This document shows, piece by piece, positions 1 through 64,000 of a stretch of DNA of 64,000 nt. A program made the translations under genes and the position numbers. Source of the stretch: Spinactinospora alkalitolerans (GTDB lineage: Bacteria > Actinomycetota > Actinomycetes > Streptosporangiales > Streptosporangiaceae); NCBI RefSeq assembly GCF_013408795.1, contig NZ_JACCCC010000001.1:5332001-5396000 (forward strand), read 5' to 3'. Each line of letters begins with the position of its first letter. Position 1 is the stretch's first letter. Under the pieces are notes generated by a model. That model saw only the letters and a list, made by a program, of their open reading frames with translations, ran no database searches and was not told the DNA's origin.

Positions 1-1565
1 ACCCAGTTGGGCAGCACGGCCACCCTGTCCGCGGGCCAGCCCGCGCGCTCCCTGGTGAGGTCGGCGTAGTAGGGGCTGGTGCAGACGATCGCGTCGACCT
101 TCTCGATGTCGAGCTTGCGCGGCCACTCCGTGTGCAGCTCGAACCGGTGCAGGCGCACCAGCAGCCGCTGCCCGGCCCGCTTGTGCCGCGCGTAGAACAG
201 CGCGTTGGGGCCGCACCACTCGCAGACGACCACATCGGCCCAGGCCGCGAGTTCCCTGCTGCGGTACTGGTCGTGGGTGTGCAGCGCCTCCCATTCGTCC
301 AGGCGCACCTCCAGGCCGGGCAGTGCCATGAGGTGCTCGGCCAGGCCGGTGAAGAACGTCAGGTCGTGCCCTGCGATGACCACCTTGAGCGGGCGTTCCG
401 GGGCGACTCCCCCGGGCGCGGGCGGCAGGGCGAGCCGCAGGTGTCCGCGTAGCCGCTCGACCGCGCGCTCCAGCGTGAAGCGGCCGGATGCATCGGCGCA
501 GCGCTGCGCGGCCGACCGGTAGGTCTGCGGGTCGGTGGCGAGCACGAGCGCGTCGGCGACCGAGTCGAGGTCCTCGCCGGCGTAGAGCGGGTAGTCCGGG
601 CCGAGCAGCTCCTCGTGCATCGGGGTGCGGTTGAGCACCACCGGCAGGCCGAGGGCGCCGAACTCCGGCACCTTGGCCGCCAGTTCCAGGTCGGTGTCGG
701 CCTCGGGGGCGCGCCACGACAGTCCGACGTCGCACTGGGCCGCCAGCCGCAGCGCCTCCTCGTGCGGGCGCCCGCCGTGCCGGACGAGATCGGGCGTGTC
801 CTCCAGCGCCCGCCCCATCCGCTTGGCCCATTCCGCCGGGTCGCGGTGGATTCCGTCGCCGATCACGTGCAGCTCGGCCGGCACCCCGCGCCGGCCCAGG
901 GCGGCCGGCAGCCCGGTCATCTCCAGCGTGTTCCACCGGGGCGCGAAGCCGCCGGTGTAGACGATCCTGAGCGGCGTGCGCGGCGTGCCGGGGCCGACCG
1001 CCCCCTCCGGCGGCGGCACGACGACCGGGGGGAACAGCACGCTCTTGCCGCACGCGGCCGGGACCGAGGACTCCAGGAAGCCGCGCAGCTCCTCGGTCGG
1101 GCAGAGCAGGAGGCGCGAGGCGACCGCGATGTCGGTGAGCTCGGAGACGACGGCGGAGGTGAGGCCGGTCGCCGTCTGCGGCACGTCGGTGACGCAGGTC
1201 CACAGCCGACCGGCCAGCGCATCGGTGTGGGCGGCGACCGCCGCCGTGCGGCGGCCGCGCAGCACGACGAGGTCGAACCGCCGCTCGGAGTCGAGGCGGG
1301 TGATCAGGGCGACGGCCTGCTCCGGAGTGAGCCCGCGCGGGCCGAGGTCGTCGAGCAGGGACTCCTCGTAGGGGCGCCGCAGCGTGACGCCGGGCGCGCC
1401 GTCGAGCGGGGCGGTCAGCCGCTCGTTCCCGACCCGGGTCTTGAGCAGCAGGGTGACCTCGCACCCTGCGGCGGCCAGGCATCGGGTCATCGACTGCGCC
1501 CAGACCGCCGACCCGTCAACGGTGTTGAGGTCGACGTCGCCGTAGACGAGTGCGCGAATGCTCAC
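1..1565 (-). CDS. Tandem-domain glycosyltransferase (C-terminus beyond window)
   Basis: About 521 codons are visible and the frame runs off the left edge with no stop, so the protein is partial at its C-terminus. Residues about 1-340 look like a complete GT-B glycosyltransferase: the GxGxH-like nucleotide-binding part reads HVIGDG, and the typical acidic C-terminal stretch reads KVPEFGALGLPVV. From about residue 393 a second GT-B N-terminal half begins (KVVIAGHDL), with VVCEWCGPNA and the helix VDAIVCTSPYYADL. I chose the GTG at 1563-1565 because GAAGGGA lies a few bases upstream. It is transcribed with the coiled-coil protein upstream (gap about 150 bp). A role in surface polysaccharide assembly is inferred from family and context; donor and acceptor are unknown. 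Confidence 0.75.
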   Translation of the reverse strand, partial: MSIRALVYGDVDLNTVDGSAVWAQSMTRCLAAAGCEVTLLLKTRVGNERLTAPLDGAPGVTLRRPYEESLLDDLGPRGLTPEQAVALITRLDSERRFDLVVLRGRRTAAVAAHTDALAGRLWTCVTDVPQTATGLTSAVVSELTDIAVASRLLLCPTEELRGFLESSVPAACGKSVLFPPVVVPPPEGAVGPGTPRTPLRIVYTGGFAPRWNTLEMTGLPAALGRRGVPAELHVIGDGIHRDPAEWAKRMGRALEDTPDLVRHGGRPHEEALRLAAQCDVGLSWRAPEADTDLELAAKVPEFGALGLPVVLNRTPMHEELLGPDYPLYAGEDLDSVADALVLATDPQTYRSAAQRCADASGRFTLERAVERLRGHLRLALPPAPGGVAPERPLKVVIAGHDLTFFTGLAEHLMALPGLEVRLDEWEALHTHDQYRSRELAAWADVVVCEWCGPNALFYARHKRAGQRLLVRLHRFELHTEWPRKLDIEKVDAIVCTSPYYADLTRERAGWPADRVAVLPNW

Positions 1566-1717
1566 GTGCTTCCCTTCGGAACCGATCCGCCGTGCGGGGC
1601 CACCGACGCGCCCCGGCTCCCAGTGTGCCCCCCATCGAGTCCCGCGCCGGTTGCGCCCGGCCCCGGCCGCCGGACCGGACCGCCCCCTCCGGACGTGCCG
1701 CACGGTCTCCGCGGACC

Positions 1718-3430
1718 TCAGTGACCGACCGGATCGGCGGTGTGCACGGGGTTGAGTGCGAGCAGCCGGGCGCCGCGGCGGTTCCACACCCCGGGGTGCA
1801 GGGCCCGCACCAGCAGGTCGCGGCGGGCCAGATCCGGCTGGATCGCGCTGACGAACACGTAGTCCTGGTCGGCCCCCGCCCAGTCGACCGCGTCGGCCGC
1901 GCCGTGGGCCGCGGCCCACGAGGCGATCGCCGGGCCGACGGCGTCGGCTCCGGAGCATTCGGCGGCGCACACGGTGTCGGCGAGGAAGGCGGCGCCGCGG
2001 GGCTCCCGCCACAGCGCGGCCCACCCGGATCCGGCGACCTCGGCCATCCGCGCCCAGTCCCGCGGCCGGGGGTCGACCGCCGGCTCGACGTTCGCCGTCG
2101 TGCGCAGCGGCAGGCCGTGCGAGCGGAGCCGCTCCACGCCGGCGAAGCGCGCCGACCCCTTCGGGACCACGACCTCGGCCGGCGGGTGCATCTGGTTGAG
2201 CACGTCGTCGGCGAGCGCCAGCGACGAGGTGTCGTCGACCGGGAGCGCCAGCAGCGCGACGCGGCGCCCCTTCAGGGGCAGCGAGGCCCCGCCCGAGCCG
2301 GGTGCGAGCCGGACGCCGCCGAGGATCTCGGCGAGGCGGACCGGAGTGGCCAGGCGCAGGAAGATCAGGCGCAGCACCGACCGCAGCTCCTCGGGGGTGA
2401 GCGCCCCGGCGGAGCGCACATCGGCGAGTTCGCGCGCCGCCGCGTGCCGGGCGTCGGGGTCGGCGGGGACGGTGCGCAGCGCGCTGCCGACGCGTTCGGG
2501 TTCGGGGTGGGAGCCCAGCAGCAGCGCGCGGGTCCCGCAGGCCAGCGCCCGGTCGGCCAGGGCCGGATCCGTGACGACGACGCCGCTGCCGGCGCGCAGC
2601 ACGTCCGGCAGGTCGCTCCAGCGCGGCGCGCCGCCCCGCAGGCCGTCCTCCGCGAGCGCCGCGAGCAGCGGCGCCGCGGCGCCCCGGGCCGGAGTCGCGG
2701 CGGAGACGTGCACCGGCGCGGGAGCGCGATCGGGTTCCACGGCGACCGGGTTGAAGCGGTGCAGCGGAACGCCGAGGCCGCCGTCGTGCACGGCGTCGAA
2801 CCCGATCCTGGCGAGCCCCGGCGGCGCGGGGGCGTCGCGGACCAGGACCGACGGGATGCCCCTGGATGCGGCGGACTCCACGATCCAGCGCAGTGCGCGG
2901 GTGCGGTCGAGTGCCGCGGGATCACCGGTGTGCGCCCACGGCGTGCCCGGGGCCGCGGCCGAGGCCGACACCAGCACCGCGTCGATGCCGATGGAGTCGA
3001 ACACCACCTGGGCGTCGTGCGGGCGCAACGGGACCACCCGCACGTACGGGTCGATCGCGGCGCGCGCCTCGGGCGAGAGGACACCGGCGACGACGAGCCG
3101 GTCGTCCTGCGGTCCCGCCGTACCGGCGAGCAGCCGCGCCTCCTGGCGCTCGGCGTCGTAGGAGCGGACCGGCTCGGCGGTGCGGCGGCGCCGCGCCCCC
3201 GCCTGGCCGGCGGGATCGTCGCCGCGCCACAGCCGGTACAGGTCGCGCGGCAGCCGCACGAGTCCGCGCCCCGGGCGCTTCGCCGCCGAGGTCAGCGCCC
3301 GGCCCACCTGGAGCGACGTCGAGCCCTCCAGCGCGGCCAGGCGGGCCTGCGCCTCCTGGAGCTGGGCCTCCCGTTCGGAGAGCGCCTTCCGCAGCTTTTC
3401 GGTCTGGCTCTGCTCACGCCGTTTCGTCAT
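1718..3430 (-). CDS. Coiled-coil surface-polysaccharide protein, glycosyltransferase-like
   Basis: A 570-residue protein starting at MTKRREQ. Residues about 5-45 are a charged heptad-rich coiled coil (SQTEKLRKALSEREAQLQEA). The rest alternates hydrophobic strands and helices like a GT-B protein (DDRLVVAGVLS, ALLALPVDDTSS, LLALNPVH), but I see no decisive catalytic motif. An upstream in-frame extension exists to 3781 but has no convincing ribosome site. It lies upstream of the tandem glycosyltransferase and is divergent from the nucleotide-sugar dehydrogenase, so a role in polymer assembly is inferred. It may be an inactive glycosyltransferase or a scaffold. Confidence 0.55.
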   Translation of the reverse strand: MTKRREQSQTEKLRKALSEREAQLQEAQARLAALEGSTSLQVGRALTSAAKRPGRGLVRLPRDLYRLWRGDDPAGQAGARRRRTAEPVRSYDAERQEARLLAGTAGPQDDRLVVAGVLSPEARAAIDPYVRVVPLRPHDAQVVFDSIGIDAVLVSASAAAPGTPWAHTGDPAALDRTRALRWIVESAASRGIPSVLVRDAPAPPGLARIGFDAVHDGGLGVPLHRFNPVAVEPDRAPAPVHVSAATPARGAAAPLLAALAEDGLRGGAPRWSDLPDVLRAGSGVVVTDPALADRALACGTRALLLGSHPEPERVGSALRTVPADPDARHAAARELADVRSAGALTPEELRSVLRLIFLRLATPVRLAEILGGVRLAPGSGGASLPLKGRRVALLALPVDDTSSLALADDVLNQMHPPAEVVVPKGSARFAGVERLRSHGLPLRTTANVEPAVDPRPRDWARMAEVAGSGWAALWREPRGAAFLADTVCAAECSGADAVGPAIASWAAAHGAADAVDWAGADQDYVFVSAIQPDLARRDLLVRALHPGVWNRRGARLLALNPVHTADPVGH

Positions 3431-3864
3431 GGTCTCTCGGCAGGAAACCCGGGCGTCCCCGCTCGGGAAGAGTGCCATCCCTCCATTCGGTGCGCTCGCC
3501 CGCGTGGCCGCCGCGCAGCGGCGGGACCTCGGCGGACGCTGCCCGCCTGCGGTGCCGTCCGCGGTGGGGGCGCTCGACCAGCGGGACGCCGCCAGCGTAA
3601 CCCCGGGGCGGAGAACGTCGCGCCACGGTGCGGTGAACGGTCGGGGGCCGCGTCCGCGGCCGGTCGCCACCGCGTCCGGCCGCGCGGCGCCCGCGGAAGC
3701 CCGCATAGCGCCGGGTCGAACCCTACGGACCGGTACCGCTGAGACTGTCCGAACCAGGCCACTTCCTGCGACAACGGTCAACGCGCAACTAATCTCGGAC
3801 GTCTAGTCACCGCATGCCGTCCTTACGTTCCCGCACTGTAAAGATCATGCGAGGGGGATCATCT
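3431..3864. other. Divergent intergenic region, 434 bp
   Basis: This gap separates the minus-strand coiled-coil protein from the plus-strand nucleotide-sugar dehydrogenase, so it should hold both promoters. Open frames cross it but none has a ribosome site or protein-like composition. I see no clear -35/-10 pair. The 3' end is less GC-rich than its surroundings. Confidence 0.5.
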
Positions 3865-5187
3865 GTGGACGCCGCCGTATCAACTTCCGACCTGGCCGTC
3901 ATCGGCCTCGGTTACGTCGGCCTTCCGCTGGCGCACGAGGCGAGCCGGGTCGGTCTCAAGGTCACCGGGCTGGACGTCAGCCCGAAGGTGGTCGAAGGAC
4001 TGACCGCCGCAACATCGCACATCGACGACCTCTCCGCCTCCGACATCGCCGACATGCTGGCAGCGGGCTTCCAGGCCAGCACGGATCCCGCCGTGCTGGG
4101 CGGCGCCCAGACGATCGTGATCTGCGTCCCCACCCCTCTGTCCGAGGAGGGCGGCCCCGACCTGGGCGCGGTCACCGCAGCGGCCAAGTCGATCGCGGCC
4201 CACCTGCGCCCGGGCACACTGGTCGTCCTGGAGTCCACGACCTACCCCGGCACCACCGAGGAGATCGTGCGGCCGATCCTGGAGGAGTCCGGGCTGGTCG
4301 CCGGCGCCGACTTCCACCTGGCGTTCTCGCCCGAACGCATCGACCCGGGCAACCCGTCCTTCGGCGTGGCCAACACCCCGAAGGTGGTCGGCGGCCTGAC
4401 CGAGCGCTGCGGCGAACTCGCAGCGGCGTTCTACGGCAAGTTCGTGCAGACCGTGGTCCGGGCCCGCGGCACCCGCGAGGCCGAGATGGCCAAGCTGCTG
4501 GAGAACACCTACCGGCACGTCAACATCGCGCTGGTCAACGAGATGGCGATCTTCTGCCAGGAGCTCGGCGTCGACCTGTGGGACGCGATCGCCTGCGCCG
4601 CGACCAAGCCGTTCGGGTTCCAGGCGTTCCACCCCGGCCCCGGCGTCGGCGGGCACTGCATCCCGATCGACCCCAACTACCTGTCCTACAAGGTCAAGAC
4701 CCTGGGCTATCCCTTCCGGTTCGTGGAGCTGGCCCAGGAGATCAACGCGCGGATGCCCTCCTACGTCCTGCTACGGGCGCAGGAGCTGCTCAACGACGCC
4801 GGTCTGGCACTGTCCCGGTCCAACGTGCTGCTGCTCGGCGTCACCTACAAGGCCGACATCGCCGACCAGCGCGAGTCGCCGGCCCGGCCGGTGGCCCGCA
4901 AGCTCGCGGCGAAGGGGGCGACGCTGAGCTACCACGACCCGCACGTCGAGGAGTGGTCGCTCAACGGCACTTCGGTGCCCCGGGCCACCGACCTGGAGCG
5001 GGCCATGGCGGAGGCCGACCTGACGATCCTGCTGACCGACCACAAGGAGTACCGCGCGGAGCTGCTCACCGACCGCGCCCGGCTGCTGCTGGACACCCGG
5101 GGCGTGCTGCGGCGGCTCGACCCCTCGGTCCCCGCCGACCGGCGTACCACCACCCCGGTCACCCGCGAGGGCATCCAGGTGCTCTAG
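3865..5187 (+). CDS. Nucleotide-sugar dehydrogenase, UDP-GlcNAc/ManNAc 6-dehydrogenase type
   Basis: A 440-residue NAD-dependent dehydrogenase of the UDP-glucose/GDP-mannose dehydrogenase family. It oxidises C6 of a UDP-hexose to a uronic acid. The N-terminal Rossmann motif is VIGLGYVGLPLA (about residues 11-22), with ESTTYPGTTEE and FSPERIDPG in the middle. The catalytic cysteine sits in GGHCIPIDPNYL, a form typical of the WbpA/WecC branch rather than glucose dehydrogenases. I chose GTG 3865 because AGGGGG lies seven bases upstream; an in-frame ATG at 3814 has no such site. The family is secure, the exact substrate (GlcNAc or ManNAc) is not. The product would supply an aminouronic acid to the polymer made by the neighbouring transferases. 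Confidence 0.88.
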   Translation: MDAAVSTSDLAVIGLGYVGLPLAHEASRVGLKVTGLDVSPKVVEGLTAATSHIDDLSASDIADMLAAGFQASTDPAVLGGAQTIVICVPTPLSEEGGPDLGAVTAAAKSIAAHLRPGTLVVLESTTYPGTTEEIVRPILEESGLVAGADFHLAFSPERIDPGNPSFGVANTPKVVGGLTERCGELAAAFYGKFVQTVVRARGTREAEMAKLLENTYRHVNIALVNEMAIFCQELGVDLWDAIACAATKPFGFQAFHPGPGVGGHCIPIDPNYLSYKVKTLGYPFRFVELAQEINARMPSYVLLRAQELLNDAGLALSRSNVLLLGVTYKADIADQRESPARPVARKLAAKGATLSYHDPHVEEWSLNGTSVPRATDLERAMAEADLTILLTDHKEYRAELLTDRARLLLDTRGVLRRLDPSVPADRRTTTPVTREGIQVL

Positions 5188-5311
5188 GGAGTGTTTGACG
5201 AAGGCTTTCGGATGCCCCTACCGAGGTGTGCGGAAGTCGCGTGGCCTCGGCTTTCGGTGAATGTGCGGCTCAGGTCTGCTGTGCGGCCCTGTACCCCGGG
5301 CCCTCCTCCGG

Positions 5312-5377
5312 CGATCTTGACCTTGTTGGGGTTATCGCAACGTTTTTAGACCCCACAAGATCGGCGAGAGAACCGCC
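5312..5377. repeat. Intergenic inverted repeat with shared motif
   Basis: CGATCTTG at 5312-5319 is matched by CAAGATCG at 5356-5363, with a second partial pairing of TGTTGGGG (5324-5331) and CCCCACA (5351-5357). It could fold as a hairpin between the convergent dehydrogenase and glycosyltransferase genes and may act as a terminator. The 3' part, CAAGATCGGCGAGAGAACC, recurs with one mismatch at 55650-55668. Confidence 0.5.
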
Positions 5378-5410
5378 ATAAACAGGCACAGGACGAGGTC
5401 GCTCCGAAAA

Positions 5411-5438
5411 GCCCTCGAAAGGCCCTCGAAAGGCCCTC
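5411..5438. repeat. 11-bp tandem repeat, 2.5 copies
   Basis: The unit GCCCTCGAAAG occurs at 5411-5421 and 5422-5432, followed by a partial third copy. It lies directly beyond the stop codon of the minus-strand GT2 gene. It is short and probably replication slippage. Confidence 0.6.
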
Positions 5439-5442
5439 TCGC

Positions 5443-6300
5443 TCAGATGATCGGGGGGCGGCCCATCCTGGTCATGCGCCAGGCGGTGGACCACGTGATC
5501 GGGGTCCTGGGGCCGGCCGCCTCCTTCCATCCCTCCTTGAACCCGGCGAACCAGGCGCGCAGCGCCGGGCGGGAGCGCTCGCGCAGCAGCGTGATGGCGA
5601 CCCAGGTGCCGAGGTAGGCGACCGCCAGCGGCCATGGCAGGTTGCGGCGGGCCAGCCAGACGCGGTTGCGCGCGTTGAGCCGGTAGAAGTCCGCGTGCCG
5701 GGTGGGCGCGACCGCCGGGTGGTACATGACCGCCTCGGCGTCGTAGTCGATGTGGAAGCCGGCGTCGAGGATCCGCCAGGCGAGGTCGGTCTCCTCGTGC
5801 GCGTAGAAGAAGCCGCCCGGCAGCCCGCCGCCCTGCTCGAACGCCGTGCGTCGGATCGCGCACGCGCCGCCGAGGAAGGTGGTGACCCTGCTGGAGCGCT
5901 GCGGGTCGCCGGCGCGCAGCCGCGGCACGTGGCGGCGCTGGTCGGGCCCGCCGTCGGGGTCGGCCACCCGGAACGAGACGGCGCCGAGCTCCGGGTCGGC
6001 GGCGAACCGGTCGTGGACGTGGCGGACCAGGTCGCGCGAGCGGTACCAGCCGTCGTCGTCGAGGAACAGGATGATGTCGCCGGCGCAGACCTTGACGCCG
6101 TGGTTGCGGCCCTCGGGGATGCCGACGTTGTCCGGCAGCCGCAGCGTGGCCACGCCCTCGGGCAGCTCGGGCAGGTCGGCGCCGTTGCCCACGACGACGA
6201 CCTCGACGTCGACGCCCTCCTGCTCGAACACGCTGTTGATCGCGCGCCGCAGCTCCGCGGGCCGGTTGCCCATGGTCAGAAGCACACAGGAGACCTTCAT
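5443..6300 (-). CDS. GT2 family glycosyltransferase
   Basis: A 285-residue GT-A fold transferase. The N-terminus MKVSCVLLTMGNR begins the nucleotide-binding fold, VVVVGNG follows, and the metal-binding DxD-type motif is FLDDDGWY. The acceptor-side motif is HEETDLAWRILDAG. A C-terminal hydrophobic stretch (AVAYLGTWVAITLL) and basic tail may associate with the membrane. The frame is open to 6453, but GGAGGT nine bases before ATG 6300 fixes this start. Rhamnosyltransferase-like GT2s have this form, but the sugar is not identifiable. It faces the nucleotide-sugar dehydrogenase tail to tail. Confidence 0.85.
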   Translation of the reverse strand: MKVSCVLLTMGNRPAELRRAINSVFEQEGVDVEVVVVGNGADLPELPEGVATLRLPDNVGIPEGRNHGVKVCAGDIILFLDDDGWYRSRDLVRHVHDRFAADPELGAVSFRVADPDGGPDQRRHVPRLRAGDPQRSSRVTTFLGGACAIRRTAFEQGGGLPGGFFYAHEETDLAWRILDAGFHIDYDAEAVMYHPAVAPTRHADFYRLNARNRVWLARRNLPWPLAVAYLGTWVAITLLRERSRPALRAWFAGFKEGWKEAAGPRTPITWSTAWRMTRMGRPPII

Positions 6301-6491
6301 CCGCTGTGCACCTCCACGCCCCATGCGGTTCTCGCCCCGGTCGTCTGTACCGGAGCGTAGCCCCTCGGCGGGGTCTGCGGGGTGCGGTGACACACCATCG
6401 GCGGGCGGCCCGGCGGCCTCCGGAGCGGCCTGCGAGGAAACAGGAGTGGTCATGGCAACCGTTCGTCAACGTGGCTACGGGGCTAACGGAG

Positions 6492-6517
6492 GTTAACCAT
6501 TCCACGAAATGGCTAAC
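6492..6517. promoter_or_regulatory. Imperfect palindrome, possible operator
   Basis: GTTAACCATT (6492-6501) and AATGGCTAAC (6508-6517) form an inverted repeat with nine of ten pairs and a six-base spacer. Another GGCTAACGG lies just upstream. It sits in the AT-richer 292-bp gap about 190 bp before the start of the minus-strand GT2 gene, where a repressor or activator could bind. No regulator can be named. Confidence 0.35.
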
Positions 6518-6592
6518 GAAGGGATAAAGGGGTGTTTGGATTCGGTCACACGTGGTGAGAAACCGGCCCCGCGCGACCGCGGGACCGCCCCC

Positions 6593-7369
6593 TCAGTGCA
6601 GCCTGCGCGAGGCCAGCACGCTCACCAGGTGCAGCACGGTCTGCAGCGCGGCGACCGCGACGCAGGCCGCGGTGAGCACCTGGGTGGCCAGCAGGTCGCC
6701 GCGGACCGCGTCCACGATCGCGATGACGACCACCACCAGGGACAGCTCCACCGCCTGGATCAGGCGGTGGAAGCGCAGCGCCGACGCCGCCTTGCGGGCC
6801 AGGCCCAACCCGGCCGAACGCGGCTGCATGGCGGCCTCGGAGACGTGCTCGCCGAGACCGGCCTTGGCCCGCGCCACCACGACGTTGTCGGTCTCGACCT
6901 TGATCAGCGCCGCACCGAGCGCGGCGGCCATGCCCGCGATGACCCAGCCGCCCGCCTCGAAGCCGCCCTGGGCCCGGATCCCCAACCCGATGAGCAGGGC
7001 GATCTCGGCGAGGTAGTGGCCGATGCGGTCGAGGTAGATCCCGGCGACGCTGGTGCGGCCGGTGAACCGCGCGACCTCGCCGTCGGAGCAGTCCAGCAGT
7101 AGGTAGACCTGCACCAGGACGGCGGCGAGCACCGCCGACCACAGGCCGCCGAACGCCAGCACCACCCCGGCGAGCACGCCGAACGCCATCATCAGGTAGG
7201 TGATGGGGTTCGGCGGCACGCCCATGCGGACGAACACCGTGCTCACGTACGGCGAGACGTCGCGCATGTAGAGCCGGCCCGCCCAGTGCTCCTCGTTGCG
7301 GCGCTCCTTGATGCCCTCCGGCTGGCCGCCGGCGCGGACCTCAGCGACCGACGGCTTGGACATATTCAC
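6593..7369 (-). CDS. CDP-alcohol phosphatidyltransferase family membrane protein
   Basis: A 258-residue integral membrane enzyme of the family that moves a phosphoalcohol from a CDP-alcohol to a hydroxyl acceptor. The signature D-x2-D-G-x2-A-R-x8-G-x3-D is present as DCSDGEVARF...GIYLD (about residues 93-113). The fourth aspartate, normally three residues later, is histidine (DRIGH). About six membrane helices are predicted, including ITYLMMAFGVLAGVVLAFGG. The GTG start at 7369 overlaps the upstream dehydrogenase by 29 bp, and GGCGGAG lies upstream; ATG 7363 is an alternative. With the dehydrogenase and nucleotidyltransferase it forms a three-enzyme pathway for a phosphodiester-linked polyol, inferred from order and overlap. 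Confidence 0.87.
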   Translation of the reverse strand: MNMSKPSVAEVRAGGQPEGIKERRNEEHWAGRLYMRDVSPYVSTVFVRMGVPPNPITYLMMAFGVLAGVVLAFGGLWSAVLAAVLVQVYLLLDCSDGEVARFTGRTSVAGIYLDRIGHYLAEIALLIGLGIRAQGGFEAGGWVIAGMAAALGAALIKVETDNVVVARAKAGLGEHVSEAAMQPRSAGLGLARKAASALRFHRLIQAVELSLVVVVIAIVDAVRGDLLATQVLTAACVAVAALQTVLHLVSVLASRRLH

Positions 7370-8408
7370 CGACGCTCCGCCGAATCTCGTCGTCCGACAG
7401 GTCGAGGTGCTCCAGGACGGTGTAGCGCCCGGGGCGGGTGGAGGGGGCGTGTGCCACCGCGCGGGCGAACCGCTCCTCGTCCAGGCCGACGTCGGCGGGG
7501 ACGATGGGCAGCTCGTGCCGGAGCAGGCAGGCGCGGATGTCGGCCATCCGCCGCTCCCCCTCGCCGAGGTGGCGGGTGCGCAGGAAGGAGGCGTAGAGCG
7601 CCCCGAGCCCGGCCAGCTCGCCGTGGTTGCTGGTGCCCGGGTGGAGCTGGTCGATGGCGTGCAGGATCTCGTGGCAGGCGCCGCTGGCCGGACGGCTGGT
7701 GCCGGCCACCGACATCGCCATGCCCGACAGCACCAGCGCCTCGGCCAGCGCGGTCAGGAACTCCTGGGAGTCGACCGAGTCGGTGCGGTGCAGGATCGCC
7801 TCGGCCGCGACCCTGGCGAAGGTGACGGCCATGCCGTCGACCGGCTCACCCTGCTCCCGGCCGGCCAGTTCCCAGTCGGCGATCGCCGACAGGTTGCTGA
7901 CCGCGTCGCCGATGCCCGAGCGCACCAGCCGCTGGGGGGCGGCCCGCACGTAGTCGACGTCCACGACCACCGCGGTCGGCATCGTCACGCCGTAGGAGCC
8001 CTTGCCGCTCTCGTGCTCCAGCGAGCTGACCGGCGAGGCGATGCCGTCGTGGGAGAGGTTGGTGGCCACCGCGACCATGGGGATTCCGGCCATGGTCGCG
8101 GCGAACTTGGTGACGTCGATGGTCTTGCCGCCGCCGATGCCGGCCACGGCCTCATAAGCCCCCGAGCGCAGCTTCTTGCCGAGCTCGGTGGCGACGTCGA
8201 CGCTGCCGCCGTCGACCCGGAACACCTCGCAGTGGGGCAGGTCCAGGTCGGCGACGATCTGGGCGCCCTGGCCCGGACCGACCGCGACCGCGATCCGGCC
8301 CTCGTTGGCGATCCGGCGGTCGGCGAGCACCGTGCCGAGGTCGGTGATGGCCCCCCGCCGGACGTCGATCGCGATGGGGGACGCGACCATCCGGGCTAGT
8401 AGCGGCAT
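7341..8408 (-). CDS. sn-glycerol-1-phosphate dehydrogenase-like (EgsA/AraM family)
   Basis: A 355-residue NAD(P)-dependent, metal-containing polyol-phosphate dehydrogenase. The cofactor-binding loop is GIGGGKTIDVTKF and the nearby conserved segment is NLSHDGIASP. Metal ligands are seen in SGACHEILHAIDQ and in SNHGELAG. In this family dihydroxyacetone phosphate is reduced to glycerol-1-phosphate. Other polyol phosphates are possible. AGGGAG six bases before ATG 8408 supports the start. It overlaps the nucleotidyltransferase upstream by 13 bp and the CDP-alcohol enzyme downstream by 29 bp, so the three are translationally coupled. Confidence 0.85.
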   Translation of the reverse strand: MPLLARMVASPIAIDVRRGAITDLGTVLADRRIANEGRIAVAVGPGQGAQIVADLDLPHCEVFRVDGGSVDVATELGKKLRSGAYEAVAGIGGGKTIDVTKFAATMAGIPMVAVATNLSHDGIASPVSSLEHESGKGSYGVTMPTAVVVDVDYVRAAPQRLVRSGIGDAVSNLSAIADWELAGREQGEPVDGMAVTFARVAAEAILHRTDSVDSQEFLTALAEALVLSGMAMSVAGTSRPASGACHEILHAIDQLHPGTSNHGELAGLGALYASFLRTRHLGEGERRMADIRACLLRHELPIVPADVGLDEERFARAVAHAPSTRPGRYTVLEHLDLSDDEIRRSVGEYVQAVGR

Positions 8409-9127
8409 GCGATCTCCCTGGCGCGGCTCAGGTCGTCGTGGTTGTCCACCTCGACCCAGTCGACCTTGCCGATCGGCGCCACGGCGACCTTGCCGCCCCG
8501 GTTGACGAGCTCCTGGTAGCCGTCCTCGTAGTACAACTGGGGATCGCGCTCCCAGGTGGCCTTGAGGGCGTCGGCGAGGCGGTCGGCCAGCGAACCCTCG
8601 ATGAGGGTCGCGCCGATGTACTCGCCCGCGGCGGCCGCCGGGTCCATGAGCTTGGTGATCCGCTCGATGTGACCGGAGTCGTCCAGGGTCACCTTCATCT
8701 CTTCGTCGGCGAGAGTTTTCACGTTGTCCACCGCGAGGAGGAGTTCCGGTCCCCGGGCGGCGAGTAGCGTCTCTTCCACGCTCACCGGATGAACGGTGTC
8801 ACCGTTGACGAGGAGGACGCCCTCGGAGAAGTACTCGCGAGCGGTCCACAGGGAGTAGGCGTTGTTCCACTCCTCGGCCTTGTCGTTGTGGACCAGGGTC
8901 AGTTTCACGCCGTGGCGGCTCTCGAGGTCCTCCTTGCGCTCCTCGACCGCGCCGGCGCAGTAGCCCACGACGATCACGACGTCGGTGAGGCCCGCGGCGG
9001 CGAGGTTGCGCAGCGAGATGTCCATGATCGTGGTGTCGCCGTCGACCGGCACCAGTGCCTTGGGCAGGGTGTCGGTGTAGGGGCGCAGCCGGCGACCCGC
9101 TCCGGCGGCAAGAACCATACCGAGCAT
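8396..9127 (-). CDS. Nucleotidyltransferase, LicC/phosphocholine cytidylyltransferase-like
   Basis: A 243-residue single-domain NTP transferase. The N-terminus MVLAAGAGRRLRPYT with LPKALVPV is the nucleotide-binding signature, LLVNGDTVH carries the metal-binding aspartate, and VDWVEVDNHDDL is the C-terminal metal site. The segment HNDKAEEWNNAYSL resembles the choline-phosphate cytidylyltransferase subfamily. The likely reaction is activation of the phosphorylated alcohol made by the neighbouring dehydrogenase to its CDP form, which the CDP-alcohol enzyme then transfers. Substrate assignment rests on context. The start at ATG 9127 is shortly after an AAGGAGGAAGG-type site. Confidence 0.82.
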   Translation of the reverse strand: MLGMVLAAGAGRRLRPYTDTLPKALVPVDGDTTIMDISLRNLAAAGLTDVVIVVGYCAGAVEERKEDLESRHGVKLTLVHNDKAEEWNNAYSLWTAREYFSEGVLLVNGDTVHPVSVEETLLAARGPELLLAVDNVKTLADEEMKVTLDDSGHIERITKLMDPAAAAGEYIGATLIEGSLADRLADALKATWERDPQLYYEDGYQELVNRGGKVAVAPIGKVDWVEVDNHDDLSRAREIACRY

Positions 9128-9173
9128 GTAGGCGCCTTCCTCCTTAGGTTCCGGAGGCGTCGACGCCTCCTCC

Positions 9174-9794
9174 TCATTCGTTGTGCGGCACGTCCGCCGT
9201 CGTCAGGACGGGGGTCGCCAGCCAGCTCGCCGCGGTCTCCCAGACGAGCAGCACCACCAGGTAGCCCGCGAGCAGACCGTAGGCGAACGGCAGCCATCCC
9301 AGCACCCCGCCGGCGGCGATGAGCAGCATCCGCCCGTCCCAGCCGAGCCTCGCCCGCATGACCCGGGCGGGGGGCCGCGCGCCGCAGCGCGTCCGGTGCA
9401 CGGCGTCGCAGTGGTGCAGGACGACCGCCGTCAAGACTACGAACACCAGCGGGTCTGGCACGCCCGAACCATAGCCGAGCGCGAGTAGGTAGAGGTACTC
9501 CGTCGCGCGGAGGACCGGTGGGACCACCCAATCAAATCGCCCGTCGTGCGGATGCCCTGATGCCACTCCGGAGAGCAGGAGCGCCGCGGCCGGTGCGAAC
9601 AGGGTAATGCCTGAGAGTTCGCCGAGCCCCGCGGCCAGCAGCACCGCCGTTACCATCGCGCCCGCACACGTGGGGAGCAGCGGGGGCAGCGCACCGGCCG
9701 CGAGAAGACCGATCCCGATGCTCACATGGCCGTCGTCGCGAAGAAAACGCAGGTCAACGCGGTCCTCTTGTGCGGCCGACGGAGATGGCGACAT
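9174..9794 (-). CDS. DUF5941-like membrane protein
   Basis: A 206-residue protein with four or five hydrophobic segments (ISIGIGLLAAGALPPLL, LLIAAGGVLGWLPFAYG, LLAGYLVVLLVWETA) and conserved-looking soluble motifs RFLRDDGH, SGHPHDGRFDW and RLGWDGRMLL. These match my memory of the actinobacterial DUF5941 domain; no function is known to me. GAGGT before ATG 9794 gives a ribosome site. The upstream gene ends with TAG only one codon before this ATG and in the same frame, so the two may be halves of one protein in relatives. It precedes the nucleotidyltransferase operon. Confidence 0.65.
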   Translation of the reverse strand: MSPSPSAAQEDRVDLRFLRDDGHVSIGIGLLAAGALPPLLPTCAGAMVTAVLLAAGLGELSGITLFAPAAALLLSGVASGHPHDGRFDWVVPPVLRATEYLYLLALGYGSGVPDPLVFVVLTAVVLHHCDAVHRTRCGARPPARVMRARLGWDGRMLLIAAGGVLGWLPFAYGLLAGYLVVLLVWETAASWLATPVLTTADVPHNE

Positions 9795-9797
9795 GTC

Positions 9798-10910
9798 CTA
9801 CCTCGTAGCGTCTTGGATGCTGAGATCGCCGACCGTCGCCAGGACACAACCGACAGTCAGTGCGATAAAGGTCACCCGAACGTCCCAAATCGTTACCGTC
9901 GCGGCCACCACGAGGCACCTCTCGGGCTGGGCGAAGGCGGTGATCCGCCGGATCAGGTCCGGCCTGCGGGAGCTCCCCGCGACCCGGGTCGCCCCTGTTC
10001 CTTGAGGATCCGCCGCCGGCGGCGGGGCCGTCCCCTGCTGTTCGCACCGGTCGGCGGCTGCCGCCGCGCGGGAGCGGGCGGTTTCGGCGCCCGGTGCCAG
10101 GTCGGCGACGCTGATGGGGTCCAGGCCGCCGCCGCGCGAATCGGGCGCGGTGCGGATGCGGATGGTGGCGCTCCCCGGGTCCTGCTCCGCCGATTCCCCG
10201 TCCGGCCCCGCGCCACCGGAGGGCGCGGCGTCCGGCCCGGCGCCGTCCGCCCACCGCCCCAGCACCCTGACGCCCTCCACCTCGTCCCCGTACGGTTCGG
10301 CGGTCGCCGCGGAGCCGCCGAACACGGTGACGCCTTCCGCCACGTCATCGGGCAGTTCGAGGGTCCGGGCGTCCCCGGGTGCTCCGCCGAGCAGCTCGGT
10401 GGTGAAGGAGCGGTCCGCGGACGTGCGCTCGCCGCGGCCGGGGCCGATCCCGCCGAAGAGCGGGGGAAGATCCGGCCCGGTGGTCTCCGGCCGCGCCGCT
10501 CGGGCCGAGCCGACCGACGCGCGCAGCGCGTGCGCGACCAGCGCCCCCGCGGCCCACGCCCAGGCGTGCGGCACACCGGCCAGGGCGCCGCCCAGGGCCA
10601 GTCCGCCGTAGACGGCGTACTCGCGCAGGTGGCGCAGCACAACGGCGAGCCAGGCGTCGAGCGCGTCGCGGTGCGCGCGCAGCGACTCGGCGCCGATCGC
10701 GTCGGTACACAGCACCGCGCCCAGCAGCAGTGAGCCGATGACGGCTCCGCGCAACGTGTCCTCGGTGAGCCACACCGCGGCCAGGACACCGACGAGCAGG
10801 CCGATCTGGCCGAACCGCGCGGCGGGGAGCGGCCGCAGCCCGGCCCAGCGAGCGATGTGGCCGAGGACCGGTCGCGGGCCGCGGACGGCGAGCACACCGG
10901 TTTCGGTCAC
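9798..10910 (-). CDS. Membrane protein, N-terminal partner of the DUF5941-like gene
   Basis: A 370-residue protein. Residues about 10-135 hold three or four membrane helices (IGLLVGVLAAVWL, VIGSLLLGAVLCTD, AWAWAAGALVAHAL). A low-complexity Gly/Ala/Asp-rich region of about 160 residues follows, then a C-terminal hydrophobic pair (CLVVAATVTIWDV, FIALTVGCVLAT). GTG 10910 is preferred because GGGAGGGA lies seven bases upstream, although the frame is open further. It ends in TAG, in frame with and one codon before the next gene. A role in the adjacent CDP-alcohol pathway is inferred from linkage only. Confidence 0.6.
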   Translation of the reverse strand: MTETGVLAVRGPRPVLGHIARWAGLRPLPAARFGQIGLLVGVLAAVWLTEDTLRGAVIGSLLLGAVLCTDAIGAESLRAHRDALDAWLAVVLRHLREYAVYGGLALGGALAGVPHAWAWAAGALVAHALRASVGSARAARPETTGPDLPPLFGGIGPGRGERTSADRSFTTELLGGAPGDARTLELPDDVAEGVTVFGGSAATAEPYGDEVEGVRVLGRWADGAGPDAAPSGGAGPDGESAEQDPGSATIRIRTAPDSRGGGLDPISVADLAPGAETARSRAAAAADRCEQQGTAPPPAADPQGTGATRVAGSSRRPDLIRRITAFAQPERCLVVAATVTIWDVRVTFIALTVGCVLATVGDLSIQDATR

Positions 10911-11020
10911 GGCCGCGTCCCTCCCAGATCCGTCCTTGCGGTAACCGTGACCCAGGCGGGGACGCTTGGCAAGCATCGACGCGCACGACCCCGCCCCAAG
11001 GAGATCGAAGGAGGCCTTGG

Positions 11021-11162
11021 CCCCAGGGGGTTGGTAAGGCCCGCCCAAGGAGGGAGGGCGCGCGGGTGGGCGATTTCCGTCTACGGGCCTTCGGCCACGC
11101 GAGAGCATCGCCCGGTCACCGCGGATCCCACCTTCGGCTGAGGTTCACGACCCCCGGTGGCC
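11021..11162 (+). repeat. Intergenic repeat, copy A
   Basis: A 44-bp core at 11021-11064 (starts CCCCAGGGGGTTGG, ends GGGAGGGCGCGCG) matches 41 of 44 bases at 20201-20244 and about 36 of 44 on the opposite strand at 55586-55629. A second unit at 11084-11162 (CTTCGGCCAC...CACCTTCGGCTGAGGTTCAC...GGTGGCC) recurs as two degenerate copies at 20338-20486. A further partial unit follows to about 11195. It fills the 304-bp gap between two minus-strand genes. Confidence 0.75.
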
Positions 11163-11214
11163 AGGGTGAAAGACCCCCGGTGGCCGAGGGTGGCCGGCAG
11201 ACAGGTGAAGGGCG

Positions 11215-12024
11215 TCAGGCGGCCTTGTCGTCGCCTTCTGCCTTCTTCTTGGCCTCGGCCTCTTTCTTCTTGGCCTCGGTCTCGGCCTTGGTGTCGGCGT
11301 TGTAGGCGTCCAGGGCGCCCTTGATGTCGGCGTCCATGACCAGCTCGCCCCGCTTGATGTAGAGGCCTCGGTTGCAGAAGCGCTTGAGGTCGCCCTCGCT
11401 GTGGGAGACCAGCACCATGGTGCGGTCGTTGGCCAGCATCTCCTGGATCTTGGCGTAGCACTTCTGCTTGAACGCCTTGTCGCCCACCGCGAGCACCTCG
11501 TCGACCAGCATGATCGGGTGCTCGAGCTGTGAGATCAGCGCGAAGCCCAGGCGGACCTTCATACCGCTGGAGTAGTGCCGGACCGGGGTGTCGATGAACT
11601 TGCCGATCTCGGCGAACTCGACGATCTCGTCGAATCTCTCGTCCAGCGTCTTCGGGCTCATGCCGTGCAGGGAGCCCACGAGGTGGACGTTCTCGCGGCC
11701 GGTGAGCTGGTCGGAGAAGCCCGCCCGCAGCTCCAGCAGCGGAGCGACCTTGCCGCGCACCGTCACCGACCCCTCATCCGGCATGAGCACGCCGGCGATG
11801 AGCTTGAGGAGGGTCGACTTCCCGGTGCCGTTCTTGCCGACGATGCCGACGCAGTCGCCCTTGGCGATCTCGAAGGAGACGTCGCGCAGCGCCCAGAAGT
11901 CGCCGCCCTTGTTGGGGTCGCGCCTGTTGCCGTGGATGAACATCTCGCGCAGGCTGCGCTTGCGGCGACGATTCATCGCGAACTTGACGCCGAGCCCCTT
12001 GGCCTCGATGACCGGCTCCGCCAT
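11215..12024 (-). CDS. Polysaccharide/teichoic acid ABC exporter, ATP-binding subunit
   Basis: A 269-residue ATPase of the TagH/Wzt/RfbE group. Walker A is GIVGKNGTGKST, the ABC signature is HYSSGMKVRLGFA, Walker B is IMLVDEVLAVGD, and the switch histidine is in LVSHSEGDL. The N-terminal insertion NRRRKRSLREMF is typical of polysaccharide exporters. After residue 240 there is a Lys/Ala/Glu-rich coil and no Wzt carbohydrate-binding domain. It overlaps the permease stop by one base (TAATG) and so is translationally coupled. It exports lipid-linked glycopolymer across the membrane before LCP-mediated attachment. Confidence 0.93.
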   Translation of the reverse strand: MAEPVIEAKGLGVKFAMNRRRKRSLREMFIHGNRRDPNKGGDFWALRDVSFEIAKGDCVGIVGKNGTGKSTLLKLIAGVLMPDEGSVTVRGKVAPLLELRAGFSDQLTGRENVHLVGSLHGMSPKTLDERFDEIVEFAEIGKFIDTPVRHYSSGMKVRLGFALISQLEHPIMLVDEVLAVGDKAFKQKCYAKIQEMLANDRTMVLVSHSEGDLKRFCNRGLYIKRGELVMDADIKGALDAYNADTKAETEAKKKEAEAKKKAEGDDKAA

Positions 12025-12842
12025 TACAACTCCTTCAGAACAGCCGTCTCAAGACGCCGGAACACCCAGTATCCAATAACGAGCATGGCAGCGGACCACC
12101 CGAGGGTCGAGCACAGCATCACCGTGTCCGGCGCCTCACCGGGGAACCAGGCGGCGTGGTGCATCTGGAAGATGCCCACGAGCGGGTTGAGCTCGTAGAT
12201 CGTCATCGCCCAGGCCGGGAGTGCCTCCTGCACCCGGATGAGCGGGTAGATGATGGGCGTGGCGTAGAAGAGCACCCGGTTCAGGATACGGATCATGCGC
12301 TCGACGTCGCGCAGCAGCACGTTGACCGAGGCGAGCAGCATGGTGAGCCCGAGCAGGAAGGCGAACTGGCAGACCATCGCCAGCGGCGCCCAGAGCAGGT
12401 TCAGCCCGACCTTGCCCTGCAGCAGGACCACGAAGGCGATCAGCACCGGCCAGGTGAACAGGTAGTCCACGAACTTCCCGCTCACGACGGCGAAGGGGAA
12501 GATCTCCCTGGGCACCTTCATCGTGGTGATGAGCTTGGAGTGCGTGATCAGCGCGCGGCTGGCCTCGCTCATCGCCGTGCTGAACCACATCCACGGCAGC
12601 AGGCCGGAGATGAGGAACAGCGCGTACCCGCCGTACTGGTCGGCGTTCTCGGGCGCGGCCCGGCCCGAGAACAGCACGCCGAAGACGAAGTAGTAGATCC
12701 CGGCCATGGCCAGGGGCTCCAGCATCGACCAGGCGTAGCCCAGGACCGATTGCTGGTATTTGACCTTTAGGTCCCGCCGAACCAGGAGGTTCACTACCTG
12801 CCGGTTCTGCCAGACGGCCAGCGCCCTAGACGCCACCGCCAC
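12024..12842 (-). CDS. Polysaccharide/teichoic acid ABC exporter, permease
   Basis: A 272-residue ABC-2 type membrane subunit of the TagG/Wzm family. It has the family hallmark LVRRDLKVKYQQSVLGYAWSMLEPLA near residues 20-45 and six hydrophobic segments, among them GIYYFVFGVLFSG, FLLGLTMLLASVNVLLRD and a C-terminal SAAMLVIGYWVFRRLE. The conserved LNPLVGIFQMHH precedes the last span. It is coupled to the ATPase downstream. The 661-bp divergent region upstream separates it from the TarI-like gene. Confidence 0.93.
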   Translation of the reverse strand: MAVASRALAVWQNRQVVNLLVRRDLKVKYQQSVLGYAWSMLEPLAMAGIYYFVFGVLFSGRAAPENADQYGGYALFLISGLLPWMWFSTAMSEASRALITHSKLITTMKVPREIFPFAVVSGKFVDYLFTWPVLIAFVVLLQGKVGLNLLWAPLAMVCQFAFLLGLTMLLASVNVLLRDVERMIRILNRVLFYATPIIYPLIRVQEALPAWAMTIYELNPLVGIFQMHHAAWFPGEAPDTVMLCSTLGWSAAMLVIGYWVFRRLETAVLKEL

Positions 12843-13503
12843 CTCCTCCGGGGTGCAGTCGTATCATTCGAACGCGCGGACGGCGCGCCGCCGCGAGATC
12901 CGGGGGCGGACTTCGGCGACGGGGTCGGCCGGCGATGAAGCGCGGCGTGTCCGCCAAAAGCGCCCGTCACCGCGGTGGACGCGGTGGCAGCACGGTTCGG
13001 GGGATCGGGTGTCCTTCGAAGACCTCGGACGAACCGCGACCGCTGTCCTTCGTGGCCGGAGCGGCCGGGGCCCAGCGCCCGATCTTTTCACATCCGCGGC
13101 CCGGACACCCATTCCAGGTGGTGGATCGAGTCTCCGGGCCCCCGACGTAAACACCGCTCGCGGCCCGGACACCCATTCCAGCCGGACACCCGTTCCAGGT
13201 GGTGGATCGAGTCTCCGGGCCTCCGACGTACACACCGTTCGCGGCCCGGACACCCGTCCAGCGCGTCCTCAGGGTACCCGGGCGCGGCCGCGGCCGGACC
13301 GCTCGGCGGCCCATTGTTGGAGGATCGTTGATATCGGGATATTCCGGTCGCCGTTCCGGCCGTTCCCGGTCGTCTCCGGCTGTTCCCGGCCGTTCCCCAC
13401 TGCTCTCCGCTGTTCCCCGCCGCGCCCCGGCCGCTGGCGTGTCCGCTACCCTCGGCCTTCGACCGCGGGAATCCGCGGGGATCGCGGGAGGAAGGCTTTT
13501 CTG
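12843..13503. other. Non-coding 661-bp divergent region
   Basis: This gap lies between the minus-strand exporter and the plus-strand cytidylyltransferase. Its middle holds long direct repeats (13096-13260). The 3' part is rich in CCGTTCCC-like pyrimidine repeats. Open frames cross it but show no ribosome site or plausible protein. It must contain the promoters of both operons; I see no unambiguous -10/-35 boxes. Confidence 0.5.
13096..13260 (+). repeat. Imperfect long tandem repeat
   Basis: The unit begins GCGGCCCGGACACCC and ends near ACACCG. Copies start at 13096 (64 nt), 13160 (81 nt) and 13241 (partial, 20 nt). The second copy is longer because a 17-bp piece containing CCGGACACCCGTTCCA is duplicated inside it. 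The inner part GGTGGTGGATCGAGTCTCC is identical in the first two copies. Confidence 0.85.
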
Positions 13504-14274
13504 ATGTCGGCTGGTTCGGCTGGTTCGGCTGGTTCCGGAGCCGGGCGGCGCCCGCGCGTGACGGCCGCGGTCCTCGCGGGCGGGGTCGGCGTGCGGATGG
13601 GCGGGGCGCGCCCTAAGCAGCTGCTCCCGCTGGCCGGGCGGACGATCATCGAGCACTCCGTCGCGGCGTTCTGCGCGGCGCCCGAGGTGGACGACGTCAT
13701 CGTGCTGATGGTCGAGGACCACGTGTCGGAGGTCGCCGAGATCGTGGCCGACGGCGGGCACTCCAAGGTGTCGCGGATCCTGCCGGGCGGCGCGGACCGG
13801 ACGCAGACGTCGTACGCGGCGCTGCGGGCGCTGGAGTCCGCGGCCGACGACGAGCTGGTGCTGCTGCACGACGCCGTGCGGCCCCTGGTGAGCCCGCGCG
13901 TCATCGCCGACTGCGTGCGGGCGCTGGGCGAGGCCGGGGCCGTCGGCGTCGCGGTTCCCTCCAGCGACACCGTGGTGGAGGTCGGGCCGGGCCGCACCGG
14001 GGGCGAGGCGATCCGCGCCGTTCCCGCGCGTGCGTCGCTGCGCCGGATGCAGACCCCCCAGGGCTTCCGGCTGGGGGTGGTCCGGCGGGCCTACGAGCGG
14101 GCCCTCGCCGACCCGGATCTGGTGGCCACCGACGACTGCGGGGTGGTGCTGCGCTACCTCCCTGAGGAGGAGGTCCGCGTCATCGTGGGCGAGGAGGCCA
14201 ACATCAAGGTGACGCACCCGGGCGACATCGCGATCGCCGAGGCGCTGCTGCGCGAGCGCGGGAGGAGACCGTGA
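13504..14274 (+). CDS. IspD/TarI family cytidylyltransferase
   Basis: A 256-residue CTP:polyol-phosphate cytidylyltransferase. The CTP-binding loop reads AVLAGGVGVRMGG followed by RPKQLLPLAG; the AGG form resembles TarI (ribitol-5-phosphate) more than IspD, which usually has AAG. Other family motifs are HDAVRPLVSPRVI, QTPQGFRL, TDDCGVV and NIKVTHPGDIAIAE. A Ser-Ala-Gly repeat forms the N-terminus. GGGAGGAAGG before ATG 13504 fixes the start. The stop overlaps the next gene. Linkage to TagGH-like exporters and an LCP ligase favours a teichoic acid precursor role. An isoprenoid MEP-pathway role cannot be excluded. Confidence 0.8.
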   Translation: MSAGSAGSAGSGAGRRPRVTAAVLAGGVGVRMGGARPKQLLPLAGRTIIEHSVAAFCAAPEVDDVIVLMVEDHVSEVAEIVADGGHSKVSRILPGGADRTQTSYAALRALESAADDELVLLHDAVRPLVSPRVIADCVRALGEAGAVGVAVPSSDTVVEVGPGRTGGEAIRAVPARASLRRMQTPQGFRLGVVRRAYERALADPDLVATDDCGVVLRYLPEEEVRVIVGEEANIKVTHPGDIAIAEALLRERGRRP

Positions 14275-15023
14275 TCTTCGATCCGCCCGAGGTCATCGGG
14301 CACCGCGGGGCCGGACGCGGGGTCGTGGACGGGGCCGAGGAGAACACGCTCGCCTCGTTCGCCGCCGCTGTGGCCGCCGGGGCCGCCTGGGTCGAGGTCG
14401 ACGTGCGCCGCAGCGCCGACGACGAGCTGCTGGTCCACCACGACGCCGCACTGCCCGACGGCAGGGTGATCGTCGACCTGCCCGCGTCGGCCGCGCGCGA
14501 GGCCGGCCTGGTGACGCTGGAGGAGGTCCTGGACGCGGTGCCCGAGCACATCGGGATCGACGTCGACGTCAAGACCGTGATGGAGGACGCCGTCGACGCC
14601 CCGTCCCGGCGCACGACGACGCTGCTGATGCCGCACCTGAAGCGGGAGTCGCGGCGGCGCCGGCTGTTCGTGTGCTCCTTCGACCCCGCGGCGCTGCTCG
14701 CGGTGCACGAGGCCGACCGCGCGATCGCGACGGCGTGGATGCCGTTCGTGCGCAGCCCCCTGGACCAGGCGGTGGCCGGCGCGGCCGGGATGGGCTGCGC
14801 CGCCGTGGCCATCGACGCCCGCTCCTTCGGCCTGTCCACCGACGAGCCGCGCCCCGGCCGCCGCGCGGTCGCCCGCACCGTGGACGTCGCCCACCGGGCC
14901 GGGCTGGAGGTCGTCTGCTGGTGCCCGGGCCCGGCCGACTCGGCCCGGTTCTCCGACGCCGGCGTGGACGCGCTGGTCGTGGACGACGTCCCGGGGGTCC
15001 TGGCCGCGCTCAAGGAACGGTGA
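14271..15023 (+). CDS. Glycerophosphodiester phosphodiesterase family protein
   Basis: A 250-residue TIM-barrel GDPD/PI-PLC-like enzyme that hydrolyses glycerophosphodiesters. The catalytic and metal motifs are visible: VIGHRGAG (first His and Arg), EENTLASF, WVEVDVRRS and LLVHHDAALPDG. GTG 14271 overlaps the stop of the cytidylyltransferase and follows GGAGGAGACC directly. No signal peptide is seen, so it is cytoplasmic. Coupling to a TarI-like gene suggests it turns over or trims phosphodiester intermediates of a teichoic-acid-like polymer. General phospholipid salvage is the alternative. Confidence 0.87.
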   Translation: MIFDPPEVIGHRGAGRGVVDGAEENTLASFAAAVAAGAAWVEVDVRRSADDELLVHHDAALPDGRVIVDLPASAAREAGLVTLEEVLDAVPEHIGIDVDVKTVMEDAVDAPSRRTTTLLMPHLKRESRRRRLFVCSFDPAALLAVHEADRAIATAWMPFVRSPLDQAVAGAAGMGCAAVAIDARSFGLSTDEPRPGRRAVARTVDVAHRAGLEVVCWCPGPADSARFSDAGVDALVVDDVPGVLAALKER

Positions 15024-15256
15024 CCGCGCCGGGGGAACGCCGGCCGCGCACCGGAGGAATCCGGTGTCCGCGCATCACGGAAATTCCCGGTGAATTCTTC
15101 GCCCCGAACCGCCGTTCCCGGTCCGAGCCGCTTTTTTCGCGTCACCGCGCCGGATAGTGTCGCTCGCCAAAAGGATGACCGGGACGCCGGAGAATCGCCG
15201 GCCGCGCAACGCCTCCCGGAATCACCACCCGAAGCAGCGAGGCGGATAGATCAACC

Positions 15257-16162
15257 GTGAACTCCCACGCCGATGTCGTACCGACCAAGCGCACCGAGAT
15301 CCCCGGATGGTTCTACTGGGAGGACCGGCTGCTGTTCGACTTCTTCCTGTCCCGGCAGAGCGGTCAGGAGCCGGGGACCCTCGTCGAGATGGGCGTCTAC
15401 CTCGGCAAGAGCGCCGTCGCCATCGGCGACCACATCCGCGAGGGCGAGGAGTTCGTCGCCTGCGACCTCTTCGGCGCCACGCCGGAGGAGGCCGACAACG
15501 CGCGCGAGAACACCAGGAGCTACAGCACGCTCACCCGCGACGCGTTCGAGCGGAATTACCTCACGTTCCACAAAGAGCTGCCGACCGTCGCGCACTGCGC
15601 CTCGGCGCGCATCACCGAATACGTCGCGGAGAAATCCGCGCGGTTCGTTCACGTCGACGCCTCGCATTTGTTCGAGCATGTTCACCTCGATCTGCGGAAC
15701 ACCCGGGCCCTGCTGCGCGACGGCGGCATAGCCGTGCTCGACGACTACCGCAGCGAGCACACGCCCGGCGTGGCCGCGGCCGTGTGGCAGGCCGTCGCCG
15801 TCGACGGGCTGGTGCCGATCTGCGTCACCCCGACCAAGTTCTACGGCTGCTTCGAGGACGCCGGACCGCACCTCGACGCGCTGCGCACGTGGCTGCCCGA
15901 TGCCGAGGGGCTGTGGTGGGAGGAGCAGCGGATCCACGACCGGCCGGTGCTGAGGGTCACCAAGGCGAAGAAGAAGCCGGCCGCGCCCAAGCCGGCGGAG
16001 CCGGAGGCCGCGCTCGGCGACATCCGGGCCTCGCTGTCGGAGCTGTCGGCGCGGGTGCAGCGGATCGACGCGCGGCTGGCCGGAAAGGGCTCCCGACCCC
16101 TGGCGTCGCGCGCGCTGAACAAGGTCCGCCGCACGCTGGCCGGGCGGCGCCCCGGGCGGTGA
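15257..16162 (+). CDS. Class I SAM-dependent methyltransferase (Methyltransf_24-like)
   Basis: A 301-residue protein. The SAM-binding motif I region is TLVEMGVYLGKSAVAIG, an acidic residue follows in FVACDLFGA, and VHVDASHLFEHVHLDL and GIAVLDDYRS match the TylF/Methyltransf_24 type used on sugars. After residue 235 there is a Lys/Pro-rich linker and a coiled-coil tail (ALGDIRASLSELSARVQRID). The GTG start has only a weak GAGGCGG site. It probably methylates a sugar of the surface polymer; this is inference from family and cluster. Confidence 0.72.
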   Translation: MNSHADVVPTKRTEIPGWFYWEDRLLFDFFLSRQSGQEPGTLVEMGVYLGKSAVAIGDHIREGEEFVACDLFGATPEEADNARENTRSYSTLTRDAFERNYLTFHKELPTVAHCASARITEYVAEKSARFVHVDASHLFEHVHLDLRNTRALLRDGGIAVLDDYRSEHTPGVAAAVWQAVAVDGLVPICVTPTKFYGCFEDAGPHLDALRTWLPDAEGLWWEEQRIHDRPVLRVTKAKKKPAAPKPAEPEAALGDIRASLSELSARVQRIDARLAGKGSRPLASRALNKVRRTLAGRRPGR

Positions 16163-16323
16163 TCCGGCGAAGGCCGGGTGAAGTCTTCGTGTCGCGATCG
16201 CGAAAGCCCTGTGTCGACCCCTCCTTCACACCTCTGTCCGCGGGTGGCCGGGGCTAGCGTTTCGATCGGACCGGGCTCGCGACCGAGCCCGGCGGTTCCC
16301 CGCTCCCTCGTCGAAAAGACCGG

Positions 16324-17520
16324 ATGATGTGGCGCTTGGCCAACCAGATACGCCCGTACGCCTGGGGCTCGACGACCTCGATCCCGGACCGGCTCGGCGT
16401 CGCCCCGGACGGGCGGCCCCAGGCCGAGCTGTGGATGGGCGCGCACCCGGGCGCGCCCAGCCGGATCGAGGCCGAGGCCGGCCCGGTCGCCCTGGACGCC
16501 GCCATCGCCGGCGATCCCAAGGAGATGCTCGGCGAGGACGTCGTGCTGCACTTCGGGGAGCGGCTGCCCTTCCTGCTCAAGCTGCTCGCCGCTGAACAGC
16601 CGCTGTCGCTGCAGGTGCACCCGAGTGCGGCGCGGGCCCGCGCCGGGTACGCCGCGGAGAACGCCGCGGGGGTGCCCCTCGACGCCCCGCACCGCAACTA
16701 CAAGGACCCGTTCCACAAGCCCGAGCTGGTCCTGGCGCTCGACGCGTTCGAGGCGCTGTGCGGTTTCCGCGACCCGGCCCTGGCCCGCGCCGAGCTGGAC
16801 GGGCTGGCCTCACCGCTCGCCGTCGCCCTGCGCACCGACCTCGCCGCGCCCGAGCCGCACTCGGCCCTGCGCGCGGCGATGACCCGGCTGCTCACCCTCC
16901 CGCCGGAGCGGCGCACCGCCGAGGTGGACGGGTTCGTGGGCGAACTCGCCGAGCTCCCCGTGGACGCCGTCCCGGACGGCGGCGGCGCGGCCGTCGTCCT
17001 CGAACTCGCCGAGCGCTACCCCGGCGACCCCGGCGCCGTCGCCGCCCTGCTGCTCAACCACGTCACGCTGGCCCCCGGCGAGGCGCTGTTCCTGCCGGCC
17101 GGCAACGTGCACGCCTACCTGCGCGGCACCGCCGTGGAGATCATGGCCGGCTCCGACAACGTGCTGCGCGCCGGACTGACCCCCAAGCACGTGGACGCCG
17201 ACGAGCTGCTCGACGTCGTGGAGTTCGCGGTGCTGCCCGTCCCCTACGCGGTGCCCGACCTCTGCGACGGCCGGATCGAGCACCGCCCGGACGTCGCCGA
17301 CTTCGCGCTCTCGATCATCACGCCCGATGCCGCCGAGGGCCCCGGACCGCGCGGACCGGCGATCGTGTTCGTCCTGGAGGGCGAGGCCGGGCTCCGCTCG
17401 GAGTCGGGCCGCGGGCTGGTGCTGGGTCGGGGCGAGTCCGCCTTCGTGCCCGCCTCCTGCGGCGAGGTGACGCTCACGGGCCCGGCGCGGGTCGTCGCGG
17501 CGACCACCGGGCGGATCTGA
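16324..17520 (+). CDS. manA: Mannose-6-phosphate isomerase, class I
   Basis: A 398-residue cupin enzyme interconverting fructose-6-phosphate and mannose-6-phosphate. Zinc and substrate motifs are present: LSLQVHPS, NYKDPFHKPELVLAL, LFLPAGNVHAYL and the family-wide LRAGLTPKHVD. Length and motif order fit ManA. ATG 16324 (MMWRLANQ) has no strong ribosome site. In this locus the product may feed GDP-mannose and, given the neighbouring NeuB/NeuA-HAD genes and no UDP-GlcNAc epimerase, may also be the substrate of a Kdn-9-phosphate synthase. Confidence 0.94.
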   Translation: MMWRLANQIRPYAWGSTTSIPDRLGVAPDGRPQAELWMGAHPGAPSRIEAEAGPVALDAAIAGDPKEMLGEDVVLHFGERLPFLLKLLAAEQPLSLQVHPSAARARAGYAAENAAGVPLDAPHRNYKDPFHKPELVLALDAFEALCGFRDPALARAELDGLASPLAVALRTDLAAPEPHSALRAAMTRLLTLPPERRTAEVDGFVGELAELPVDAVPDGGGAAVVLELAERYPGDPGAVAALLLNHVTLAPGEALFLPAGNVHAYLRGTAVEIMAGSDNVLRAGLTPKHVDADELLDVVEFAVLPVPYAVPDLCDGRIEHRPDVADFALSIITPDAAEGPGPRGPAIVFVLEGEAGLRSESGRGLVLGRGESAFVPASCGEVTLTGPARVVAATTGRI

Positions 17521-17864
17521 CCTCCTCCGTCACCGAAAAACGGACACAAGTGCGCCCGCCCGGACCCGCTCCCGCCCTTGCTGCCGCCTTCTCCTCCAGG
17601 GCACCCGCCACCCGGCATCGCCACAAGGCCGCACAGCGGGTCCACGCCTCGGAAGCCCGCCTCGCCCCGCCGTCCGATTCGGCCGCGGAGTTCGACGGAA
17701 GTTCACGTGCGGGTCCCGCGCGCGCCCACCGCACTCACTAAGGTGAAAGCGAAGGTGTCCATATCCGGGCATTCTTCGCCCGCCCCTTCACCGCTGTCCC
17801 CCCGTCGCCGGTCCGCCACCCCGCCGTGGCGGCGGCGGCCGCACAGGAGCGACGAGGCATTCCC
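17521..17864. other. 344-bp intergenic region
   Basis: Between manA and the next plus-strand glycosyltransferase. No gene-like frame with a ribosome site is present. The half nearest the downstream gene (about 17735-17790) is less GC-rich and may hold its promoter, but I cannot mark boxes. Confidence 0.4.
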
Positions 17865-18899
17865 GTGAACAACAAGCTAGTCGCGGCACCGGCCGGTCTC
17901 CTCGGCACCGACGACCTCACCGCGGCCACGGCCTGGGTGGAGACCCCCCTCCAGCTTCTCTCTGTGCTGGAGGCCCACTCCACCGGCCGGTTCGCCAAGC
18001 GGTGCCACGCCATCCCCCGGTCGGGATCGGCCGCGCTGGAGGCCACGGTGGCCGAGATCAAGCGCCTGGGCCTGCCGGCCGACCTGACGGTGCTGCCGGC
18101 CAGGGACGAGCCGCGCGACGCCCGCACCGACGCCGGCCTGTGGTTCATCGGCGACGCCTTCTCCGGGAAGGTGCAGAGAGCCCTGCTGCGCGACCGCCGC
18201 CGGCGCTACGTCGTCGTCGACGACGGTCTGGCGACCCTGCACCTGCTGCGGCTGCTGGTCAAGCCGGTCGCCGCCCCGCTGGTGCGGGCGCGGGTGCGGG
18301 CCGGCGTCTCGCGCAAGACCCTGGGACTGGCCACGGCGCTGCGGCTGCGCGCGGCCGCGCGCGCGGGCCGCCTGGCGGTCTTCACCGTCATCCCGCTGCC
18401 CGACGACCTCGCCGAGCAGGCGCGGCGCGCCGGGATCAGCATCGTCAACCACGACTTCACCTGGCTGCGCGCCCAGCCGGACTCCTCGGCCCCCGAGGAG
18501 AGGCGCGTGGTGCTCGGCGCCGCGATGGTCAACGACGGGCTCATCAGGGCCGACCGCTATCTGGAGTGGGTCGGCGCACACGCGGCCAAGGAGCCGGTGC
18601 TCTACTACCCGCACCGGCGCGAGGACGCCTCGACCCTGGAGCCGCTGAGCCGGGTGCCGGGCGTGCGCATCGCCGGCCACGGCCTGCCCGCCGAGGTCGG
18701 ACTGCGCGGGCTGACGGCCGGGCACCGCGTCGTGAGCCTGCCCTCGACCGCCGTAACATCGTTGCGTGTGCTGCTCGGCACCCGCGGTGTGCGGATCGAC
18801 GCGGCCGGGGTCCCCGAGGACTGGTGGACCGCCGAGGCCGCCCCGTCGCTGCGCGCGCACCTGAGCACGTTCGTCCACAGCCCGGAGGAAACTCGTTGA
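17865..18899 (+). CDS. Capsular/sialyl-type glycosyltransferase, GT-B like
   Basis: A 344-residue protein. The N-terminal WVETPLQLLSVLEA resembles the start of GT52 and polysialyltransferase-type enzymes, whose first strand reads xxTPLQL. RYVVVDDGLATLHLL is the acidic loop of that group, and EPVLYYPHRRED with VVSLPSTAVTSL is the likely CMP/phosphate-binding C-terminal half. GTG 17865 follows GAGG at seven bases. It overlaps the next gene (TTGA). With DUF6716, NeuB and NeuA genes nearby it is probably a nonulosonic acid transferase. Family level is uncertain. Confidence 0.6.
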   Translation: MNNKLVAAPAGLLGTDDLTAATAWVETPLQLLSVLEAHSTGRFAKRCHAIPRSGSAALEATVAEIKRLGLPADLTVLPARDEPRDARTDAGLWFIGDAFSGKVQRALLRDRRRRYVVVDDGLATLHLLRLLVKPVAAPLVRARVRAGVSRKTLGLATALRLRAAARAGRLAVFTVIPLPDDLAEQARRAGISIVNHDFTWLRAQPDSSAPEERRVVLGAAMVNDGLIRADRYLEWVGAHAAKEPVLYYPHRREDASTLEPLSRVPGVRIAGHGLPAEVGLRGLTAGHRVVSLPSTAVTSLRVLLGTRGVRIDAAGVPEDWWTAEAAPSLRAHLSTFVHSPEETR

Positions 18900-20173
18900 C
18901 CGAACGTGGAGACGTCCACGTCCTGGCGATCGCCGACTCCGACTCCTACCTGAAGTGGGCCGCGGGACTCCTCGACGGCCTGCCGCAGGGGTGGAGCGGT
19001 GAGCTCGCGGTCGTGCGCACGCCCATCGCGCCGTCCGCCGCGCAGATGGAGGGGGCCGTACACGGGACCCGGGTGCAGGACGCGCCGCCGCCGGTGCTCA
19101 CGGCCCAGGCCCTGCGGCGGTCGGTGCGGCGCAGCCGGCCCGACGTCATCGTGGTGGCGTGCACGGGGCCGGTGGTCGACGTGCTCGCCAGCACCGTGCT
19201 GAACGGGCTGGAGCCGCGGCCGGTGCTCGTCTCCGGCCTGCCGGGCATCTCGGTCCCGGCCTCCGACAAGGCGTGGCTGTTCCGCGGGCCGGTGGACCTG
19301 TTCGTACTGCACAGCCGACGCGAGGTCGAGGAGTTCCGCGAGGTCGGCGCGCGCCTGGGCGCCACAGGCTCGGTCGCGCTGGCCACCCTGCCGTTCCTGG
19401 CCGGCGGGCCCGCCCCCGGTCCGGCCGGACCGGCCGGTCCCGGTGCCCCCGAGGGGACCGAGAGGACCGAGAGGACCGAGAGGACCGAACGCGACCGCGT
19501 CGTGTTCGCCACCCAGGCCAAGGTGCCCGTGGAGCGGGAGGAGCGCGAGCGCGTCCTGCACGCGCTGGCCGGGCTCGCCGCGAACCGGCCCGACCTCGAC
19601 GTCGTCGTGAAACTGCGGGCCCGCGCGCACGAGCAGCAGACGCACCGCGAGCACCACCACTACGAGACGCTGTGGAACGGCCTGGTGGCGGCCGGCGCGG
19701 TGCCCGAGGGGGCCGTGACCTTCGTCGGCGGCGCGATGCGCGACCAGTTGGAGCGCGCGAGCGGGTTCGTGACGGTGAGCTCCACCGCGGCCCTCGAGGC
19801 GACCGCCCAGGACGTGCCGCTGCTGGTGCTGTCGGACTTCGGGGTCAGCGCCGAGATGATCAACCTGGTGTTCGAGGACAGCGGCGTCCTCGGCACGCTG
19901 GAGGATTTGAGCGCCGGCCGGTTCCGGCGGCCGAGCTCCCGGTGGTGCGCCGCCAACTACTTCCACGCCGCCGCCGACAACGACTGGGTCGAGCACCTGC
20001 ACAAGCTCGTCGACCAGCGCCGCGCGGGGACCCTGCCGGACCGGCCCGCGCTGCTCGACGGCCCCGAGCACGCCGCGGCGCGGCGCCGTGCGCGGCTGCG
20101 CCTGGAGGTCCCCCCGGCCACGCTGCGCACCATCGGCCGGGTCCGCAAGAAGATGCGCAGGCTGCTGACCTGA
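18896..20173 (+). CDS. DUF6716-type putative glycosyltransferase
   Basis: A 425-residue protein starting with TTG at 18896, seven bases after GGAGGAA and overlapping the previous stop. The N-terminal fold has VHVLAIADSDSYLKW, PDVIVVACTGP and SGLPGISVP. A linker has four TER tripeptides encoded by a 9-bp repeat (about 19456-19490). The second domain has VVFATQAKVP, VVKLRARAHEQQTH and VTVSSTAALEATAQDVP, the last like the donor-binding SSTALEA motif of CDP-glycerol and sialic-type transferases. In actinobacteria such proteins occur beside NeuB-type genes. A GT-B transferase adding a nonulosonic acid or phosphopolyol is inferred. Confidence 0.65.
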   Translation: MTERGDVHVLAIADSDSYLKWAAGLLDGLPQGWSGELAVVRTPIAPSAAQMEGAVHGTRVQDAPPPVLTAQALRRSVRRSRPDVIVVACTGPVVDVLASTVLNGLEPRPVLVSGLPGISVPASDKAWLFRGPVDLFVLHSRREVEEFREVGARLGATGSVALATLPFLAGGPAPGPAGPAGPGAPEGTERTERTERTERDRVVFATQAKVPVEREERERVLHALAGLAANRPDLDVVVKLRARAHEQQTHREHHHYETLWNGLVAAGAVPEGAVTFVGGAMRDQLERASGFVTVSSTAALEATAQDVPLLVLSDFGVSAEMINLVFEDSGVLGTLEDLSAGRFRRPSSRWCAANYFHAAADNDWVEHLHKLVDQRRAGTLPDRPALLDGPEHAAARRRARLRLEVPPATLRTIGRVRKKMRRLLT

Positions 20174-20196
20174 GAGGACGGGGGACGAGTGCATCC

Positions 20197-20486
20197 CCGA
20201 CCCCAGGGGGTCGGTAGGGCCCGCCCCAGGAGGGAGGGCGCGCGCCGACACCATGGGCACAGACCGACACCGCGGTTTCGGCCCGGCGCCCACGCAGGCG
20301 GCGTGGGCGGCGCGGCGCCGGTGCGATCCCTGTCAAGGGCCTTCGGCCACACGAGAGGATCGCCCGGTCACCGCGAGTCCCTCCTTGGGCTGGTGTCAAA
20401 GACCCCCTGAGGCCGGGGACGGCGCGCACCATCGCCCAACCACCGCGGATCCCACCTTGGGCTGAGCTTCACGCCCCCCAGTGGCC
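20197..20486 (+). repeat. Intergenic repeat, copy B
   Basis: The 44-bp core is at 20201-20244. Its start is palindromic, with CCGACCCC (20197-20204) pairing with GGGGTCGG (20207-20214), and might end transcription of the preceding gene. Two degenerate copies of the second unit follow at about 20338-20414 and 20427-20486. Together they fill the 336-bp gap between convergent genes. Confidence 0.75.
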
Positions 20487-20509
20487 AAGAACGGCGAACA
20501 TGCGCCTCC

Positions 20510-22585
20510 TCACCACCCCAGGGCCGCCTTCAGCTCGGTCTCCAGCGCGGGGGCGAGGGTGCGCGAGAAGGTTCCGGTCATGTGCGACTCGTCGTAGTAC
20601 ACCAGCACGTTGCCGATCACCGAACGGCACCGCCCATCGGGGCACACGTAGTCGTCGAGGTCGATGAAGGTCGCCTCGGAGGCCGCCGAGAGCCGCTCGT
20701 AGGGCGGCTCCTGCGCGAGGGAGAGGGTGAACTCCGTCTCGCACTCCGGGGAGTCGGCGCCGTTGCGCGCCACGCACTCCGGGGCGTCGAAGCCCATGCG
20801 GGGCGTGTCGCGCAGCGCCACGACGCGGCTGCCCAGCGCCGCCAGTTCCGCCCAGCGCTCCTCGTAGCCCTCCAGGACCTGCTCCCCGTTGCCGATGCTG
20901 GACCGGGTGGCGTGCGTGACCACCACGTCGGGCGGGTCCTCGGCGAGCCCGGCCATCACATCGGCGTTCCACGCCTCGCACTCGGGGTAGTCGTCCCTGC
21001 CCCGGTGCCAGGGGCCGGTGGTGAAGTGGCAGGCGTCCTTGGTCATGGTGATCAGCCGCCAGCCGTTGCGCTCCGCGGCCTCGCGCATGGCCGGGTACCA
21101 GTGCGCGATGTGGGAGTGGCCGATCAGCGCGACGGTGCGCTCGGCGTCGGCCGGCCCGTCGACGCACGGGTCGGCCGTCGTCGCCTCGAACATGTCGTGG
21201 CAGCCGCCGGGCTCCTTGTTCTCCCCCTGGTCGCCGTCGGCGTCGGCCGGGGCCGGCAGCACCGGGACGTCGGGGACGGGACCGGCGAAGTCCGCCGCGA
21301 GGACGGCGGCCCCGGGGTAGTTGCCCGGATCGGAGGCGAGTTCCCTGCGGTGGAGCTCCTGCCGGTCCAGGTGGACCGACCAGCCGCCGGCCGCGGTGAA
21401 CACGGGCAGCAGGCAGACCACCGCGACGGCGACCGACCACAGCGGCGCCGAGCGGGTTCGGACGAACCGCTGCACGCCGCCTTCGACCAGCCATTTCGTG
21501 GCGGCGGCCAGGGCGAGCGACACCGCCAGCACGCAGCAGCCGCCCAGCGGGGAGGCCACCTGGCGGTCGGCGACGCCGAGGTAGACCACCAGCACCGGCC
21601 AGTGCCACAGGTACAGGGCGTAGGAGATGTCGCCGATGTAGTGCAGCGGCCGCCAGGTCAGCAGCCGGTCGGCCCCGAAGCGGCTGCCGGTCGTGCCCGC
21701 GACGACGACCAGCACCGCGGCTCCGGTGGGCCACAGGGCGATCCAGCCGGGGAACATGGTCGAGACCTGGAGCAGGATCCCGCAGGAGACCAGCGCGGCC
21801 AGTCCCAGCCAGCCCATGGCGACGCGCGGGGCGCGCGGCAGGCGCAGGTGCGGCAGGACGATGGCGAGGGCGCCGCCGAGGGCCGGCTCCCACAGGCGCG
21901 CCCCGGTGTCGAAGTAGGCCCAGGCCTGGTCCGTCCCGGTGATCCGGACCGAGTAGGCGAACGAGACGCCGGCCACGGCCCCGAGCGCGGCCAGGACGAC
22001 CGGACGCAGGCCCCAGCCACGCCGGCGGGCGACCAGCGCCGCCAGCGCGATCAGGACCGGCCACAGCAGGTAGAACTGCCACTGGATGGACAGGGACCAG
22101 AAGTGCTGGAGCGGGCTGAGGTCGCTGTCGCGTGCCAGGTAGTCGACGGCGTTCGCGGCCAGGTACCAGTTCTCGTGGTAGAGCGCGGTGGCGACCGTCT
22201 CGGCGATGACGTCGCGCCATCGCGACTGCGGCAGCCACAGGGCCGTCGCGACCAGCGTCCCCAGCAGGACCAGGGCGGCCGGGGGCGTGAGACGGCCCAG
22301 CAGCCTGGCCCAGAACGCCGTGAAGCCGACCCTGCCGCGCCGCTCCACGGCGCGCACCAGGGACCCCGTGATGAGGAAGCCGGTGAGCAGCAGGAACACG
22401 TCGACGCCGCCGGAGACACGGCCGAGCCAGATGTGGTAGGCGGCGACCAGCAGGACCGCGACGGCGCGCAGCCCCTGGATCTCGGGCCGGTAGCCGCTCC
22501 CTCCGCCGGCCCTGGAACCGGCTCCCGGAGCGGCGTCGGCGCGCTCCGGGGCTGGAGCGGCGCCGGTGGGAACGGAAACGTGCAC
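20510..22585 (-). CDS. Membrane O-acyltransferase with C-terminal SGNH domain (OafA/YrhL type)
   Basis: A 691-residue protein. Residues about 30-400 are an acyltransferase-3 domain with about ten membrane helices. Its N-terminal hallmark is PEIQGLRAVAVLLVAAYH, followed by GGVDVFLLLTGFLITG and FWSLSIQWQFYLLWP. Residues about 500-690 form an extracytoplasmic SGNH-like hydrolase/transferase domain: block I is VALIGHSHIAHWYP and the C-terminal Ser-His pair region is DESHMTGTF. It transfers acetyl or a similar group to an exported glycan. Within the nonulosonic acid block it likely O-acetylates the polymer. The GTG start has no strong ribosome site. Confidence 0.87.
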   Translation of the reverse strand: MHVSVPTGAAPAPERADAAPGAGSRAGGGSGYRPEIQGLRAVAVLLVAAYHIWLGRVSGGVDVFLLLTGFLITGSLVRAVERRGRVGFTAFWARLLGRLTPPAALVLLGTLVATALWLPQSRWRDVIAETVATALYHENWYLAANAVDYLARDSDLSPLQHFWSLSIQWQFYLLWPVLIALAALVARRRGWGLRPVVLAALGAVAGVSFAYSVRITGTDQAWAYFDTGARLWEPALGGALAIVLPHLRLPRAPRVAMGWLGLAALVSCGILLQVSTMFPGWIALWPTGAAVLVVVAGTTGSRFGADRLLTWRPLHYIGDISYALYLWHWPVLVVYLGVADRQVASPLGGCCVLAVSLALAAATKWLVEGGVQRFVRTRSAPLWSVAVAVVCLLPVFTAAGGWSVHLDRQELHRRELASDPGNYPGAAVLAADFAGPVPDVPVLPAPADADGDQGENKEPGGCHDMFEATTADPCVDGPADAERTVALIGHSHIAHWYPAMREAAERNGWRLITMTKDACHFTTGPWHRGRDDYPECEAWNADVMAGLAEDPPDVVVTHATRSSIGNGEQVLEGYEERWAELAALGSRVVALRDTPRMGFDAPECVARNGADSPECETEFTLSLAQEPPYERLSAASEATFIDLDDYVCPDGRCRSVIGNVLVYYDESHMTGTFSRTLAPALETELKAALGW

Positions 22586-22661
22586 GACTCGGTTACCGCC
22601 TCACGACGCGGGGTGATCGGGAAAGAGGAGGGTCGAGGACGAAGACGGCGCTGTCCCGGCG

Positions 22662-24017
22662 CTAGTCCTTGCGGTCGAACACGGTCTGCTGCACGCTGCG
22701 GACCTTGCGCGCGCCGGAGACCAGCCAGTTCGTCGAGGAGCGCTGGGGCAGTGCCCCCGGCAGGTGCAGCGCCGTGAGGCGGCGCCGCTTGAAGTAGCGG
22801 CGGGTCGTGGCGTCGTAATGGGCGCCGAGGTAGTCGACCGCCGCTTCGCGCAGGTGCGGGTAGGCCGCCCCCTGCATGCAGTAGCTCACGGTGCGCAGCA
22901 GCGGCGCGAGCTCCCGGTGCAGCCGCTCCTCGGAGAACCGCGGCGGCCGGAGCCCGCCCTCCGCGTCGATCCGGGGCATCGATGCGTCGACGATCGTCAC
23001 GGGGATGCGGTTGCTGTTCTGGTACGGGGTGACGGCCTCCAGCAGCATCTCGGTGCCGACGCAGGCCACCGGGATGCCGTAGAGGTGCGCCGCGGTGCTC
23101 AGCCCCGTCGAGAAGCAGCTCACCACCGTCGACGGCCGCAGGACCGTGAACCACACCTCCGCGGGGATCGGCTCCTCCAGCAGGACCAGCCGCACGTCCA
23201 GCTCCTGTGCGGTCCGGCTCATGCGCAGATGGGTCCGGCGCGTGTTGGACGGGTGCGGTTTGAACAGCACCGTCCTGTGCCCCCGGGCCGCCATCGCCCG
23301 CACCATCGAGGCGTGCAGCTCGTCCTCCTGCTGCGGGGAGATGAGGTCGAGGGCCGACAGGTACTGCCCGAGCAGCAGCGGCGCCTCCTCGATCCCCTCG
23401 TCCAGCCGGGGTTTGAGCAGCCGGTCGAGGCTGTCGGCGACCTCCGACACCACCGCGCGGAACGCCTCCAGCGGCAGCGGGGAGCGTGCGACGTCGTACT
23501 CGTCGAGCAGCAGCGGTTCGACGCCGGGGACGAGGTCGAGGTAGACCAGTCGGTCGATCCTGGTGGCGACCTCGCGCGGCTGGCTGTTGCGCGTGGGGCC
23601 GTAGCTCATCAGGCCGTCAGAGTAGACCGTGATCGACGCGTCCTCGAAGATGGCCGCCAGGGACTTCGCCGGCGGCACCTGGACCGACTCCACCACGATC
23701 TGAAGAGGCGAGTCGTCCAACGACCAGTACGAGGCCAGCAGCCGCCGCAGCAGCAGCACGTCCTGCGGCCGGGGCTGCCAGGTCGAGGGGTGGAAGGGCC
23801 ACAGCAGCTCGTTCCACGAGACGACCTCGTCGAATCGGGAGCGGACGGCCTCGAACCCCGGCGCCTCCATCAGCGGGTCGGTGATCTCCAGCAGGGCGGC
23901 GTTGTCGCTGACCAGGAGGATCCTGCGGTCACCGGCCGGGCCGAACTCCCCGGAGTCGACCGCGGCGGCGAGCGACATCGCCCCGAAGAACGTGGAGGCG
24001 ACGAACATCTGGGTCAT
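22662..24017 (-). CDS. Polysialyltransferase-family glycosyltransferase (PF07388 type)
   Basis: A 451-residue protein starting MTQMFVASTFFGAMSLA, a form typical of alpha-2,8-polysialyltransferase family N-termini. VLFKPHPSNTRRTH is the conserved HP-type CMP-binding motif, and VVSCFSTGLSTAAHLYGIP the conserved S-TGL motif. ILLVSDNA and YSDGLMSYGP are in the first half. ATG 24017 overlaps the stop of the upstream GT2 by four bases. It would polymerise or add a CMP-activated nonulosonic acid made by the NeuB and NeuA genes a few hundred bases upstream. Linkage type cannot be read from sequence. Confidence 0.8.
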   Translation of the reverse strand: MTQMFVASTFFGAMSLAAAVDSGEFGPAGDRRILLVSDNAALLEITDPLMEAPGFEAVRSRFDEVVSWNELLWPFHPSTWQPRPQDVLLLRRLLASYWSLDDSPLQIVVESVQVPPAKSLAAIFEDASITVYSDGLMSYGPTRNSQPREVATRIDRLVYLDLVPGVEPLLLDEYDVARSPLPLEAFRAVVSEVADSLDRLLKPRLDEGIEEAPLLLGQYLSALDLISPQQEDELHASMVRAMAARGHRTVLFKPHPSNTRRTHLRMSRTAQELDVRLVLLEEPIPAEVWFTVLRPSTVVSCFSTGLSTAAHLYGIPVACVGTEMLLEAVTPYQNSNRIPVTIVDASMPRIDAEGGLRPPRFSEERLHRELAPLLRTVSYCMQGAAYPHLREAAVDYLGAHYDATTRRYFKRRRLTALHLPGALPQRSSTNWLVSGARKVRSVQQTVFDRKD

Positions 24018-24988
24018 CGGGCCAGCGCCTTTCCCGGGTCGACGACGGCCCGGAGTTGTTCCTCGCGCTCGTTGTCGATCGAGCCGAGGATGCGGTCGAG
24101 GACGTCGGGCGGCATCCGGCGCAGGGTCTCGGCCGCCCGCTGCCGCTGCCGCCTGCGCAGCGGCGGAGTGAGCCGCTCCTCCTCCTGGAGGTGGAAGGCG
24201 ATCATGGCGCAGTAGCTGCGCAGCGCCTTCGGCAGGAACCGGTCCCCCTCGGGGTCGCGTTCCAGTTCGGCGAGCACCCCGTCGAAGGAGTCGAAGAAGT
24301 GCAGCTGGCGCTCGTCCCCGATCCGGGTGAGCGAGCCCGCGACGCTGCGGCGGTAGCAGACGCCGATGAGCGAGACCACGGCGAAGGACTCGGCGTGCAG
24401 GTGCAGCCGCCACGTCCACTCGCGGTCCTCGGCGGTGAGCAGCTTCTCGTTGAACGTCAGCAGGCCCCGGTCCTGCAGCTTCTCGCGGTCGGCGATGCCG
24501 GACCAGGCGTTGGGGTAGTCCACCATCGTCGCGACGTTCTCGGGCAGGATCGCCGACCTGGGGGCGAGCGGGACGTTCCTGCGCCCCTCCGGGGCCCGGA
24601 CCAGCACGCGGTTCTTGCCGGTCACGCGCACGTGGTCGGTCTTGACGAAGCCGACGTCCAGCCGCCGGATCGCCTCCAGCGCCTCGGCCAGGTAGCCGGA
24701 CGGCAGCCAGTCGTCACCGTCGAGGTAGACGATGTAGCGGCCGCTCGCGGCCGCCAGGCCCTGGTTGCGCGCCGCGGACAACCCGACGGCGGCGTCGTTG
24801 CGGATCATCGACAGCCCGCCGAGGCGCTCGGCGAAATCGGTCACGATCTCCGGGGTCGCATCCGTCGATCCGTCGTCGACGACGATGAACTCGAAATCCT
24901 TGCGCGCGTTGCGGCCCAGGCTCGCCAGTGTGTCGGCGATGTAGGGCTCCACATCGCGGGCCGGAACGATGACCGACAGCGTGGTCAC
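24014..24988 (-). CDS. GT2 family glycosyltransferase
   Basis: A 324-residue GT-A transferase. The N-terminus LSVIVPARDVEPYIADTL, then FIVVDDGSTD, GLSAARNQGLAAASG and the DxD motif YLDGDDWLP are canonical. The C-terminal half (AEDREWTWRLHLHAESFAV and a helical tail) resembles transferases acting before polysialyl-type enzymes. GTG 24988 is preferred; a GGAG site lies nine bases upstream, and the open frame to 25138 lacks one. It is coupled to the polysialyltransferase-like gene downstream and about 80 bp from neuB. Confidence 0.85.
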   Translation of the reverse strand: MTTLSVIVPARDVEPYIADTLASLGRNARKDFEFIVVDDGSTDATPEIVTDFAERLGGLSMIRNDAAVGLSAARNQGLAAASGRYIVYLDGDDWLPSGYLAEALEAIRRLDVGFVKTDHVRVTGKNRVLVRAPEGRRNVPLAPRSAILPENVATMVDYPNAWSGIADREKLQDRGLLTFNEKLLTAEDREWTWRLHLHAESFAVVSLIGVCYRRSVAGSLTRIGDERQLHFFDSFDGVLAELERDPEGDRFLPKALRSYCAMIAFHLQEEERLTPPLRRRQRQRAAETLRRMPPDVLDRILGSIDNEREEQLRAVVDPGKALAR

Positions 24989-25067
24989 TCGAACTACTCC
25001 AGGTCTTCCTCGGGGGAGTGGGAGGGGCCGGGCGGCCCCTCCCACCGTGCCCACTGCGTCGTTCGGA

Positions 25068-25973
25068 TCAGGCGGTGGCGCGGCGGAGCCGCTTGCGGGG
25101 CTCCTCCTCGCCGGGGAAGACCCGCTTGACGCCGTCACCGAGGGCCCTCTCGATGACCCGGATGTCGCGGACGAGGTGCTCCAGGCCGGTCGGCTCCAGG
25201 GACGCGGCGTGGTCCGAGCCCCACATGGCGCGGTCCAGCGTGATGTGCCGCTCCACCGCGACGGCGCCCAGCGTCACCGCGGCGAGCGAGATCTGCAGGC
25301 CGCGCTCGTGGCCGGAGTAGCCGACCGGAACGCCGTAGCGCTCCCGCAGGGTTCCGATGGTGAGCAGGTTGGCCTCGTCCTCCGGCATCGGGTAGGTGGA
25401 GGTGGAGTGCAGGATGACCAGCTTGTCGCGGTCGAAGATCTCGACGGCCGCGTCGATCTCGTCGATGGTGGACATGCCGGTCGACAGGATGATCGGCCTG
25501 CCGGTCGCGGCCAGCGCCCGCAGCAGCTCGTGGTCGGTGATGGAGGCCGAGGCCACCTTGTGCGTGACGACGTCGAAGGACTCCAGGAACTCCACCGACG
25601 GAACGTCCCACGGGGAGGCGAACCACTGCAGCCCGCACTCCTCGGCGTACTTGGCGATCTCGCGGTACTCGTCCTGGCCGAACTCCACCCGGTGCTTGTA
25701 CTCCAGGTAGGTCATCTCGCCCCACGGCGTCTGCCGCATCTTGCCCTGCTGCTCCTTGGGCACGCAGATCTCGGGCGTGCGCTTCTGGAACTTGACCGCC
25801 TGGCAGCCGGACTCGGCGGCGACGTCGATCAGCTTGCGCGCGATCTCGACGTCACCGTTGTGGTTGATGCCGATCTCGCCAATGACGTACGTGGGCTGAC
25901 CAGGACCGACCAGCAGGTCACCGATGGTGACGGGGGCGGCCGCACTGGTGTGCACCGTTGCGCTCTGGGTCAT
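25068..25973 (-). CDS. neuB: NeuB-family nonulosonic acid synthase, short form
   Basis: A 301-residue PEP-condensing synthase (N-acetylneuraminate synthase family). Motifs are YVIGEIGINHNGD, VKFQKRTPE, ASPWDVPSVEFL, ILSTGMSTIDE, LHSTSTYPMPED, VGYSGHERG and VERHITLDRAMWGSDHAASL. The usual C-terminal SAF (antifreeze-like) domain is missing: the protein ends about 30 residues after the barrel motif HAASLEP. AAGGATAGGT precedes ATG 25973. It is six bases from the NeuA-HAD gene. Because that partner carries a phosphatase and no UDP-GlcNAc epimerase is in the window, the substrate may be a 6-phospho sugar, such as mannose-6-phosphate giving Kdn-9-phosphate. Confidence 0.9.
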   Translation of the reverse strand: MTQSATVHTSAAAPVTIGDLLVGPGQPTYVIGEIGINHNGDVEIARKLIDVAAESGCQAVKFQKRTPEICVPKEQQGKMRQTPWGEMTYLEYKHRVEFGQDEYREIAKYAEECGLQWFASPWDVPSVEFLESFDVVTHKVASASITDHELLRALAATGRPIILSTGMSTIDEIDAAVEIFDRDKLVILHSTSTYPMPEDEANLLTIGTLRERYGVPVGYSGHERGLQISLAAVTLGAVAVERHITLDRAMWGSDHAASLEPTGLEHLVRDIRVIERALGDGVKRVFPGEEEPRKRLRRATA

Positions 25974-25979
25974 GGATAC

Positions 25980-27131
25980 CTATCCTTTTCGTGCCGCGAG
26001 GACGCGTTCACACACTTCGCGGACGGCCCCGGAACCTCCGGGGCGCGACAGAACAAGCCGGGCCGCGGCCAGGACCTCCGGATGGGAGTCCGGGACCGCG
26101 ATCGGCCATCCGACCTCGGCCAGGCAACCGAGGTCATTGACGTCGTTTCCGACGTAGGCGACGCGGGCCGGGTCAAGGCCCTCGTCGCTGATCCACTTGC
26201 GCAGGGCTGAGCGCTTGTCGCTCAGCCCGTGCGTCACGGGAACCCTGAGTTTCTCCGCCCGGGCCCGGACGACCGGGTTGACCTCGGTGGAGAGGATGCA
26301 GAACGGCACCCCGGCCTCGCGCAGCAGCCGCACGCCCATGCCGTCGGAGCGGCTGACCGAGACGGCCTCGCGGCCGTCCTGGTCCACGTGCGCCAGGTCG
26401 TCGGTGTGCACGCCGTCGAAGTCGGTGACGACGGCGTCGACGTCCAGCGGCGCGGGCGCGTCGACGACCGGCGCGAGCGCGCGGACCAGGTCGAGGTCGG
26501 CCGGGGTGTCCACCTCCACGGCGCGCGCCTCGGGGACCTCCTGGACCTCGACGCGGCCGAAGAAGCGGTGCCGGTGCGCGCGGAAGCCGTCGGTGCGGAA
26601 GACGTAGAACGCGCCGGTCTCGCGGTAGTGCGGCTCGCGGTCCTGCCGGCGCGGGCGGTGGTGGTGGTCGTGGTTGATTCCGCGGGCGCCCTCGCCGGTG
26701 CGCCGCCACAGGAACTCGTAGGTCTCGACGGCGGAGAAGACCGCGTCGGCCTCGTCCGCCAGCACCCGGCGCACCGCGGCGTCGAGGTCGCCGGGGGCGA
26801 TGAACGGGCTCGTGCACTGGACGAACACCGTCACATCGGGGTCGCCGCCCCGACCGCGCAGCTCGTCCAGCGCGTGCAGCAGCGCCGACTCCGAGGAGGC
26901 GGTGTCGCCGCCGAGGCCGGCCGGGCGGTCCACCACCAGCGCCCCGGCGGCGCGCGCGGCGTGGGCGATCTCCTCGTGGTCGGTGGAGACCGCCACGGCG
27001 TCGATCGTCTCCGCGAGCCGGCAGGCCTCCACCGCGCGGGTCACCAGGGCGCGTCCGCCGACGGAGGCGACGTTCTTCATCGGAACGCCTTTGGAACCGC
27101 CGCGGGCGGGGATGACTGCGATGACACTCAA
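25980..27131 (-). CDS. neuA: Fused CMP-nonulosonate cytidylyltransferase and HAD phosphatase
   Basis: A 383-residue two-domain enzyme. Residues 1-225 are an acylneuraminate cytidylyltransferase: AVIPARGGSKGVPMKNV, VFVQCTSPFIAP, and ETGAFYVFRTDGF. Residues about 230-383 are a KdsC-like HAD phosphatase: VVTDFDGVHTDD (DxD nucleophile), FCILSTEVNP, a conserved Lys in SDKRSALRKW, and YVGNDVNDLGCL. The domains would remove the 9-phosphate and then charge the free acid with CMP. The TTG start at 27131 follows AGGAGC. It heads the neuA-neuB transcription unit, whose promoter must lie in 27132-27346. Confidence 0.92.
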   Translation of the reverse strand: MSVIAVIPARGGSKGVPMKNVASVGGRALVTRAVEACRLAETIDAVAVSTDHEEIAHAARAAGALVVDRPAGLGGDTASSESALLHALDELRGRGGDPDVTVFVQCTSPFIAPGDLDAAVRRVLADEADAVFSAVETYEFLWRRTGEGARGINHDHHHRPRRQDREPHYRETGAFYVFRTDGFRAHRHRFFGRVEVQEVPEARAVEVDTPADLDLVRALAPVVDAPAPLDVDAVVTDFDGVHTDDLAHVDQDGREAVSVSRSDGMGVRLLREAGVPFCILSTEVNPVVRARAEKLRVPVTHGLSDKRSALRKWISDEGLDPARVAYVGNDVNDLGCLAEVGWPIAVPDSHPEVLAAARLVLSRPGGSGAVREVCERVLAARKG

Positions 27132-27346
27132 CGAGAGGGCTCCTGACCGGAGGGGAAGACCACTCTGACCCGGGAGATGCCGAGATCCCGTCGCGGGCAG
27201 AGGCCATCACTCTCCCGAGCCAATGCGACCGGTCGGTTAATGGCGACGGGTACGCGCGTTAACTCCCGTTGTTGTCTTGATGCCGGGCGGGGCCCGCCGC
27301 GGAGCGGGACGGACAGCGGGGGCCGCCGGTACGGGGACGCGGACGC

Positions 27347-27382
27347 GGCGAGGGCCGGCGGGAAACCCCGCCGGCCCTCGCC
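27347..27382 (-). terminator. Strong GC hairpin, likely terminator
   Basis: A perfect 16-bp stem, GGCGAGGGCCGGCGGG (27347-27362) and its complement (27367-27382), closes a four-base AAAC loop. It lies 76 bp beyond the stop of the minus-strand GT2 gene and about 215 bp before the start of neuA-HAD. It probably ends the GT2 transcript and separates the two units. There is no U-tract, as is usual in high-GC actinomycetes. Confidence 0.75.
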
Positions 27383-27457
27383 GTGCTGGTCCGGTGAACG
27401 CCACGGCTCGGGGGCGGGCGTCCGGACCGCCGTCCGCCCCGGTCGCCGCGGCGCCGG

Positions 27458-28468
27458 TCAGGCGTGCTGCCGGGCGCGCGCGCTCCTGGAGTCCCGGCCC
27501 AGTCCGGGCGGGCTGGTGAGAAAGCCGGTGCCCCACGCCATGTGCATCGTCGCCAGCGCCACCGGGATGCACGACTTGGCCTTCAGCGGCAGGCCCCGGC
27601 CCAGCGGCAGGGAGGCGCCGATGACGGCCAGGACGTAGCAGGCGGGCACCAGCCAGGCCGGCCAGAAGAGGAGGCCGCCCGCGAGGCCGGCGACGATCGC
27701 CGCGACCGCGGCCGGCGGGGCGAGGTAGCGCAGGTTGATGGTGCCCTTGTGCTGGCGGGCGACCACGCGCCGCCACCGGCCGTAATGGAAGTACTGCCTG
27801 GCCAGGGCCTTGACGTTGGGCCGCGGCCGGTAGGACACCCGCATCCTGGGCTGGAACCAGACCACCCCGCCGGTCTGGCGGATGCGGTGGTTCATCTCCC
27901 AGTCCTGCGCGCGCAGGAACGCCTCGTCGTAGCCTTCGACGCGCTCCAGCGCCGAACGCCGGAACACGCCCAGGTAGACGGTGTCGGCGGGGCCGCCCTC
28001 GCCGCCGGTGTGGAAACGGGCGTTGCCGACGCCGACCTTGGAGGTCATGGCCGCGGCGACCGCCTGCTCCCAGGGCGTCTCGCCCTCGGCCGCCATGATG
28101 CCGCCCACGTTGTCGGCGCCGGTCTCCTGCAGCGTCTCCACCGCCACCCGCAGGTAGTCGGCCGGCATCATGGCGTGGCCGTCGATGCGGGCCACGATGG
28201 GGTGCGAGGAGGCGGCGATCGCGGCGTTGAGCCCGGCCGGCGTGCGGCCGGTGGGATTGGGCACCACCTTGACCCGCGGGTCCGCGGCCGCCAGCGAATC
28301 GGCGGCCTCCTGCGTGCGGTCCTTCGAGGGGCCCACGGCGAGCACCACTTCGAGCTCGCCGGGGTAGTCCTGGCTCAGGACGTGGCGCACGGCGGCGGCG
28401 AGATGGCGTTCCTCGTTCAGGATGGGCGTTACAACCGATACGGCCGGCCAGGTCACGGGCATATCCAT
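27458..28468 (-). CDS. GT2 family membrane glycosyltransferase
   Basis: A 336-residue protein. The N-terminal GT-A domain has VSVVTPILNEERHL, VVLAVGPSKDRT, GLNAAIAAS and the acidic VARIDGHAMMP. The acceptor motif is FLRAQDWEMNHRIRQTGG, a succinoglycan-type (ExoA-like) form. Two or three C-terminal membrane helices follow (AAVAAIVAGLAGGLLFWPAWL, LVPACYVLAVIG). ATG 28468 is preferred over ATG 28462 six bases on; the longer open frame to 28738 is Arg/Pro-rich and not protein-like. It is divergent from the LCP gene. Confidence 0.85.
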   Translation of the reverse strand: MDMPVTWPAVSVVTPILNEERHLAAAVRHVLSQDYPGELEVVLAVGPSKDRTQEAADSLAAADPRVKVVPNPTGRTPAGLNAAIAASSHPIVARIDGHAMMPADYLRVAVETLQETGADNVGGIMAAEGETPWEQAVAAAMTSKVGVGNARFHTGGEGGPADTVYLGVFRRSALERVEGYDEAFLRAQDWEMNHRIRQTGGVVWFQPRMRVSYRPRPNVKALARQYFHYGRWRRVVARQHKGTINLRYLAPPAAVAAIVAGLAGGLLFWPAWLVPACYVLAVIGASLPLGRGLPLKAKSCIPVALATMHMAWGTGFLTSPPGLGRDSRSARARQHA

Positions 28469-28789
28469 AGGGTCAGGGAACCGGAGAGGGCGGGAGGGCC
28501 CGCAAAGAGCAACGCTACTGCAATCCGGGGTCGTGTCCGGCCTGCTCGGTCTGTGCGGCCTGTCCGGTCTGTGCGGCCCGCCCGGCCGGCGGCCCGCGCA
28601 CCGGGCCCGCACCGGTTTTTCGCATCGGGTCGCGCGCCGGGCGGCGGCCGGGATCGCGGAGCGCGCCTCCCGCGTCGAAAGCGGTGACCAACACGCCGAT
28701 ATCCGGCCTCCTGCCGCCAGGGGGCGGATTCCTGACACTCTGGGGTGTCAACCCGTAGGGAGATGGTTGATGGTGCGGGAGGTCACCCG
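28469..28789. other. 321-bp divergent intergenic region with short tandem repeat
   Basis: This should hold promoters for the GT2 and LCP genes. A direct repeat of CGGTCTGTGCGGCC occurs at 28547-28560 and 28565-28578 (18-bp period). No coding frame with a ribosome site was found. Confidence 0.5.
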
Positions 28790-30331
28790 ATGAGCGACGA
28801 CGCCGGGGGCGGCGGTCGGCACGAGACGCCGGAGTTCCGCCGGGTGCGTTCGGGGCCGCTGCCTCCCGGGGACGCGCGGGGCGCGCGGCCCCGCGCGCGC
28901 TCCCGCACGCCCTTCGCCCTCCCCAGCGCGCAGGCGCGCCGCAAGCGGGTGGCGCTGCTGCTGGCCGGGACGATGTCGGTCATCGTGCTGCTGGCGTCGG
29001 GGTCGGCGTGGGCGCTGACGGGCTGGGTGTCCGGGCAGCTCAACCGGGACAACGTCTTCGCGGGGCTGTTCGACGGCGACCGGCCGGCCGCCGGGCCCGA
29101 GGGTGCGCTCAACTTCCTGGTGATCGGCTCCGACAGCCGCGGCGGCATGGAGGGCGCCGAGCAGGAGGAGCTGAGCGTCGGCGACGTCGAAGGGGAGCGT
29201 TCCGACACCATGATGCTCGTGCACCTCAACAGCGACCGCGACCGGATCACGGTGGTCGGCATCCCCAGGGACTCCTGGGTGGACGTCCCCGGCCACGGCA
29301 GGAACAAGATCAACGCGGCCTACGCCTACGGCGGGCCGGTGCTGGCCATCCGGACGGTGGAGTCGGCCACGGGCGTGCGCGTCGACCACTACGTGGAGGT
29401 CGACTTCACCGGTTTCGTCGACGTGGTCGAAGCGCTCGACGGCATCGAGGTCTGCCTGCCCGAGCCGATCCGCGACGAGAAGGCGAACCTGGACATGGCC
29501 GCGGGGACGCACCAGGTGGACGGCGTCGAGGCGCTGGCCTTCGCCCGGACCCGCAAGTCCGCCGGCGGGGACCTGGACCGCATCGACCGCCAGCAGCAGG
29601 TGATGTCGGCGCTGCTGGACAAGGCGCTGGCCTCCGAGACCCTGAGCGATCCGGGCAGGTTCGCGAACTTCCTGGACAGCGCGCTCGGCTCCATCACCGT
29701 GGACGACGGCCTGGACACCGCCGCCATCAACCGGCTCGGCGGCCAGCTCCGCTCGTTCTCCCTGCAGGACGTGTCGTTCACCCAGGTGCCGATCGCCGAC
29801 ATGGACTTCCGGACGCCGAGCGGCGAGCTGGCGGTCGCCTGGAACGAGGAGCAGGCCGGCGAGCTCTTCGGCGACATCGCCGCCGACCGGCCGCTGGACG
29901 GCCCGGCCGGCGCGGGCGGGGAGTCCGGCGAGGCCGAGGACGAGCCGGTCGCGCCCGGCGACGTCACCTTGGAGGTGTTCAACGGGGTGGGCACGCCCGG
30001 CCTCGGCGCATCGGTCCGCGGCGACCTGGTCGGCGCCGGTTTCCAGGTCCCGTCCCAGGCGCAGAACTGGCCCACCCGCGACGTCGCGGAGACCGTGGTC
30101 CGCCACGCGCCGTCGCAGGCCGGGGCCGCGCAGGCGGTCGTCGACGCCATCCCCGGCGCGAGGGCGGAGCAGGACGACGCGCTGGGCGAGCGGGTCCAGG
30201 TCGTCATCGGGTTCAACTACGTCAGCGTGGAGGCGCCGCAGTCCACCTCTCCCGAGCCGAGCCCCGCGGGTACGGCGAACGGCCGCGGCGGCGTGCAGAC
30301 CGACACCGCGGCGGACAACGTGTGCGACTGA
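28790..30331 (+). CDS. LCP family glycopolymer transferase with LytR_C domain
   Basis: A 513-residue membrane-anchored enzyme. A disordered Arg/Pro-rich N-terminus is followed by one membrane helix (VALLLAGTMSVIVLLASGSAWAL, about residues 60-82). The LCP domain has LNFLVIGSDSRGG, RSDTMMLVHLN, VGIPRDSWVDVPGHGRNKINAAYAYGG and the Arg motif ALAFARTRKSAGGDLDRIDRQQ. A C-terminal LytR_C domain follows (VTLEVFNGVGTPGLG). It transfers lipid-linked glycopolymers to peptidoglycan outside the cell. GGGAGGT six bases before ATG 28790 sets the start. It is the likely attachment step for the polymer made by this locus. Confidence 0.93.
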   Translation: MSDDAGGGGRHETPEFRRVRSGPLPPGDARGARPRARSRTPFALPSAQARRKRVALLLAGTMSVIVLLASGSAWALTGWVSGQLNRDNVFAGLFDGDRPAAGPEGALNFLVIGSDSRGGMEGAEQEELSVGDVEGERSDTMMLVHLNSDRDRITVVGIPRDSWVDVPGHGRNKINAAYAYGGPVLAIRTVESATGVRVDHYVEVDFTGFVDVVEALDGIEVCLPEPIRDEKANLDMAAGTHQVDGVEALAFARTRKSAGGDLDRIDRQQQVMSALLDKALASETLSDPGRFANFLDSALGSITVDDGLDTAAINRLGGQLRSFSLQDVSFTQVPIADMDFRTPSGELAVAWNEEQAGELFGDIAADRPLDGPAGAGGESGEAEDEPVAPGDVTLEVFNGVGTPGLGASVRGDLVGAGFQVPSQAQNWPTRDVAETVVRHAPSQAGAAQAVVDAIPGARAEQDDALGERVQVVIGFNYVSVEAPQSTSPEPSPAGTANGRGGVQTDTAADNVCD

Positions 30332-30579
30332 CCCCTGCGCCGATCTGCCCCTGCGGGCGTTGAGACCACCCGCACTCCCGGGGTCCGAGACGTCGAGACC
30401 GGCGGAAGAAGCCGGGTTTCCCACCGATTCGCACCGGGCTCGCCCGAGATGACTCAGGATGGCGCGGTCCGTGGTGCTGCGCCCCGAAGAGGGCCGTCCG
30501 TAACGCTGTGGTCTGGATGATGTTAATTCCGTGAGCAGGGTGGTATGAGGAGGGGACAGTTCGTTCCGGGGAGGTGCCC

Positions 30580-31257
30580 GTGTTGCGCCATCCACTCGGC
30601 CTGCTGGCCGGAATCATCGTCACACCGCTGCTGTGGGCCGGTACCGCGTGGTCCGCCGCCGAGATCGGTTCCCGGCTGCCGAACCTGGACATCGACGATC
30701 CGATGCTGCTGGCCTCCGTCGCCGCCATGATGGCGATCGGACTCGTCTGCGGGCTCCTGGCCGGATCGCGGATCTCACCGCTGGCGGCCTTCCTCCCCGG
30801 CGCGGTCCTGCTGGGCCTGTGCCTGTGGCCGCTGGTCGACTACCCGTCGATGAACGCGACGCTTCCGGACTGGCTCGCGCCCGGCACGCTCTTCCATCCG
30901 CTGGGCCCCGCCCTCGCGGTCAACCTCGCGCTGGGAACGCTGCTGTTCATCTCGGCCCTCGCCCCGTCGCGGTGGCGCTCCCGACCGCGCGCCGAGAGCG
31001 ACCTGGCGCCGTTCCCGCAACCCGTGCCCGAGCCCGCAGGGCCGGACCGCCCCGCCGACCTCTCCGGCGCCCCGCAGCGGGGCTGGAACACCGGCGGACA
31101 CCCGCCCGTCCACGAGGAGCCCTGGGTGGAGGGCGCGGAGGACGACGCCAAGACCACCACCCCGTTCCGGCGCGGTGAGAACGGGGTGCGGGTCCTGGAC
31201 CGGGACGGGATCGACGATCCCGCGGCGAGTACCCGGACCTTCCGCAACGGCCGATAA
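30580..31257 (+). CDS. Membrane protein, paralogue 1
   Basis: A 225-residue protein with four hydrophobic segments in the first 135 residues, including LLAGIIVTPLLWAGT and VAAMMAIGLVCGLLAG. SRISPLAAFLPGAVL and LAPSRWRS are matched almost exactly in the next gene (SRVSPLASLIPGAVL, LPPSRWRA). The C-terminal 90 residues are a Pro/Asp-rich cytoplasmic tail ending STRTFRNGR. GTG 30580 is preferred over GTG 30574 because of spacing from GGGGAGG. Function is unknown to me. Confidence 0.7.
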   Translation: MLRHPLGLLAGIIVTPLLWAGTAWSAAEIGSRLPNLDIDDPMLLASVAAMMAIGLVCGLLAGSRISPLAAFLPGAVLLGLCLWPLVDYPSMNATLPDWLAPGTLFHPLGPALAVNLALGTLLFISALAPSRWRSRPRAESDLAPFPQPVPEPAGPDRPADLSGAPQRGWNTGGHPPVHEEPWVEGAEDDAKTTTPFRRGENGVRVLDRDGIDDPAASTRTFRNGR

Positions 31258-31354
31258 CGGCCCGGACCATCAGCCGATATTCCTTCTCCTGCGGCTCCTC
31301 CGCCGTTAAATTTGGGTACACGTCCCGGCGGGGACCGGATCGAGGAGGGATTCC

Positions 31355-32227
31355 ATGTCGAACGGGCTGCGGCATGCGATCGGCGCGGTCGTCGGCCTCG
31401 CCGTGACGCCGCTCGTGGTGCTGGCGATGGGATGGGGCGGGACGCGGCTCGAAATAGCGCTGGCCCGATTCGACATGAGCGTCGGCACCGTCCTTCCCGG
31501 CCTGGCCGTGGTGCTCGTCCTGGGGATCGTCCTCGGTCTCGTGTCCGGGTCCAGGGTGTCCCCGCTCGCCTCGCTGATCCCCGGCGCGGTGCTGTCGCTC
31601 TGGGGCGTTCTCGGTTCCCTGGAGCCCACCGCCGGTCTCAGCATGGCCGTCGTGCCCCTGGAGTACTTCGCCCCTCACGTCTCCAGCTACGTACTGGTGG
31701 GCGGCCTGCTGCTCGCCGCGTCGCTGCCGCCGTCGCGGTGGCGCGCCGGTGCCCGCCGTACCGAAGCCGCCCCCGCCGGGCGCCCGCACGGCGTCCCCGA
31801 TCACCCGCCCGCTCCGGTGCGGGGACCGGTGGACCACGGGGGCGGCCGATACGCTCCCGGGACCGGCCCGCAGCCGGCGCAGCCCCACGGCGTCCCGGGA
31901 CGGCCCGCGGCTCCGCCGCCGCAGTACCGGGGCGGTCCCCGGCCGGGGGAACAGCAGCCCTACGGCGGGCCCGCGCAGCCGGCGCAGGCGCCCTATGCCG
32001 GGCCGCCGCGCCGCCCGGACGAGCAGGTCCCGCACCTGTACGGCACCGGCCCCATTCCGCGGGTGCCGCCCGCCGAGCCCGGCGCGGCACCGCCCCCCGG
32101 GCAGGAGTCGCACCTCTACGGCACCGGCACCGGACCGATGCCGCGGATCACGGACGAGCCCGGCCGCCCCGGCGGCGCGCACCGCGGCGAGGGCGACCCC
32201 GGCCCCGATCCCCGGCCGCGCGAATAG
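31355..32227 (+). CDS. Membrane protein, paralogue 2 with Pro/Gly-rich tail
   Basis: A 290-residue paralogue of the preceding gene with the same four-helix N-terminal region (IGAVVGLAVTPLVVLAMG, LVLGIVLGLVSGSRVSPLASL). It is followed by a 150-residue Pro/Gly/Tyr-rich tail in which HLYGTG occurs twice, at about residues 227 and 257. GAGGAGGGATTCC precedes ATG 31355. It arose by tandem duplication. The tail suggests a protein-interaction or scaffold role, but nothing more can be supported. Confidence 0.7.
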   Translation: MSNGLRHAIGAVVGLAVTPLVVLAMGWGGTRLEIALARFDMSVGTVLPGLAVVLVLGIVLGLVSGSRVSPLASLIPGAVLSLWGVLGSLEPTAGLSMAVVPLEYFAPHVSSYVLVGGLLLAASLPPSRWRAGARRTEAAPAGRPHGVPDHPPAPVRGPVDHGGGRYAPGTGPQPAQPHGVPGRPAAPPPQYRGGPRPGEQQPYGGPAQPAQAPYAGPPRRPDEQVPHLYGTGPIPRVPPAEPGAAPPPGQESHLYGTGTGPMPRITDEPGRPGGAHRGEGDPGPDPRPRE

Positions 32228-32701
32228 CCGGCGCCCCGTGCGCCGCGGCGCACGAGCCGCGCCCGCGGCGCCCTGCGGATCCGTGGGATCCGGGCCCGAG
32301 GACCGCGGAAAGGGGCGCGGCGAATCGCGGAACGGCCGTTACCAGGGCCTTACCGGCGGGTAGCTTGAGAGTGGGAACGCCGAAGTACCAAGCACCGCGA
32401 TTTGCCGCATAACATCACAGACCAGCCGCGCGAAAAACGCCCTCGGAGCCCTCTTAGGATCATGTTGAGGTTGCGTTAGACCCGGGTTCGGCAATGTCTC
32501 ATACAGGAGCGCTGGTCCGGGTCGGTCCATTGACGCACGATAAAGGAGTGCGACGGGTACGCCGCGCCACGCTCCGGCCGCATGAGGTCGCGGACCGTGG
32601 CCATCTGTCGTCGCCGATGGCCTCCCGTGGCGATCACCGCCCGCATCGTCCCGGTCATGCGTCGATAGCATGCCAGGGCCGGTTGAAGGAAGGACGAACC
32701 A
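32228..32701. other. 474-bp intergenic region
   Basis: Between the membrane protein and UDP-glucose dehydrogenase. No convincing gene. The stretch around 32395-32480 is relatively AT-rich (GCATAACATCAC, TTAGGATCATGTTGAGG) and is the best place for the dehydrogenase promoter, but I cannot assign boxes with confidence. Confidence 0.4.
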
Positions 32702-34033
32702 TTGGCCGAACAACAGCGCCTCAAGATTTCGGTGGTGGGTACCGGGTACCTGGGTGCCACGCACGCCGCCTGCATGGCGGAACTCGGCTTCGACGTGCTC
32801 GGCATCGACATCGACCAGGCCAAGATCGACATCCTCTCCTCGGGCCGCGTGCCGTTCTACGAACCCGGCCTCGAAGAGGTCCTGGCCCGCAACCTCGACA
32901 ACGGCCGGTTGCGCTTCACCACCGACTACGCCGAGGTCGGTGCGTTCGCCGACGTCCATTTCCTCTGCGTCGGCACGCCCCAGCGCTCCGACTCCAACGC
33001 CGCCGACCTCACCTACGTCGACGCCGCCGTCGACAGTCTGGCCCCGCACCTGAACGGGCCCACCGTCGTCATCGGCAAGTCCACCGTCCCGGTGGGCACG
33101 GCCGCCCGCGTCGCGGCCCGGCTGACGGCCGCCGCGCCGGCGGGTGACGCCGTCGAGCTGGGCTGGAGCCCGGAGTTCCTGCGCGAGGGCTTCGGCGTGC
33201 AGGACACCCTGCGCCCCAACCGCATCGTGATCGGCACCGATTCCGAGCGCGTCGAGGCGACCATGCGCGAGATCTCCGCCGGCCAGATCGAGCAGGGCAT
33301 CCCGTTCCTCACCACCGACCTGCAGACGGCCGAACTGGTCAAGGTGTCCGCCAACGCCTTCCTCGCCACCAAGATCTCCTTCATCAACGCGATGGCCGAG
33401 GTCTGCGAGGCCGCCGGCGCCGACGTCATCAAGCTGGCGGAGTCGCTGTCCCACGATGACCGCATCGGCGGCAAGTTCCTCGGCCCCGGCCTCGGATTCG
33501 GCGGCGGCTGCCTGCCCAAGGACATCCGCGCGTTCATGGCGCGCGCCGACGAACTCGGCGTGGAGCCGGCGCTGTCCTTCCTCCGCGAGGTCGATGCCAT
33601 CAACCAGCGCCGCAGGGCCCGCACCATCGACATCGCCCGAGGCCTGATCGGCGGCAGCTTCGCCGGCCGCACCGTCGGCGTGCTGGGCGCCTCGTTCAAA
33701 CCGAACTCCGACGACATCCGCGACTCCCCCGCGCTGGACGTCGCCGCGACCATCAGCTCCCTCGGCGCCCACGTCACCGTCTACGACCCCGAGGCGCTGG
33801 ACAACGCCAGGCGCGAGCACCCCGACCTCAACTACGCCCACTCCATGCTGGAGGCCGTGCGCGACGCCGAGGTCGTGCTGCTGCTCACCGAATGGGCCGA
33901 GTTCCGCGACGCCGACCCCGACGAGCTCGGCAAGGTCGTGGCCGAGACCAAGATCGTCGACGGACGCAACGCCCTGAACCCCGAGTACTGGCGCGAGCGC
34001 GGCTGGACCTACCGGGCGCTGGGACGCCCGTAG
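32702..34033 (+). CDS. ugd: UDP-glucose 6-dehydrogenase
   Basis: A 443-residue enzyme oxidising UDP-glucose to UDP-glucuronate. It has VVGTGYLGATHAACMAELG at the NAD site, VPFYEPGLEEVL (typical of Ugd), STVPVGTA, SPEFLREGFG, the middle helix SANAFLATKISFINA and the catalytic cysteine in FGGGCLPKDIRAF. GVLGASFKPNSDDIRDSPAL marks the UDP-binding domain. The TTG start follows GAAGGAAGG. The product could supply glucuronate to the surface polymer, complementing the aminouronate enzyme at 3865. Confidence 0.93.
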   Translation: MAEQQRLKISVVGTGYLGATHAACMAELGFDVLGIDIDQAKIDILSSGRVPFYEPGLEEVLARNLDNGRLRFTTDYAEVGAFADVHFLCVGTPQRSDSNAADLTYVDAAVDSLAPHLNGPTVVIGKSTVPVGTAARVAARLTAAAPAGDAVELGWSPEFLREGFGVQDTLRPNRIVIGTDSERVEATMREISAGQIEQGIPFLTTDLQTAELVKVSANAFLATKISFINAMAEVCEAAGADVIKLAESLSHDDRIGGKFLGPGLGFGGGCLPKDIRAFMARADELGVEPALSFLREVDAINQRRRARTIDIARGLIGGSFAGRTVGVLGASFKPNSDDIRDSPALDVAATISSLGAHVTVYDPEALDNARREHPDLNYAHSMLEAVRDAEVVLLLTEWAEFRDADPDELGKVVAETKIVDGRNALNPEYWRERGWTYRALGRP

Positions 34034-34065
34034 TCTCCGATCGCGGCATCGCCGAGGATGGACGC

Positions 34066-34488
34066 ATGGACGATCTCAACGACGAGGCCGTGATCCGCCG
34101 CGTGCTCACCGAAGCCCGGGTGTGGGCGATCGTGGGGCTGGGCGACAACCCCGCTCGGCCGGCCTACGGGGTGGCGCGGTTCCTGCAGGAGCAGGGCAAG
34201 AAGATCGTGCCGGTGCACCCCTCGGCCGCCGCGGTCCACGGCGAGCAGGGCTACGCCCGCCTCGCCGACATCCCCTTCCCGGTGGACGCGGTCGACGTGT
34301 TCCGGCGCTCCACCGAGGCCGGCGCCGTCGCCGACGAGGCTCTGGCGCGCGCCGAGGTCGGCGCGGTCTGGTTCCAGTTGGGCGTGGTCGACGCGGCCGC
34401 CGCCGAGCGAGTGCTGTCCGCCGGGCGGCACATGGTCATGGACCGCTGCCCCGCGATCGAATGGCCGCGACTGCTGACCGGACGCTGA
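34066..34488 (+). CDS. CoA-binding domain protein (YccU-like)
   Basis: A 140-residue single-domain Rossmann protein of the CoA_binding_2 family. AIVGLGDNPARPAYGVARFLQEQGKK contains the glycine-rich loop, then IVPVHPSA and VDVFRRSTEAG; AVWFQLGVVD and MDRCPAIEWPRL are family-typical. GAGGATGGACGC precedes ATG 34066. It follows ugd by 32 bp and may be co-transcribed. Biochemical role is unknown. Confidence 0.85.
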   Translation: MDDLNDEAVIRRVLTEARVWAIVGLGDNPARPAYGVARFLQEQGKKIVPVHPSAAAVHGEQGYARLADIPFPVDAVDVFRRSTEAGAVADEALARAEVGAVWFQLGVVDAAAAERVLSAGRHMVMDRCPAIEWPRLLTGR

Positions 34489-34594
34489 TCGGAGCGCTGA
34501 CCGGGGTGCCGATGGTGCGTGCGCCGGTCGGTGCTGCTCGATACCGGTCGGCACCGAGCCGGTACGGAGATGCCCGGCCGGGTAGGGGCGGGGT

Positions 34595-35206
34595 ATGCGA
34601 CGTCCTTGGTTTCTCTCGCTCCTCGGCGGGACCGAGCGCCGGGACCCGGCCCCTGACGGGGGTTCCGGGGCCGCGCCCGACGACTCCGAGCGCACCGCCG
34701 AGCGCCGCGCGCTGGCCGAGCGCAACGGCTGGCGCTACGCGGAGCGGGCGCAGCGCACCATCGTGGGCTGGCCGCGTCCGGCGCTGCCGTCGGGGCGGCT
34801 GGGCTCGGTCCGCAACGCCGTCTCGGGCGAGCGCCACGGCCACGGGTTCATGGTCTTCGACTACCTGTACGTCTCGCAGCACACCGGCCGGTGGGACACC
34901 CTCCTGGTGCACGCGGTCGCGCTGCCGGTCCGGGTCCCCTACGTCGAGGTGCACGACCCCGAGGGCGGCGCACACGACCTGTACACCGAGAGCCCCGAGG
35001 TGCGGTTCCCCGTGGACCTGCTCAGCGCGGAGGTCCGGGAGGAGGTCCGCCGGTATGCCTTCACCGACTTCATCCTCGACGGGGACGTGTTCATCTGCAC
35101 CGCCTCCGGCGGCGGCCCCTCCGGCATCGAGTCCAAGCTCGACGCGATGACCACCCTGCTCGACCAGGTCCCGACCGGCGTGTGGACCCACTGGTCCCAG
35201 ACCTGA
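34595..35206 (+). CDS. Hypothetical protein
   Basis: A 203-residue, mostly soluble protein. I do not recognise the family. The N-terminal 40 residues are polar and disordered, followed by ALAERNGWRYAER and a beta-rich domain (GFMVFDYLYVSQHTGRWDTLLVHAVALP). The end has FICTASGGGPSGIESKLDAMTTLLDQVP. The shape resembles actinobacterial proteins of unknown function with an N-terminal WRYAER-type segment. There is a GGGGCGGGG site before ATG 34595. Confidence 0.6.
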   Translation: MRRPWFLSLLGGTERRDPAPDGGSGAAPDDSERTAERRALAERNGWRYAERAQRTIVGWPRPALPSGRLGSVRNAVSGERHGHGFMVFDYLYVSQHTGRWDTLLVHAVALPVRVPYVEVHDPEGGAHDLYTESPEVRFPVDLLSAEVREEVRRYAFTDFILDGDVFICTASGGGPSGIESKLDAMTTLLDQVPTGVWTHWSQT

Positions 35207-35326
35207 CCCCACCCGGACCGGCCTCCCGGCCCTCGCCGTCGCGCCACCCCGCCGGGTGTTCATGGCTGGTTGAACCTCCACCAGCCTCATCCCTCCTCGC
35301 GCGGAAGACCGCCCCCGGCTCCGACC

Positions 35327-35590
35327 ATGTCGCCGGCTGAACCCGATCCCCGGCAGCACATCGCCGTGCGCCTCGACGAACTCCTGGCCGAACGCGGGAT
35401 GACCCTGACCGAGCTGTCCCACCGGGCACAGGGGACCGTGGTCGACCTGTCGATCCCGAAGAACGGCCGGGCCAAGGCCATCCGGTTCTCCACGCCGGTG
35501 AAGCTGTGCGAGGCGCTCGACTGCCGGCCGGGTGACCTGCTCGGCTACCGGGCGGCGCCGAATCCGATGGAGGAGCCCTCGCCGAGCTGA
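35327..35590 (+). CDS. Small Cro/C1-type HTH regulator (HTH_26-like)
   Basis: An 87-residue DNA-binding protein. The helix-turn-helix covers about residues 12-68: [23 protein letters not shown], an insert, then [29 protein letters not shown] in broken form matching the YozG/HTH_26 signature. ATG 35327 has no strong site and the frame opens upstream to 35270. Its 3' end overlaps the convergent purE by 46 bp. Target genes are unknown. Confidence 0.75.
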
Positions 35591-36081
35591 CGGCGCAGGC
35601 GCTCGCCCTTGGCCTGGGCCTCGGCCTTCAGGTCCTCCTGGAACTCCGTCATCTTCGCGCGCAGGTCGGCGTCGTGCGCGGCGAGCATGCGCACCGCCAG
35701 CAGGCCGGCGTTGCGGGCCGCGCCGACGGCGACCGTCGCGACCGGGACGCCGGCCGGCATCTGCACGATGGACAGCAGGGAGTCCATGCCGTCGAGGTAC
35801 TTCAGCGGCACCGGCACGCCGATCACCGGGAGCGGGGTCACCGAGGCCAGCATGCCCGGCAGGTGCGCCGCTCCCCCGGCCCCGGCGATGATCGCCTTGA
35901 GGCCGCGGTCGGCGGCCTCCGAACCGTAGGCGATCATCTCGTGCGGCATCCGGTGCGCGGAGACGACATCGGCCTCGTAGGGCACGCCGAACTCCTTCAG
36001 CGCCGTGGCGGCGTCCTGCATGAAGGGCCAGTCGGAGTCGCTGCCCATCACGATGCCGACGGTCGGAACGGTCTCGGTCAC
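35545..36081 (-). CDS. purE: N5-carboxyaminoimidazole ribonucleotide mutase
   Basis: A 178-residue PurE that converts N5-CAIR to CAIR in purine synthesis. [45 protein letters not shown], the conserved [14 protein letters not shown] and [13 protein letters not shown] are all present. The GTG start at 36081 overlaps the purK stop by four bases (GTGA). The C-terminus runs into the convergent HTH gene. Confidence 0.96.
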
Positions 36082-37235
36082 TGCTGGTCTCCCTTGAGGT
36101 AGGCGGCGGCGTCGCGAACGCGGGCGAGCAGCTCCCCGTGGTCGTCGCCCGCCGCGGTGACGTGCCCGATCTTGCGGCCGGGCCGGACCTCCTTGCCGTA
36201 GAAGTGCACCTTCAGCTCGGGGTCCTTGGCCATGACGTGGACGTAGCGACTGTAGACGTCGGAGTCGGCGCCGCCGAGTACGTTGGCCATCACGGTGAAG
36301 GGCGCGGTGCTGCGCGGCGATCCCAGGGGCAGGTCCAGCACGGCGCGCAGGTGCTGCTCGAACTGCGACGTCCGGGCGCCGTCGATGGTCCAGTGCCCGG
36401 AATTGTGCGGGCGCATCGCCAACTCGTTGACGACGACGCCGGACTCGGTCTCGAAGAGTTCGACCGCGAGCATGCCCACGACGTCCAGCGCGTGCGCGAG
36501 CTCGATCGCGAGCTCCTGGGCGCGGACGGCCTTGTCCTCGTCGAGGCCGGGGGCCGGGGCGATCACCTCGTGGCAGATGCCGCCGCGCTGCACGGTCTCG
36601 ACCACCGGGTAGGCCGCGACCTGCCCGTAGGGCGAGCGCGCCACCTGCACGGCGAGTTCCCTGGTGAAGCCCACCTTCTCCTCGACCAGCAACGGAACCT
36701 CGGCCTGCGCGGCGCGTTCCAGCACCTCCAGCGCCTCGGCGGCCGAGTCGACGACCCACACGCCCTTGCCGTCGTAGCCGCCGCGGGCGGCCTTGAGCAC
36801 GACCGGCCATCCGGTCTGCCCCGCGAACGCCTCGACGTGGTCGATGGCGGTGACCGCCCGCCAGCGGGGGCACGGCGCGCCCAGTTCCTCGACCCGGACG
36901 CGCATCCGCAGCTTGTCCTGGGCGTACACCAGGGCGGCGCGGTCGGGGCGCGTCATCACGCCGACCCGCTCCAGTTCGCGCAGCACCGGTTCGGGCACGT
37001 GCTCGTGGTCGAAGGTCAGCACGTCGCAGGACTTCGCGAACGCCAACAGGTCCGGCAGCCCTCTGTCGTCGCCCAGGTGGACGTCGCCGCAGACCAGCGC
37101 GGCGCTGTCGGTGGCGGAGTTCGCCAGGACCCGGAAGCCCACGCCCAGGGCGATGCCGGCCTGGTGCGTCATCCTGGCCAACTGACCCCCTCCCACCATT
37201 CCAACGGACGGGACGGGCCGATTACGCTCGCTCAC
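36078..37235 (-). CDS. purK: N5-carboxyaminoimidazole ribonucleotide synthase
   Basis: A 385-residue ATP-grasp enzyme carboxylating AIR with bicarbonate. [17 protein letters not shown] is the N-terminal PurK signature; [16 protein letters not shown] is the ATP-grasp loop; [27 protein letters not shown] is the metal-binding end in pieces. The C-terminal domain has [18 protein letters not shown]. It starts at GTG 37235 and is coupled to purE. gtrA is divergent 103 bp away. Confidence 0.96.
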
Positions 37236-37338
37236 AGTTCCTCAACTCTTGTGCGGTGCGGGGAGGGACGGCGCCGCGCGGCCGACGCGGCACCCGTGAA
37301 AGTCTAGTGACCACCCCGGTGATGGATCGGAACGGCTC

Positions 37339-37827
37339 TTGAGATTCGTTAGAGCGCTTTACCAGCGTTTTTCCCACCTCGTCCACGAGGTCGCCAAGTT
37401 CGGCACCGTGGGCGCCGTGGCCTATGCGGTGCAGCTCACCAGCACGAACCTGTTCTGGTGGGTGCTGGGCATGCCCGAGCTGGCCGGTCAGGCGCTGGGC
37501 ACGATCTGCGCCACGGTGGTCGCGTTCCTGGGCAACCGGTTCTGGACGTTCAGCCACCGGGAGCGCAGCGGGCTGGGCCGCGAGTACGCGCTGTTCTTCC
37601 TGCTGAACGGGGTCGGGCTGCTCATCCAGGTGGCGTGCCTGTGGTTCACCGTCGATGTCCTGGGCCTGGACGGCCCGCTGGCCCGCAACATCGCGGGCAA
37701 CGTGATCGGTGTCGGCCTCGGCTCGCTGTTCCGCTTCTGGTCCTACCGCAAGTGGGTCTTCCGAGCGGCCCCCTCCGCCGCCCCACCGCCCACCCCCGCC
37801 GCCGAGCAGCAGAAGGAGCAGGCGTAG
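37339..37827 (+). CDS. GtrA family membrane protein
   Basis: A 162-residue protein with four membrane helices of the GtrA/DPMS flippase-like family. The signature FGTVGAVAYAVQLTSTNL is in helix 1, LGTICATVVAFLGNRFWTFSHR in helix 2, and FRFWSYRKWVF at the end of helix 4. GtrA proteins are thought to move polyprenyl-phosphate sugars across the membrane for glycan decoration. The TTG start has no strong site. It is divergent from purK, an arrangement I recall as common in actinobacteria. Confidence 0.87.
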   Translation: MRFVRALYQRFSHLVHEVAKFGTVGAVAYAVQLTSTNLFWWVLGMPELAGQALGTICATVVAFLGNRFWTFSHRERSGLGREYALFFLLNGVGLLIQVACLWFTVDVLGLDGPLARNIAGNVIGVGLGSLFRFWSYRKWVFRAAPSAAPPPTPAAEQQKEQA

Positions 37828-37852
37828 CACCGAGCCGGCAAGAGGCCGACCC

Positions 37853-38350
37853 TCAGCCGGGCAGCTCCTGGATAAGGGCGTGCACGGCGGCGGTGTCCTT
37901 CTCCGGCCACACCACTACGACCTCGCGCCGCACATTCGGCCTGTCGAGGTTCGTTCCGCGGCAGGTCACCATGCCGTCCACGGTCTCCTCGGTGATGCCG
38001 AGCCTCTCGCGCGTCTCGGCATCGGGCGGATCCGGATTGACGTAGACGTCGAAGTTCTCATCGGTGCAGAACACTTCGGCTCCGCCTCGACTGGTGGTGA
38101 ACTGAGCACGGTACAGCGGAAGGTTCGCACCGTTGTGGTCGGCGGTGATCTCCACGTCGGTGGCGTCGGACGGGACGGTCAGGCCGCTGAACTCCTCGAA
38201 GGAGGCGCGCAGCTCCTCGATCGCGGTGGGCAGCGGCGAGGGCGTGGCCGGAAAGTTCCCCTGCCGGATCCACGGCTCGTCGTCTCCCCCGCAGCCCGCG
38301 GCCAAGGCGACGACGGCGAGAACCCCCGCCATCAGACGTCTCCGAGCCAT
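37853..38350 (-). CDS. Small lipoprotein, possible immunity protein
   Basis: A 165-residue protein with a clear lipoprotein signal: basic MARRRLM, hydrophobic AGVLAVVALAAG and lipobox LAAGC (Cys about residue 20). The mature domain has ELRASFEEFSGLTVP and VNPDPPDAETRERL, and ends EKDTAAVHALIQELPG. ATG 38350 lies four bases after the stop of the upstream pilin-leader gene, so they are coupled. No family was recognised. Its context suggests a surface-anchored immunity or accessory protein for that secreted partner. Confidence 0.65.
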   Translation of the reverse strand: MARRRLMAGVLAVVALAAGCGGDDEPWIRQGNFPATPSPLPTAIEELRASFEEFSGLTVPSDATDVEITADHNGANLPLYRAQFTTSRGGAEVFCTDENFDVYVNPDPPDAETRERLGITEETVDGMVTCRGTNLDRPNVRREVVVVWPEKDTAAVHALIQELPG

Positions 38351-38354
38351 ATGA

Positions 38355-39512
38355 TCAGCCGCTCCCCTCACTGCTCACCCTGGTGTCCCCTGCGATCCAG
38401 AATTCCTGGGCCATGCCGTGCCGGTGCAACTCCCACAGCTCCTGCTGACTGAAGGTGAAACCCGGGAAATTGACAGCGGGACTCGTGTCCTGCCTGCCCC
38501 AGTCGTAATACTTCCGCAGGTTCACCTGGGTGTCGATCTCGTAGCTCCACTCACCGCCGGGTTCCTCCGGCGGATAGGCCGTGACCTCGCCGACCAGGTT
38601 GTAGTTGAAGCTCCCGATCGCATTGGCCCAGTTCGCGTCGTCATAGACGAAGGAGGCGCCGTCGATGGCATCGGGAGGGTAGCCCCAGGCGTTCCAGGCG
38701 GTGTTCACCGGAAACGTCACCGGACCGTCGGTGTCCAGGGCCTGCGCCTGCTGAACGGCCTCGATTCCAAGCTCCTGCTGGTGACCGCGCACCTGTTCGT
38801 CGAACTCCGGGACGTCGTCCATGAAGCGGTCCATGTCGACGGTCATGGTCTCGCCCGAGCCTCTCAGGAAGTGCCGCAGATACTCGGCCGCGTCAGGGTA
38901 GCCCCTGACGTACTCGCCTCCCATGGCAGCCATGAGCGCCTCCTTCCTGACCTGGCACAGCCGGTGCATCGGGGCTCTTCCGGTGCACTTGTACCCGGGG
39001 ACCTCCTCCTCGGCGCCGTACTGCTCCCTTGACTCCAGCGCCAAGTCGACCTCTGGATGCATGTCACGCGGCAGGCCGGAGAAGGGGTCTCCGTCGGACT
39101 CACCCGGTCGGCACAGGGGATTGCACGGGTCCCGCTCCTCTTCCGGGCCGGGAAGCAGCACCGGAGTCGTGGCCATGTAGGGCCACGTGGAGTCGGGGTC
39201 GATCTCCGGTTCGGCAGGGTCGGCTTCGGGCACGTCGAGATCCGCGGGCTCGCCGGGGTAGGTGGGCGGATCCCGGCCGATGTCCGGATCAGCGCCTGGC
39301 GCGTCCTCGCTCTCGTCGCCGGGACCGTCTGCGACAGGAGCACCCTGTTCCGGATTGAGCGCCTGGTCAACGGCATCGGTGATTCCCGTGGCGATCCGTT
39401 CGGAGACTCCGGAGGCGATGACCACGCCGACGATGGCGGCCACCAGCAGGATGACGGCCGCGTATTCCGCGAACGACGCGCCGCGTTCGGGATCGGATAT
39501 TCGTCTTAGCAT
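38355..39512 (-). CDS. Pilin-leader secreted protein, putative polymorphic toxin
   Basis: A 385-residue protein. Residues 1-40 are a type IV/Flp pilin-like leader: MLRRISDPERGASFAEYAA followed by the helix VILLVAAIVGVVIASG, with the conserved Glu after the Gly. Residues about 55-130 are Asp/Pro/Glu-rich. There is one C-P-C-type pair (RDPCNPLCRPG), then a globular region. The C-terminal 100 residues (NYNLVGEVTAYP, YYDWGRQDTSPA, WELHRHGMAQEFWIAG) resemble a terminal domain I associate with actinobacterial toxin-like proteins. The lipoprotein follows four bases later. Effector function is inference. Confidence 0.6.
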   Translation of the reverse strand: MLRRISDPERGASFAEYAAVILLVAAIVGVVIASGVSERIATGITDAVDQALNPEQGAPVADGPGDESEDAPGADPDIGRDPPTYPGEPADLDVPEADPAEPEIDPDSTWPYMATTPVLLPGPEEERDPCNPLCRPGESDGDPFSGLPRDMHPEVDLALESREQYGAEEEVPGYKCTGRAPMHRLCQVRKEALMAAMGGEYVRGYPDAAEYLRHFLRGSGETMTVDMDRFMDDVPEFDEQVRGHQQELGIEAVQQAQALDTDGPVTFPVNTAWNAWGYPPDAIDGASFVYDDANWANAIGSFNYNLVGEVTAYPPEEPGGEWSYEIDTQVNLRKYYDWGRQDTSPAVNFPGFTFSQQELWELHRHGMAQEFWIAGDTRVSSEGSG

Positions 39513-39841
39513 GAACCCGCAGACCGATTTCGGGGGATTTGTAGGCAAGCCGATCAAGCGTAGCGAGGCGGCCATGAGGTGGAACAGAGTCCCAGGCCCC
39601 TAAGAAGGACCCAAACTTTTGGGCCTTCTTGGGCCCTCTTGGGCCCATATCCCGACAACGCCGACGGCCCGGGGCCGTTGGAGGGCGGGACACGCGGAGG
39701 GCGGCGGAGTGTCGGCGCCGGTGGGGGGCGCGGGGTAGAACGGGAGACGGCGGAGGCGTGTTCGCTGCCCCGGCTTTCCCGGCACCGATGGGGCGGGTTG
39801 CGAAGTAAGCGAATTATGCCTGTTATGGGAGTTGCGCATTT
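39513..39841. other. Divergent region with hairpin at 39602-39630
   Basis: AAGAAGG-A-CCCAAA (39602-39615) pairs with TTTGGGCCTTCTT (39618-39630) apart from one bulged base, followed by two TTGGGCCC-type repeats to about 39646. It lies 90 bp upstream of the pilin-leader gene on that gene's 5' side and could be a leader hairpin or binding site. No gene is seen. Confidence 0.45.
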
Positions 39842-39876
39842 TTGGTCAACGCTTGGTCAAGCGGCGCGCATAATAG
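39842..39876 (+). promoter_or_regulatory. Response-regulator direct repeats and -10 element
   Basis: TTGGTCAA occurs at 39842-39849 and again at 39853-39860, an 11-bp period typical of OmpR/PhoB-family boxes. CATAAT (39869-39874) or TAATAG follows as a -10 element, placing the repeats over the -35 region. The response regulator gene starts at 39911. An activator-type, autoregulated promoter is inferred. Confidence 0.6.
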
Positions 39877-39910
39877 GGAAAACCCTCCGCCCCGATTTAC
39901 GATCGGGTGC

Positions 39911-40579
39911 ATGACCTGCGTTTTGCTGGCCGAAGACGACGTTTCGATCTCCGAGCCGCTCGCCCGTGCGCTCCGCCGGGAAGGGTACTCGGTCGATGTC
40001 ACCGTCGAAGGCGTGGAGACTCTCGAACGCGCCCGCGCGGGCGATGTGGACCTACTCGTCCTCGATTTAGGGCTGCCCGAGATGGACGGTCTCGAAGTGG
40101 CCCGACGATTGCGTGCGGAAGGGCACGGAACCCCCATCCTGATCCTGACCGCCCGGGCCGACGAGGTCGACACCGTCGTGGGGCTGGACGCGGGGGCCGA
40201 CGACTACGTCACCAAGCCGTTCCGGCTCGCCGAACTGCTCGCCCGCGTGCGCGCCCTGCTGCGCCGCGGCGGGGCCGAGGTCCCGGTCGTGCACGGCGTG
40301 CGCATCGACAACGACTCGCGCCGAGCCTGGCTGGGCGACCGGGAGCTCCAACTCACCACGAAGGAGTTCGACCTGCTCCGGGTGCTCGTCCGCGACGCCG
40401 GCAAGGTGGTGACCCGCGAGCAGATAATGCGCGAGGTGTGGGACACCAACTGGTGGGGGTCGACGAAAACCCTGGACATGCATATCTCCTGGCTGCGCCG
40501 TAAGCTCGGCGACGACGCCAACCAGCCGTCCTACATCACGACGGTGCGAGGGGTGGGCTTCCGGTTCGAGCGGGAATGA
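39911..40579 (+). CDS. OmpR/PhoB family response regulator
   Basis: A 222-residue two-domain transcription factor. The receiver has the acidic pair in VLLAEDDVSI, the phospho-acceptor Asp in LLVLDLGLPEMDG (about residue 51), TARA with the switch Thr, and the invariant Lys in DDYVTKPF. The winged-helix domain (about 125-222) has LTTKEFDLLRVLVRD, VVTREQIMREVW, WLRRKLGDD and YITTVRGVGFRFE. No strong ribosome site precedes ATG 39911. The histidine kinase follows 63 bp downstream. Confidence 0.95.
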   Translation: MTCVLLAEDDVSISEPLARALRREGYSVDVTVEGVETLERARAGDVDLLVLDLGLPEMDGLEVARRLRAEGHGTPILILTARADEVDTVVGLDAGADDYVTKPFRLAELLARVRALLRRGGAEVPVVHGVRIDNDSRRAWLGDRELQLTTKEFDLLRVLVRDAGKVVTREQIMREVWDTNWWGSTKTLDMHISWLRRKLGDDANQPSYITTVRGVGFRFERE

Positions 40580-40642
40580 CCGAGGACCCGCGGCGCGGCG
40601 CCCCGGCACCGGGAACCGGGAGCCACGCGAGCAAGGGGTGAC

Positions 40643-41929
40643 ATGCGCAGGCGGATGCTGTTCTCCACGCTGGTGGTCGCCATCATCGCGGTGATGCTGC
40701 TCGGGCTGCCGCTGGGGGCGCTGACGTACCAGTCCGTCTACGACGAGAACGTCGCCCAGCTCCAGCGCGAGGCCGAGGTCATCGGCGCCGAGGTCGACGC
40801 GCAACTGGAACACGAGGGCGGCATCGACGCCGAGCACTTCAGAACCGTCTACCCCCAGCGCCACATCGTGATCACGCCGCCCGCCGGGGAGGGCAGCGTC
40901 ACCACCGGCGGGTGGAACGACCGGTCCGGGGAGGCCGACAACGGCGGCACGTTGAAGGCGGAGGCCACCACGGCCGACGGCACCCTGGTCCAGGTGTGGC
41001 GCGACACCAGCGGGGTCCGCGAGAGCATCATCAGTGCCTGGGTGGGGATCGCGTCCCTGTCGCTGCTGGCCATCGGCGTGGCCGTGGGCCTGGCCATGAT
41101 CCAGGCGCGCCGGCTCACTCTGCCGCTGGTGGACCTCGCAGCGACCGCGGAGCGGTTGGGATCCGGGGTGACCACCCCCTGGGGGCACCGCTACGGCATT
41201 CCCGAGGCCGACCGCGTGGCCGAGGTCCTCGACCGCAGCGCCGAGCGCATCGCCGGGCTCATCGCCACCGAGCGGCACTTCGCCACCGACGCCTCACACC
41301 AGCTCCGCACGCCGCTCACGGCGCTGACGATGCGCCTGGAGGAGATCATCGCCGAAGCCCACAGCCCCGACGTGGTCCGGGAGGAGGGCGAGGCCGCGCT
41401 CGCCCAGACCGAGCGGCTGGTGGAGATCGTGGAGAGCCTGCTGGGCCGGGCCCGCAAGACCCAGAACCCCGAAGTGGAGCCGGTGCAGATCGACGACGTG
41501 CTGGAGCAGTTCATGGGCGAGTGGGCGCCGATGTTCAGCCAGGAGGGGCGGGAGCTGCGGCTCGTCGGGGAGAGCGGGCTGACCGCCATGACCGTGCCCA
41601 CCGACCTGTCGCAGATCCTGGCGACGCTCGTGGAGAACGCGTTCAAGCACGGAGCGGGGACGGTGACCGTGCGCCGCGTCGAGTCCGGCCAGTCGGTGCG
41701 CATCGAGGTCAGCGACGAGGGGGACGGCGTCCCCGAGGAGCTCTCTCCCCGCATCTTCGAGCGCGAGGTCAGCGGCGGCAACGGCACTGGGCTGGGACTC
41801 GCGCTGGCCCGGCACATCGCCGAGTCCGAGGGCGCGCGGGTCGAGCTGATCATGGCCAAGCCGACGACGTTCGCGCTGTTCCTGCCCGCCGGGGCCGGCG
41901 GGCTGTCCCGGGTCACCGGTCCGGTGTGA
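40643..41929 (+). CDS. Sensor histidine kinase
   Basis: A 428-residue membrane kinase. Helix 1 is LVVAIIAVMLLGLPLGAL (residues about 10-27), an extracytoplasmic loop of about 100 residues follows, and helix 2 is AWVGIASLSLLAIGVAVGLAM. A HAMP-like segment precedes the H box ATDASHQLRTPLTALTMRLEE. The N box is LVENAFKHGAG, the D/G1 box SDEGDGVP, and the G2 box GTGLGLALARHIAE. It partners the upstream response regulator. The stimulus is unknown. A CseC/AfsQ2-like relationship is possible but not shown. Confidence 0.95.
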   Translation: MRRRMLFSTLVVAIIAVMLLGLPLGALTYQSVYDENVAQLQREAEVIGAEVDAQLEHEGGIDAEHFRTVYPQRHIVITPPAGEGSVTTGGWNDRSGEADNGGTLKAEATTADGTLVQVWRDTSGVRESIISAWVGIASLSLLAIGVAVGLAMIQARRLTLPLVDLAATAERLGSGVTTPWGHRYGIPEADRVAEVLDRSAERIAGLIATERHFATDASHQLRTPLTALTMRLEEIIAEAHSPDVVREEGEAALAQTERLVEIVESLLGRARKTQNPEVEPVQIDDVLEQFMGEWAPMFSQEGRELRLVGESGLTAMTVPTDLSQILATLVENAFKHGAGTVTVRRVESGQSVRIEVSDEGDGVPEELSPRIFEREVSGGNGTGLGLALARHIAESEGARVELIMAKPTTFALFLPAGAGGLSRVTGPV

Positions 41930-41959
41930 CCGGCGCCCGGGGATCGGCGCGCTCCGCGG

Positions 41960-42169
41960 TCACTCCGAGGGCTGCGGCAGTGAGGGGCAGTCGACCTCCG
42001 GGTTGACGCCGATGTAGTTCAGCGGCCCGGCCAGGATGGTGACGACGGTGCTTCCGACCGTGGCGCAGCTCTGGTCCGATCCGCTGAAGTACCCGCGCTG
42101 GCCGGCTGCGAGCACTCCGATGAGCAGCCAGACGATGATGAGTCCCGGTACGAGGGCCTTGCCGCGCAT
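41960..42169 (-). CDS. Small membrane protein
   Basis: A 69-residue protein with a strong AGGAGG site six bases before ATG 42169. Helix 1 is LVPGLIIVWLLIGVLAAGQRGY. A short loop with one Cys (DQSCATVG) and a second hydrophobic segment, STVVTILAGPLNYIGV, follow, and the tail VDCPSLPQPSE holds another Cys. The two cysteines could pair outside the membrane. Similar small proteins exist in other actinomycetes to my knowledge; function unknown. Confidence 0.75.
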   Translation of the reverse strand: MRGKALVPGLIIVWLLIGVLAAGQRGYFSGSDQSCATVGSTVVTILAGPLNYIGVNPEVDCPSLPQPSE

Positions 42170-42297
42170 TGCTGCCTCCTGGGGGGTGGAGTCCGGATGT
42201 CGGTCCGCCGGCGGTCGCGATAGCAATACCCGATGCCCGTGGACAAAACGTCGTTTCCGGCCCGGGGCGGCGAAGCACATTCCCGCCGCAGGGTCTC

Positions 42298-42939
42298 TCA
42301 GTGCCCCCGGGCGATCCACTCCTCCAGGTGCGGGGCTTCGTCGCCGATCGTGGTGGAGTCGCCGTGCCCGGTGTGCACGACCGTCTCCGGCGGCAGGGTG
42401 AGCAGCCGGTCGCGGATGGAGTCGACGATCGTGGGGAAGTCGGAGTAGGACCGGCCGGTGGCGCCCGGACCGCCCTTGAACAGAGTGTCGCCGGTGAACA
42501 CGATGCCGAGCTCCGCGGCGTGCAGGCAGACGGCCCCGGGCGCGTGGCCGGGGGTGTGCAGCACCTCCAGTTCGACGTCGCCGGCCTGCAACCGCTCCCC
42601 GTGCAGCAGCGGCGCGTCGGGCTCGCGGTCGGGATGGACCATGTGCCACAGCGGCGCGTCGTCGGGGTGCAGCAGGATCGGCGCCTCGGTGAGGTCGGCC
42701 AGCGCGGCCGCGGCGTTGACGTGGTCGTTGTGCGCGTGCGTGCACACGATCGCCATCAGCTCGCGGTCGCCCAGCGCCCGCGCGATCGCCTCGTGGTCGT
42801 GGGCCGCGTCGATCACCACCGCCGTGCGCTCGTTGCCGACGATCCACACGTTGTTGTCGACGTCCCACTCGCCGCCGTCCAGCCGGAAGGTGCCGGACGT
42901 GACGAGGTGGTCGACCGGGATCGGGGGGTTCTCGGTCAT
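42298..42939 (-). CDS. MBL-fold hydrolase linked to formaldehyde detoxification
   Basis: A 213-residue metallo-beta-lactamase fold protein. The metal motif is VCTHAHNDHVNA, then HTPGHAPGAV, FTGDTLFKGGPGATGR and VHTGHGDSTTIGDE, typical of glyoxalase II-like thioesterases. Its start abuts the mscR stop with no gap. In actinobacteria this gene next to mscR is thought to hydrolyse S-formylmycothiol to formate and mycothiol; this is inferred from context. Confidence 0.88.
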   Translation of the reverse strand: MTENPPIPVDHLVTSGTFRLDGGEWDVDNNVWIVGNERTAVVIDAAHDHEAIARALGDRELMAIVCTHAHNDHVNAAAALADLTEAPILLHPDDAPLWHMVHPDREPDAPLLHGERLQAGDVELEVLHTPGHAPGAVCLHAAELGIVFTGDTLFKGGPGATGRSYSDFPTIVDSIRDRLLTLPPETVVHTGHGDSTTIGDEAPHLEEWIARGH

Positions 42940-44025
42940 CTAGAGGACCACCACCGAGCGCAGCACATCACCGCGGTGCATCTTGTTGAACGCCTCCTCA
43001 ATGTCGTCCAGGGCGATCTTCTCGGACACGAACCCCTCGAGGTTGAGCCGGCCCTGCAGGTACAGGTCGATGAGCATCGGGAAGTCGCGGGAGGGCAGGC
43101 AGTCGCCGTACCACGACGACTTCAGCGCGCCGCCCCTGCCGAACACGTCGAGCAGTGGAAGGTCGATGCGCATCTCCGGTGTCGGCACGCCCACCAGCAC
43201 CACGGTCCCGGCCAGGTCGCGGGCGTAGAACGCCTGCTCGTAGGTCTCGGGGCGGCCGACGGCCTCGATGACGACGTCGGCGCCGTTGCCGCCGGTGAGC
43301 TCCCGGATCGCCTCCACCGGGTCGGTGCCGCGGGAGTTGACGGTGTGGGTGGCGCCGAAGCCGCGCGCCCACTCCAGTTTGCGGTCCTCCACGTCCACCG
43401 CGATGATCCGCGCCGCGCCGGCCAGGCGCGCCCCGGCGATCGCGGCGTCGCCCACCCCGCCGCAGCCGAACACGGCCACCGAGTCGCCCCGGGTGACGCC
43501 GCCGGTGTTGACGGCCGCGCCGATGCCGGCCATCACCCCGCAGCCCAGCAGGCCGGCCACGGCCGGGCTCGCCTCGGGGTCGACCTTGGTGCACTGCCCG
43601 GCCGCCACCAGCGTCTTCTCGGCGAACGCCCCGATGCCCAGCGCCGGTGAGAGTTCGGTGCCGTCGGTCAGCGCCATCTTCTGGGCGGCGTTGTGAGTGT
43701 CGAAGCAGTACCAGGGCCGGCCCCGTCGGCAGGCCCGGCACTCGCCGCACACCGCCCGCCAGTTCAGGACCACGTAGTCGCCCGGCGCGACCTCGGTGAC
43801 CCCCTCGCCCACCGCCTCGACCACGCCCGCGGCCTCGTGCCCGAGCAGGAACGGGAACTCGTCGCCGATGCCGCCCTGCCGGTAGTGCAGATCGGTGTGG
43901 CACACCCCGCACGCCTGCACCTTCACCAGCGCCTCGCCGGGTCCCGGATCCGGGACGACGATGGTCTCCACGGCGACGGGGGCGTTCTTCTCCCGCGAGA
44001 TCACGGCCTTGACTTCATGCGGCAT
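42940..44025 (-). CDS. mscR: S-(hydroxymethyl)mycothiol dehydrogenase
   Basis: A 361-residue zinc-dependent alcohol dehydrogenase that oxidises the formaldehyde-mycothiol adduct. The catalytic zinc motif is [14 protein letters not shown] and [12 protein letters not shown]. The structural zinc cysteines are in [15 protein letters not shown], and the NAD loop is [12 protein letters not shown]. The Trp/Tyr-rich WYCFDTHNA is typical of the mycothiol branch. GGAGGAGCCGAC precedes ATG 44025. It signals a mycothiol-using actinomycete. Confidence 0.92.
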
Positions 44026-44141
44026 GTCGGCTCCTCCACTCACACCTGATCGTGCCCCATCGCGTTCGCTGGGTCCCTCCAACATGCCGGATGCGGACCC
44101 CGTTAGGAAGATCCTCTCCCGACTTGTGGAAGACCCGGCCG

Positions 44142-45134
44142 TCAGAGGTGGCGTGCGACCTCGAAGCTGCGGCGCAGCGCGTAGGGCTGGAGCTGGCCGA
44201 GCCCGTGGGCGTGCCGCGCCCGCGCCCCGACCACCTGGTAGGCCTCGTCGTCCTCCAGGAGGCCGGCGAGGGCCTCGTCGACGAGGACGGTGCCGGGGCG
44301 GGCGAAGGAGGTCAGGCGGCTGGCCCGGTTCACCGTCGTGCCGAACACGTCGCCGAGCAGCGCCAGCACCGGCCCGTAGGCCAGGCCCACGCGCACGTCG
44401 GGCACCTCGACGTGGGTCTTCACCCCGTCGGCGAGCTGCAGCGCGATCTCGGCGGCCTGGTCGGCGGAGTTGGTGACGTAGAGGATCTCGTCGCCGAGCG
44501 TCTTCACCACGCGGCCGCCGCCGGAGGCGACGATGTCGGCCGAGGTCGCCTCGAAGCCCTCGACGACCTCGGCCAGCCCCACCTCGTCGAGCTCGCGGCT
44601 GAGCGTGGTGAAGGAGACCAGGTCGGCGAACCCGACCACCAGCGGGAAGTAGTTCGGCGCCGCGTCGTCGCTCTGCTCCATGACGGCGAGGGTCCGGACG
44701 GCCGACGCCGCGAGTTGGCGCCGCCAGATGTGCACGAGCAGCCGTTCGACGTCGGGCAGCACCTCCAGCAGCGAGCCGATCCGGTCCTGCGCCTGGTCCT
44801 CGCCCGGCGCGCGGGAGAGGGTGGTGAGGATGCTGGTCTGCCACTCGGCGAGCCGGGCCATCGTCTGCCCCATGGCGCGGGCCAGCCGGACGGCGGCCTC
44901 CTCGTCGAGCATGCCCTGGTGCATCAGCTCGGCGGTGACGCGCAGGGCGTCGACGTCGCTGTCGGTGAAGGAGGGGGTGTCGTCACCCTGCGTCGCGAAG
45001 CCCAGGGCCCGCCAGATCCGGGTGGCGAACTCCTGGGACGCGCCGGAGCGGCGCACGGCCTCCTCGCGGGTGTACCGCGCCTCGCCTCCCAACAGGGCGG
45101 CTTCGATCTCCTTGGGGTCGGGACGCGGCGGCAT
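44142..45134 (-). CDS. Class III adenylate cyclase, Rv1264-like
   Basis: A 330-residue cytoplasmic cyclase. Residues about 1-150 form a helical regulatory domain like the pH-sensing module of Rv1264 ([32 protein letters not shown]). The catalytic domain (about 160-330) has the first metal Asp in [14 protein letters not shown], the adenine-binding Lys and second metal Asp in [12 protein letters not shown], and the transition-state Asn-Arg in [12 protein letters not shown]. All catalytic residues are present, so it should make cAMP. The start has only a weak site. Confidence 0.9.
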
Positions 45135-45306
45135 ACGCTCTCTCGTGTTCGAGGTCGAAAAGGCGGCGAAGGGACGGACCCGCCCGGCGCACGAGGCGTG
45201 CGCGTGACTGTCGGTTTAGTACGTGGGGGTCGGGTTGGTCAAGGAGATCCCCGTGTTGCGCGGGCCGACCGGGTCGGCGCGGCCGCGGCCGCACGCGGCC
45301 CCGGGC

Positions 45307-46161
45307 TCACGCGGCGGGCCGGACGTGCACCACATCGCCGGCGCTCAGCGAGGTGCGGCCGCCGCCGGCGGTGCGCACGGTGAGGCGGCCGTCGGCGTCG
45401 ACGCCGACCGCCTCGCCCTCCAGCAGCCGCTCGCCGGGCAGGCGGACCCGCACCTCGCGGCCGATCGTGGTGCAGTGCTCCCGGTACTCCGCCGCCAGGC
45501 CGCACGCCTCGGCGTCGCCGCCGTGCTCCAGCCAGGCGCGGTAGCGGTCGGCGAACCCGCGCAGCACGGCCCGCAGCAGGGGGTCGCGGTCGGTGCAGGG
45601 GGCCCCTTCGAGGAGCAGTGAGGTCGCGGTGTCCACGGGCAGTTCGGCCCTGCTCTGGGAGACGTTGAGCCCCATGCCGATCACGATGGCGGTGCCGTCG
45701 GGCGAGGACGCCGCCTCGGACAGGATCCCGGCGAGCTTGCGCTCGGCGTCCGCGGCCGTGGAGACGACGTCGTTGGGCCACTTCAGTCCGGCCGCCGCCT
45801 CGGCGACCCGGCCGATGCCGCGCACCGCGGCCACCCCCATGAGCAGGGGCAGCCAGCCGTAGCTGCTGGGCGCGACATCGGGGCGCAGCAGGACGGAGAA
45901 GGTCAGCGCGGCCCGCGCCGGCGTGTGGAAGGCCCGGTCCAGCCGCCCGCGCCCTGCCGTCTGATGCTCGGTGACCAGCACCGCCCCCTCGGCCGCCCCC
46001 TCCCGGGCGCGTCCGATGAGTTCGGTGTTGGTCGATCCGAGCTCGGGCAGCACCTCGATCTCCCGCCACGGCCCGCCGGGCCGCACGAGCGCGCGCTCCA
46101 GGGCGGCCCGCCGCAGCGGCGGCCGGTCGAGGTCGCTGAAGGGGGAGGAGTCGGTGGCCAT
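45307..46161 (-). CDS. birA: Biotin--[acetyl-CoA-carboxylase] ligase
   Basis: A 284-residue monofunctional biotin protein ligase without an N-terminal DNA-binding domain. GSTNTELIGRA and QTAGRGRLDRAF bind biotinyl-AMP; GLKWPNDVV is the catalytic lysine motif; IVIGMGLNV follows. A C-terminal SH3-like domain ends at DVVHVRPAA. The ATG at 46161 is preferred to GTG/ATG codons just upstream. It would biotinylate the carboxylase alpha subunit encoded at 53599. Confidence 0.93.
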   Translation of the reverse strand: MATDSSPFSDLDRPPLRRAALERALVRPGGPWREIEVLPELGSTNTELIGRAREGAAEGAVLVTEHQTAGRGRLDRAFHTPARAALTFSVLLRPDVAPSSYGWLPLLMGVAAVRGIGRVAEAAAGLKWPNDVVSTAADAERKLAGILSEAASSPDGTAIVIGMGLNVSQSRAELPVDTATSLLLEGAPCTDRDPLLRAVLRGFADRYRAWLEHGGDAEACGLAAEYREHCTTIGREVRVRLPGERLLEGEAVGVDADGRLTVRTAGGGRTSLSAGDVVHVRPAA

Positions 46162-46210
46162 GCCCCCATTCAACCGCCTCCGACCCGGTGCCGTGACCCA
46201 TGCCGCCGGG

Positions 46211-48850
46211 TCAGCCGGTGTTCTGCAGGCCGGCGGCGACGCCGTTGACCGAGAGCAGGAGCAGGCGTTCCAGGTGGTGCTGGTCCTCCTCCGAGAGCCG
46301 CTCGGGCTCGGTGCGCAGCGCGGCCAGGGCCCGCAACTGCAGGTGCGACAGCGCGTCGACGTAGGGGTTGCGCAGGTCCACGGCGCGCGACAGGACGCTG
46401 CGGTTCTCCAGCAGGCGCTCGTGCCGGGTGACCTTGAGGACCAGGTCGCGGGTGCGGTCGTATTCGGCGAGCACCCGCTCGGTGAGCTCCGGGCGGTCGC
46501 CCAGCGCCAGGTAGCGCTCGGCGATCGTGCGGTCGGTCTTGGCCAGGCTCATCTCGGCGTTGTCCAGCAGCGAGGCGAACAGGGGCCACTCGACGTAGGC
46601 GGCGTGCAGCTCGTCCAGGTCCTCGACCGCGGCGAGGCCGCTGCCCAGCCCGTACCAGCCGGGCAGGTTGACGCGGGTCTGGGTCCAGGCGAACACCCAC
46701 GGGATGGCGCGCAGGTCGTCCAGGCCGCGCGCGGCCGAGCGGCGCGACGGGCGCGAGCCCAGCCGCAGCTCCCCGAGCTCCTCCAGCGGGCTGACCCGGG
46801 AGAACCACTCCGCGAAGCCCTCGGTGTCGATGAGCTTCCTGTATGCGGTGTGCGCCGCTTCGGCGATCCGGTCGGCGACGACGCGGAACCGCGCGGCCGC
46901 GGCCTCCGCCCGCTCCTCGACCGTCGCCGTCGACGCCATCAGCACGGCATGGCCCACCTGCTCGATGTGGCGGCGGGCGATGGCGGGCTGGCCGTAGCGG
47001 GCGAAGATGACCTCGCCCTGCTCGGTGACCTTGAACCGGCCGGCGACCGATCCCGGCGCCTGCGCCAGCAGCGCCCGGTTGGCGGGGCCGCCGCCGCGGC
47101 CCAGCGAGCCGCCGCGGCCGTGGAACAGGGTGAGCCGGACGTCGTTGCGCCGCGCCCACTCCGCGAGCCTGCTCTGGGCGTCGTAGAGCCGCAGGGTGGC
47201 GCTGACCGGCCCGACGTCCTTGGCCGAGTCGCTGTAGCCGAGCATGATCTCCAGGCGGCGGCCGGTCTCGTCCAGCCGGCGCCGCACGTCGGGCAGCTCC
47301 AGCATGCCGTCGAGCACCCCCGGCGACGCGTCCAGGTCCGCGCCGGTCTCGAACAGCGGCACCACGTCGAGCACGGGGGCCTTGCCGGTCGGCAGGGCGT
47401 GGGAGGCCAGCTCGTAGACCGCCGCGACGTCGGCCGCCGAGCGGGTGAAGCTGACGACGTAGCGGCGGCAGGCGTCGACGCCGAACCGCTCCTGGATCCA
47501 GGCGACGACCCGCAGCGTGGCGAGGACCTCCCGGGTCCTCTCCGACGGCTCCGCGCCGGCGCGCAGCTCCTCCAGCGCCTTGGCGTGCACATCGCTGTGC
47601 TGGCGGATCTCCAGCTCGGCGAGGTGGAAGCCGAACGTCTCGGCCTGCCAGACGAGGTGCTGCAGTTCGCCGTAGGCCTGCCGGACGGCACCGGCCGCGG
47701 CCAGGGACTCCTGCACGGTGCGCAGGTCGGCCAGGAGCGCCTCGGGGCCGGGGTAGGCCAGGTCGGCGTCGCGCTCGCGAGTGGCGCGCAGCCGCTCGGT
47801 GGCGAACAGCAGCAGCTGGCGGTGCGGCTCGTTGGGCGAACGCTTGACGATCTCGCTCATCAGGCGCGGGTAGCCGGCCTGGGCGGTGGCCAGGGTGTCG
47901 CGCAGGTCCTCGCCGGCCGGCGTGAGGTTGCCGTAGGCGGTCAGGGTCCGCGCGATGCGCCCGCAGGCGTTCTCCAGCGCGAGCAGGACGTGCTCGGACT
48001 GGATGGCGATCGCCTCGCGGGTGATCTCGTGGGTGACGAACGGGTTGCCGTCGCGGTCGCCGCCGATCCAGCTGCCGTAGCGCACGAACGGCTTGGCCAG
48101 CGAGGGCCGCCGCCCGGTGCCGTCGGGGTCGATCGCGGTGTCGAGGGCCCGGTAGATCTCGGGGACCACCCGGAAGATCGTCTCGTCGAAGGCGGCCATC
48201 GCGGTGCGCACCTCGTCCAGCGGGTCCAGCTTGGTGTAGCGGAGCTGGGAGGTGCGCCACAGCAGGTCGATCTCCTCCATGAGCCGCCGGTGCGCCTCGG
48301 CCTCGGCCGAGCTGCCCGGGTGGGCGCCGCGGAACCGCTCCAGCTGCTCGCTCACCCGCAGGATCGACGTCGAGACCGCGCGCCGGCGCGCCTCGGTGGG
48401 GTGGGCGGTGAGAACGGGATGGAACTCCATGCCGGCCACGAGTTCGCGCAGCCGGTCCTCGCCGTAGCCGTCCCTGATGTGGCGGACCGCCGCCGCCAGC
48501 GACTCCCGCGGGGGGTTGTCTGCGTCGTCGCGCTCCCGCAGGGACCGCATCCGGTGGTGCTCCTCGGCCAGGTTGGCGAGGTGGAAGTAGACGGTGAAGG
48601 CCCGCGCCACCTGCTTGGCCCGCTCCAGTGGCCATGAGGCCACCAGGGCGGTGATCTCCTCTCCGGTGACCGAGCCGTCCCTGGCGCCGATGACGGCGTG
48701 CCTGAGGCGCTCCACGTCGGCCAACAGATCCTTGCCGCCGCTCTCGGCCAGCACCGTTCCGAGCATCTCGCCGAGCAGGCGGACGTCGCTGCGCAACTGG
48801 TCGGGCATCTCCTGGCGGGCACTGTCGCGTTCCGCGCTAACCGCTGTCAT
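46211..48850 (-). CDS. ppc: Phosphoenolpyruvate carboxylase
   Basis: An 879-residue enzyme, full length for the family, making oxaloacetate from PEP and bicarbonate. The catalytic His motif is VLTAHPTEARRR, followed by WIGGDRDGNPFVT, MLGYSDSAKDVG, LFHGRGGSLGRGGGP and the C-terminal VNGVAAGLQNTG. ATG 48850 is preceded by GTGAGG, and the in-frame upstream GTG is less likely. Promoter elements may include the palindrome at 48869. Confidence 0.97.
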   Translation of the reverse strand: MTAVSAERDSARQEMPDQLRSDVRLLGEMLGTVLAESGGKDLLADVERLRHAVIGARDGSVTGEEITALVASWPLERAKQVARAFTVYFHLANLAEEHHRMRSLRERDDADNPPRESLAAAVRHIRDGYGEDRLRELVAGMEFHPVLTAHPTEARRRAVSTSILRVSEQLERFRGAHPGSSAEAEAHRRLMEEIDLLWRTSQLRYTKLDPLDEVRTAMAAFDETIFRVVPEIYRALDTAIDPDGTGRRPSLAKPFVRYGSWIGGDRDGNPFVTHEITREAIAIQSEHVLLALENACGRIARTLTAYGNLTPAGEDLRDTLATAQAGYPRLMSEIVKRSPNEPHRQLLLFATERLRATRERDADLAYPGPEALLADLRTVQESLAAAGAVRQAYGELQHLVWQAETFGFHLAELEIRQHSDVHAKALEELRAGAEPSERTREVLATLRVVAWIQERFGVDACRRYVVSFTRSAADVAAVYELASHALPTGKAPVLDVVPLFETGADLDASPGVLDGMLELPDVRRRLDETGRRLEIMLGYSDSAKDVGPVSATLRLYDAQSRLAEWARRNDVRLTLFHGRGGSLGRGGGPANRALLAQAPGSVAGRFKVTEQGEVIFARYGQPAIARRHIEQVGHAVLMASTATVEERAEAAAARFRVVADRIAEAAHTAYRKLIDTEGFAEWFSRVSPLEELGELRLGSRPSRRSAARGLDDLRAIPWVFAWTQTRVNLPGWYGLGSGLAAVEDLDELHAAYVEWPLFASLLDNAEMSLAKTDRTIAERYLALGDRPELTERVLAEYDRTRDLVLKVTRHERLLENRSVLSRAVDLRNPYVDALSHLQLRALAALRTEPERLSEEDQHHLERLLLLSVNGVAAGLQNTG

Positions 48851-48868
48851 GTGCCTCACCCTACCCAG

Positions 48869-48884
48869 ATTGGTCTCTACCAAT
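48869..48884. promoter_or_regulatory. Palindrome upstream of ppc
   Basis: ATTGGT-CTCT-ACCAAT is a perfect 6-bp inverted repeat with a four-base spacer, 19 bp before the ppc start codon on an AT-rich patch. It could be an operator in the leader or overlapping the start of transcription. Confidence 0.35.
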
Positions 48885-48950
48885 TGGCTCCGGGGGCGGA
48901 CACTAGGGCCTGACCGGCGAATCCGCGGGTCGGGGGCGCGCCGTTCGTCC

Positions 48951-50564
48951 TCAGTCCGCCGGGCGGCCCACCTTGGCCATGATCTCGGGGAGTCTACGCG
49001 CCCCCGTCCCGGCGGCGATCGCCACTCCGGCCCCCGCTGCGGCCGCGCCGTACAGTGCGCCGCCGATGAGCACGTGGAGGCCCCGGTCCGGGCCGAGGCC
49101 GTAGGCGGCCAGGTAGATCGGGACCGCGAGGATGTTGACGACGATGAACGCGGCGCAGAGCGCGAGCGAGACGACCAGGCCCTGCCCTGCTCCGGGACCG
49201 GCGAAGGGGTTGTGGGAGCGCTCGGGCAGCGCGTAGGGCAGCAGGACGCTCATGAGCACGCCGACGCCGAGCGACAGCCCGAACCCGCCCAGGGCGACCC
49301 CCGCGTACAGCATCCAGCCGGACCCCGCCTGAGCCTCCGGCGCCGCGCTGAGGGAGCGCAGGACCGTGAACGCCATGAGCAGCGGGGAGCAGAGCACGCT
49401 CAACGCCAGGAGTGCGCCGCTGAACTCCGCACGCAGGTCGCGCGCCGACGCCGTTGTGATCGCGGTGGTCCACAGAGCGGCCCCCTGCAGGCCGAAGTAG
49501 TTCGAGGTCAGGGTCAGCGCGCTGATGGAGCCCACCATCAGCATCAGGGGGACGGAGGGGTCGGGGACCGGGCCCTCGATCTCGACCCTGACCACCAGCG
49601 TCAGCATGAGCAGGAAGCCCAGCATCAGCACCAGCGTCACGACGTTGGCCTTGCGGCGCGGTTCCCGCCAGGCGTAGCGCAGCTCCCTGGCCAGCACCGC
49701 GGCGGTGCGCGGCGGCAGCCACCCCGGGCCGAAGCCCCCGGTGTGCGAGGCCCGCACCGTGGTGCCGCCCGCGGTCGCGCCGTGGCCGGTCAGGGCGCGG
49801 CCGAGCAGCCGCGTCCAGCACCACGCGAGCAGCGCCACCACAGCGGCGACCGCCGCCAGGCGGAGCGCCGCCGCTCCGTGGGCGCCGGCCCCGACGTCGG
49901 CGATGGCCTGCGCGGCCATGCCGGGCGGGGCCCAGCGCAGCCAGCCGGCGAGCGCGACCACGGCGACGCCGATGTCCTCCGGCCCGAACAGGGAGATGCT
50001 CCATTGGCCGAGTACGACGGCCCCGACGACCAGCACCATGCCGGCGATCATCACGTCGGATCCGCGCCTGCCGCGCAGCACCGGCAGCAGCAGGAGCGGC
50101 AGCGTCCGGCCCAGCAGCAGGCACAGCAGTATGGTGAGCGCGACGGCGACCACCGCGACGGGGACCGATGGCGCTCCCCTGGTCAGGCCGACCACGCTGC
50201 CCGACAGCGCGATGAAGCCCGCGATCGGCGCGACGCCGACCGCCGCCGCCGCCAGCAGACCGGCCGCCGCCGTGCGGGGCCGCAGCGGCAGCAGCGCGAA
50301 CCGGGCGGGGTCGAGCGTCTCGTCGGAACGGAACATGAAGATCGGCGCGACCGCCCAGCCCAGCGCGAACGCGGTGAAGACGAGCACGCCCACGTCGCCG
50401 GCCGCCTCGCCCGCGCCGCGCAGCAGGGCGAACCCGGTGAACCCCGCTCCGGCCGCCGCCACCCCGGCGGCCACGCCGACGACGAAGGCGAGCGTGCGCG
50501 TGATGTCGCCGCGCAGCCCTCCGGCGATCAGGCTCAGCTTCAGCCGGACGAAGTCCCGAGCCAC
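48951..50564 (-). CDS. ABC transporter permease, large
   Basis: A 537-residue integral membrane protein with about twelve hydrophobic segments (TLAFVVGVAAGVAAAGAGF, AVVAVALTILLCLLLG, LMLGFLLMLTLVV, LMLMVGSISALTLT). The soluble loop LARELRYAWREPRRKANV sits mid-protein. It is a two-unit ABC-2-like permease of a type seen in actinobacteria. GTG 50564 overlaps the ATPase gene by 25 bp. Substrate unknown. Confidence 0.82.
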   Translation of the reverse strand: MARDFVRLKLSLIAGGLRGDITRTLAFVVGVAAGVAAAGAGFTGFALLRGAGEAAGDVGVLVFTAFALGWAVAPIFMFRSDETLDPARFALLPLRPRTAAAGLLAAAAVGVAPIAGFIALSGSVVGLTRGAPSVPVAVVAVALTILLCLLLGRTLPLLLLPVLRGRRGSDVMIAGMVLVVGAVVLGQWSISLFGPEDIGVAVVALAGWLRWAPPGMAAQAIADVGAGAHGAAALRLAAVAAVVALLAWCWTRLLGRALTGHGATAGGTTVRASHTGGFGPGWLPPRTAAVLARELRYAWREPRRKANVVTLVLMLGFLLMLTLVVRVEIEGPVPDPSVPLMLMVGSISALTLTSNYFGLQGAALWTTAITTASARDLRAEFSGALLALSVLCSPLLMAFTVLRSLSAAPEAQAGSGWMLYAGVALGGFGLSLGVGVLMSVLLPYALPERSHNPFAGPGAGQGLVVSLALCAAFIVVNILAVPIYLAAYGLGPDRGLHVLIGGALYGAAAAGAGVAIAAGTGARRLPEIMAKVGRPAD

Positions 50565-51328
50565 GCCAGGCCTCCGTCCTCCCCTTGGGCGCGCACGCCC
50601 ACGATCGCCAGGAACGCCTCGTGCAGGGAGCGCCCGCCGCGGATGGAGCCGACCTCGCCGGCCGCGACCACCCGTCCCCGGTTCAGGATCGCGACGCGGT
50701 CGCACAGCTGCTCCACCAGCTCCATGACGTGGCTGGAGAAGATCACCGTGGAACCGGAGCGGGTGTAGCGCTCCAGCACCCGCCGGATCGTGCCGGCCGA
50801 CACCGGGTCGACCCCCTCGAACGGCTCGTCGAGGAAGAGCACGGCGGGGTTGTGCAGCAGCGCCGAGGCCAGCCCGACCTTCTTGCGCATCCCGGTGGAG
50901 TAGTCGACGACCAGATGGTTCGCCGCACCCGTCAGATCGAGGACGTCGAGCAGCTCATCGGCGCGCGCCGCCACCACGTCGGCCGGCAGGCCGTGCAGCC
51001 GCCCGGTGAAGCGCAGCAGCTCCCGGCCCGAGAGCCGGTCGAACATCCGCACGCCCTCCGGCAGCGCCCCCATGCGCGCCTTCGCCGCCGCGGGGTCGCT
51101 CCAGACGTCGTGGCCGAGGATCTCCACCCGGCCGGCGCTGGGCCGCAGCAGGCCGGTGATCATGGACAGCGTCGTGGTCTTGCCCGCACCGTTGGGCCCC
51201 ACGAGCCCGAAGAAGCTGCCCGCGGGCACCTCGAGGTCGATCCCCGCGACGGCGGTGTGGGCGCTGTCCGCGGTGGAGCTCCCGAACCGCTTGACGAGGC
51301 CCTGGGCCCGGACGGCGAATTGGGTCAT
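50540..51328 (-). CDS. ABC transporter ATP-binding protein
   Basis: A 262-residue ATPase of the DrrA/CcmA group. Walker A is GLVGPNGAGKTTT, the Q-loop region has MGALPEGVRMFDRL, the signature is YSTGMRKKVGLASAL, Walker B is AVLFLDEPFEGVDP and the H-loop IFSSHVMELV. ATG 51328 is chosen by domain fit, although the open frame extends upstream. It is coupled to the permease. Confidence 0.92.
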   Translation of the reverse strand: MTQFAVRAQGLVKRFGSSTADSAHTAVAGIDLEVPAGSFFGLVGPNGAGKTTTLSMITGLLRPSAGRVEILGHDVWSDPAAAKARMGALPEGVRMFDRLSGRELLRFTGRLHGLPADVVAARADELLDVLDLTGAANHLVVDYSTGMRKKVGLASALLHNPAVLFLDEPFEGVDPVSAGTIRRVLERYTRSGSTVIFSSHVMELVEQLCDRVAILNRGRVVAAGEVGSIRGGRSLHEAFLAIVGVRAQGEDGGLAWLGTSSG

Positions 51329-51550
51329 ACCAGGAACCGTAGCCGACCTCCGCCCTCCGCCCGGGGCACCCGCCGCCATCGGCCGGAGGGTGTCGGCCCG
51401 CGGCGGGGCGCGGCCGCTGCGGACGGCACCGAACGCATCCGGCCGGCTCAACGGCTGCGGCCGGTCTGACCTGTGCGTATCCCCACTTACCACCGAGTAA
51501 CCGGGGCCGTGTCCCCATGCGGATCAGCGGCGGGACTACCCTGAATCCTT

Positions 51551-53155
51551 ATGGCGACCGAAGCCCCTGAACCGCTGCCCGCGGCGGAGATCGACATCCA
51601 CACCACCGCGGGCAAACTCGCCGACCTGCAGCGTCGCCGCTATGAGGCGGTACACGCGGGGTCCGAGCGAGCCATTGAGAAACAGCACGCCAAGGGCAAG
51701 ATGACCGCGCGCGAGCGCATCGACGCCCTTCTGGACCCCGGATCGTTCGTGGAGTTCGACGCGCTTGCGCGGCACCGCTCCACCAACTTCGGCCAGGAGG
51801 GCAACCGCCCCTACGGCGACGGCGTGGTCACCGGCCACGGCACGGTCGACGGTCGGCCGGTGGCGGTGTTCAGCCAGGACTTCACCGTCTTCGGCGGCTC
51901 GCTGGGCGAGGTGTTCGGCGAGAAGATCGTCAAGGTGATGGACCACGCGCTCAAGACCGGCTGCCCGGTCGTCGGCATCAACGACTCCGGCGGCGCGCGC
52001 ATCCAGGAAGGCGTGGTGGCGCTGGGCCTCTACGCCGAGATCTTCAAGCGCAACGTGCACGCCTCCGGGGTGATCCCGCAGATCTCGCTGGTGCTGGGCC
52101 CCTGCGCGGGCGGCGCGGTGTACTCCCCGGCCATCACCGACTTCATCGTGATGGCCGACCAGAGCTCGCACATGTTCATCACCGGCCCCGACGTGATCAA
52201 GACCGTCACCGGTGAGGACGTCGGCTTCGAAGACCTGGGCGGGGCGCGCACCCACAACTCCCGCTCCGGCGTGGCCCACTACATGGGCGCCGACGAGGGC
52301 GACGCCATCGACTACGTCAAGGCGCTGCTGTCCTACCTCCCGGCCAACAACCTGGAGGAGCCGCCGGTCTACGACTCCGACGCCGAGCCCGAGGTCACCG
52401 AGGCCGACCTGGAGCTCGACGCCTTCGTCCCCGACTCGGCCAACCAGCCCTACGACATGCGCACCGTCATCGGCCACGTCCTGGACGACGGCGAGTTCCT
52501 GGAGGTGCACGCCCAGTTCGCCCCCAACATCGTGGTGGGCTACGGGCGCGTGGAGGGCCACCCGGTCGGCGTGGTGGCCAACCAGCCGATGAGCCTGGCC
52601 GGCACGCTCGACATCGACGCCTCGGAGAAGGCCGCGCGGTTCGTGCGCACCTGCGACGCCTTCAACGTCCCGGTGCTGACCTTCGTGGACGTGCCCGGCT
52701 TCCTGCCTGGCACCGACCAGGAGTGGAACGGCATCATCCGGCGCGGCGCCAAGCTGCTCTACGCCTACGCCGAGGCCACGGTGCCGCTGGTCACGGTCAT
52801 CACCCGCAAGGCCTACGGCGGCGCCTACGACGTGATGGGCTCCAAGCACCTGGGCGCCGACGTCAACCTGGCCTGGCCCACCGCCCAGATCGCGGTGATG
52901 GGCGCCCAGGGCGCGGTCAACATCCTGCACCGGCGCACGCTGGCCGAGGCCACCGACGCCGAGTCGGAGCGGGCGCGGCTGATCCAGGAGTACGAGGACA
53001 CGCTGGCCAACCCCTACAGCGCGGCCGAGCGCGGCTACGTCGACGGGGTGATCCTGCCCTCCGAGACCAGGGTGTCGGTGATCAAGGCGCTGCGCGGCCT
53101 GCGCAACAAGCGCAAGCAGCTCCCGCCCAAGAAGCACGGGAACATCCCGCTGTGA
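51551..53155 (+). CDS. Acyl-CoA carboxylase beta subunit (carboxyltransferase)
   Basis: A 534-residue PccB/AccD-type carboxyltransferase moving CO2 from biotin to acyl-CoA. N-domain: [48 protein letters not shown] and [17 protein letters not shown]-domain: [34 protein letters not shown] 51551 has no clear ribosome site, and TACCCT at 51536 may be a -10 giving a nearly leaderless mRNA. The epsilon and alpha genes follow. Confidence 0.95.
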
Positions 53156-53169
53156 GGGAACGAGAGGCC

Positions 53170-53430
53170 GTGAGCGGGCGGGAGACGGCCCCCGGCATCC
53201 CCGAGCAGAGCCCGGCGCCCCGGCTGCGCATCGTTCGGGGCGACCTCGCTCCCGAGGAGACCGCGGCCCTCGTCGCGGTGCTGACCGCGCGCGCCCGCGC
53301 CGCGCGGGCCGCAGCGGGGGCCGCCGAGGAGCCGGCCCCGCGCTCGGCGTGGCGGGACCGCTCGCGGCTGGTGCGCCGCCCGCTGCATCCGGGTCCGGGC
53401 GCATGGCGGATGAGCCTGCGCTCCGGGTGA
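53170..53430 (+). CDS. Acyl-CoA carboxylase epsilon subunit
   Basis: An 86-residue subunit that holds the actinobacterial alpha and beta subunits together. LRIVRGDLAPEETAALVAVL is the family helix, a Pro/Ala linker follows, and WRDRSRLVRRPLHPGPGAWRMSLRSG gives the end in pieces with conserved Trp residues. GTG 53170 follows GAGAGG; a second GTG at 53152 overlaps the beta stop and is the alternative start. Confidence 0.85.
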   Translation: MSGRETAPGIPEQSPAPRLRIVRGDLAPEETAALVAVLTARARAARAAAGAAEEPAPRSAWRDRSRLVRRPLHPGPGAWRMSLRSG

Positions 53431-53598
53431 TCCCGGCCCGGCCGCCGCGGCGATCGTGTCAGTCGGCCTTTTTCGTCCACGTCCCATCCACGACCAAGCA
53501 GAGGTATCCCGGCCGTGCCGGTCCTCGCGCGCCCTTCCTAGACTCTCAGCAGCGGCGCGGGAACCGGCCGGTGCCGTACTCAGGAGGAATGTTCGACC

Positions 53599-55362
53599 GT
53601 GCGTAAAGTCCTCATCGCCAATCGGGGCGAGATCGCGGTCCGGGTGGCGCGCGCCTGTCGGGACGCCGGTCTTGGCAGCGTCGCGATCTATGCCGAGCCC
53701 GACCTGGAAGCCCTGCACGTCAAGGTCGCCGACGAGGCCCACGCCCTGGGCGGTTCCACTCCGGCCGAGTCCTACCTCGACATCGACAGGATCCTGGGCG
53801 TCGCCGCGGCCTCCGGTGCCGACGCGGTGCATCCGGGCTACGGGTTCCTGGCCGAGAACGCCGAGTTCGCCGAGGCCGTCATCGAGGCCGGGCTGGTCTG
53901 GATCGGCCCGCCGCCCTCGGCGATCCGGTCGCTGGGCGACAAGGTCCAGGCCCGCCACATCGCCCAGAAGGTCGGCGCGCCGCTGGTGGCCGGCACCGCC
54001 GACCCGGTCTCGGGCTCCGCGGAGGTGGTGGCCTTCGCCGAGGAGCACGGGCTGCCGATCGCGATCAAGGCCGCGTTCGGCGGCGGCGGCCGCGGCCTGA
54101 AGGTCGCCCGCACCCTGGATGAGGTCGCCGACGCCTACGACTCGGCGGTGCGCGAGGCCGTGGCCGCGTTCGGGCGCGGCGAGTGCTTCGTGGAGCGCTA
54201 CCTTGACCGGCCCCGCCACGTCGAGACCCAGTGCCTGGCCGATGCGCACGGCAACGTGGTGGTGGTCTCCACCCGCGACTGCTCGCTGCAGCGCCGCCAC
54301 CAGAAACTGGTCGAGGAGGCCCCCGCCCCGTTCCTCACCGCCGAGCAGGAGGAGCTGCTGCGCGCCTCCTCCAAGGCGATCCTGCGCGAGGCCGGCTACG
54401 TGGGCGCGGGCACGTGCGAGTTCCTGGTCGGCGTCGACGGCACGGTCTCCTTCCTGGAGGTCAACACCCGGCTGCAGGTGGAGCACCCGGTCACCGAGGA
54501 GGTCACCGGCATCGACCTGGTGCGCGAGATGTTCCGCGTCGCCGAGGGCGAGAAGCTGGGCTACGACGACCCCGAGGTCCGCGGGCACTCCTTCGAGTTC
54601 CGGATCAACGCCGAGGACGCCGGGCGCACCTTCATGCCCGCCCCCGGCACCATCACCTCCTTCAACCTGCCGGGCGGGCCGGGCGTGCGCGTCGACACCG
54701 GCTGCGAGACCGGGTTCACCGTGCCCCAGGCGTTCGACTCGATGGTGGCCAAGCTCATCGTCACCGGAGCCGACCGCACCCAGGCGCTGCAGCGCTCGCG
54801 GCGGGCGCTGGCCGAGTTCGAGGTGGGCGGCATGCCCACCGTCATCCCGTTCCACCAGGCCGTGGTCACCGACCCCGCATTCGCCCCAGCGGCCGCCGAT
54901 GAGCCCTTCTCCGTGCACACCCGCTGGATCGAGACCGAGTTCGACACCGTCATCGAGCCCTACGCCGGCGCCGCCGAGCAGGCCGATGCCGAGCCGCGCG
55001 AACGCGTGACCGTGGAGGTCGGCGGCAGGCGGGTGGAGGTCGTGCTGCCCGCCGGCCTGGGCCTCGACGCGGGTGCCGCGCGCACCGGCGCCAAGAAGCC
55101 CCCCAGGCGCGGCTCCGGCAGCGGGACCGCCGCGGCGGTCGGCGGCGATGCGCTGGTCAGCCCGATGCAGGGCACCGTGGTCAAGCTCGTGGCCGAGAAC
55201 GGCCAGGAGGTCGCCGAGGGCGACGCCGTCGTCGTCATCGAGGCCATGAAGATGGAGCAGCCCCTGACCGCCCACAAGAGCGGCACGGTCACCGGGCTGT
55301 CGGTCTCCGCTGGCGAGACCGTCTCCAACGGCGGCGTCGTCTGCGAGATCAAGGACTCCTGA
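53599..55362 (+). CDS. Acyl-CoA carboxylase alpha subunit (biotin carboxylase and BCCP)
   Basis: A 587-residue protein. The biotin carboxylase domain has [30 protein letters not shown], the ATP loop [32 protein letters not shown] and [18 protein letters not shown]-terminal BCCP domain has the biotinyl lysine in [15 protein letters not shown] 53599 (VRKVLIAN) follows AGGAGGA at eleven bases. It gives acetyl/propionyl-CoA carboxylase activity with the beta and epsilon subunits. Confidence 0.96.
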
Positions 55363-55539
55363 CCGGGTCGTGACCGCTGCGGGTGGTTTCAAGGGGCTGC
55401 CGCAGCGGCTGCGTGGTGCCGGAGACCGTGGCCGCAGGCTTTCCGCGCACCACCCGGTGGCCTGGAGGACAACCATCGCCCACCCCGCTGCAGCCACCAC
55501 CGGAGACCACCGTTGAAATAACGCTCACAAGGTCAACGT

Positions 55540-55671
55540 GAGTTTCAACCTCGGCCATCGGGGGTCGAGGTGGAAGGGACCCACCCGCACGCCCTCCCTT
55601 CTGGGGCTGGGCTTGGAGACCCCCTGGGGTCGAGGTTGAAACTCAAGGCCAAGATCAGCGAGAGAACCACC
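55540..55671 (-). repeat. Intergenic repeat, copy C, with flanking inverted repeat
   Basis: GAGTTTCAACCTCG (55540-55553) and its exact complement (55631-55644) bracket about 77 bp that contain the 44-bp core in inverse orientation (55586-55629). Beyond the right arm, AAGATCAGCGAGAGAACCACC recurs from the 5.36-kb gap with two mismatches. It lies in the 360-bp gap between the carboxylase alpha gene and the first secreted paralogue. Confidence 0.75.
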
Positions 55672-55722
55672 GTGCGCACCCGCACACCGCCGTCGTTCGG
55701 CGCCCCGCTAACATGTCCGGCC

Positions 55723-56502
55723 ATGACATCCGGGAGCAGAGCGGCCGCGTTCGCGGCGGTGCTCGCCGCCGTGCCCGGTGCGCTCCTTCCCTCGTCGGCC
55801 GCGCTCGCCGCACAGGTCGACCAGGGCAAGGCCGAGTTCTACGCCGAGCGGCTCGCCGAGGACCCCGTCCACGTCAGCGACCACCTGGCCGGCCGCTACG
55901 ACCGTGAGGGCACCGCCGAGGAGCTGCGCGGCACGCTGGCCCGGCTGGACGTGCCCGTCCACGCCCTGGTGCTGCCCGTCGCCGTCTCCGACCCCGTTGA
56001 CGAGAGCCTGCTCGCCGCCGTGCACGACCGCCTCGGCGAGGACGGCCTCTACCTGCTCTTCCCCGCCTCGGGGGCCGGGGTGAGCGGCACGGCCCACGGG
56101 GTGGACGTGCCGCTGGAGGCCGCGCTCGACGCCACGCGGTTCTCCGGTGACCTCGACTACGACGCCCCGGTCGCCGAGGTGGCCGCGCACTTCGTGGACG
56201 CGGCCCTCGCCGAGGACCCCGAGGCGTCGGCCGAGAGCGCCCGCGAGGAGATCGGCCGGAACGGCGAGGAAAGCGAGGAAGGCGAGGAGGGCCCGGACGC
56301 CGGGTTCCTCACCGAGTTCCTCGGCGGCGACCTCGACCCCGCCCGCCCGGTCGGCCGCGAGAACATCGGTTTCGTCACCGGCACCGCGCTGGGGGCCGCG
56401 GTGACCGGCGCGCTCGTCGTCTTCGTGCGCCGCCGCACAAGGGCGCGGCCGGCCGCGCCCGGCCGGAGACCGGGTGGCGTCCGGCCCCGGAGGCGCACGT
56501 GA
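55723..56502 (+). CDS. Secreted/membrane paralogue 1, lacking zinc-like domain
   Basis: A 259-residue protein. Signal peptide is AAAFAAVLAAVPGALLP...AALA (residues 5-30). The extracytoplasmic domain has FYAERLAEDPVHVSDHLAG, VHALVLPVAVSD and VHDRLGEDGLYLLFP, matching the same-position motifs of the next two genes. One membrane helix (FVTGTALGAAVTGALVVFV, about 220-238) precedes a short basic tail. Unlike its paralogues it has no C-terminal Cys-rich module. Its stop overlaps the next gene (GTGA). Confidence 0.72.
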   Translation: MTSGSRAAAFAAVLAAVPGALLPSSAALAAQVDQGKAEFYAERLAEDPVHVSDHLAGRYDREGTAEELRGTLARLDVPVHALVLPVAVSDPVDESLLAAVHDRLGEDGLYLLFPASGAGVSGTAHGVDVPLEAALDATRFSGDLDYDAPVAEVAAHFVDAALAEDPEASAESAREEIGRNGEESEEGEEGPDAGFLTEFLGGDLDPARPVGRENIGFVTGTALGAAVTGALVVFVRRRTRARPAAPGRRPGGVRPRRRT

Positions 56503-57827
56503 GTCCCCGTCCCGCGTCCGCGCGCCGCATGCCCGTTGCGGCGCTGCTGTGCTGCGCGCTGCTCACCGCGCCGGGCCCGACCGCGCGGGCCTTCGCCTCC
56601 GACCGGCCCGCCAACCCGGTCACCACCGTCCCGCCCTACGTCACCGACACCGCCCGGGCCGACCGCGTGGCCGAAGGGCTGCGGGAGTCGCCGCTGTTCG
56701 TCGACCCCGAGGCCGCCTCGTCGCTGAACGCCGAGGAGCGGGCCGGGCTGCGCGACCGGCTGGCGGGCGCCGACGTGCCGGTCCGCATCGCGGTGCTCCC
56801 CTTCTCCCTCGACGACGCGTCCGGCGGCGACCCCGAGGTGTTCCTGCACGCGCTGCACGACGCCCTCGGGGAGGAGGGCGTCTACGTCGCGCTGGAGGCC
56901 CACCGGGAGAGCCGCGGCTATGTGCACGCGGTGGCGTTCGACGTGCCCATCGACCTGGAGCTCTCCGACGAACTGAGCTACAGCGGCCGCGAGGGCGCCT
57001 CCGACGCCGAACTGCTGGCGGCCACCCTGGACGAGGTCGACGCCGCTCCCGCGGGTCCGGCCGGGAGCCCCGCCCCCCACGTCCCCCTCCCCGACACCGA
57101 CACCGGCGATTCCGGTTCGCCCGCGCAGGACTACCTGTACGGGGGTTTCATCCCCGGGCTGCTGATCGTGGGGCCGCTGCTGGCGCTCCTGGTGTGGGGC
57201 CTGGGCACGCTGGTGCTGCGCGCCGCGCGCCGGAGCCCTCTGCTGTCGGCCGCCGCCGTGCGGACGCCCGGCGCCGGAGCGGGCTCCTCCGGGCCCGCCG
57301 AGGCGGCCCGTCCCCGCCAGGCGCCGCGCAGGCCCTCCCGCGGCCACCTGGTACGGACCCTCAACACCGAGCTCCAGGCCCTGAGCGAGGAGATCGCCGA
57401 GGCCGGTGAGGAGCACCCGCACCGGCGCCGCGCCGTCAACGCCTTCGACGCGGCCGGCATCCTGGCGCGGGAGCACCGCGACCAGTTGGACCTCGTCGGC
57501 GCGATCGTGCTGGCGCGCGACGGCAGGCAGGCGCTGTCCCGCGAGCGCGGCCGGCGGACCCGGCCGGCCTGCATGGTCAACCCGCTGCACGGCTCCGCGC
57601 CGGACACCGGCCGCAAGACCGACGTCCCCGGCATGGGCCGGGTCCGGGTCTGCGCGGACTGCGCGCGCCTGCCCGCCGAGACGCTGCGCCGCAGAATCCT
57701 GCTGGTCGGGCACGAGGGCCGGCGGGTCGCCCACCACGAGACCGCACGCTTCTGGATCACCGTCGAATACGGCGAGCACACCCGGGATCTGCCCGAACGG
57801 GTCATGGAGGAACTCGGTGTCCATTGA
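56499..57827 (+). CDS. Secreted/membrane paralogue 2 with Cys/His C-terminal module
   Basis: A 442-residue protein: signal peptide (VAALLCCALLTAPGPTARA), extracytoplasmic domain with EGLRESPLFVDPEAASSL, HALHDALGEEGVYVAL, a membrane helix (PGLLIVGPLLALLVWGLG, about 220-240), a helical cytoplasmic region (LNTELQALSEEIAEAGEE), and a C-terminal module with C-M-V-N-P-L-H-G and CADC. GTG 56499 overlaps the previous stop. No named family was recognised. Confidence 0.75.
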   Translation: MSPRPASARRMPVAALLCCALLTAPGPTARAFASDRPANPVTTVPPYVTDTARADRVAEGLRESPLFVDPEAASSLNAEERAGLRDRLAGADVPVRIAVLPFSLDDASGGDPEVFLHALHDALGEEGVYVALEAHRESRGYVHAVAFDVPIDLELSDELSYSGREGASDAELLAATLDEVDAAPAGPAGSPAPHVPLPDTDTGDSGSPAQDYLYGGFIPGLLIVGPLLALLVWGLGTLVLRAARRSPLLSAAAVRTPGAGAGSSGPAEAARPRQAPRRPSRGHLVRTLNTELQALSEEIAEAGEEHPHRRRAVNAFDAAGILAREHRDQLDLVGAIVLARDGRQALSRERGRRTRPACMVNPLHGSAPDTGRKTDVPGMGRVRVCADCARLPAETLRRRILLVGHEGRRVAHHETARFWITVEYGEHTRDLPERVMEELGVH

Positions 57828-59154
57828 ACGTCGCCTCGCCGCGGGCCTGGCCGCGGCCCTGTTCGGCGCCGCGGCCGCCCTGGGCTGGAGCGCCCCGGCC
57901 GGAGCCGATGCCGACAGCCCCGCCCAGCGCATCGCCGAATCGCTGCGGGAGTCCCCGGTCTACGTGGACCCGTCGCTGGACTCGGCCCTGCCCGAGGAGG
58001 ACCGCGCCGCGCTGGCCGAGCAGATCGAGGAGAGCGGGGAGCCGATCCGCGTCGTCCTCGTCCCGCTGGTCAGCGGCGACGCCTGGCAGGGCGACCCGGA
58101 CCAGCTGGTCGGCGCGGTGCACGACCGCATGGGCGGCGAATCCGCCTCCTACCTCACCCTGGGCTCCTCCGATCAGTTGCACGGCACGGGCTTCCCGACC
58201 GAGGAGGGCGACAACGCCCACTACGCCGCGCTGGCCGTGAGCTACGAGAACGACTTCGCCGACGTGCCGATCGCCGACAGGATCCGGCGGGCGGTGGAGA
58301 TCACGGCTGCCGGGCGGGGCCGGGAGGTCTACGAGCGCGAGACGGCCCGCTACGAGGAGGAGCACCCGCCCGAGGACGGCGGCCCGGGCCTGCCGGAGAT
58401 CGAGGGCGAGAGCGGCGCCGGGGACGACGGCGGGTCGGCCTGGCCGACCCCGGCTGTGATCGCGGCCGTGATCGCGGCCGTCGCCGTGGTGTTCATCGGG
58501 GCCCTGCCCGTGCTCTGGCGGCGCTGGTCGGCCCGGGTGCGCGTCCCGGCCCTGCCGCAGCACGCGGTGTTCGACAACGCCGACGACGCCCGCCGCGACG
58601 AGGTGGCCGCCCGGACCCACCGGGAGCTGGTGGAGGTCGGGGAGCGCCTGGAAGGCGCGGACATCGACGCCGGGCCGGAGGCCGCGACGGCCGCCCACCA
58701 GGAGGCGCTGGACGCCTACGCCGCCGCGGGCAAGGCCTACGACGCCGCGCAGGGCGGTCCGGACGGCCTGGCCGACCTGGCCGGTGCGCTGGTCCTGCTC
58801 GACGTGAGCGAGGACGCCCTGAGCCTGGCCGAGGCCGCCACCGCGGGCAGGCGCGCGCCGAAGCGGCGCGCGCACTGCTTCTTCAACCCGCTGCACGGAA
58901 CGGCCACCAGGCCGACCCCGTGGCGCGCGGTGGGCACCCGGCGCGGCGTCACCGTCCCGCTGTGCTCGGCGTGCGCCGCGGCCGTACGCGACCGCAGGAC
59001 GCCCCAGGCGCTGACCGTCGAGCACGAGGGGCGGCGGGTCCCCTACTACGAGGTTCCCGCCGAGGAGAGCGTCTGGTCGGCGACGGGCTACGGCGCGCTC
59101 CGCGGCGACCTGGTGCAGCGCATCCTCCGCGGCGACCTCCGCCGCTCGGGGTAG
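57817..59154 (+). CDS. Secreted/membrane paralogue 3 with Cys/His C-terminal module
   Basis: A 445-residue protein overlapping the previous gene by 11 bp with GGAGG before GTG 57817. Signal peptide is LAAGLAAALFGAAAALGW. The outer domain starts IAESLRESPVYVDPSLDSALP and has VHDRMGGESASYLTLG. The membrane helix is VIAAVIAAVAVVFIGALPV (about 213-231). The inner part has CFFNPLHG, then VPLCSACAAAV, and ends VPYYEVPAEESVWSATGYGALRG in pieces. C, H and CxxC could bind zinc. Confidence 0.77.
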   Translation: MSIERRLAAGLAAALFGAAAALGWSAPAGADADSPAQRIAESLRESPVYVDPSLDSALPEEDRAALAEQIEESGEPIRVVLVPLVSGDAWQGDPDQLVGAVHDRMGGESASYLTLGSSDQLHGTGFPTEEGDNAHYAALAVSYENDFADVPIADRIRRAVEITAAGRGREVYERETARYEEEHPPEDGGPGLPEIEGESGAGDDGGSAWPTPAVIAAVIAAVAVVFIGALPVLWRRWSARVRVPALPQHAVFDNADDARRDEVAARTHRELVEVGERLEGADIDAGPEAATAAHQEALDAYAAAGKAYDAAQGGPDGLADLAGALVLLDVSEDALSLAEAATAGRRAPKRRAHCFFNPLHGTATRPTPWRAVGTRRGVTVPLCSACAAAVRDRRTPQALTVEHEGRRVPYYEVPAEESVWSATGYGALRGDLVQRILRGDLRRSG

Positions 59155-59518
59155 GGGTCCGCCTCCCCCGTCACCGGGGCCCCGCGGCCCCGGCCCGGGG
59201 GGGGGCGGGGTCCGCGGCGACCGGACGTTCCGGGACCGATACGACCAGAGACCCACCCGGGAATAAAACGGATTCTTTGGCTATTGTTGTCTCTTGTGAC
59301 GAATCTTTGGGGACTCACCCAGCGGCGGCACATCGACCTGTGCCGGTTCGCCAGTCACGCGTGTCGTTAGCCCCGACTCCGCCCGCCGATCGGCCTCCCG
59401 GCCGAGCCTCCGCGTTCCAGGCGCCCGAGTCCCACACCGGTCCGCGCGCCCTCCTCCCCCCGGAAAACCCCGCCCACGACCGCGGGTTTTCGCCGTCTCC
59501 CCGATCTTGGAGTCACCC
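59155..59518. other. 364-bp intergenic region with hairpin
   Basis: The first part is very G/C-rich, then an AT-richer stretch (59260-59300) may hold a promoter for the symporter. AAAACCCCGC (59464-59473) and GCGGGTTTT (near 59482-59490) could form a terminator-like hairpin in the symporter leader. No gene was found. Confidence 0.4.
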
Positions 59519-60949
59519 GTGCTGTCCGCACTCCGGCGCGTACCGTTCGCCGTCCAGGTCCTGTTAGCACTCGTCGTCGGCCTCGCGCTCGGTCTGGTCG
59601 CCCGCCAGCTCGGCGGCACGGCCGACGCCCCGAACTGGCTGGCCGTCACGCTCGACACCATCGGTTCGACGTTCGTCACGCTGTTGAAGGCGATCGTCCC
59701 GCCGCTGATCCTGCTGGCCGTCATCTCCTCCATCGCGAGCCTGCGCAACGTCACCAACGCCGCCCGCCTGGCCGGCCAGACGCTGCTGTGGTTCGCCGCC
59801 ACCGCGCTGATCGCCGTGAGCATCGGCATCGGGCTGGGGCTGGGAATCCGCCCCGGCGTGAACAGCGGCGTGGACGCCGCCTCCGCGGAGGACCCGGACA
59901 GCAGCGGATCCTGGCTGGCGTTCCTGGAGAGCCTGGTCCCCGCCAACTTCCTCGGCCTGTCCGCCGGAACCTCCGACGACGGCACCGGCGCGCTCACCAC
60001 CTCGCTGGACTTCAACGCCCTGCAGCTCATCGTCATCGCGATCGCGATCGGCATCGCGGCCGTCAAGGTCGGCAGGTCAGCCGAGCCTTTCCTCGCCTTC
60101 ACCCAGTCCGCGCTGGACATCGTGCTGAAGGTGCTGTGGTGGATCATCCGGCTGGCCCCGCTGGGCACCATCGGCCTGCTGGGCAACGCGGTCTACAGCT
60201 ACGGCTGGACCACCATCGGCGCCCTGGGCAAGTTCACCCTGGCGATCTACATCGGCCTCGTACTGGTGCTGTTCGTCGTCTACCCGATCCTGGCCCTGGC
60301 CAACGGCCTGTCCCCGCTGAAGTACTTCTCCGGCGTGTGGCCGGCCGTGCAGCTCGGCTTCGTGTCCCGCTCCTCCATAGGCACGATGCCCGTCACCCAG
60401 CGCGTCGCCGAGACCAACTTCGGCGTTCCCCGGGCCTACGCCTCCTTCGCGGTGCCGTTCGGCGCCACCACCAAGATGGACGGCTGCGCCGCGATCTACC
60501 CGGCCGTCGCGGCGATCTTCGTCGCCCAGTTCTTCGGCGTGGAACTCGGCATCACCCACTACCTGCTGATCGTGTTCGTCTCCGTGATCGGCTCCGCGGC
60601 CACCGCCGGCACCACGGGCGCGACCGTCATGCTCACGCTGACGCTGTCGACGCTGGGCCTGCCGCTGGAGGGCGTCGGCCTGCTGCTCGCCGTCGACCCG
60701 ATCCTGGACATGGGCCGCACCGCCACCAACGTGGCCGGTCAGGCGCTCGTCCCGGCCGTCGTGGCCAAGCGCGAGAAGATCATCGACATCGAGCGCTACA
60801 ACGCCCCGCGCGGGCTCGGCGGGTTCGTCGACCCCGAGTTCTCCAGCCCGGCCGAGCAGGCCGCGGCCGCCGCGCAGGAGCGGCAGGAGAAGGGGGCCGC
60901 CGACACGGGCGCGGACGCGGACAGGGTCTCGGCGCCGAGCACACCCTGA
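59519..60949 (+). CDS. Dicarboxylate/amino acid:cation symporter (SDF family)
   Basis: A 476-residue transporter with eight membrane helices and two re-entrant loops. Motifs: TLLKAIVPPLILLAV in helix 2, SRSSIGTMPVT in hairpin 1, GATTKMDGCAAIYP in the NMDGT-type region and ATAGTTGATVML in hairpin 2. The canonical NMDGT reads KMDGC. GTG 59519 follows GGAG at six bases. A polar tail ends the protein. It probably imports C4-dicarboxylates or acidic amino acids with a cation. Confidence 0.92.
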   Translation: MLSALRRVPFAVQVLLALVVGLALGLVARQLGGTADAPNWLAVTLDTIGSTFVTLLKAIVPPLILLAVISSIASLRNVTNAARLAGQTLLWFAATALIAVSIGIGLGLGIRPGVNSGVDAASAEDPDSSGSWLAFLESLVPANFLGLSAGTSDDGTGALTTSLDFNALQLIVIAIAIGIAAVKVGRSAEPFLAFTQSALDIVLKVLWWIIRLAPLGTIGLLGNAVYSYGWTTIGALGKFTLAIYIGLVLVLFVVYPILALANGLSPLKYFSGVWPAVQLGFVSRSSIGTMPVTQRVAETNFGVPRAYASFAVPFGATTKMDGCAAIYPAVAAIFVAQFFGVELGITHYLLIVFVSVIGSAATAGTTGATVMLTLTLSTLGLPLEGVGLLLAVDPILDMGRTATNVAGQALVPAVVAKREKIIDIERYNAPRGLGGFVDPEFSSPAEQAAAAAQERQEKGAADTGADADRVSAPSTP

Positions 60950-60982
60950 CCTGCGCTCCCGCATCGACCCCGATGAGAGCGC

Positions 60983-61015
60983 AAGGGCGGCTCGCCCGTC
61001 GGATGAGCCGCCCTT
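60983..61015 (+). terminator. Rho-independent-like hairpin after symporter
   Basis: AAGGGCGGCTC (60983-60993) pairs perfectly with GAGCCGCCCTT (61005-61015) around an eleven-base loop, followed by AGTCTTTGG. It lies 34 bp past the symporter stop. Confidence 0.8.
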
Positions 61016-61099
61016 AGTCTTTGGTCACATCCCGCGCCGCGGGAACCATCGGCCCCTCCCATTCGTCTGTCATGAGTGAGGGAGGCGAGAGGAACGATC

Positions 61100-62368
61100 A
61101 TGTTGCGCCGCTTGGCAGTACCCGCCCTGCTCGCCGCAGGGCTCACAGTCTTCACGGCGGCTTCGCCGGCGAACGCCGCCGAGGCCCCCAGTCCGAGCGA
61201 GGTCGCCGGCGACCTCCAAAGTGACCACATCTTCGTCGACCCCGCGAGCGCGGAGGACATCCCGCAGGCCGAGATCGACGCCATGGGGCAGGCGGCGGAG
61301 AGCGCCGAGACCCCCGTCTACTTCGTCATCCTGCCCGAGGAAGCGTTCGCCTCGGAGACGACCGCGGCGGACTATCTGTCGCAGGTCAGGGACGAGGTCG
61401 GCGAAGGCACCTACGCGATGGCCGTCGGCGGCAGCGAGGTGCTGCGCTCCGACGTCATCTCGGAGGGCGACCAGGAAGCGATCTACAACGAGTGGACGTC
61501 GGCCCAGAACCCGGTCGACGGCATGGTCAGCGTGGCCGAGGGGGCCGATGAGGCGGCCGACTCCGCCGCCGCGTCGAGCGTCTTCGGCATGGTGCTGCTG
61601 GGCGTCCTGGCCCTGGCCGTGGTCGGCGGCGGCTTCTTCCTGTACAACTCCAAGAAGAAGCGCGAGGCCAAGGCCGCGCAGGAGCTCGCCGACATCAAGA
61701 AGATGGCGGCCGAGGACGTCACCCGGCTCGGCGAGGACATCGCCGGCCTGGAGATCGACCTGACCAAGGTCGACGAGCCCACGCGCACCGACTACACCCA
61801 CGCGATGGACTCCTACGACCGCGCCAAGTCCTCCCTGGACACCATCCAGCGGCCCGACGAGATCCAGCAGGTCACCACCGCGCTGGAGGACGGCCGCTAC
61901 TACATGACCGCCACCCGTGCCCGGATGCACGACGAGCCGGTCCCCGAGCGCCGCAAGCCCTGCTTCTTCAACCCGCAGCACGGGCCGTCGCAGCAGGACG
62001 TCATGTGGGCGCCGCCCGGCGGCTCGCCCCGCTCGGTCCCGGCCTGCCCCGCCTGCACCCAGGCGGTGCTCTCCGGCCACGACCCCGACGTGCGCATGGT
62101 CGAGGTCGACGGTCGGCGCCGGCCCTACTACGACGCCGGTCCCGCCTACGCGCCCTACGCCGGCGGCTACTTCGGGATGGACATGATGATGGGCATGTTC
62201 ACCGGCATGATGATCGGCAACATGATGGGGTCCATGATGGGCGCCGGCATGGGCGACATGGGCGCCGGTGACATGGGAGGCGGTGACCTCGGCGGAGGCG
62301 ACTTCGGCGGAGGCGACTTCGGTGACTTCGGCGGCGGGGGCGACTTCGGCGGATTCGGCGACTTCTAG
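61100..62368 (+). CDS. Secreted/membrane paralogue 4 with Cys/His module and Gly/Met tail
   Basis: A 422-residue relative of the three proteins at 55.7-59.2 kb. Signal peptide is AVPALLAAGLTVFTAASPANA. The outer domain has VAGDLQSDHIFVDPASAEDI and TPVYFVILPEEAF. The membrane helix is VFGMVLLGVLALAVVGGGFFLY (about 163-184), followed by a coiled coil (KKREAKAAQELADIKKMA). The module has CFFNPQHG and VPACPACTQAV, then RRPYYD, and a Gly/Met/Asp/Phe-rich tail of about 60 residues. GAGAGGAAC precedes ATG 61100. No function is known to me. Confidence 0.77.
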   Translation: MLRRLAVPALLAAGLTVFTAASPANAAEAPSPSEVAGDLQSDHIFVDPASAEDIPQAEIDAMGQAAESAETPVYFVILPEEAFASETTAADYLSQVRDEVGEGTYAMAVGGSEVLRSDVISEGDQEAIYNEWTSAQNPVDGMVSVAEGADEAADSAAASSVFGMVLLGVLALAVVGGGFFLYNSKKKREAKAAQELADIKKMAAEDVTRLGEDIAGLEIDLTKVDEPTRTDYTHAMDSYDRAKSSLDTIQRPDEIQQVTTALEDGRYYMTATRARMHDEPVPERRKPCFFNPQHGPSQQDVMWAPPGGSPRSVPACPACTQAVLSGHDPDVRMVEVDGRRRPYYDAGPAYAPYAGGYFGMDMMMGMFTGMMIGNMMGSMMGAGMGDMGAGDMGGGDLGGGDFGGGDFGDFGGGGDFGGFGDF

Positions 62369-62391
62369 CCCGTCACCCTCACCGAACGCAC

Positions 62392-62419
62392 AGGGCCCCG
62401 GCCGGACGGCCGGGGCCCT
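62392..62419 (+). terminator. GC hairpin between convergent genes
   Basis: AGGGCCCCGGCC (62392-62403) pairs with GGCCGGGGCCCT (62408-62419) with a four-base loop. It lies between the stop codons of convergent genes and can serve both. Confidence 0.8.
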
Positions 62420-62475
62420 CCTCGTGTCCGGGACTTCGGTGCCGCCGGTACGCGCGTGCGCGGCCGGTCCGGCCG

Positions 62476-63864
62476 CTACTCCGGCGAGGCCTGCATGAGC
62501 GAGCGCGCGGCCTCGGTGACGCTGCCCGACAGCGAGGGATAGACCGCGAAGGTGTGCGCGAGGTCGTCCACGGTGAGGCGCTGCTGCACCGCGACCGACA
62601 CCGCGAGGATGAGCTCGCTGGCGCGCGGGCCGACGATGACGCCGCCCAGGACGATGCCGGTGTGCTGACGGCAGATCAGCTTGACGAAGCCGTCCTTGGT
62701 GCCGTGCATCTTGGCGCGCGGGTTGGTGTCCAGCGGCAGGTTCACCACCCGGGCGTCGACGCGGCCGGAGCGCACGTCGGCCTCGCTGACGCCGACGGCG
62801 GCCAGCTCGGGGTTGGTGAACACGGTCGAGGCCACCGTGGACAGCTTCAGCGGCGCGACCGCCTCGCCCAGGGCGTGCCACATCGCGATGCGGCCCTGCA
62901 TGGCGGCGACGGAGGCCAGCATGTTGACGCCGGTGCAGTCGCCCGCGGCGTAGACGCCCGGCGTCGAGGTCCGGGAGACCCGGTCGACCTGCACGAACCC
63001 GCCCTTGTCGAGCCGGACGCCGATCTCCTCCAGGCCGATGTTGTCGGTGTTGGGGATCATGCCGACCGTCATGAGGCAGTGGCTGCCCTCGACCGTGCGC
63101 CCGTCGGCCAGTTTCACCACGACCCCGTCGCCGGAGCGGCTGACCGACTCGGCGCGGGAGTTGCCGAGCACCGTCATGCCGCGGCGGCGGAACACGCCCT
63201 CCAGCACCTCGGCGGCGTCGGCGTCCTGGGTGGGCAGGACGTGGTCGCGGGAGGAGACGAGGGTGACGTCGGAGCCGAGCGCCTGGTAGGCGTTGGCGAA
63301 CTCCGCGCCGGTGACGCCGGAGCCGACGACGATCAGGTTCTCCGGCAGCGCCTCCAGGTCGTAGAGCTGGCGCCAGGTGAGGATGCGCTCGCCGTCGGGC
63401 TTGGCCGTGGGCAGCTCCCTCGGGTGGGCCCCGGTCGTGATGAGGACGACGTCGGCGCGGATGCGCCGGTCGCCGACCGCGACGATGTGCGGATCGACCA
63501 GCCGCCCCTCGCCGGCGACGATCTCCACACCTTCCTTGATCAGGCGGGCCGAGGTGTCGGCGGACTGGGCCTGGGCGAGCCGCTTCACCCGGGCGTTGAC
63601 CGTCTTGAGGTCGATGCCGACGATGTCCTTGTCGATCTCGGGCTCGTCGCCCACGTTGATCCCGAGCTTCGCGGCGTCGGTGACGTAGGACATCCGGACG
63701 GAGGTGGCGATCATCGTCTTGGACGGTACGCAGTCGGTGAGGACGCAGGCGCCCCCGATGCCGTCGCGGTCGACCACCGTCACGTCGGCGCCGAGCTGTG
63801 CGGCCACGAGGGCCGACTCATAGCCTCCGGGGCCGCCCCCGATGATCACGACCTTGGTCGTCAC
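62476..63864 (-). CDS. lpdA: NAD(P)H quinone dehydrogenase, LpdA-type flavoprotein
   Basis: A 462-residue FAD-dependent pyridine nucleotide-disulphide oxidoreductase. FAD loop VVIIGGGPGGYESALVAAQLG; redox site GIGGACVLTDCVPSKT; NAD loop VVGSGVTGAEFANAY; second FAD motif VYAAGDCTGVNMLASVAAMQG; C-terminal VYPSLSGSVTEA. The His-Glu pair of lipoamide dehydrogenases is missing, as in Rv3303c-type quinone reductases. Both cysteines of the redox pair are present, whereas those relatives carry AAVLxDC. GTG 63864 follows GGAG at five bases; the in-frame extension to 63966 is not protein-like. Confidence 0.88.
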   Translation of the reverse strand: MTTKVVIIGGGPGGYESALVAAQLGADVTVVDRDGIGGACVLTDCVPSKTMIATSVRMSYVTDAAKLGINVGDEPEIDKDIVGIDLKTVNARVKRLAQAQSADTSARLIKEGVEIVAGEGRLVDPHIVAVGDRRIRADVVLITTGAHPRELPTAKPDGERILTWRQLYDLEALPENLIVVGSGVTGAEFANAYQALGSDVTLVSSRDHVLPTQDADAAEVLEGVFRRRGMTVLGNSRAESVSRSGDGVVVKLADGRTVEGSHCLMTVGMIPNTDNIGLEEIGVRLDKGGFVQVDRVSRTSTPGVYAAGDCTGVNMLASVAAMQGRIAMWHALGEAVAPLKLSTVASTVFTNPELAAVGVSEADVRSGRVDARVVNLPLDTNPRAKMHGTKDGFVKLICRQHTGIVLGGVIVGPRASELILAVSVAVQQRLTVDDLAHTFAVYPSLSGSVTEAARSLMQASPE

Positions 63865-64000
63865 GTCTGCTCCACTCCTTCCGGCGGCCTCGCGTCCTCT
63901 CGCGGACACGCCGGGGCCTTGTGGGCCGGCCGCCCTGCTTCTGCTCGCCTGTCGCTCTATCTCCATTGTCCTTCATCCCGGGTGGCGAAATTCGCACCGC
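63865..64000. other. Upstream region of lpdA
   Basis: This 136-bp edge carries the lpdA ribosome site and probably its promoter. The last 50 bases are AT-richer (CTATCTCCATTGTCC). No other gene is seen before the window ends. Confidence 0.4.

What the first reader, a model, noticed from the sequence alone, without database searches (positions are those of the whole stretch)
16324..27131. Candidate Kdn/teichulosonic acid pathway: manA, NeuB without epimerase, NeuA fused to a phosphatase
Seen: a NeuB-family synthase, a CMP-transferase fused to a KdsC-like HAD phosphatase, a PF07388-type polysialyltransferase, two further sialyl-type glycosyltransferases and an O-acyltransferase. No NeuC (UDP-GlcNAc 2-epimerase) is in 64 kb, but ManA is linked. 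Known: Kdn is made from mannose-6-phosphate and PEP through a 9-phosphate that must be dephosphorylated, and Kdn-containing teichulosonic acids occur in actinobacterial walls. Inferred: the fused phosphatase plus ManA supply that route, and the polymer is exported by the TagGH-like transporter and attached by the LCP protein.
Basis: partly seen in the sequence, partly recalled or inferred. Interest (0 to 1): 0.8.

Follow-up and report, generated by a model that had tools for sequence, protein, structure and literature searches.

The report
Actinobacterial Kdn cell-wall sugar gene cluster
This is a gene cluster that most likely builds the sialic-acid-like sugar Kdn from mannose-6-phosphate for a cell-wall polymer, using a shortened synthase that in some related bacteria is fused with the next two enzymes of the pathway into one protein.

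Summary
In detail: window 16324-27131 encodes ManA, a GT-B protein, DUF6716, an O-acyltransferase, a PF07388 polysialyltransferase, a GT2, a NeuB-family synthase and a NeuA-HAD fusion. No NeuC/WecB-family epimerase was found in the 6.68 Mb genome, but NanE and two AGE-family genes were. The Kdn reading is supported, not proven. The NeuB lacks the SAF domain, whose arginine positions ManNAc's N-acetyl group in the meningococcal enzyme; 81 of 81 aligned actinobacterial copies share this loss and an invariant Lys-Arg after strand 2. The HAD has three residues of the Bacteroides Kdn-9-P phosphatase. Of 50 relatives' genomes, 17 lack NeuC/WecB and full-length NanE; all 17 have ManA. In 12 of 72 loci NeuA, HAD and NeuB form one frame. 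Streptomyces and Promicromonospora, genera with Kdn walls, carry these loci. A teichulosonic-acid cluster is already described in Streptomyces coelicolor, so the kind is known; the SAF-less, phosphatase-fused synthase is the variant. ManA linkage is a minority trait; export and attachment are inferred.

The parts
25980..27131 (-). NeuA-HAD fusion: CMP-nonulosonate transferase (residues 1-~220) plus KdsC/Kdn-9-P-phosphatase-type HAD (226-383)
   Evidence: DxD, S, K and GNDxxD positions kept in at least 72 of 75 aligned rows; E/R/K at the positions of Bt 56/64/67
25068..25973 (-). SAF-less NeuB-family synthase, proposed Kdn-9-phosphate synthase; starts 6 bp after the neuA-HAD stop
24014..24994 (-). 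GT2 glycosyltransferase (start uncertain; the ORF is open to 25138)
22662..24017 (-). PF07388 alpha-2,8-polysialyltransferase-family protein; its likely start overlaps the GT2 stop
20510..22585 (-). AT3-SGNH O-acyltransferase
   Evidence: (SucT model 439 bits, below its cut-off 1275)
18902..20173 (+). DUF6716 putative glycosyltransferase (start uncertain)
   Evidence: 449 bits
17826..18899 (+). GT-B-fold protein without Pfam match; fold neighbours include bacterial sialyltransferases
16324..17520 (+). ManA, mannose-6-phosphate isomerase (the genome's other copy over the cut-off is at 1794181)
15257..16162 (+). Methyltransf_24 methyltransferase, possible decorator (inferred)
   Evidence: homologue in 2 of 80 loci, L079 and L080
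27458..28468 (-). GT2 glycosyltransferase (start uncertain)
   Evidence: homologue in 9 of 80 loci
28745..30331 (+). LCP-LytR_C protein, candidate ligase (inferred)
11215..12024 (-). ABC transporter ATPase, TagH-like (inferred exporter)
12024..12842 (-). ABC-2 permease, TagG-like (inferred exporter)

Best explanation
The cluster makes CMP-Kdn from mannose-6-phosphate and polymerises Kdn into a wall glycopolymer (teichulosonic acid). Inferred steps: ManA supplies Man-6-P; the SAF-less NeuB condenses Man-6-P with PEP to Kdn-9-P, its invariant Lys64-Arg65 (and perhaps Arg80) holding the sugar phosphate, with no need for the SAF arginine that places an N-acetyl group in a ManNAc-using enzyme; the HAD domain of NeuA-HAD removes the 9-phosphate; the NeuA domain makes CMP-Kdn; the PF07388, DUF6716, GT-B and GT2 proteins build the chain and the AT3-SGNH enzyme acylates it. 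Shown: gene content, domain loss, conserved residues, fusions, epimerase absences. Not shown: any activity, the polymer, its export or attachment.
For: SAF absent in 81 of 81 aligned copies. K64-R65 invariant in 81/81 and present in 101 of 102 SAF-less copies of a second set that includes the window's own copy and may share species with the first. SAF loss matters because Nm Arg314 of that domain is said to place ManNAc's N-acetyl group, R314A is inactive, the Nm enzyme rejects mannose and the human one takes Man-6-P (passages of PMC6795526). Predicted R65 directly follows beta-2, the loop region of KDO8P synthase's Asn57-Arg58, which contact a phosphate of bisphosphate inhibitors (passages of PMC6650799; that it is the aldose phosphate is recalled). 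HAD: E, R and K at Bt positions 56/64/67 in 73, 74 and 73 of 75 aligned rows; the two chains named KdsC/KDO8P phosphatase that were printed have Arg and Thr at 56 and 67. NeuA and HAD lie in one open frame in 72 of 72 loci holding both (70 with a gap under 200 bp, 2 with longer gaps); NeuB joins that frame in 12 of 72 loci, in Nonomuraea and in 5 of 6 family relatives with the gene. Of 50 genomes with this NeuB, 20 lack PF02350, 17 of these also lack full-length NanE, 13 of the 17 have no PF07221 match, 17/17 have ManA; two of the 13 are records titled complete Streptomyces chromosomes (L082, L087). Streptomyces coelicolor and Promicromonospora citrea walls contain Kdn (passages of PMC7831098 and PMC6801904) and both genera carry these loci. 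SCO4873-4882 is called the teichulosonic-acid cluster (passages of PMC13011467), and a Planobispora 'sialic acid synthase' is matched to SCO4880 (passage of PMC8269224).
Against: This genome has NanE and two AGE-family genes, so ManNAc-6-P is not excluded here. 30 of 50 relatives do have PF02350, not sorted into WecB or NeuC. Completeness of the 50 genomes was not told; L037 and L058 among the 17 are MAGs. ManA was near neuB in only 5 of 80 loci plus Actinorugispora. NCBIfam scores miss the curated cut-offs: NeuB_NnaB 268.8/399.65, KDN-9-PPhBT 90.8/180, KdsC 93.8/208, TIGR01670 81.2/106.95, and the HAD scores slightly higher on KdsC than on the Kdn model. Human NANS uses Man-6-P and has an antifreeze domain (passages), so SAF loss is not required for Kdn. 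Two of 8 SAF-bearing actinobacterial synthases also have KR. The KDO8P synthase paper is not consistent: its Table 1 labels the Asn57/Arg58 phosphate as PEP-derived, its text gives Lys133/Arg163 to the PEP moiety. In viral loci with the same NeuB type, 0 of 80 had a HAD match and 9 of 80 a NeuA match to the window within about 3 kb. Nocardiopsis walls in the passage read are teichoic acids with no Kdn named. I had neither the Bt Kdn-9-P synthase nor the S. coelicolor genes to align. The best PDB match of the NeuA domain, 9t4z 'PpNeuA', may be the Prymnesium parvum CMP-Kdn synthetase of PMC6200933, but its species was not verified.
Confidence: 0.7

Rival explanations
1. A mammalian-type Neu5Ac-9-phosphate route: NanE makes ManNAc-6-P, NeuB makes Neu5Ac-9-P, HAD dephosphorylates it and NeuA makes CMP-Neu5Ac for a polysialic acid.
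For: NanE is in this genome (182 bits) after a frame with a ROK-type motif (by eye); the phosphatase fits a 9-phosphate; the polymerase family is PF07388.
Against: NanE at E below 1e-30 in only 8 of 50 relatives' genomes (in one of them split in two pieces); 17 of 50 lack both that and PF02350; NanE lies about 2.1 Mb away; the SAF arginine that places the N-acetyl group is missing.
Confidence: 0.13
2. Another phosphorylated aldose is the substrate, giving a different ulosonate (for example a Kdo-like C8 acid from arabinose-5-P or a heptose-derived acid).
For: HAD scores 93.8 bits on KdsC and 90.8 on KDN-9-PPhBT; the synthase fold is shared with KDO8P and DAHP synthases.
Against: Family is PF03102 and the best folds are NeuB, PseI and SpsE (Z 31-38 against about 23-27 for listed DAHP/KDO8P synthases); HAD residues at 56/67 differ from the KdsC chains printed; Streptomyces and Promicromonospora polymers contain Kdn.
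Confidence: 0.1
3. Legionaminic or pseudaminic acid pathway with some genes elsewhere.
For: The best NCBIfam model of the NeuA part is PseF (119 bits, cut-off 205.7); an Azospirillum plasmid carries a SAF-less NeuB and a NeuA-HAD-like protein next to legB, legC and neuC.
Against: No PF02350 epimerase in the genome; no Leg/Pse genes among the window proteins scanned (not all were scanned); to my knowledge Leg/Pse routes pass through no 9-phosphate, leaving the phosphatase unexplained.
Confidence: 0.04

Closest known systems
Streptomyces coelicolor teichulosonic-acid cluster SCO4873-SCO4882
   Same: NeuB-family synthase plus glycosyltransferases. I did not retrieve the S. coelicolor genes; the 23 loci titled Streptomyces hold the NeuB (63-66%), a GT-B homologue in 23, NeuA-HAD in 22, and DUF6716, PF07388 and GT2 homologues in 21 each. 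Polymer of Gal and Kdn (passage of PMC7831098).
   Different: Gene order differs in those Streptomyces loci and ManA is not in them; PhoP control is reported there, no PHO box was found before neuA here. The 2014 cluster paper was not held; I saw it only cited.
Bacteroides thetaiotaomicron / Prymnesium parvum CMP-Kdn pathway (passages of PMC6200933)
   Same: Same proposed three steps from Man-6-P; the HAD has E/R/K at Bt 56/64/67.
   Different: There the three activities are described as separate proteins; here phosphatase and CMP-transferase are fused, and in some relatives all three.
Neisseria meningitidis NeuB (1xuu, 2wqp)
   Same: Same barrel fold (2wqp: Z 37.1, rmsd 3.0 A, 289 residues); Glu25, Gln55, Lys129, Tyr186, Ser213, His215 and Glu234 equivalents kept in 81 of 81.
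   Different: No SAF domain; Thr110, Phe112 and Asn184 replaced; Glu134 position is Ser or Cys in the 81 actinobacterial copies.
Vertebrate CMAS
   Same: CMP-sialate synthetase with a C-terminal KdsC-like HAD domain (3ewi is among the hits; the architecture is recalled).
   Different: Here the HAD catalytic positions are kept; whether they are in CMAS was not tested.

Membership tests
CMP-Kdn pathway (Bt / P. parvum type) | Synthase uses Man-6-P + PEP to give Kdn-9-P | not testable with these tools
   needs an assay; sequence features only suggestive
CMP-Kdn pathway (Bt / P. parvum type) | HAD phosphatase with catalytic positions kept and Bt E56/R64/K67 equivalents | tested here: met
   the meaning of E56/R64/K67 is recalled, not read in a paper (one search found none)
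CMP-Kdn pathway (Bt / P. parvum type) | Score above the curated NCBIfam cut-off for the Kdn-9-P phosphatase (NF058599) | tested here: not met
   90.8 bits against 180
CMP-Kdn pathway (Bt / P. parvum type) | CMP-nonulosonate transferase linked to the synthase | tested here: met
Teichulosonic-acid (Kdn polymer) cluster | Same gene set in genera with a known Kdn polymer | tested here: met
   NeuB with NeuA-HAD in 22 of 23 Streptomyces and 3 of 3 Promicromonospora loci; PF07388 homologue in 21 of 23 and 1 of 3, DUF6716 in 21 of 23 and 2 of 3; genus level only, not the analysed strains
Teichulosonic-acid (Kdn polymer) cluster | Kdn-containing polymer in the wall of this organism | not testable with these tools
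   needs NMR or GC-MS
Canonical N-acetylneuraminate synthase (TIGR03569) | Score above cut-off | tested here: not met
   268.8 against 399.65 bits
Canonical N-acetylneuraminate synthase (TIGR03569) | C-terminal SAF/antifreeze domain | tested here: not met
   no PF08666 match in the protein or at this place in the genome; 0 of 81 copies
Neu5Ac pathway via NeuC | UDP-GlcNAc 2-epimerase (PF02350) in the genome | tested here: not met
   0 matches
Neu5Ac-9-P pathway via ManNAc-6-P | NanE present and clustered | tested here: inconclusive
   present but about 2.1 Mb away
KDO8P synthase | Fold and family closest to KdsA | tested here: inconclusive
   PF03102 is the family; the fold is related but scores lower

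The most novel reading that the evidence does not exclude
SAF-less NeuB proteins with the FQKR loop form a separate branch of sialic-acid synthases specialised for a phosphorylated, non-N-acetylated sugar (Man-6-P), spread through actinobacteria and phage contigs; in actinobacteria the branch has become one metabolic unit with its phosphatase and CMP-transferase, ending in a trifunctional NeuA-HAD-NeuB protein that turns Man-6-P, PEP and CTP into CMP-Kdn on one polypeptide.
Probability: 0.45. Interest if true: 0.66.

Novelty: new variant of a known kind. Interest (0 to 1): 0.52.

Why it matters
[quoted passage not shown] The synthase signature (no SAF, FQKR, non-acidic at the Nm Glu134 position) gives a testable way to tell Kdn-type from Neu5Ac-type synthases from sequence, and the natural triple fusions are candidate one-pot CMP-Kdn enzymes.

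Tried and rejected
PHO-box search: 12 matches with 3 mismatches in 64 kb (shuffle mean 4.7; none of 100 shuffles reached 12); none lies upstream of neuA (27132-27457); two lie in the gaps before manA (16166-16183) and before the GT-B gene (17690-17707); too degenerate to use, not followed up. The promoter/terminator scan gave nothing useful. Idea that manA proximity is an ancestral LCP-purEK neighbourhood: in three Streptomyces genomes (four manA copies) no window gene tried other than manA matched at E 1e-15 within about 19-20 kb on either side; one of three other single regions (L115) had a UDP-glucose-dehydrogenase-like match; so not supported. PHROGs gave no family for the window NeuB. PDB profile search of the GT-B protein gave nothing credible. 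Literature searches for the KPRTS motif (no paper) and for Kdn-9-P phosphatase residues (nothing relevant) failed. I do not know the role of Glu134 in Nm NeuB, so no mechanism is hung on it. The SAF profile was built from the C-termini of the seven SAF-type comparators, so their seven positives are circular; independent positives are 8 of the 30 actinobacterial loci of that call. The tree (61 SAF-less against 15 SAF-bearing rows, no exception, FastTree support 0.996) used a sample: every 4th of 80 viral and every 5th of 80 actinobacterial relatives, plus 30 loci, 9 plasmid comparators and the window; chosen by similarity to the window, so supportive only.
Full report
Observation. The window is G000:C1:5332001-5396000 of a single-contig 6.68 Mb genome. 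Pfam and NCBIfam confirm ManA (16324-17520), DUF6716, an AT3-SGNH acyltransferase, a PF07388 polysialyltransferase, GT2 enzymes, NeuB (25068-25973) and a CMP-transferase/HAD fusion (25980-27131). NeuA-HAD, NeuB, GT2, PF07388 and acyltransferase run in one direction, with 6 bp between NeuA-HAD and NeuB and a PF07388 start that overlaps the GT2 stop. The relative with the closest NeuB, Actinorugispora (88%), has the same order, with DUF6716, the GT-B gene and ManA on the other strand.

The synthase is short relative to canonical NeuB, and this is not a frameshift of one genome. The 301-residue protein ends where the SAF domain would start; the genome's three PF08666 matches are elsewhere and I saw no SAF in the three downstream frames by eye. 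All 80 relatives run 290-329 residues from the position of the window's start to their stop, and 0 of 81 match a SAF profile. That profile was built from seven SAF-bearing comparators; its independent positives are 8 actinobacterial loci. In a second set of 110 loci (80 viral, 30 from unnamed actinobacterial genomes, one of them the window itself) 102 lack SAF; 101 of these 102 have Lys-Arg after the FQ of beta-2, and none of the 102 is acidic at the Nm Glu134 position. All 8 SAF-bearing ones are acidic there and 2 of the 8 have Lys-Arg. The seven named SAF-bearing NeuB/PseI comparators have Thr after that Gln and Glu at the 134 position. In a sample of 396 genomes of the phylum, 61 match the family profile, and 22 hold a SAF-less copy among the 30 best loci looked at.

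Why this points to a phosphorylated, non-acetylated sugar. [quoted passage not shown] R314A is inactive; the enzyme refuses mannose, whereas the human enzyme accepts Man-6-P (passages of PMC6795526). The SAF-less family keeps other contacts listed there (Glu25, Gln55, Lys129, Tyr186, Ser213, His215, Glu234 equivalents), but has Ser for Thr110, Trp for Phe112 and Ser for Asn184; Asn74 falls in a gapped stretch opposite the conserved TPWG. The AlphaFold model (pLDDT 91.5) places R65 just after beta-2 (model number = residue minus 1). In KDO8P synthase Asn57-Arg58 contact one of the two phosphates of bisphosphate inhibitors (passages of PMC6650799). That paper's table labels it the PEP-derived phosphate, while its text gives Lys133/Arg163 to the PEP moiety; that it is the aldose phosphate, and the like role of DAHP synthase's KPRTS, is recalled. 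This analogy is inference.

The phosphatase. The HAD domain's best PDB match is 3mmz (182 bits), then 3n1u (98) and 3e81 (82). PMC6200933 (passages) names the Bt Kdn-9-P phosphatase Q8A712; that 3e81 is this protein is recalled, and the PDB labels it a cytidylyltransferase. Residues at Bt 56/64/67 are E/R/K in the window; over 75 aligned HAD rows they are E in 73, R in 74 and K in 73. Against this, the KdsC model scores slightly higher than the Kdn model and both are below cut-off.

Fusions. Of 80 loci, 72 held both a NeuA and a HAD match (6 neither, 1 each only one); in all 72 the two lie in one open frame, in 70 with a gap under 200 bp between the matches. In 12 of the 72, NeuB is in the same open frame: Microbispora (3), Herbidospora (4), Isoptericola (4), Arthrobacter castelli (1). 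Nonomuraea gerenzanensis has a 742-residue frame with all three. In the window's family 7 of 19 genomes hold this NeuB, and 5 of the 6 other than the window are triple frames; these may overlap in species with the first set. In the 28 unnamed-genome loci (window included) the result was 18 NeuA-HAD with separate NeuB, 5 triple, 1 with a separate HAD, 4 without all three in reach. An upstream gene with no stop of its own must be read into NeuB, so these are true fusions unless sequence errors intervene.

Substrate supply. In this genome PF02350 gives no match, ManA two copies over the cut-off, NanE one, AGE family two. In 50 of the 80 relatives' genomes (50 is the cap) 30 have PF02350 and 20 do not; 18 have any NanE match, 12 over the cut-off, 8 at E below 1e-30 (one split in two). 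Of the 20, 3 have such a NanE, leaving 17; 4 of the 17 have an AGE-family match (3 full-length, 1 weak partial); 17 of 17 have ManA. Three of the 17 have weak partial NanE matches (24-26 bits, one counted as over the cut-off), which I took for other barrels; with these counted, 12 of 50 have no match to any of the three families. L082 and L087, titled complete genomes, are among the 12. An unknown epimerase is not excluded.

Known context. S. coelicolor's main wall glycopolymer is teichulosonic acid of Gal and Kdn (passages of PMC7831098 and PMC11481543); SCO4873-4882 are called its biosynthetic genes (passages of PMC13011467), citing a 2014 paper that I did not see. Promicromonospora citrea has a Kdn teichulosonic acid (passage of PMC6801904). 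Both genera have these loci. So the kind is known; new here are the synthase signature, the phosphatase reading and the triple fusion, none of which appeared in the listings or passages I saw.

Weak points. ManA is linked in 5 of 80 loci plus Actinorugispora, in two lineages and at different places (beside the GT-B gene, or beside NeuA-HAD in L023 and L024/L114). By simple arithmetic one of two manA genes would fall within 9.6 kb of neuB by chance about 0.6% of the time, so linkage here is probably meaningful, but it is not general. Export by the ABC pair and attachment by the LCP-LytR_C protein rest on proximity only. No polymer chemistry is known to me for this organism. Viral copies of the synthase were not seen with the phosphatase, so the unit is an actinobacterial one as far as seen, apart from an Azospirillum plasmid pair.

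Noticed in passing
L117-L196 (IMG/VR viral contigs): Viral contigs carry SAF-less NeuB genes with the same FQKR motif (80 of the 80 best of 521 hits, 51-60% identical to the window). Ten neighbours from four loci include CMP-transferase-family, PhyH and TylF proteins and a sub-cut-off CST-I match; 0 of 80 had a HAD match and 9 of 80 a NeuA match.
   Followed up: partly
L094:5998-8749 (Azospirillum thermophilum plasmid): A SAF-less NeuB (50%) and a NeuA-HAD-like protein (39%) sit with a TylF-type O-methyltransferase beside legB, legC and neuC.
   Followed up: partly
L100:2287-3831 (E. coli plasmid): A 514-residue protein with a SAF-less NeuB-like C-terminal half (KLQKR) next to an inositol-monophosphatase-family gene and IS26.
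   Followed up: no
window 3814-9127: A second possible wall-polymer region: UDP-sugar dehydrogenase, GT2, CDP-alcohol transferase, an iron-containing alcohol dehydrogenase family protein and a nucleotidyltransferase-like ORF.
   Followed up: no
window 13507-15023: IspD-family cytidylyltransferase followed by a glycerophosphodiester phosphodiesterase between the ABC pair and manA.
   Followed up: no
window 16166-16183 and 17690-17707: PHO-box-like matches (3 mismatches each) in the gaps before manA and the GT-B gene; such matches are more frequent in the window than in any of 100 shuffles.
   Followed up: no
L216: One distant actinobacterial locus has a separate HAD upstream of NeuB and NeuA downstream, possibly the unfused state.
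   Followed up: no
PDB 3e81, 4hgq, 4hgr: These chains align as HAD phosphatases but carry the molecule name 'Acylneuraminate cytidylyltransferase'.
   Followed up: no
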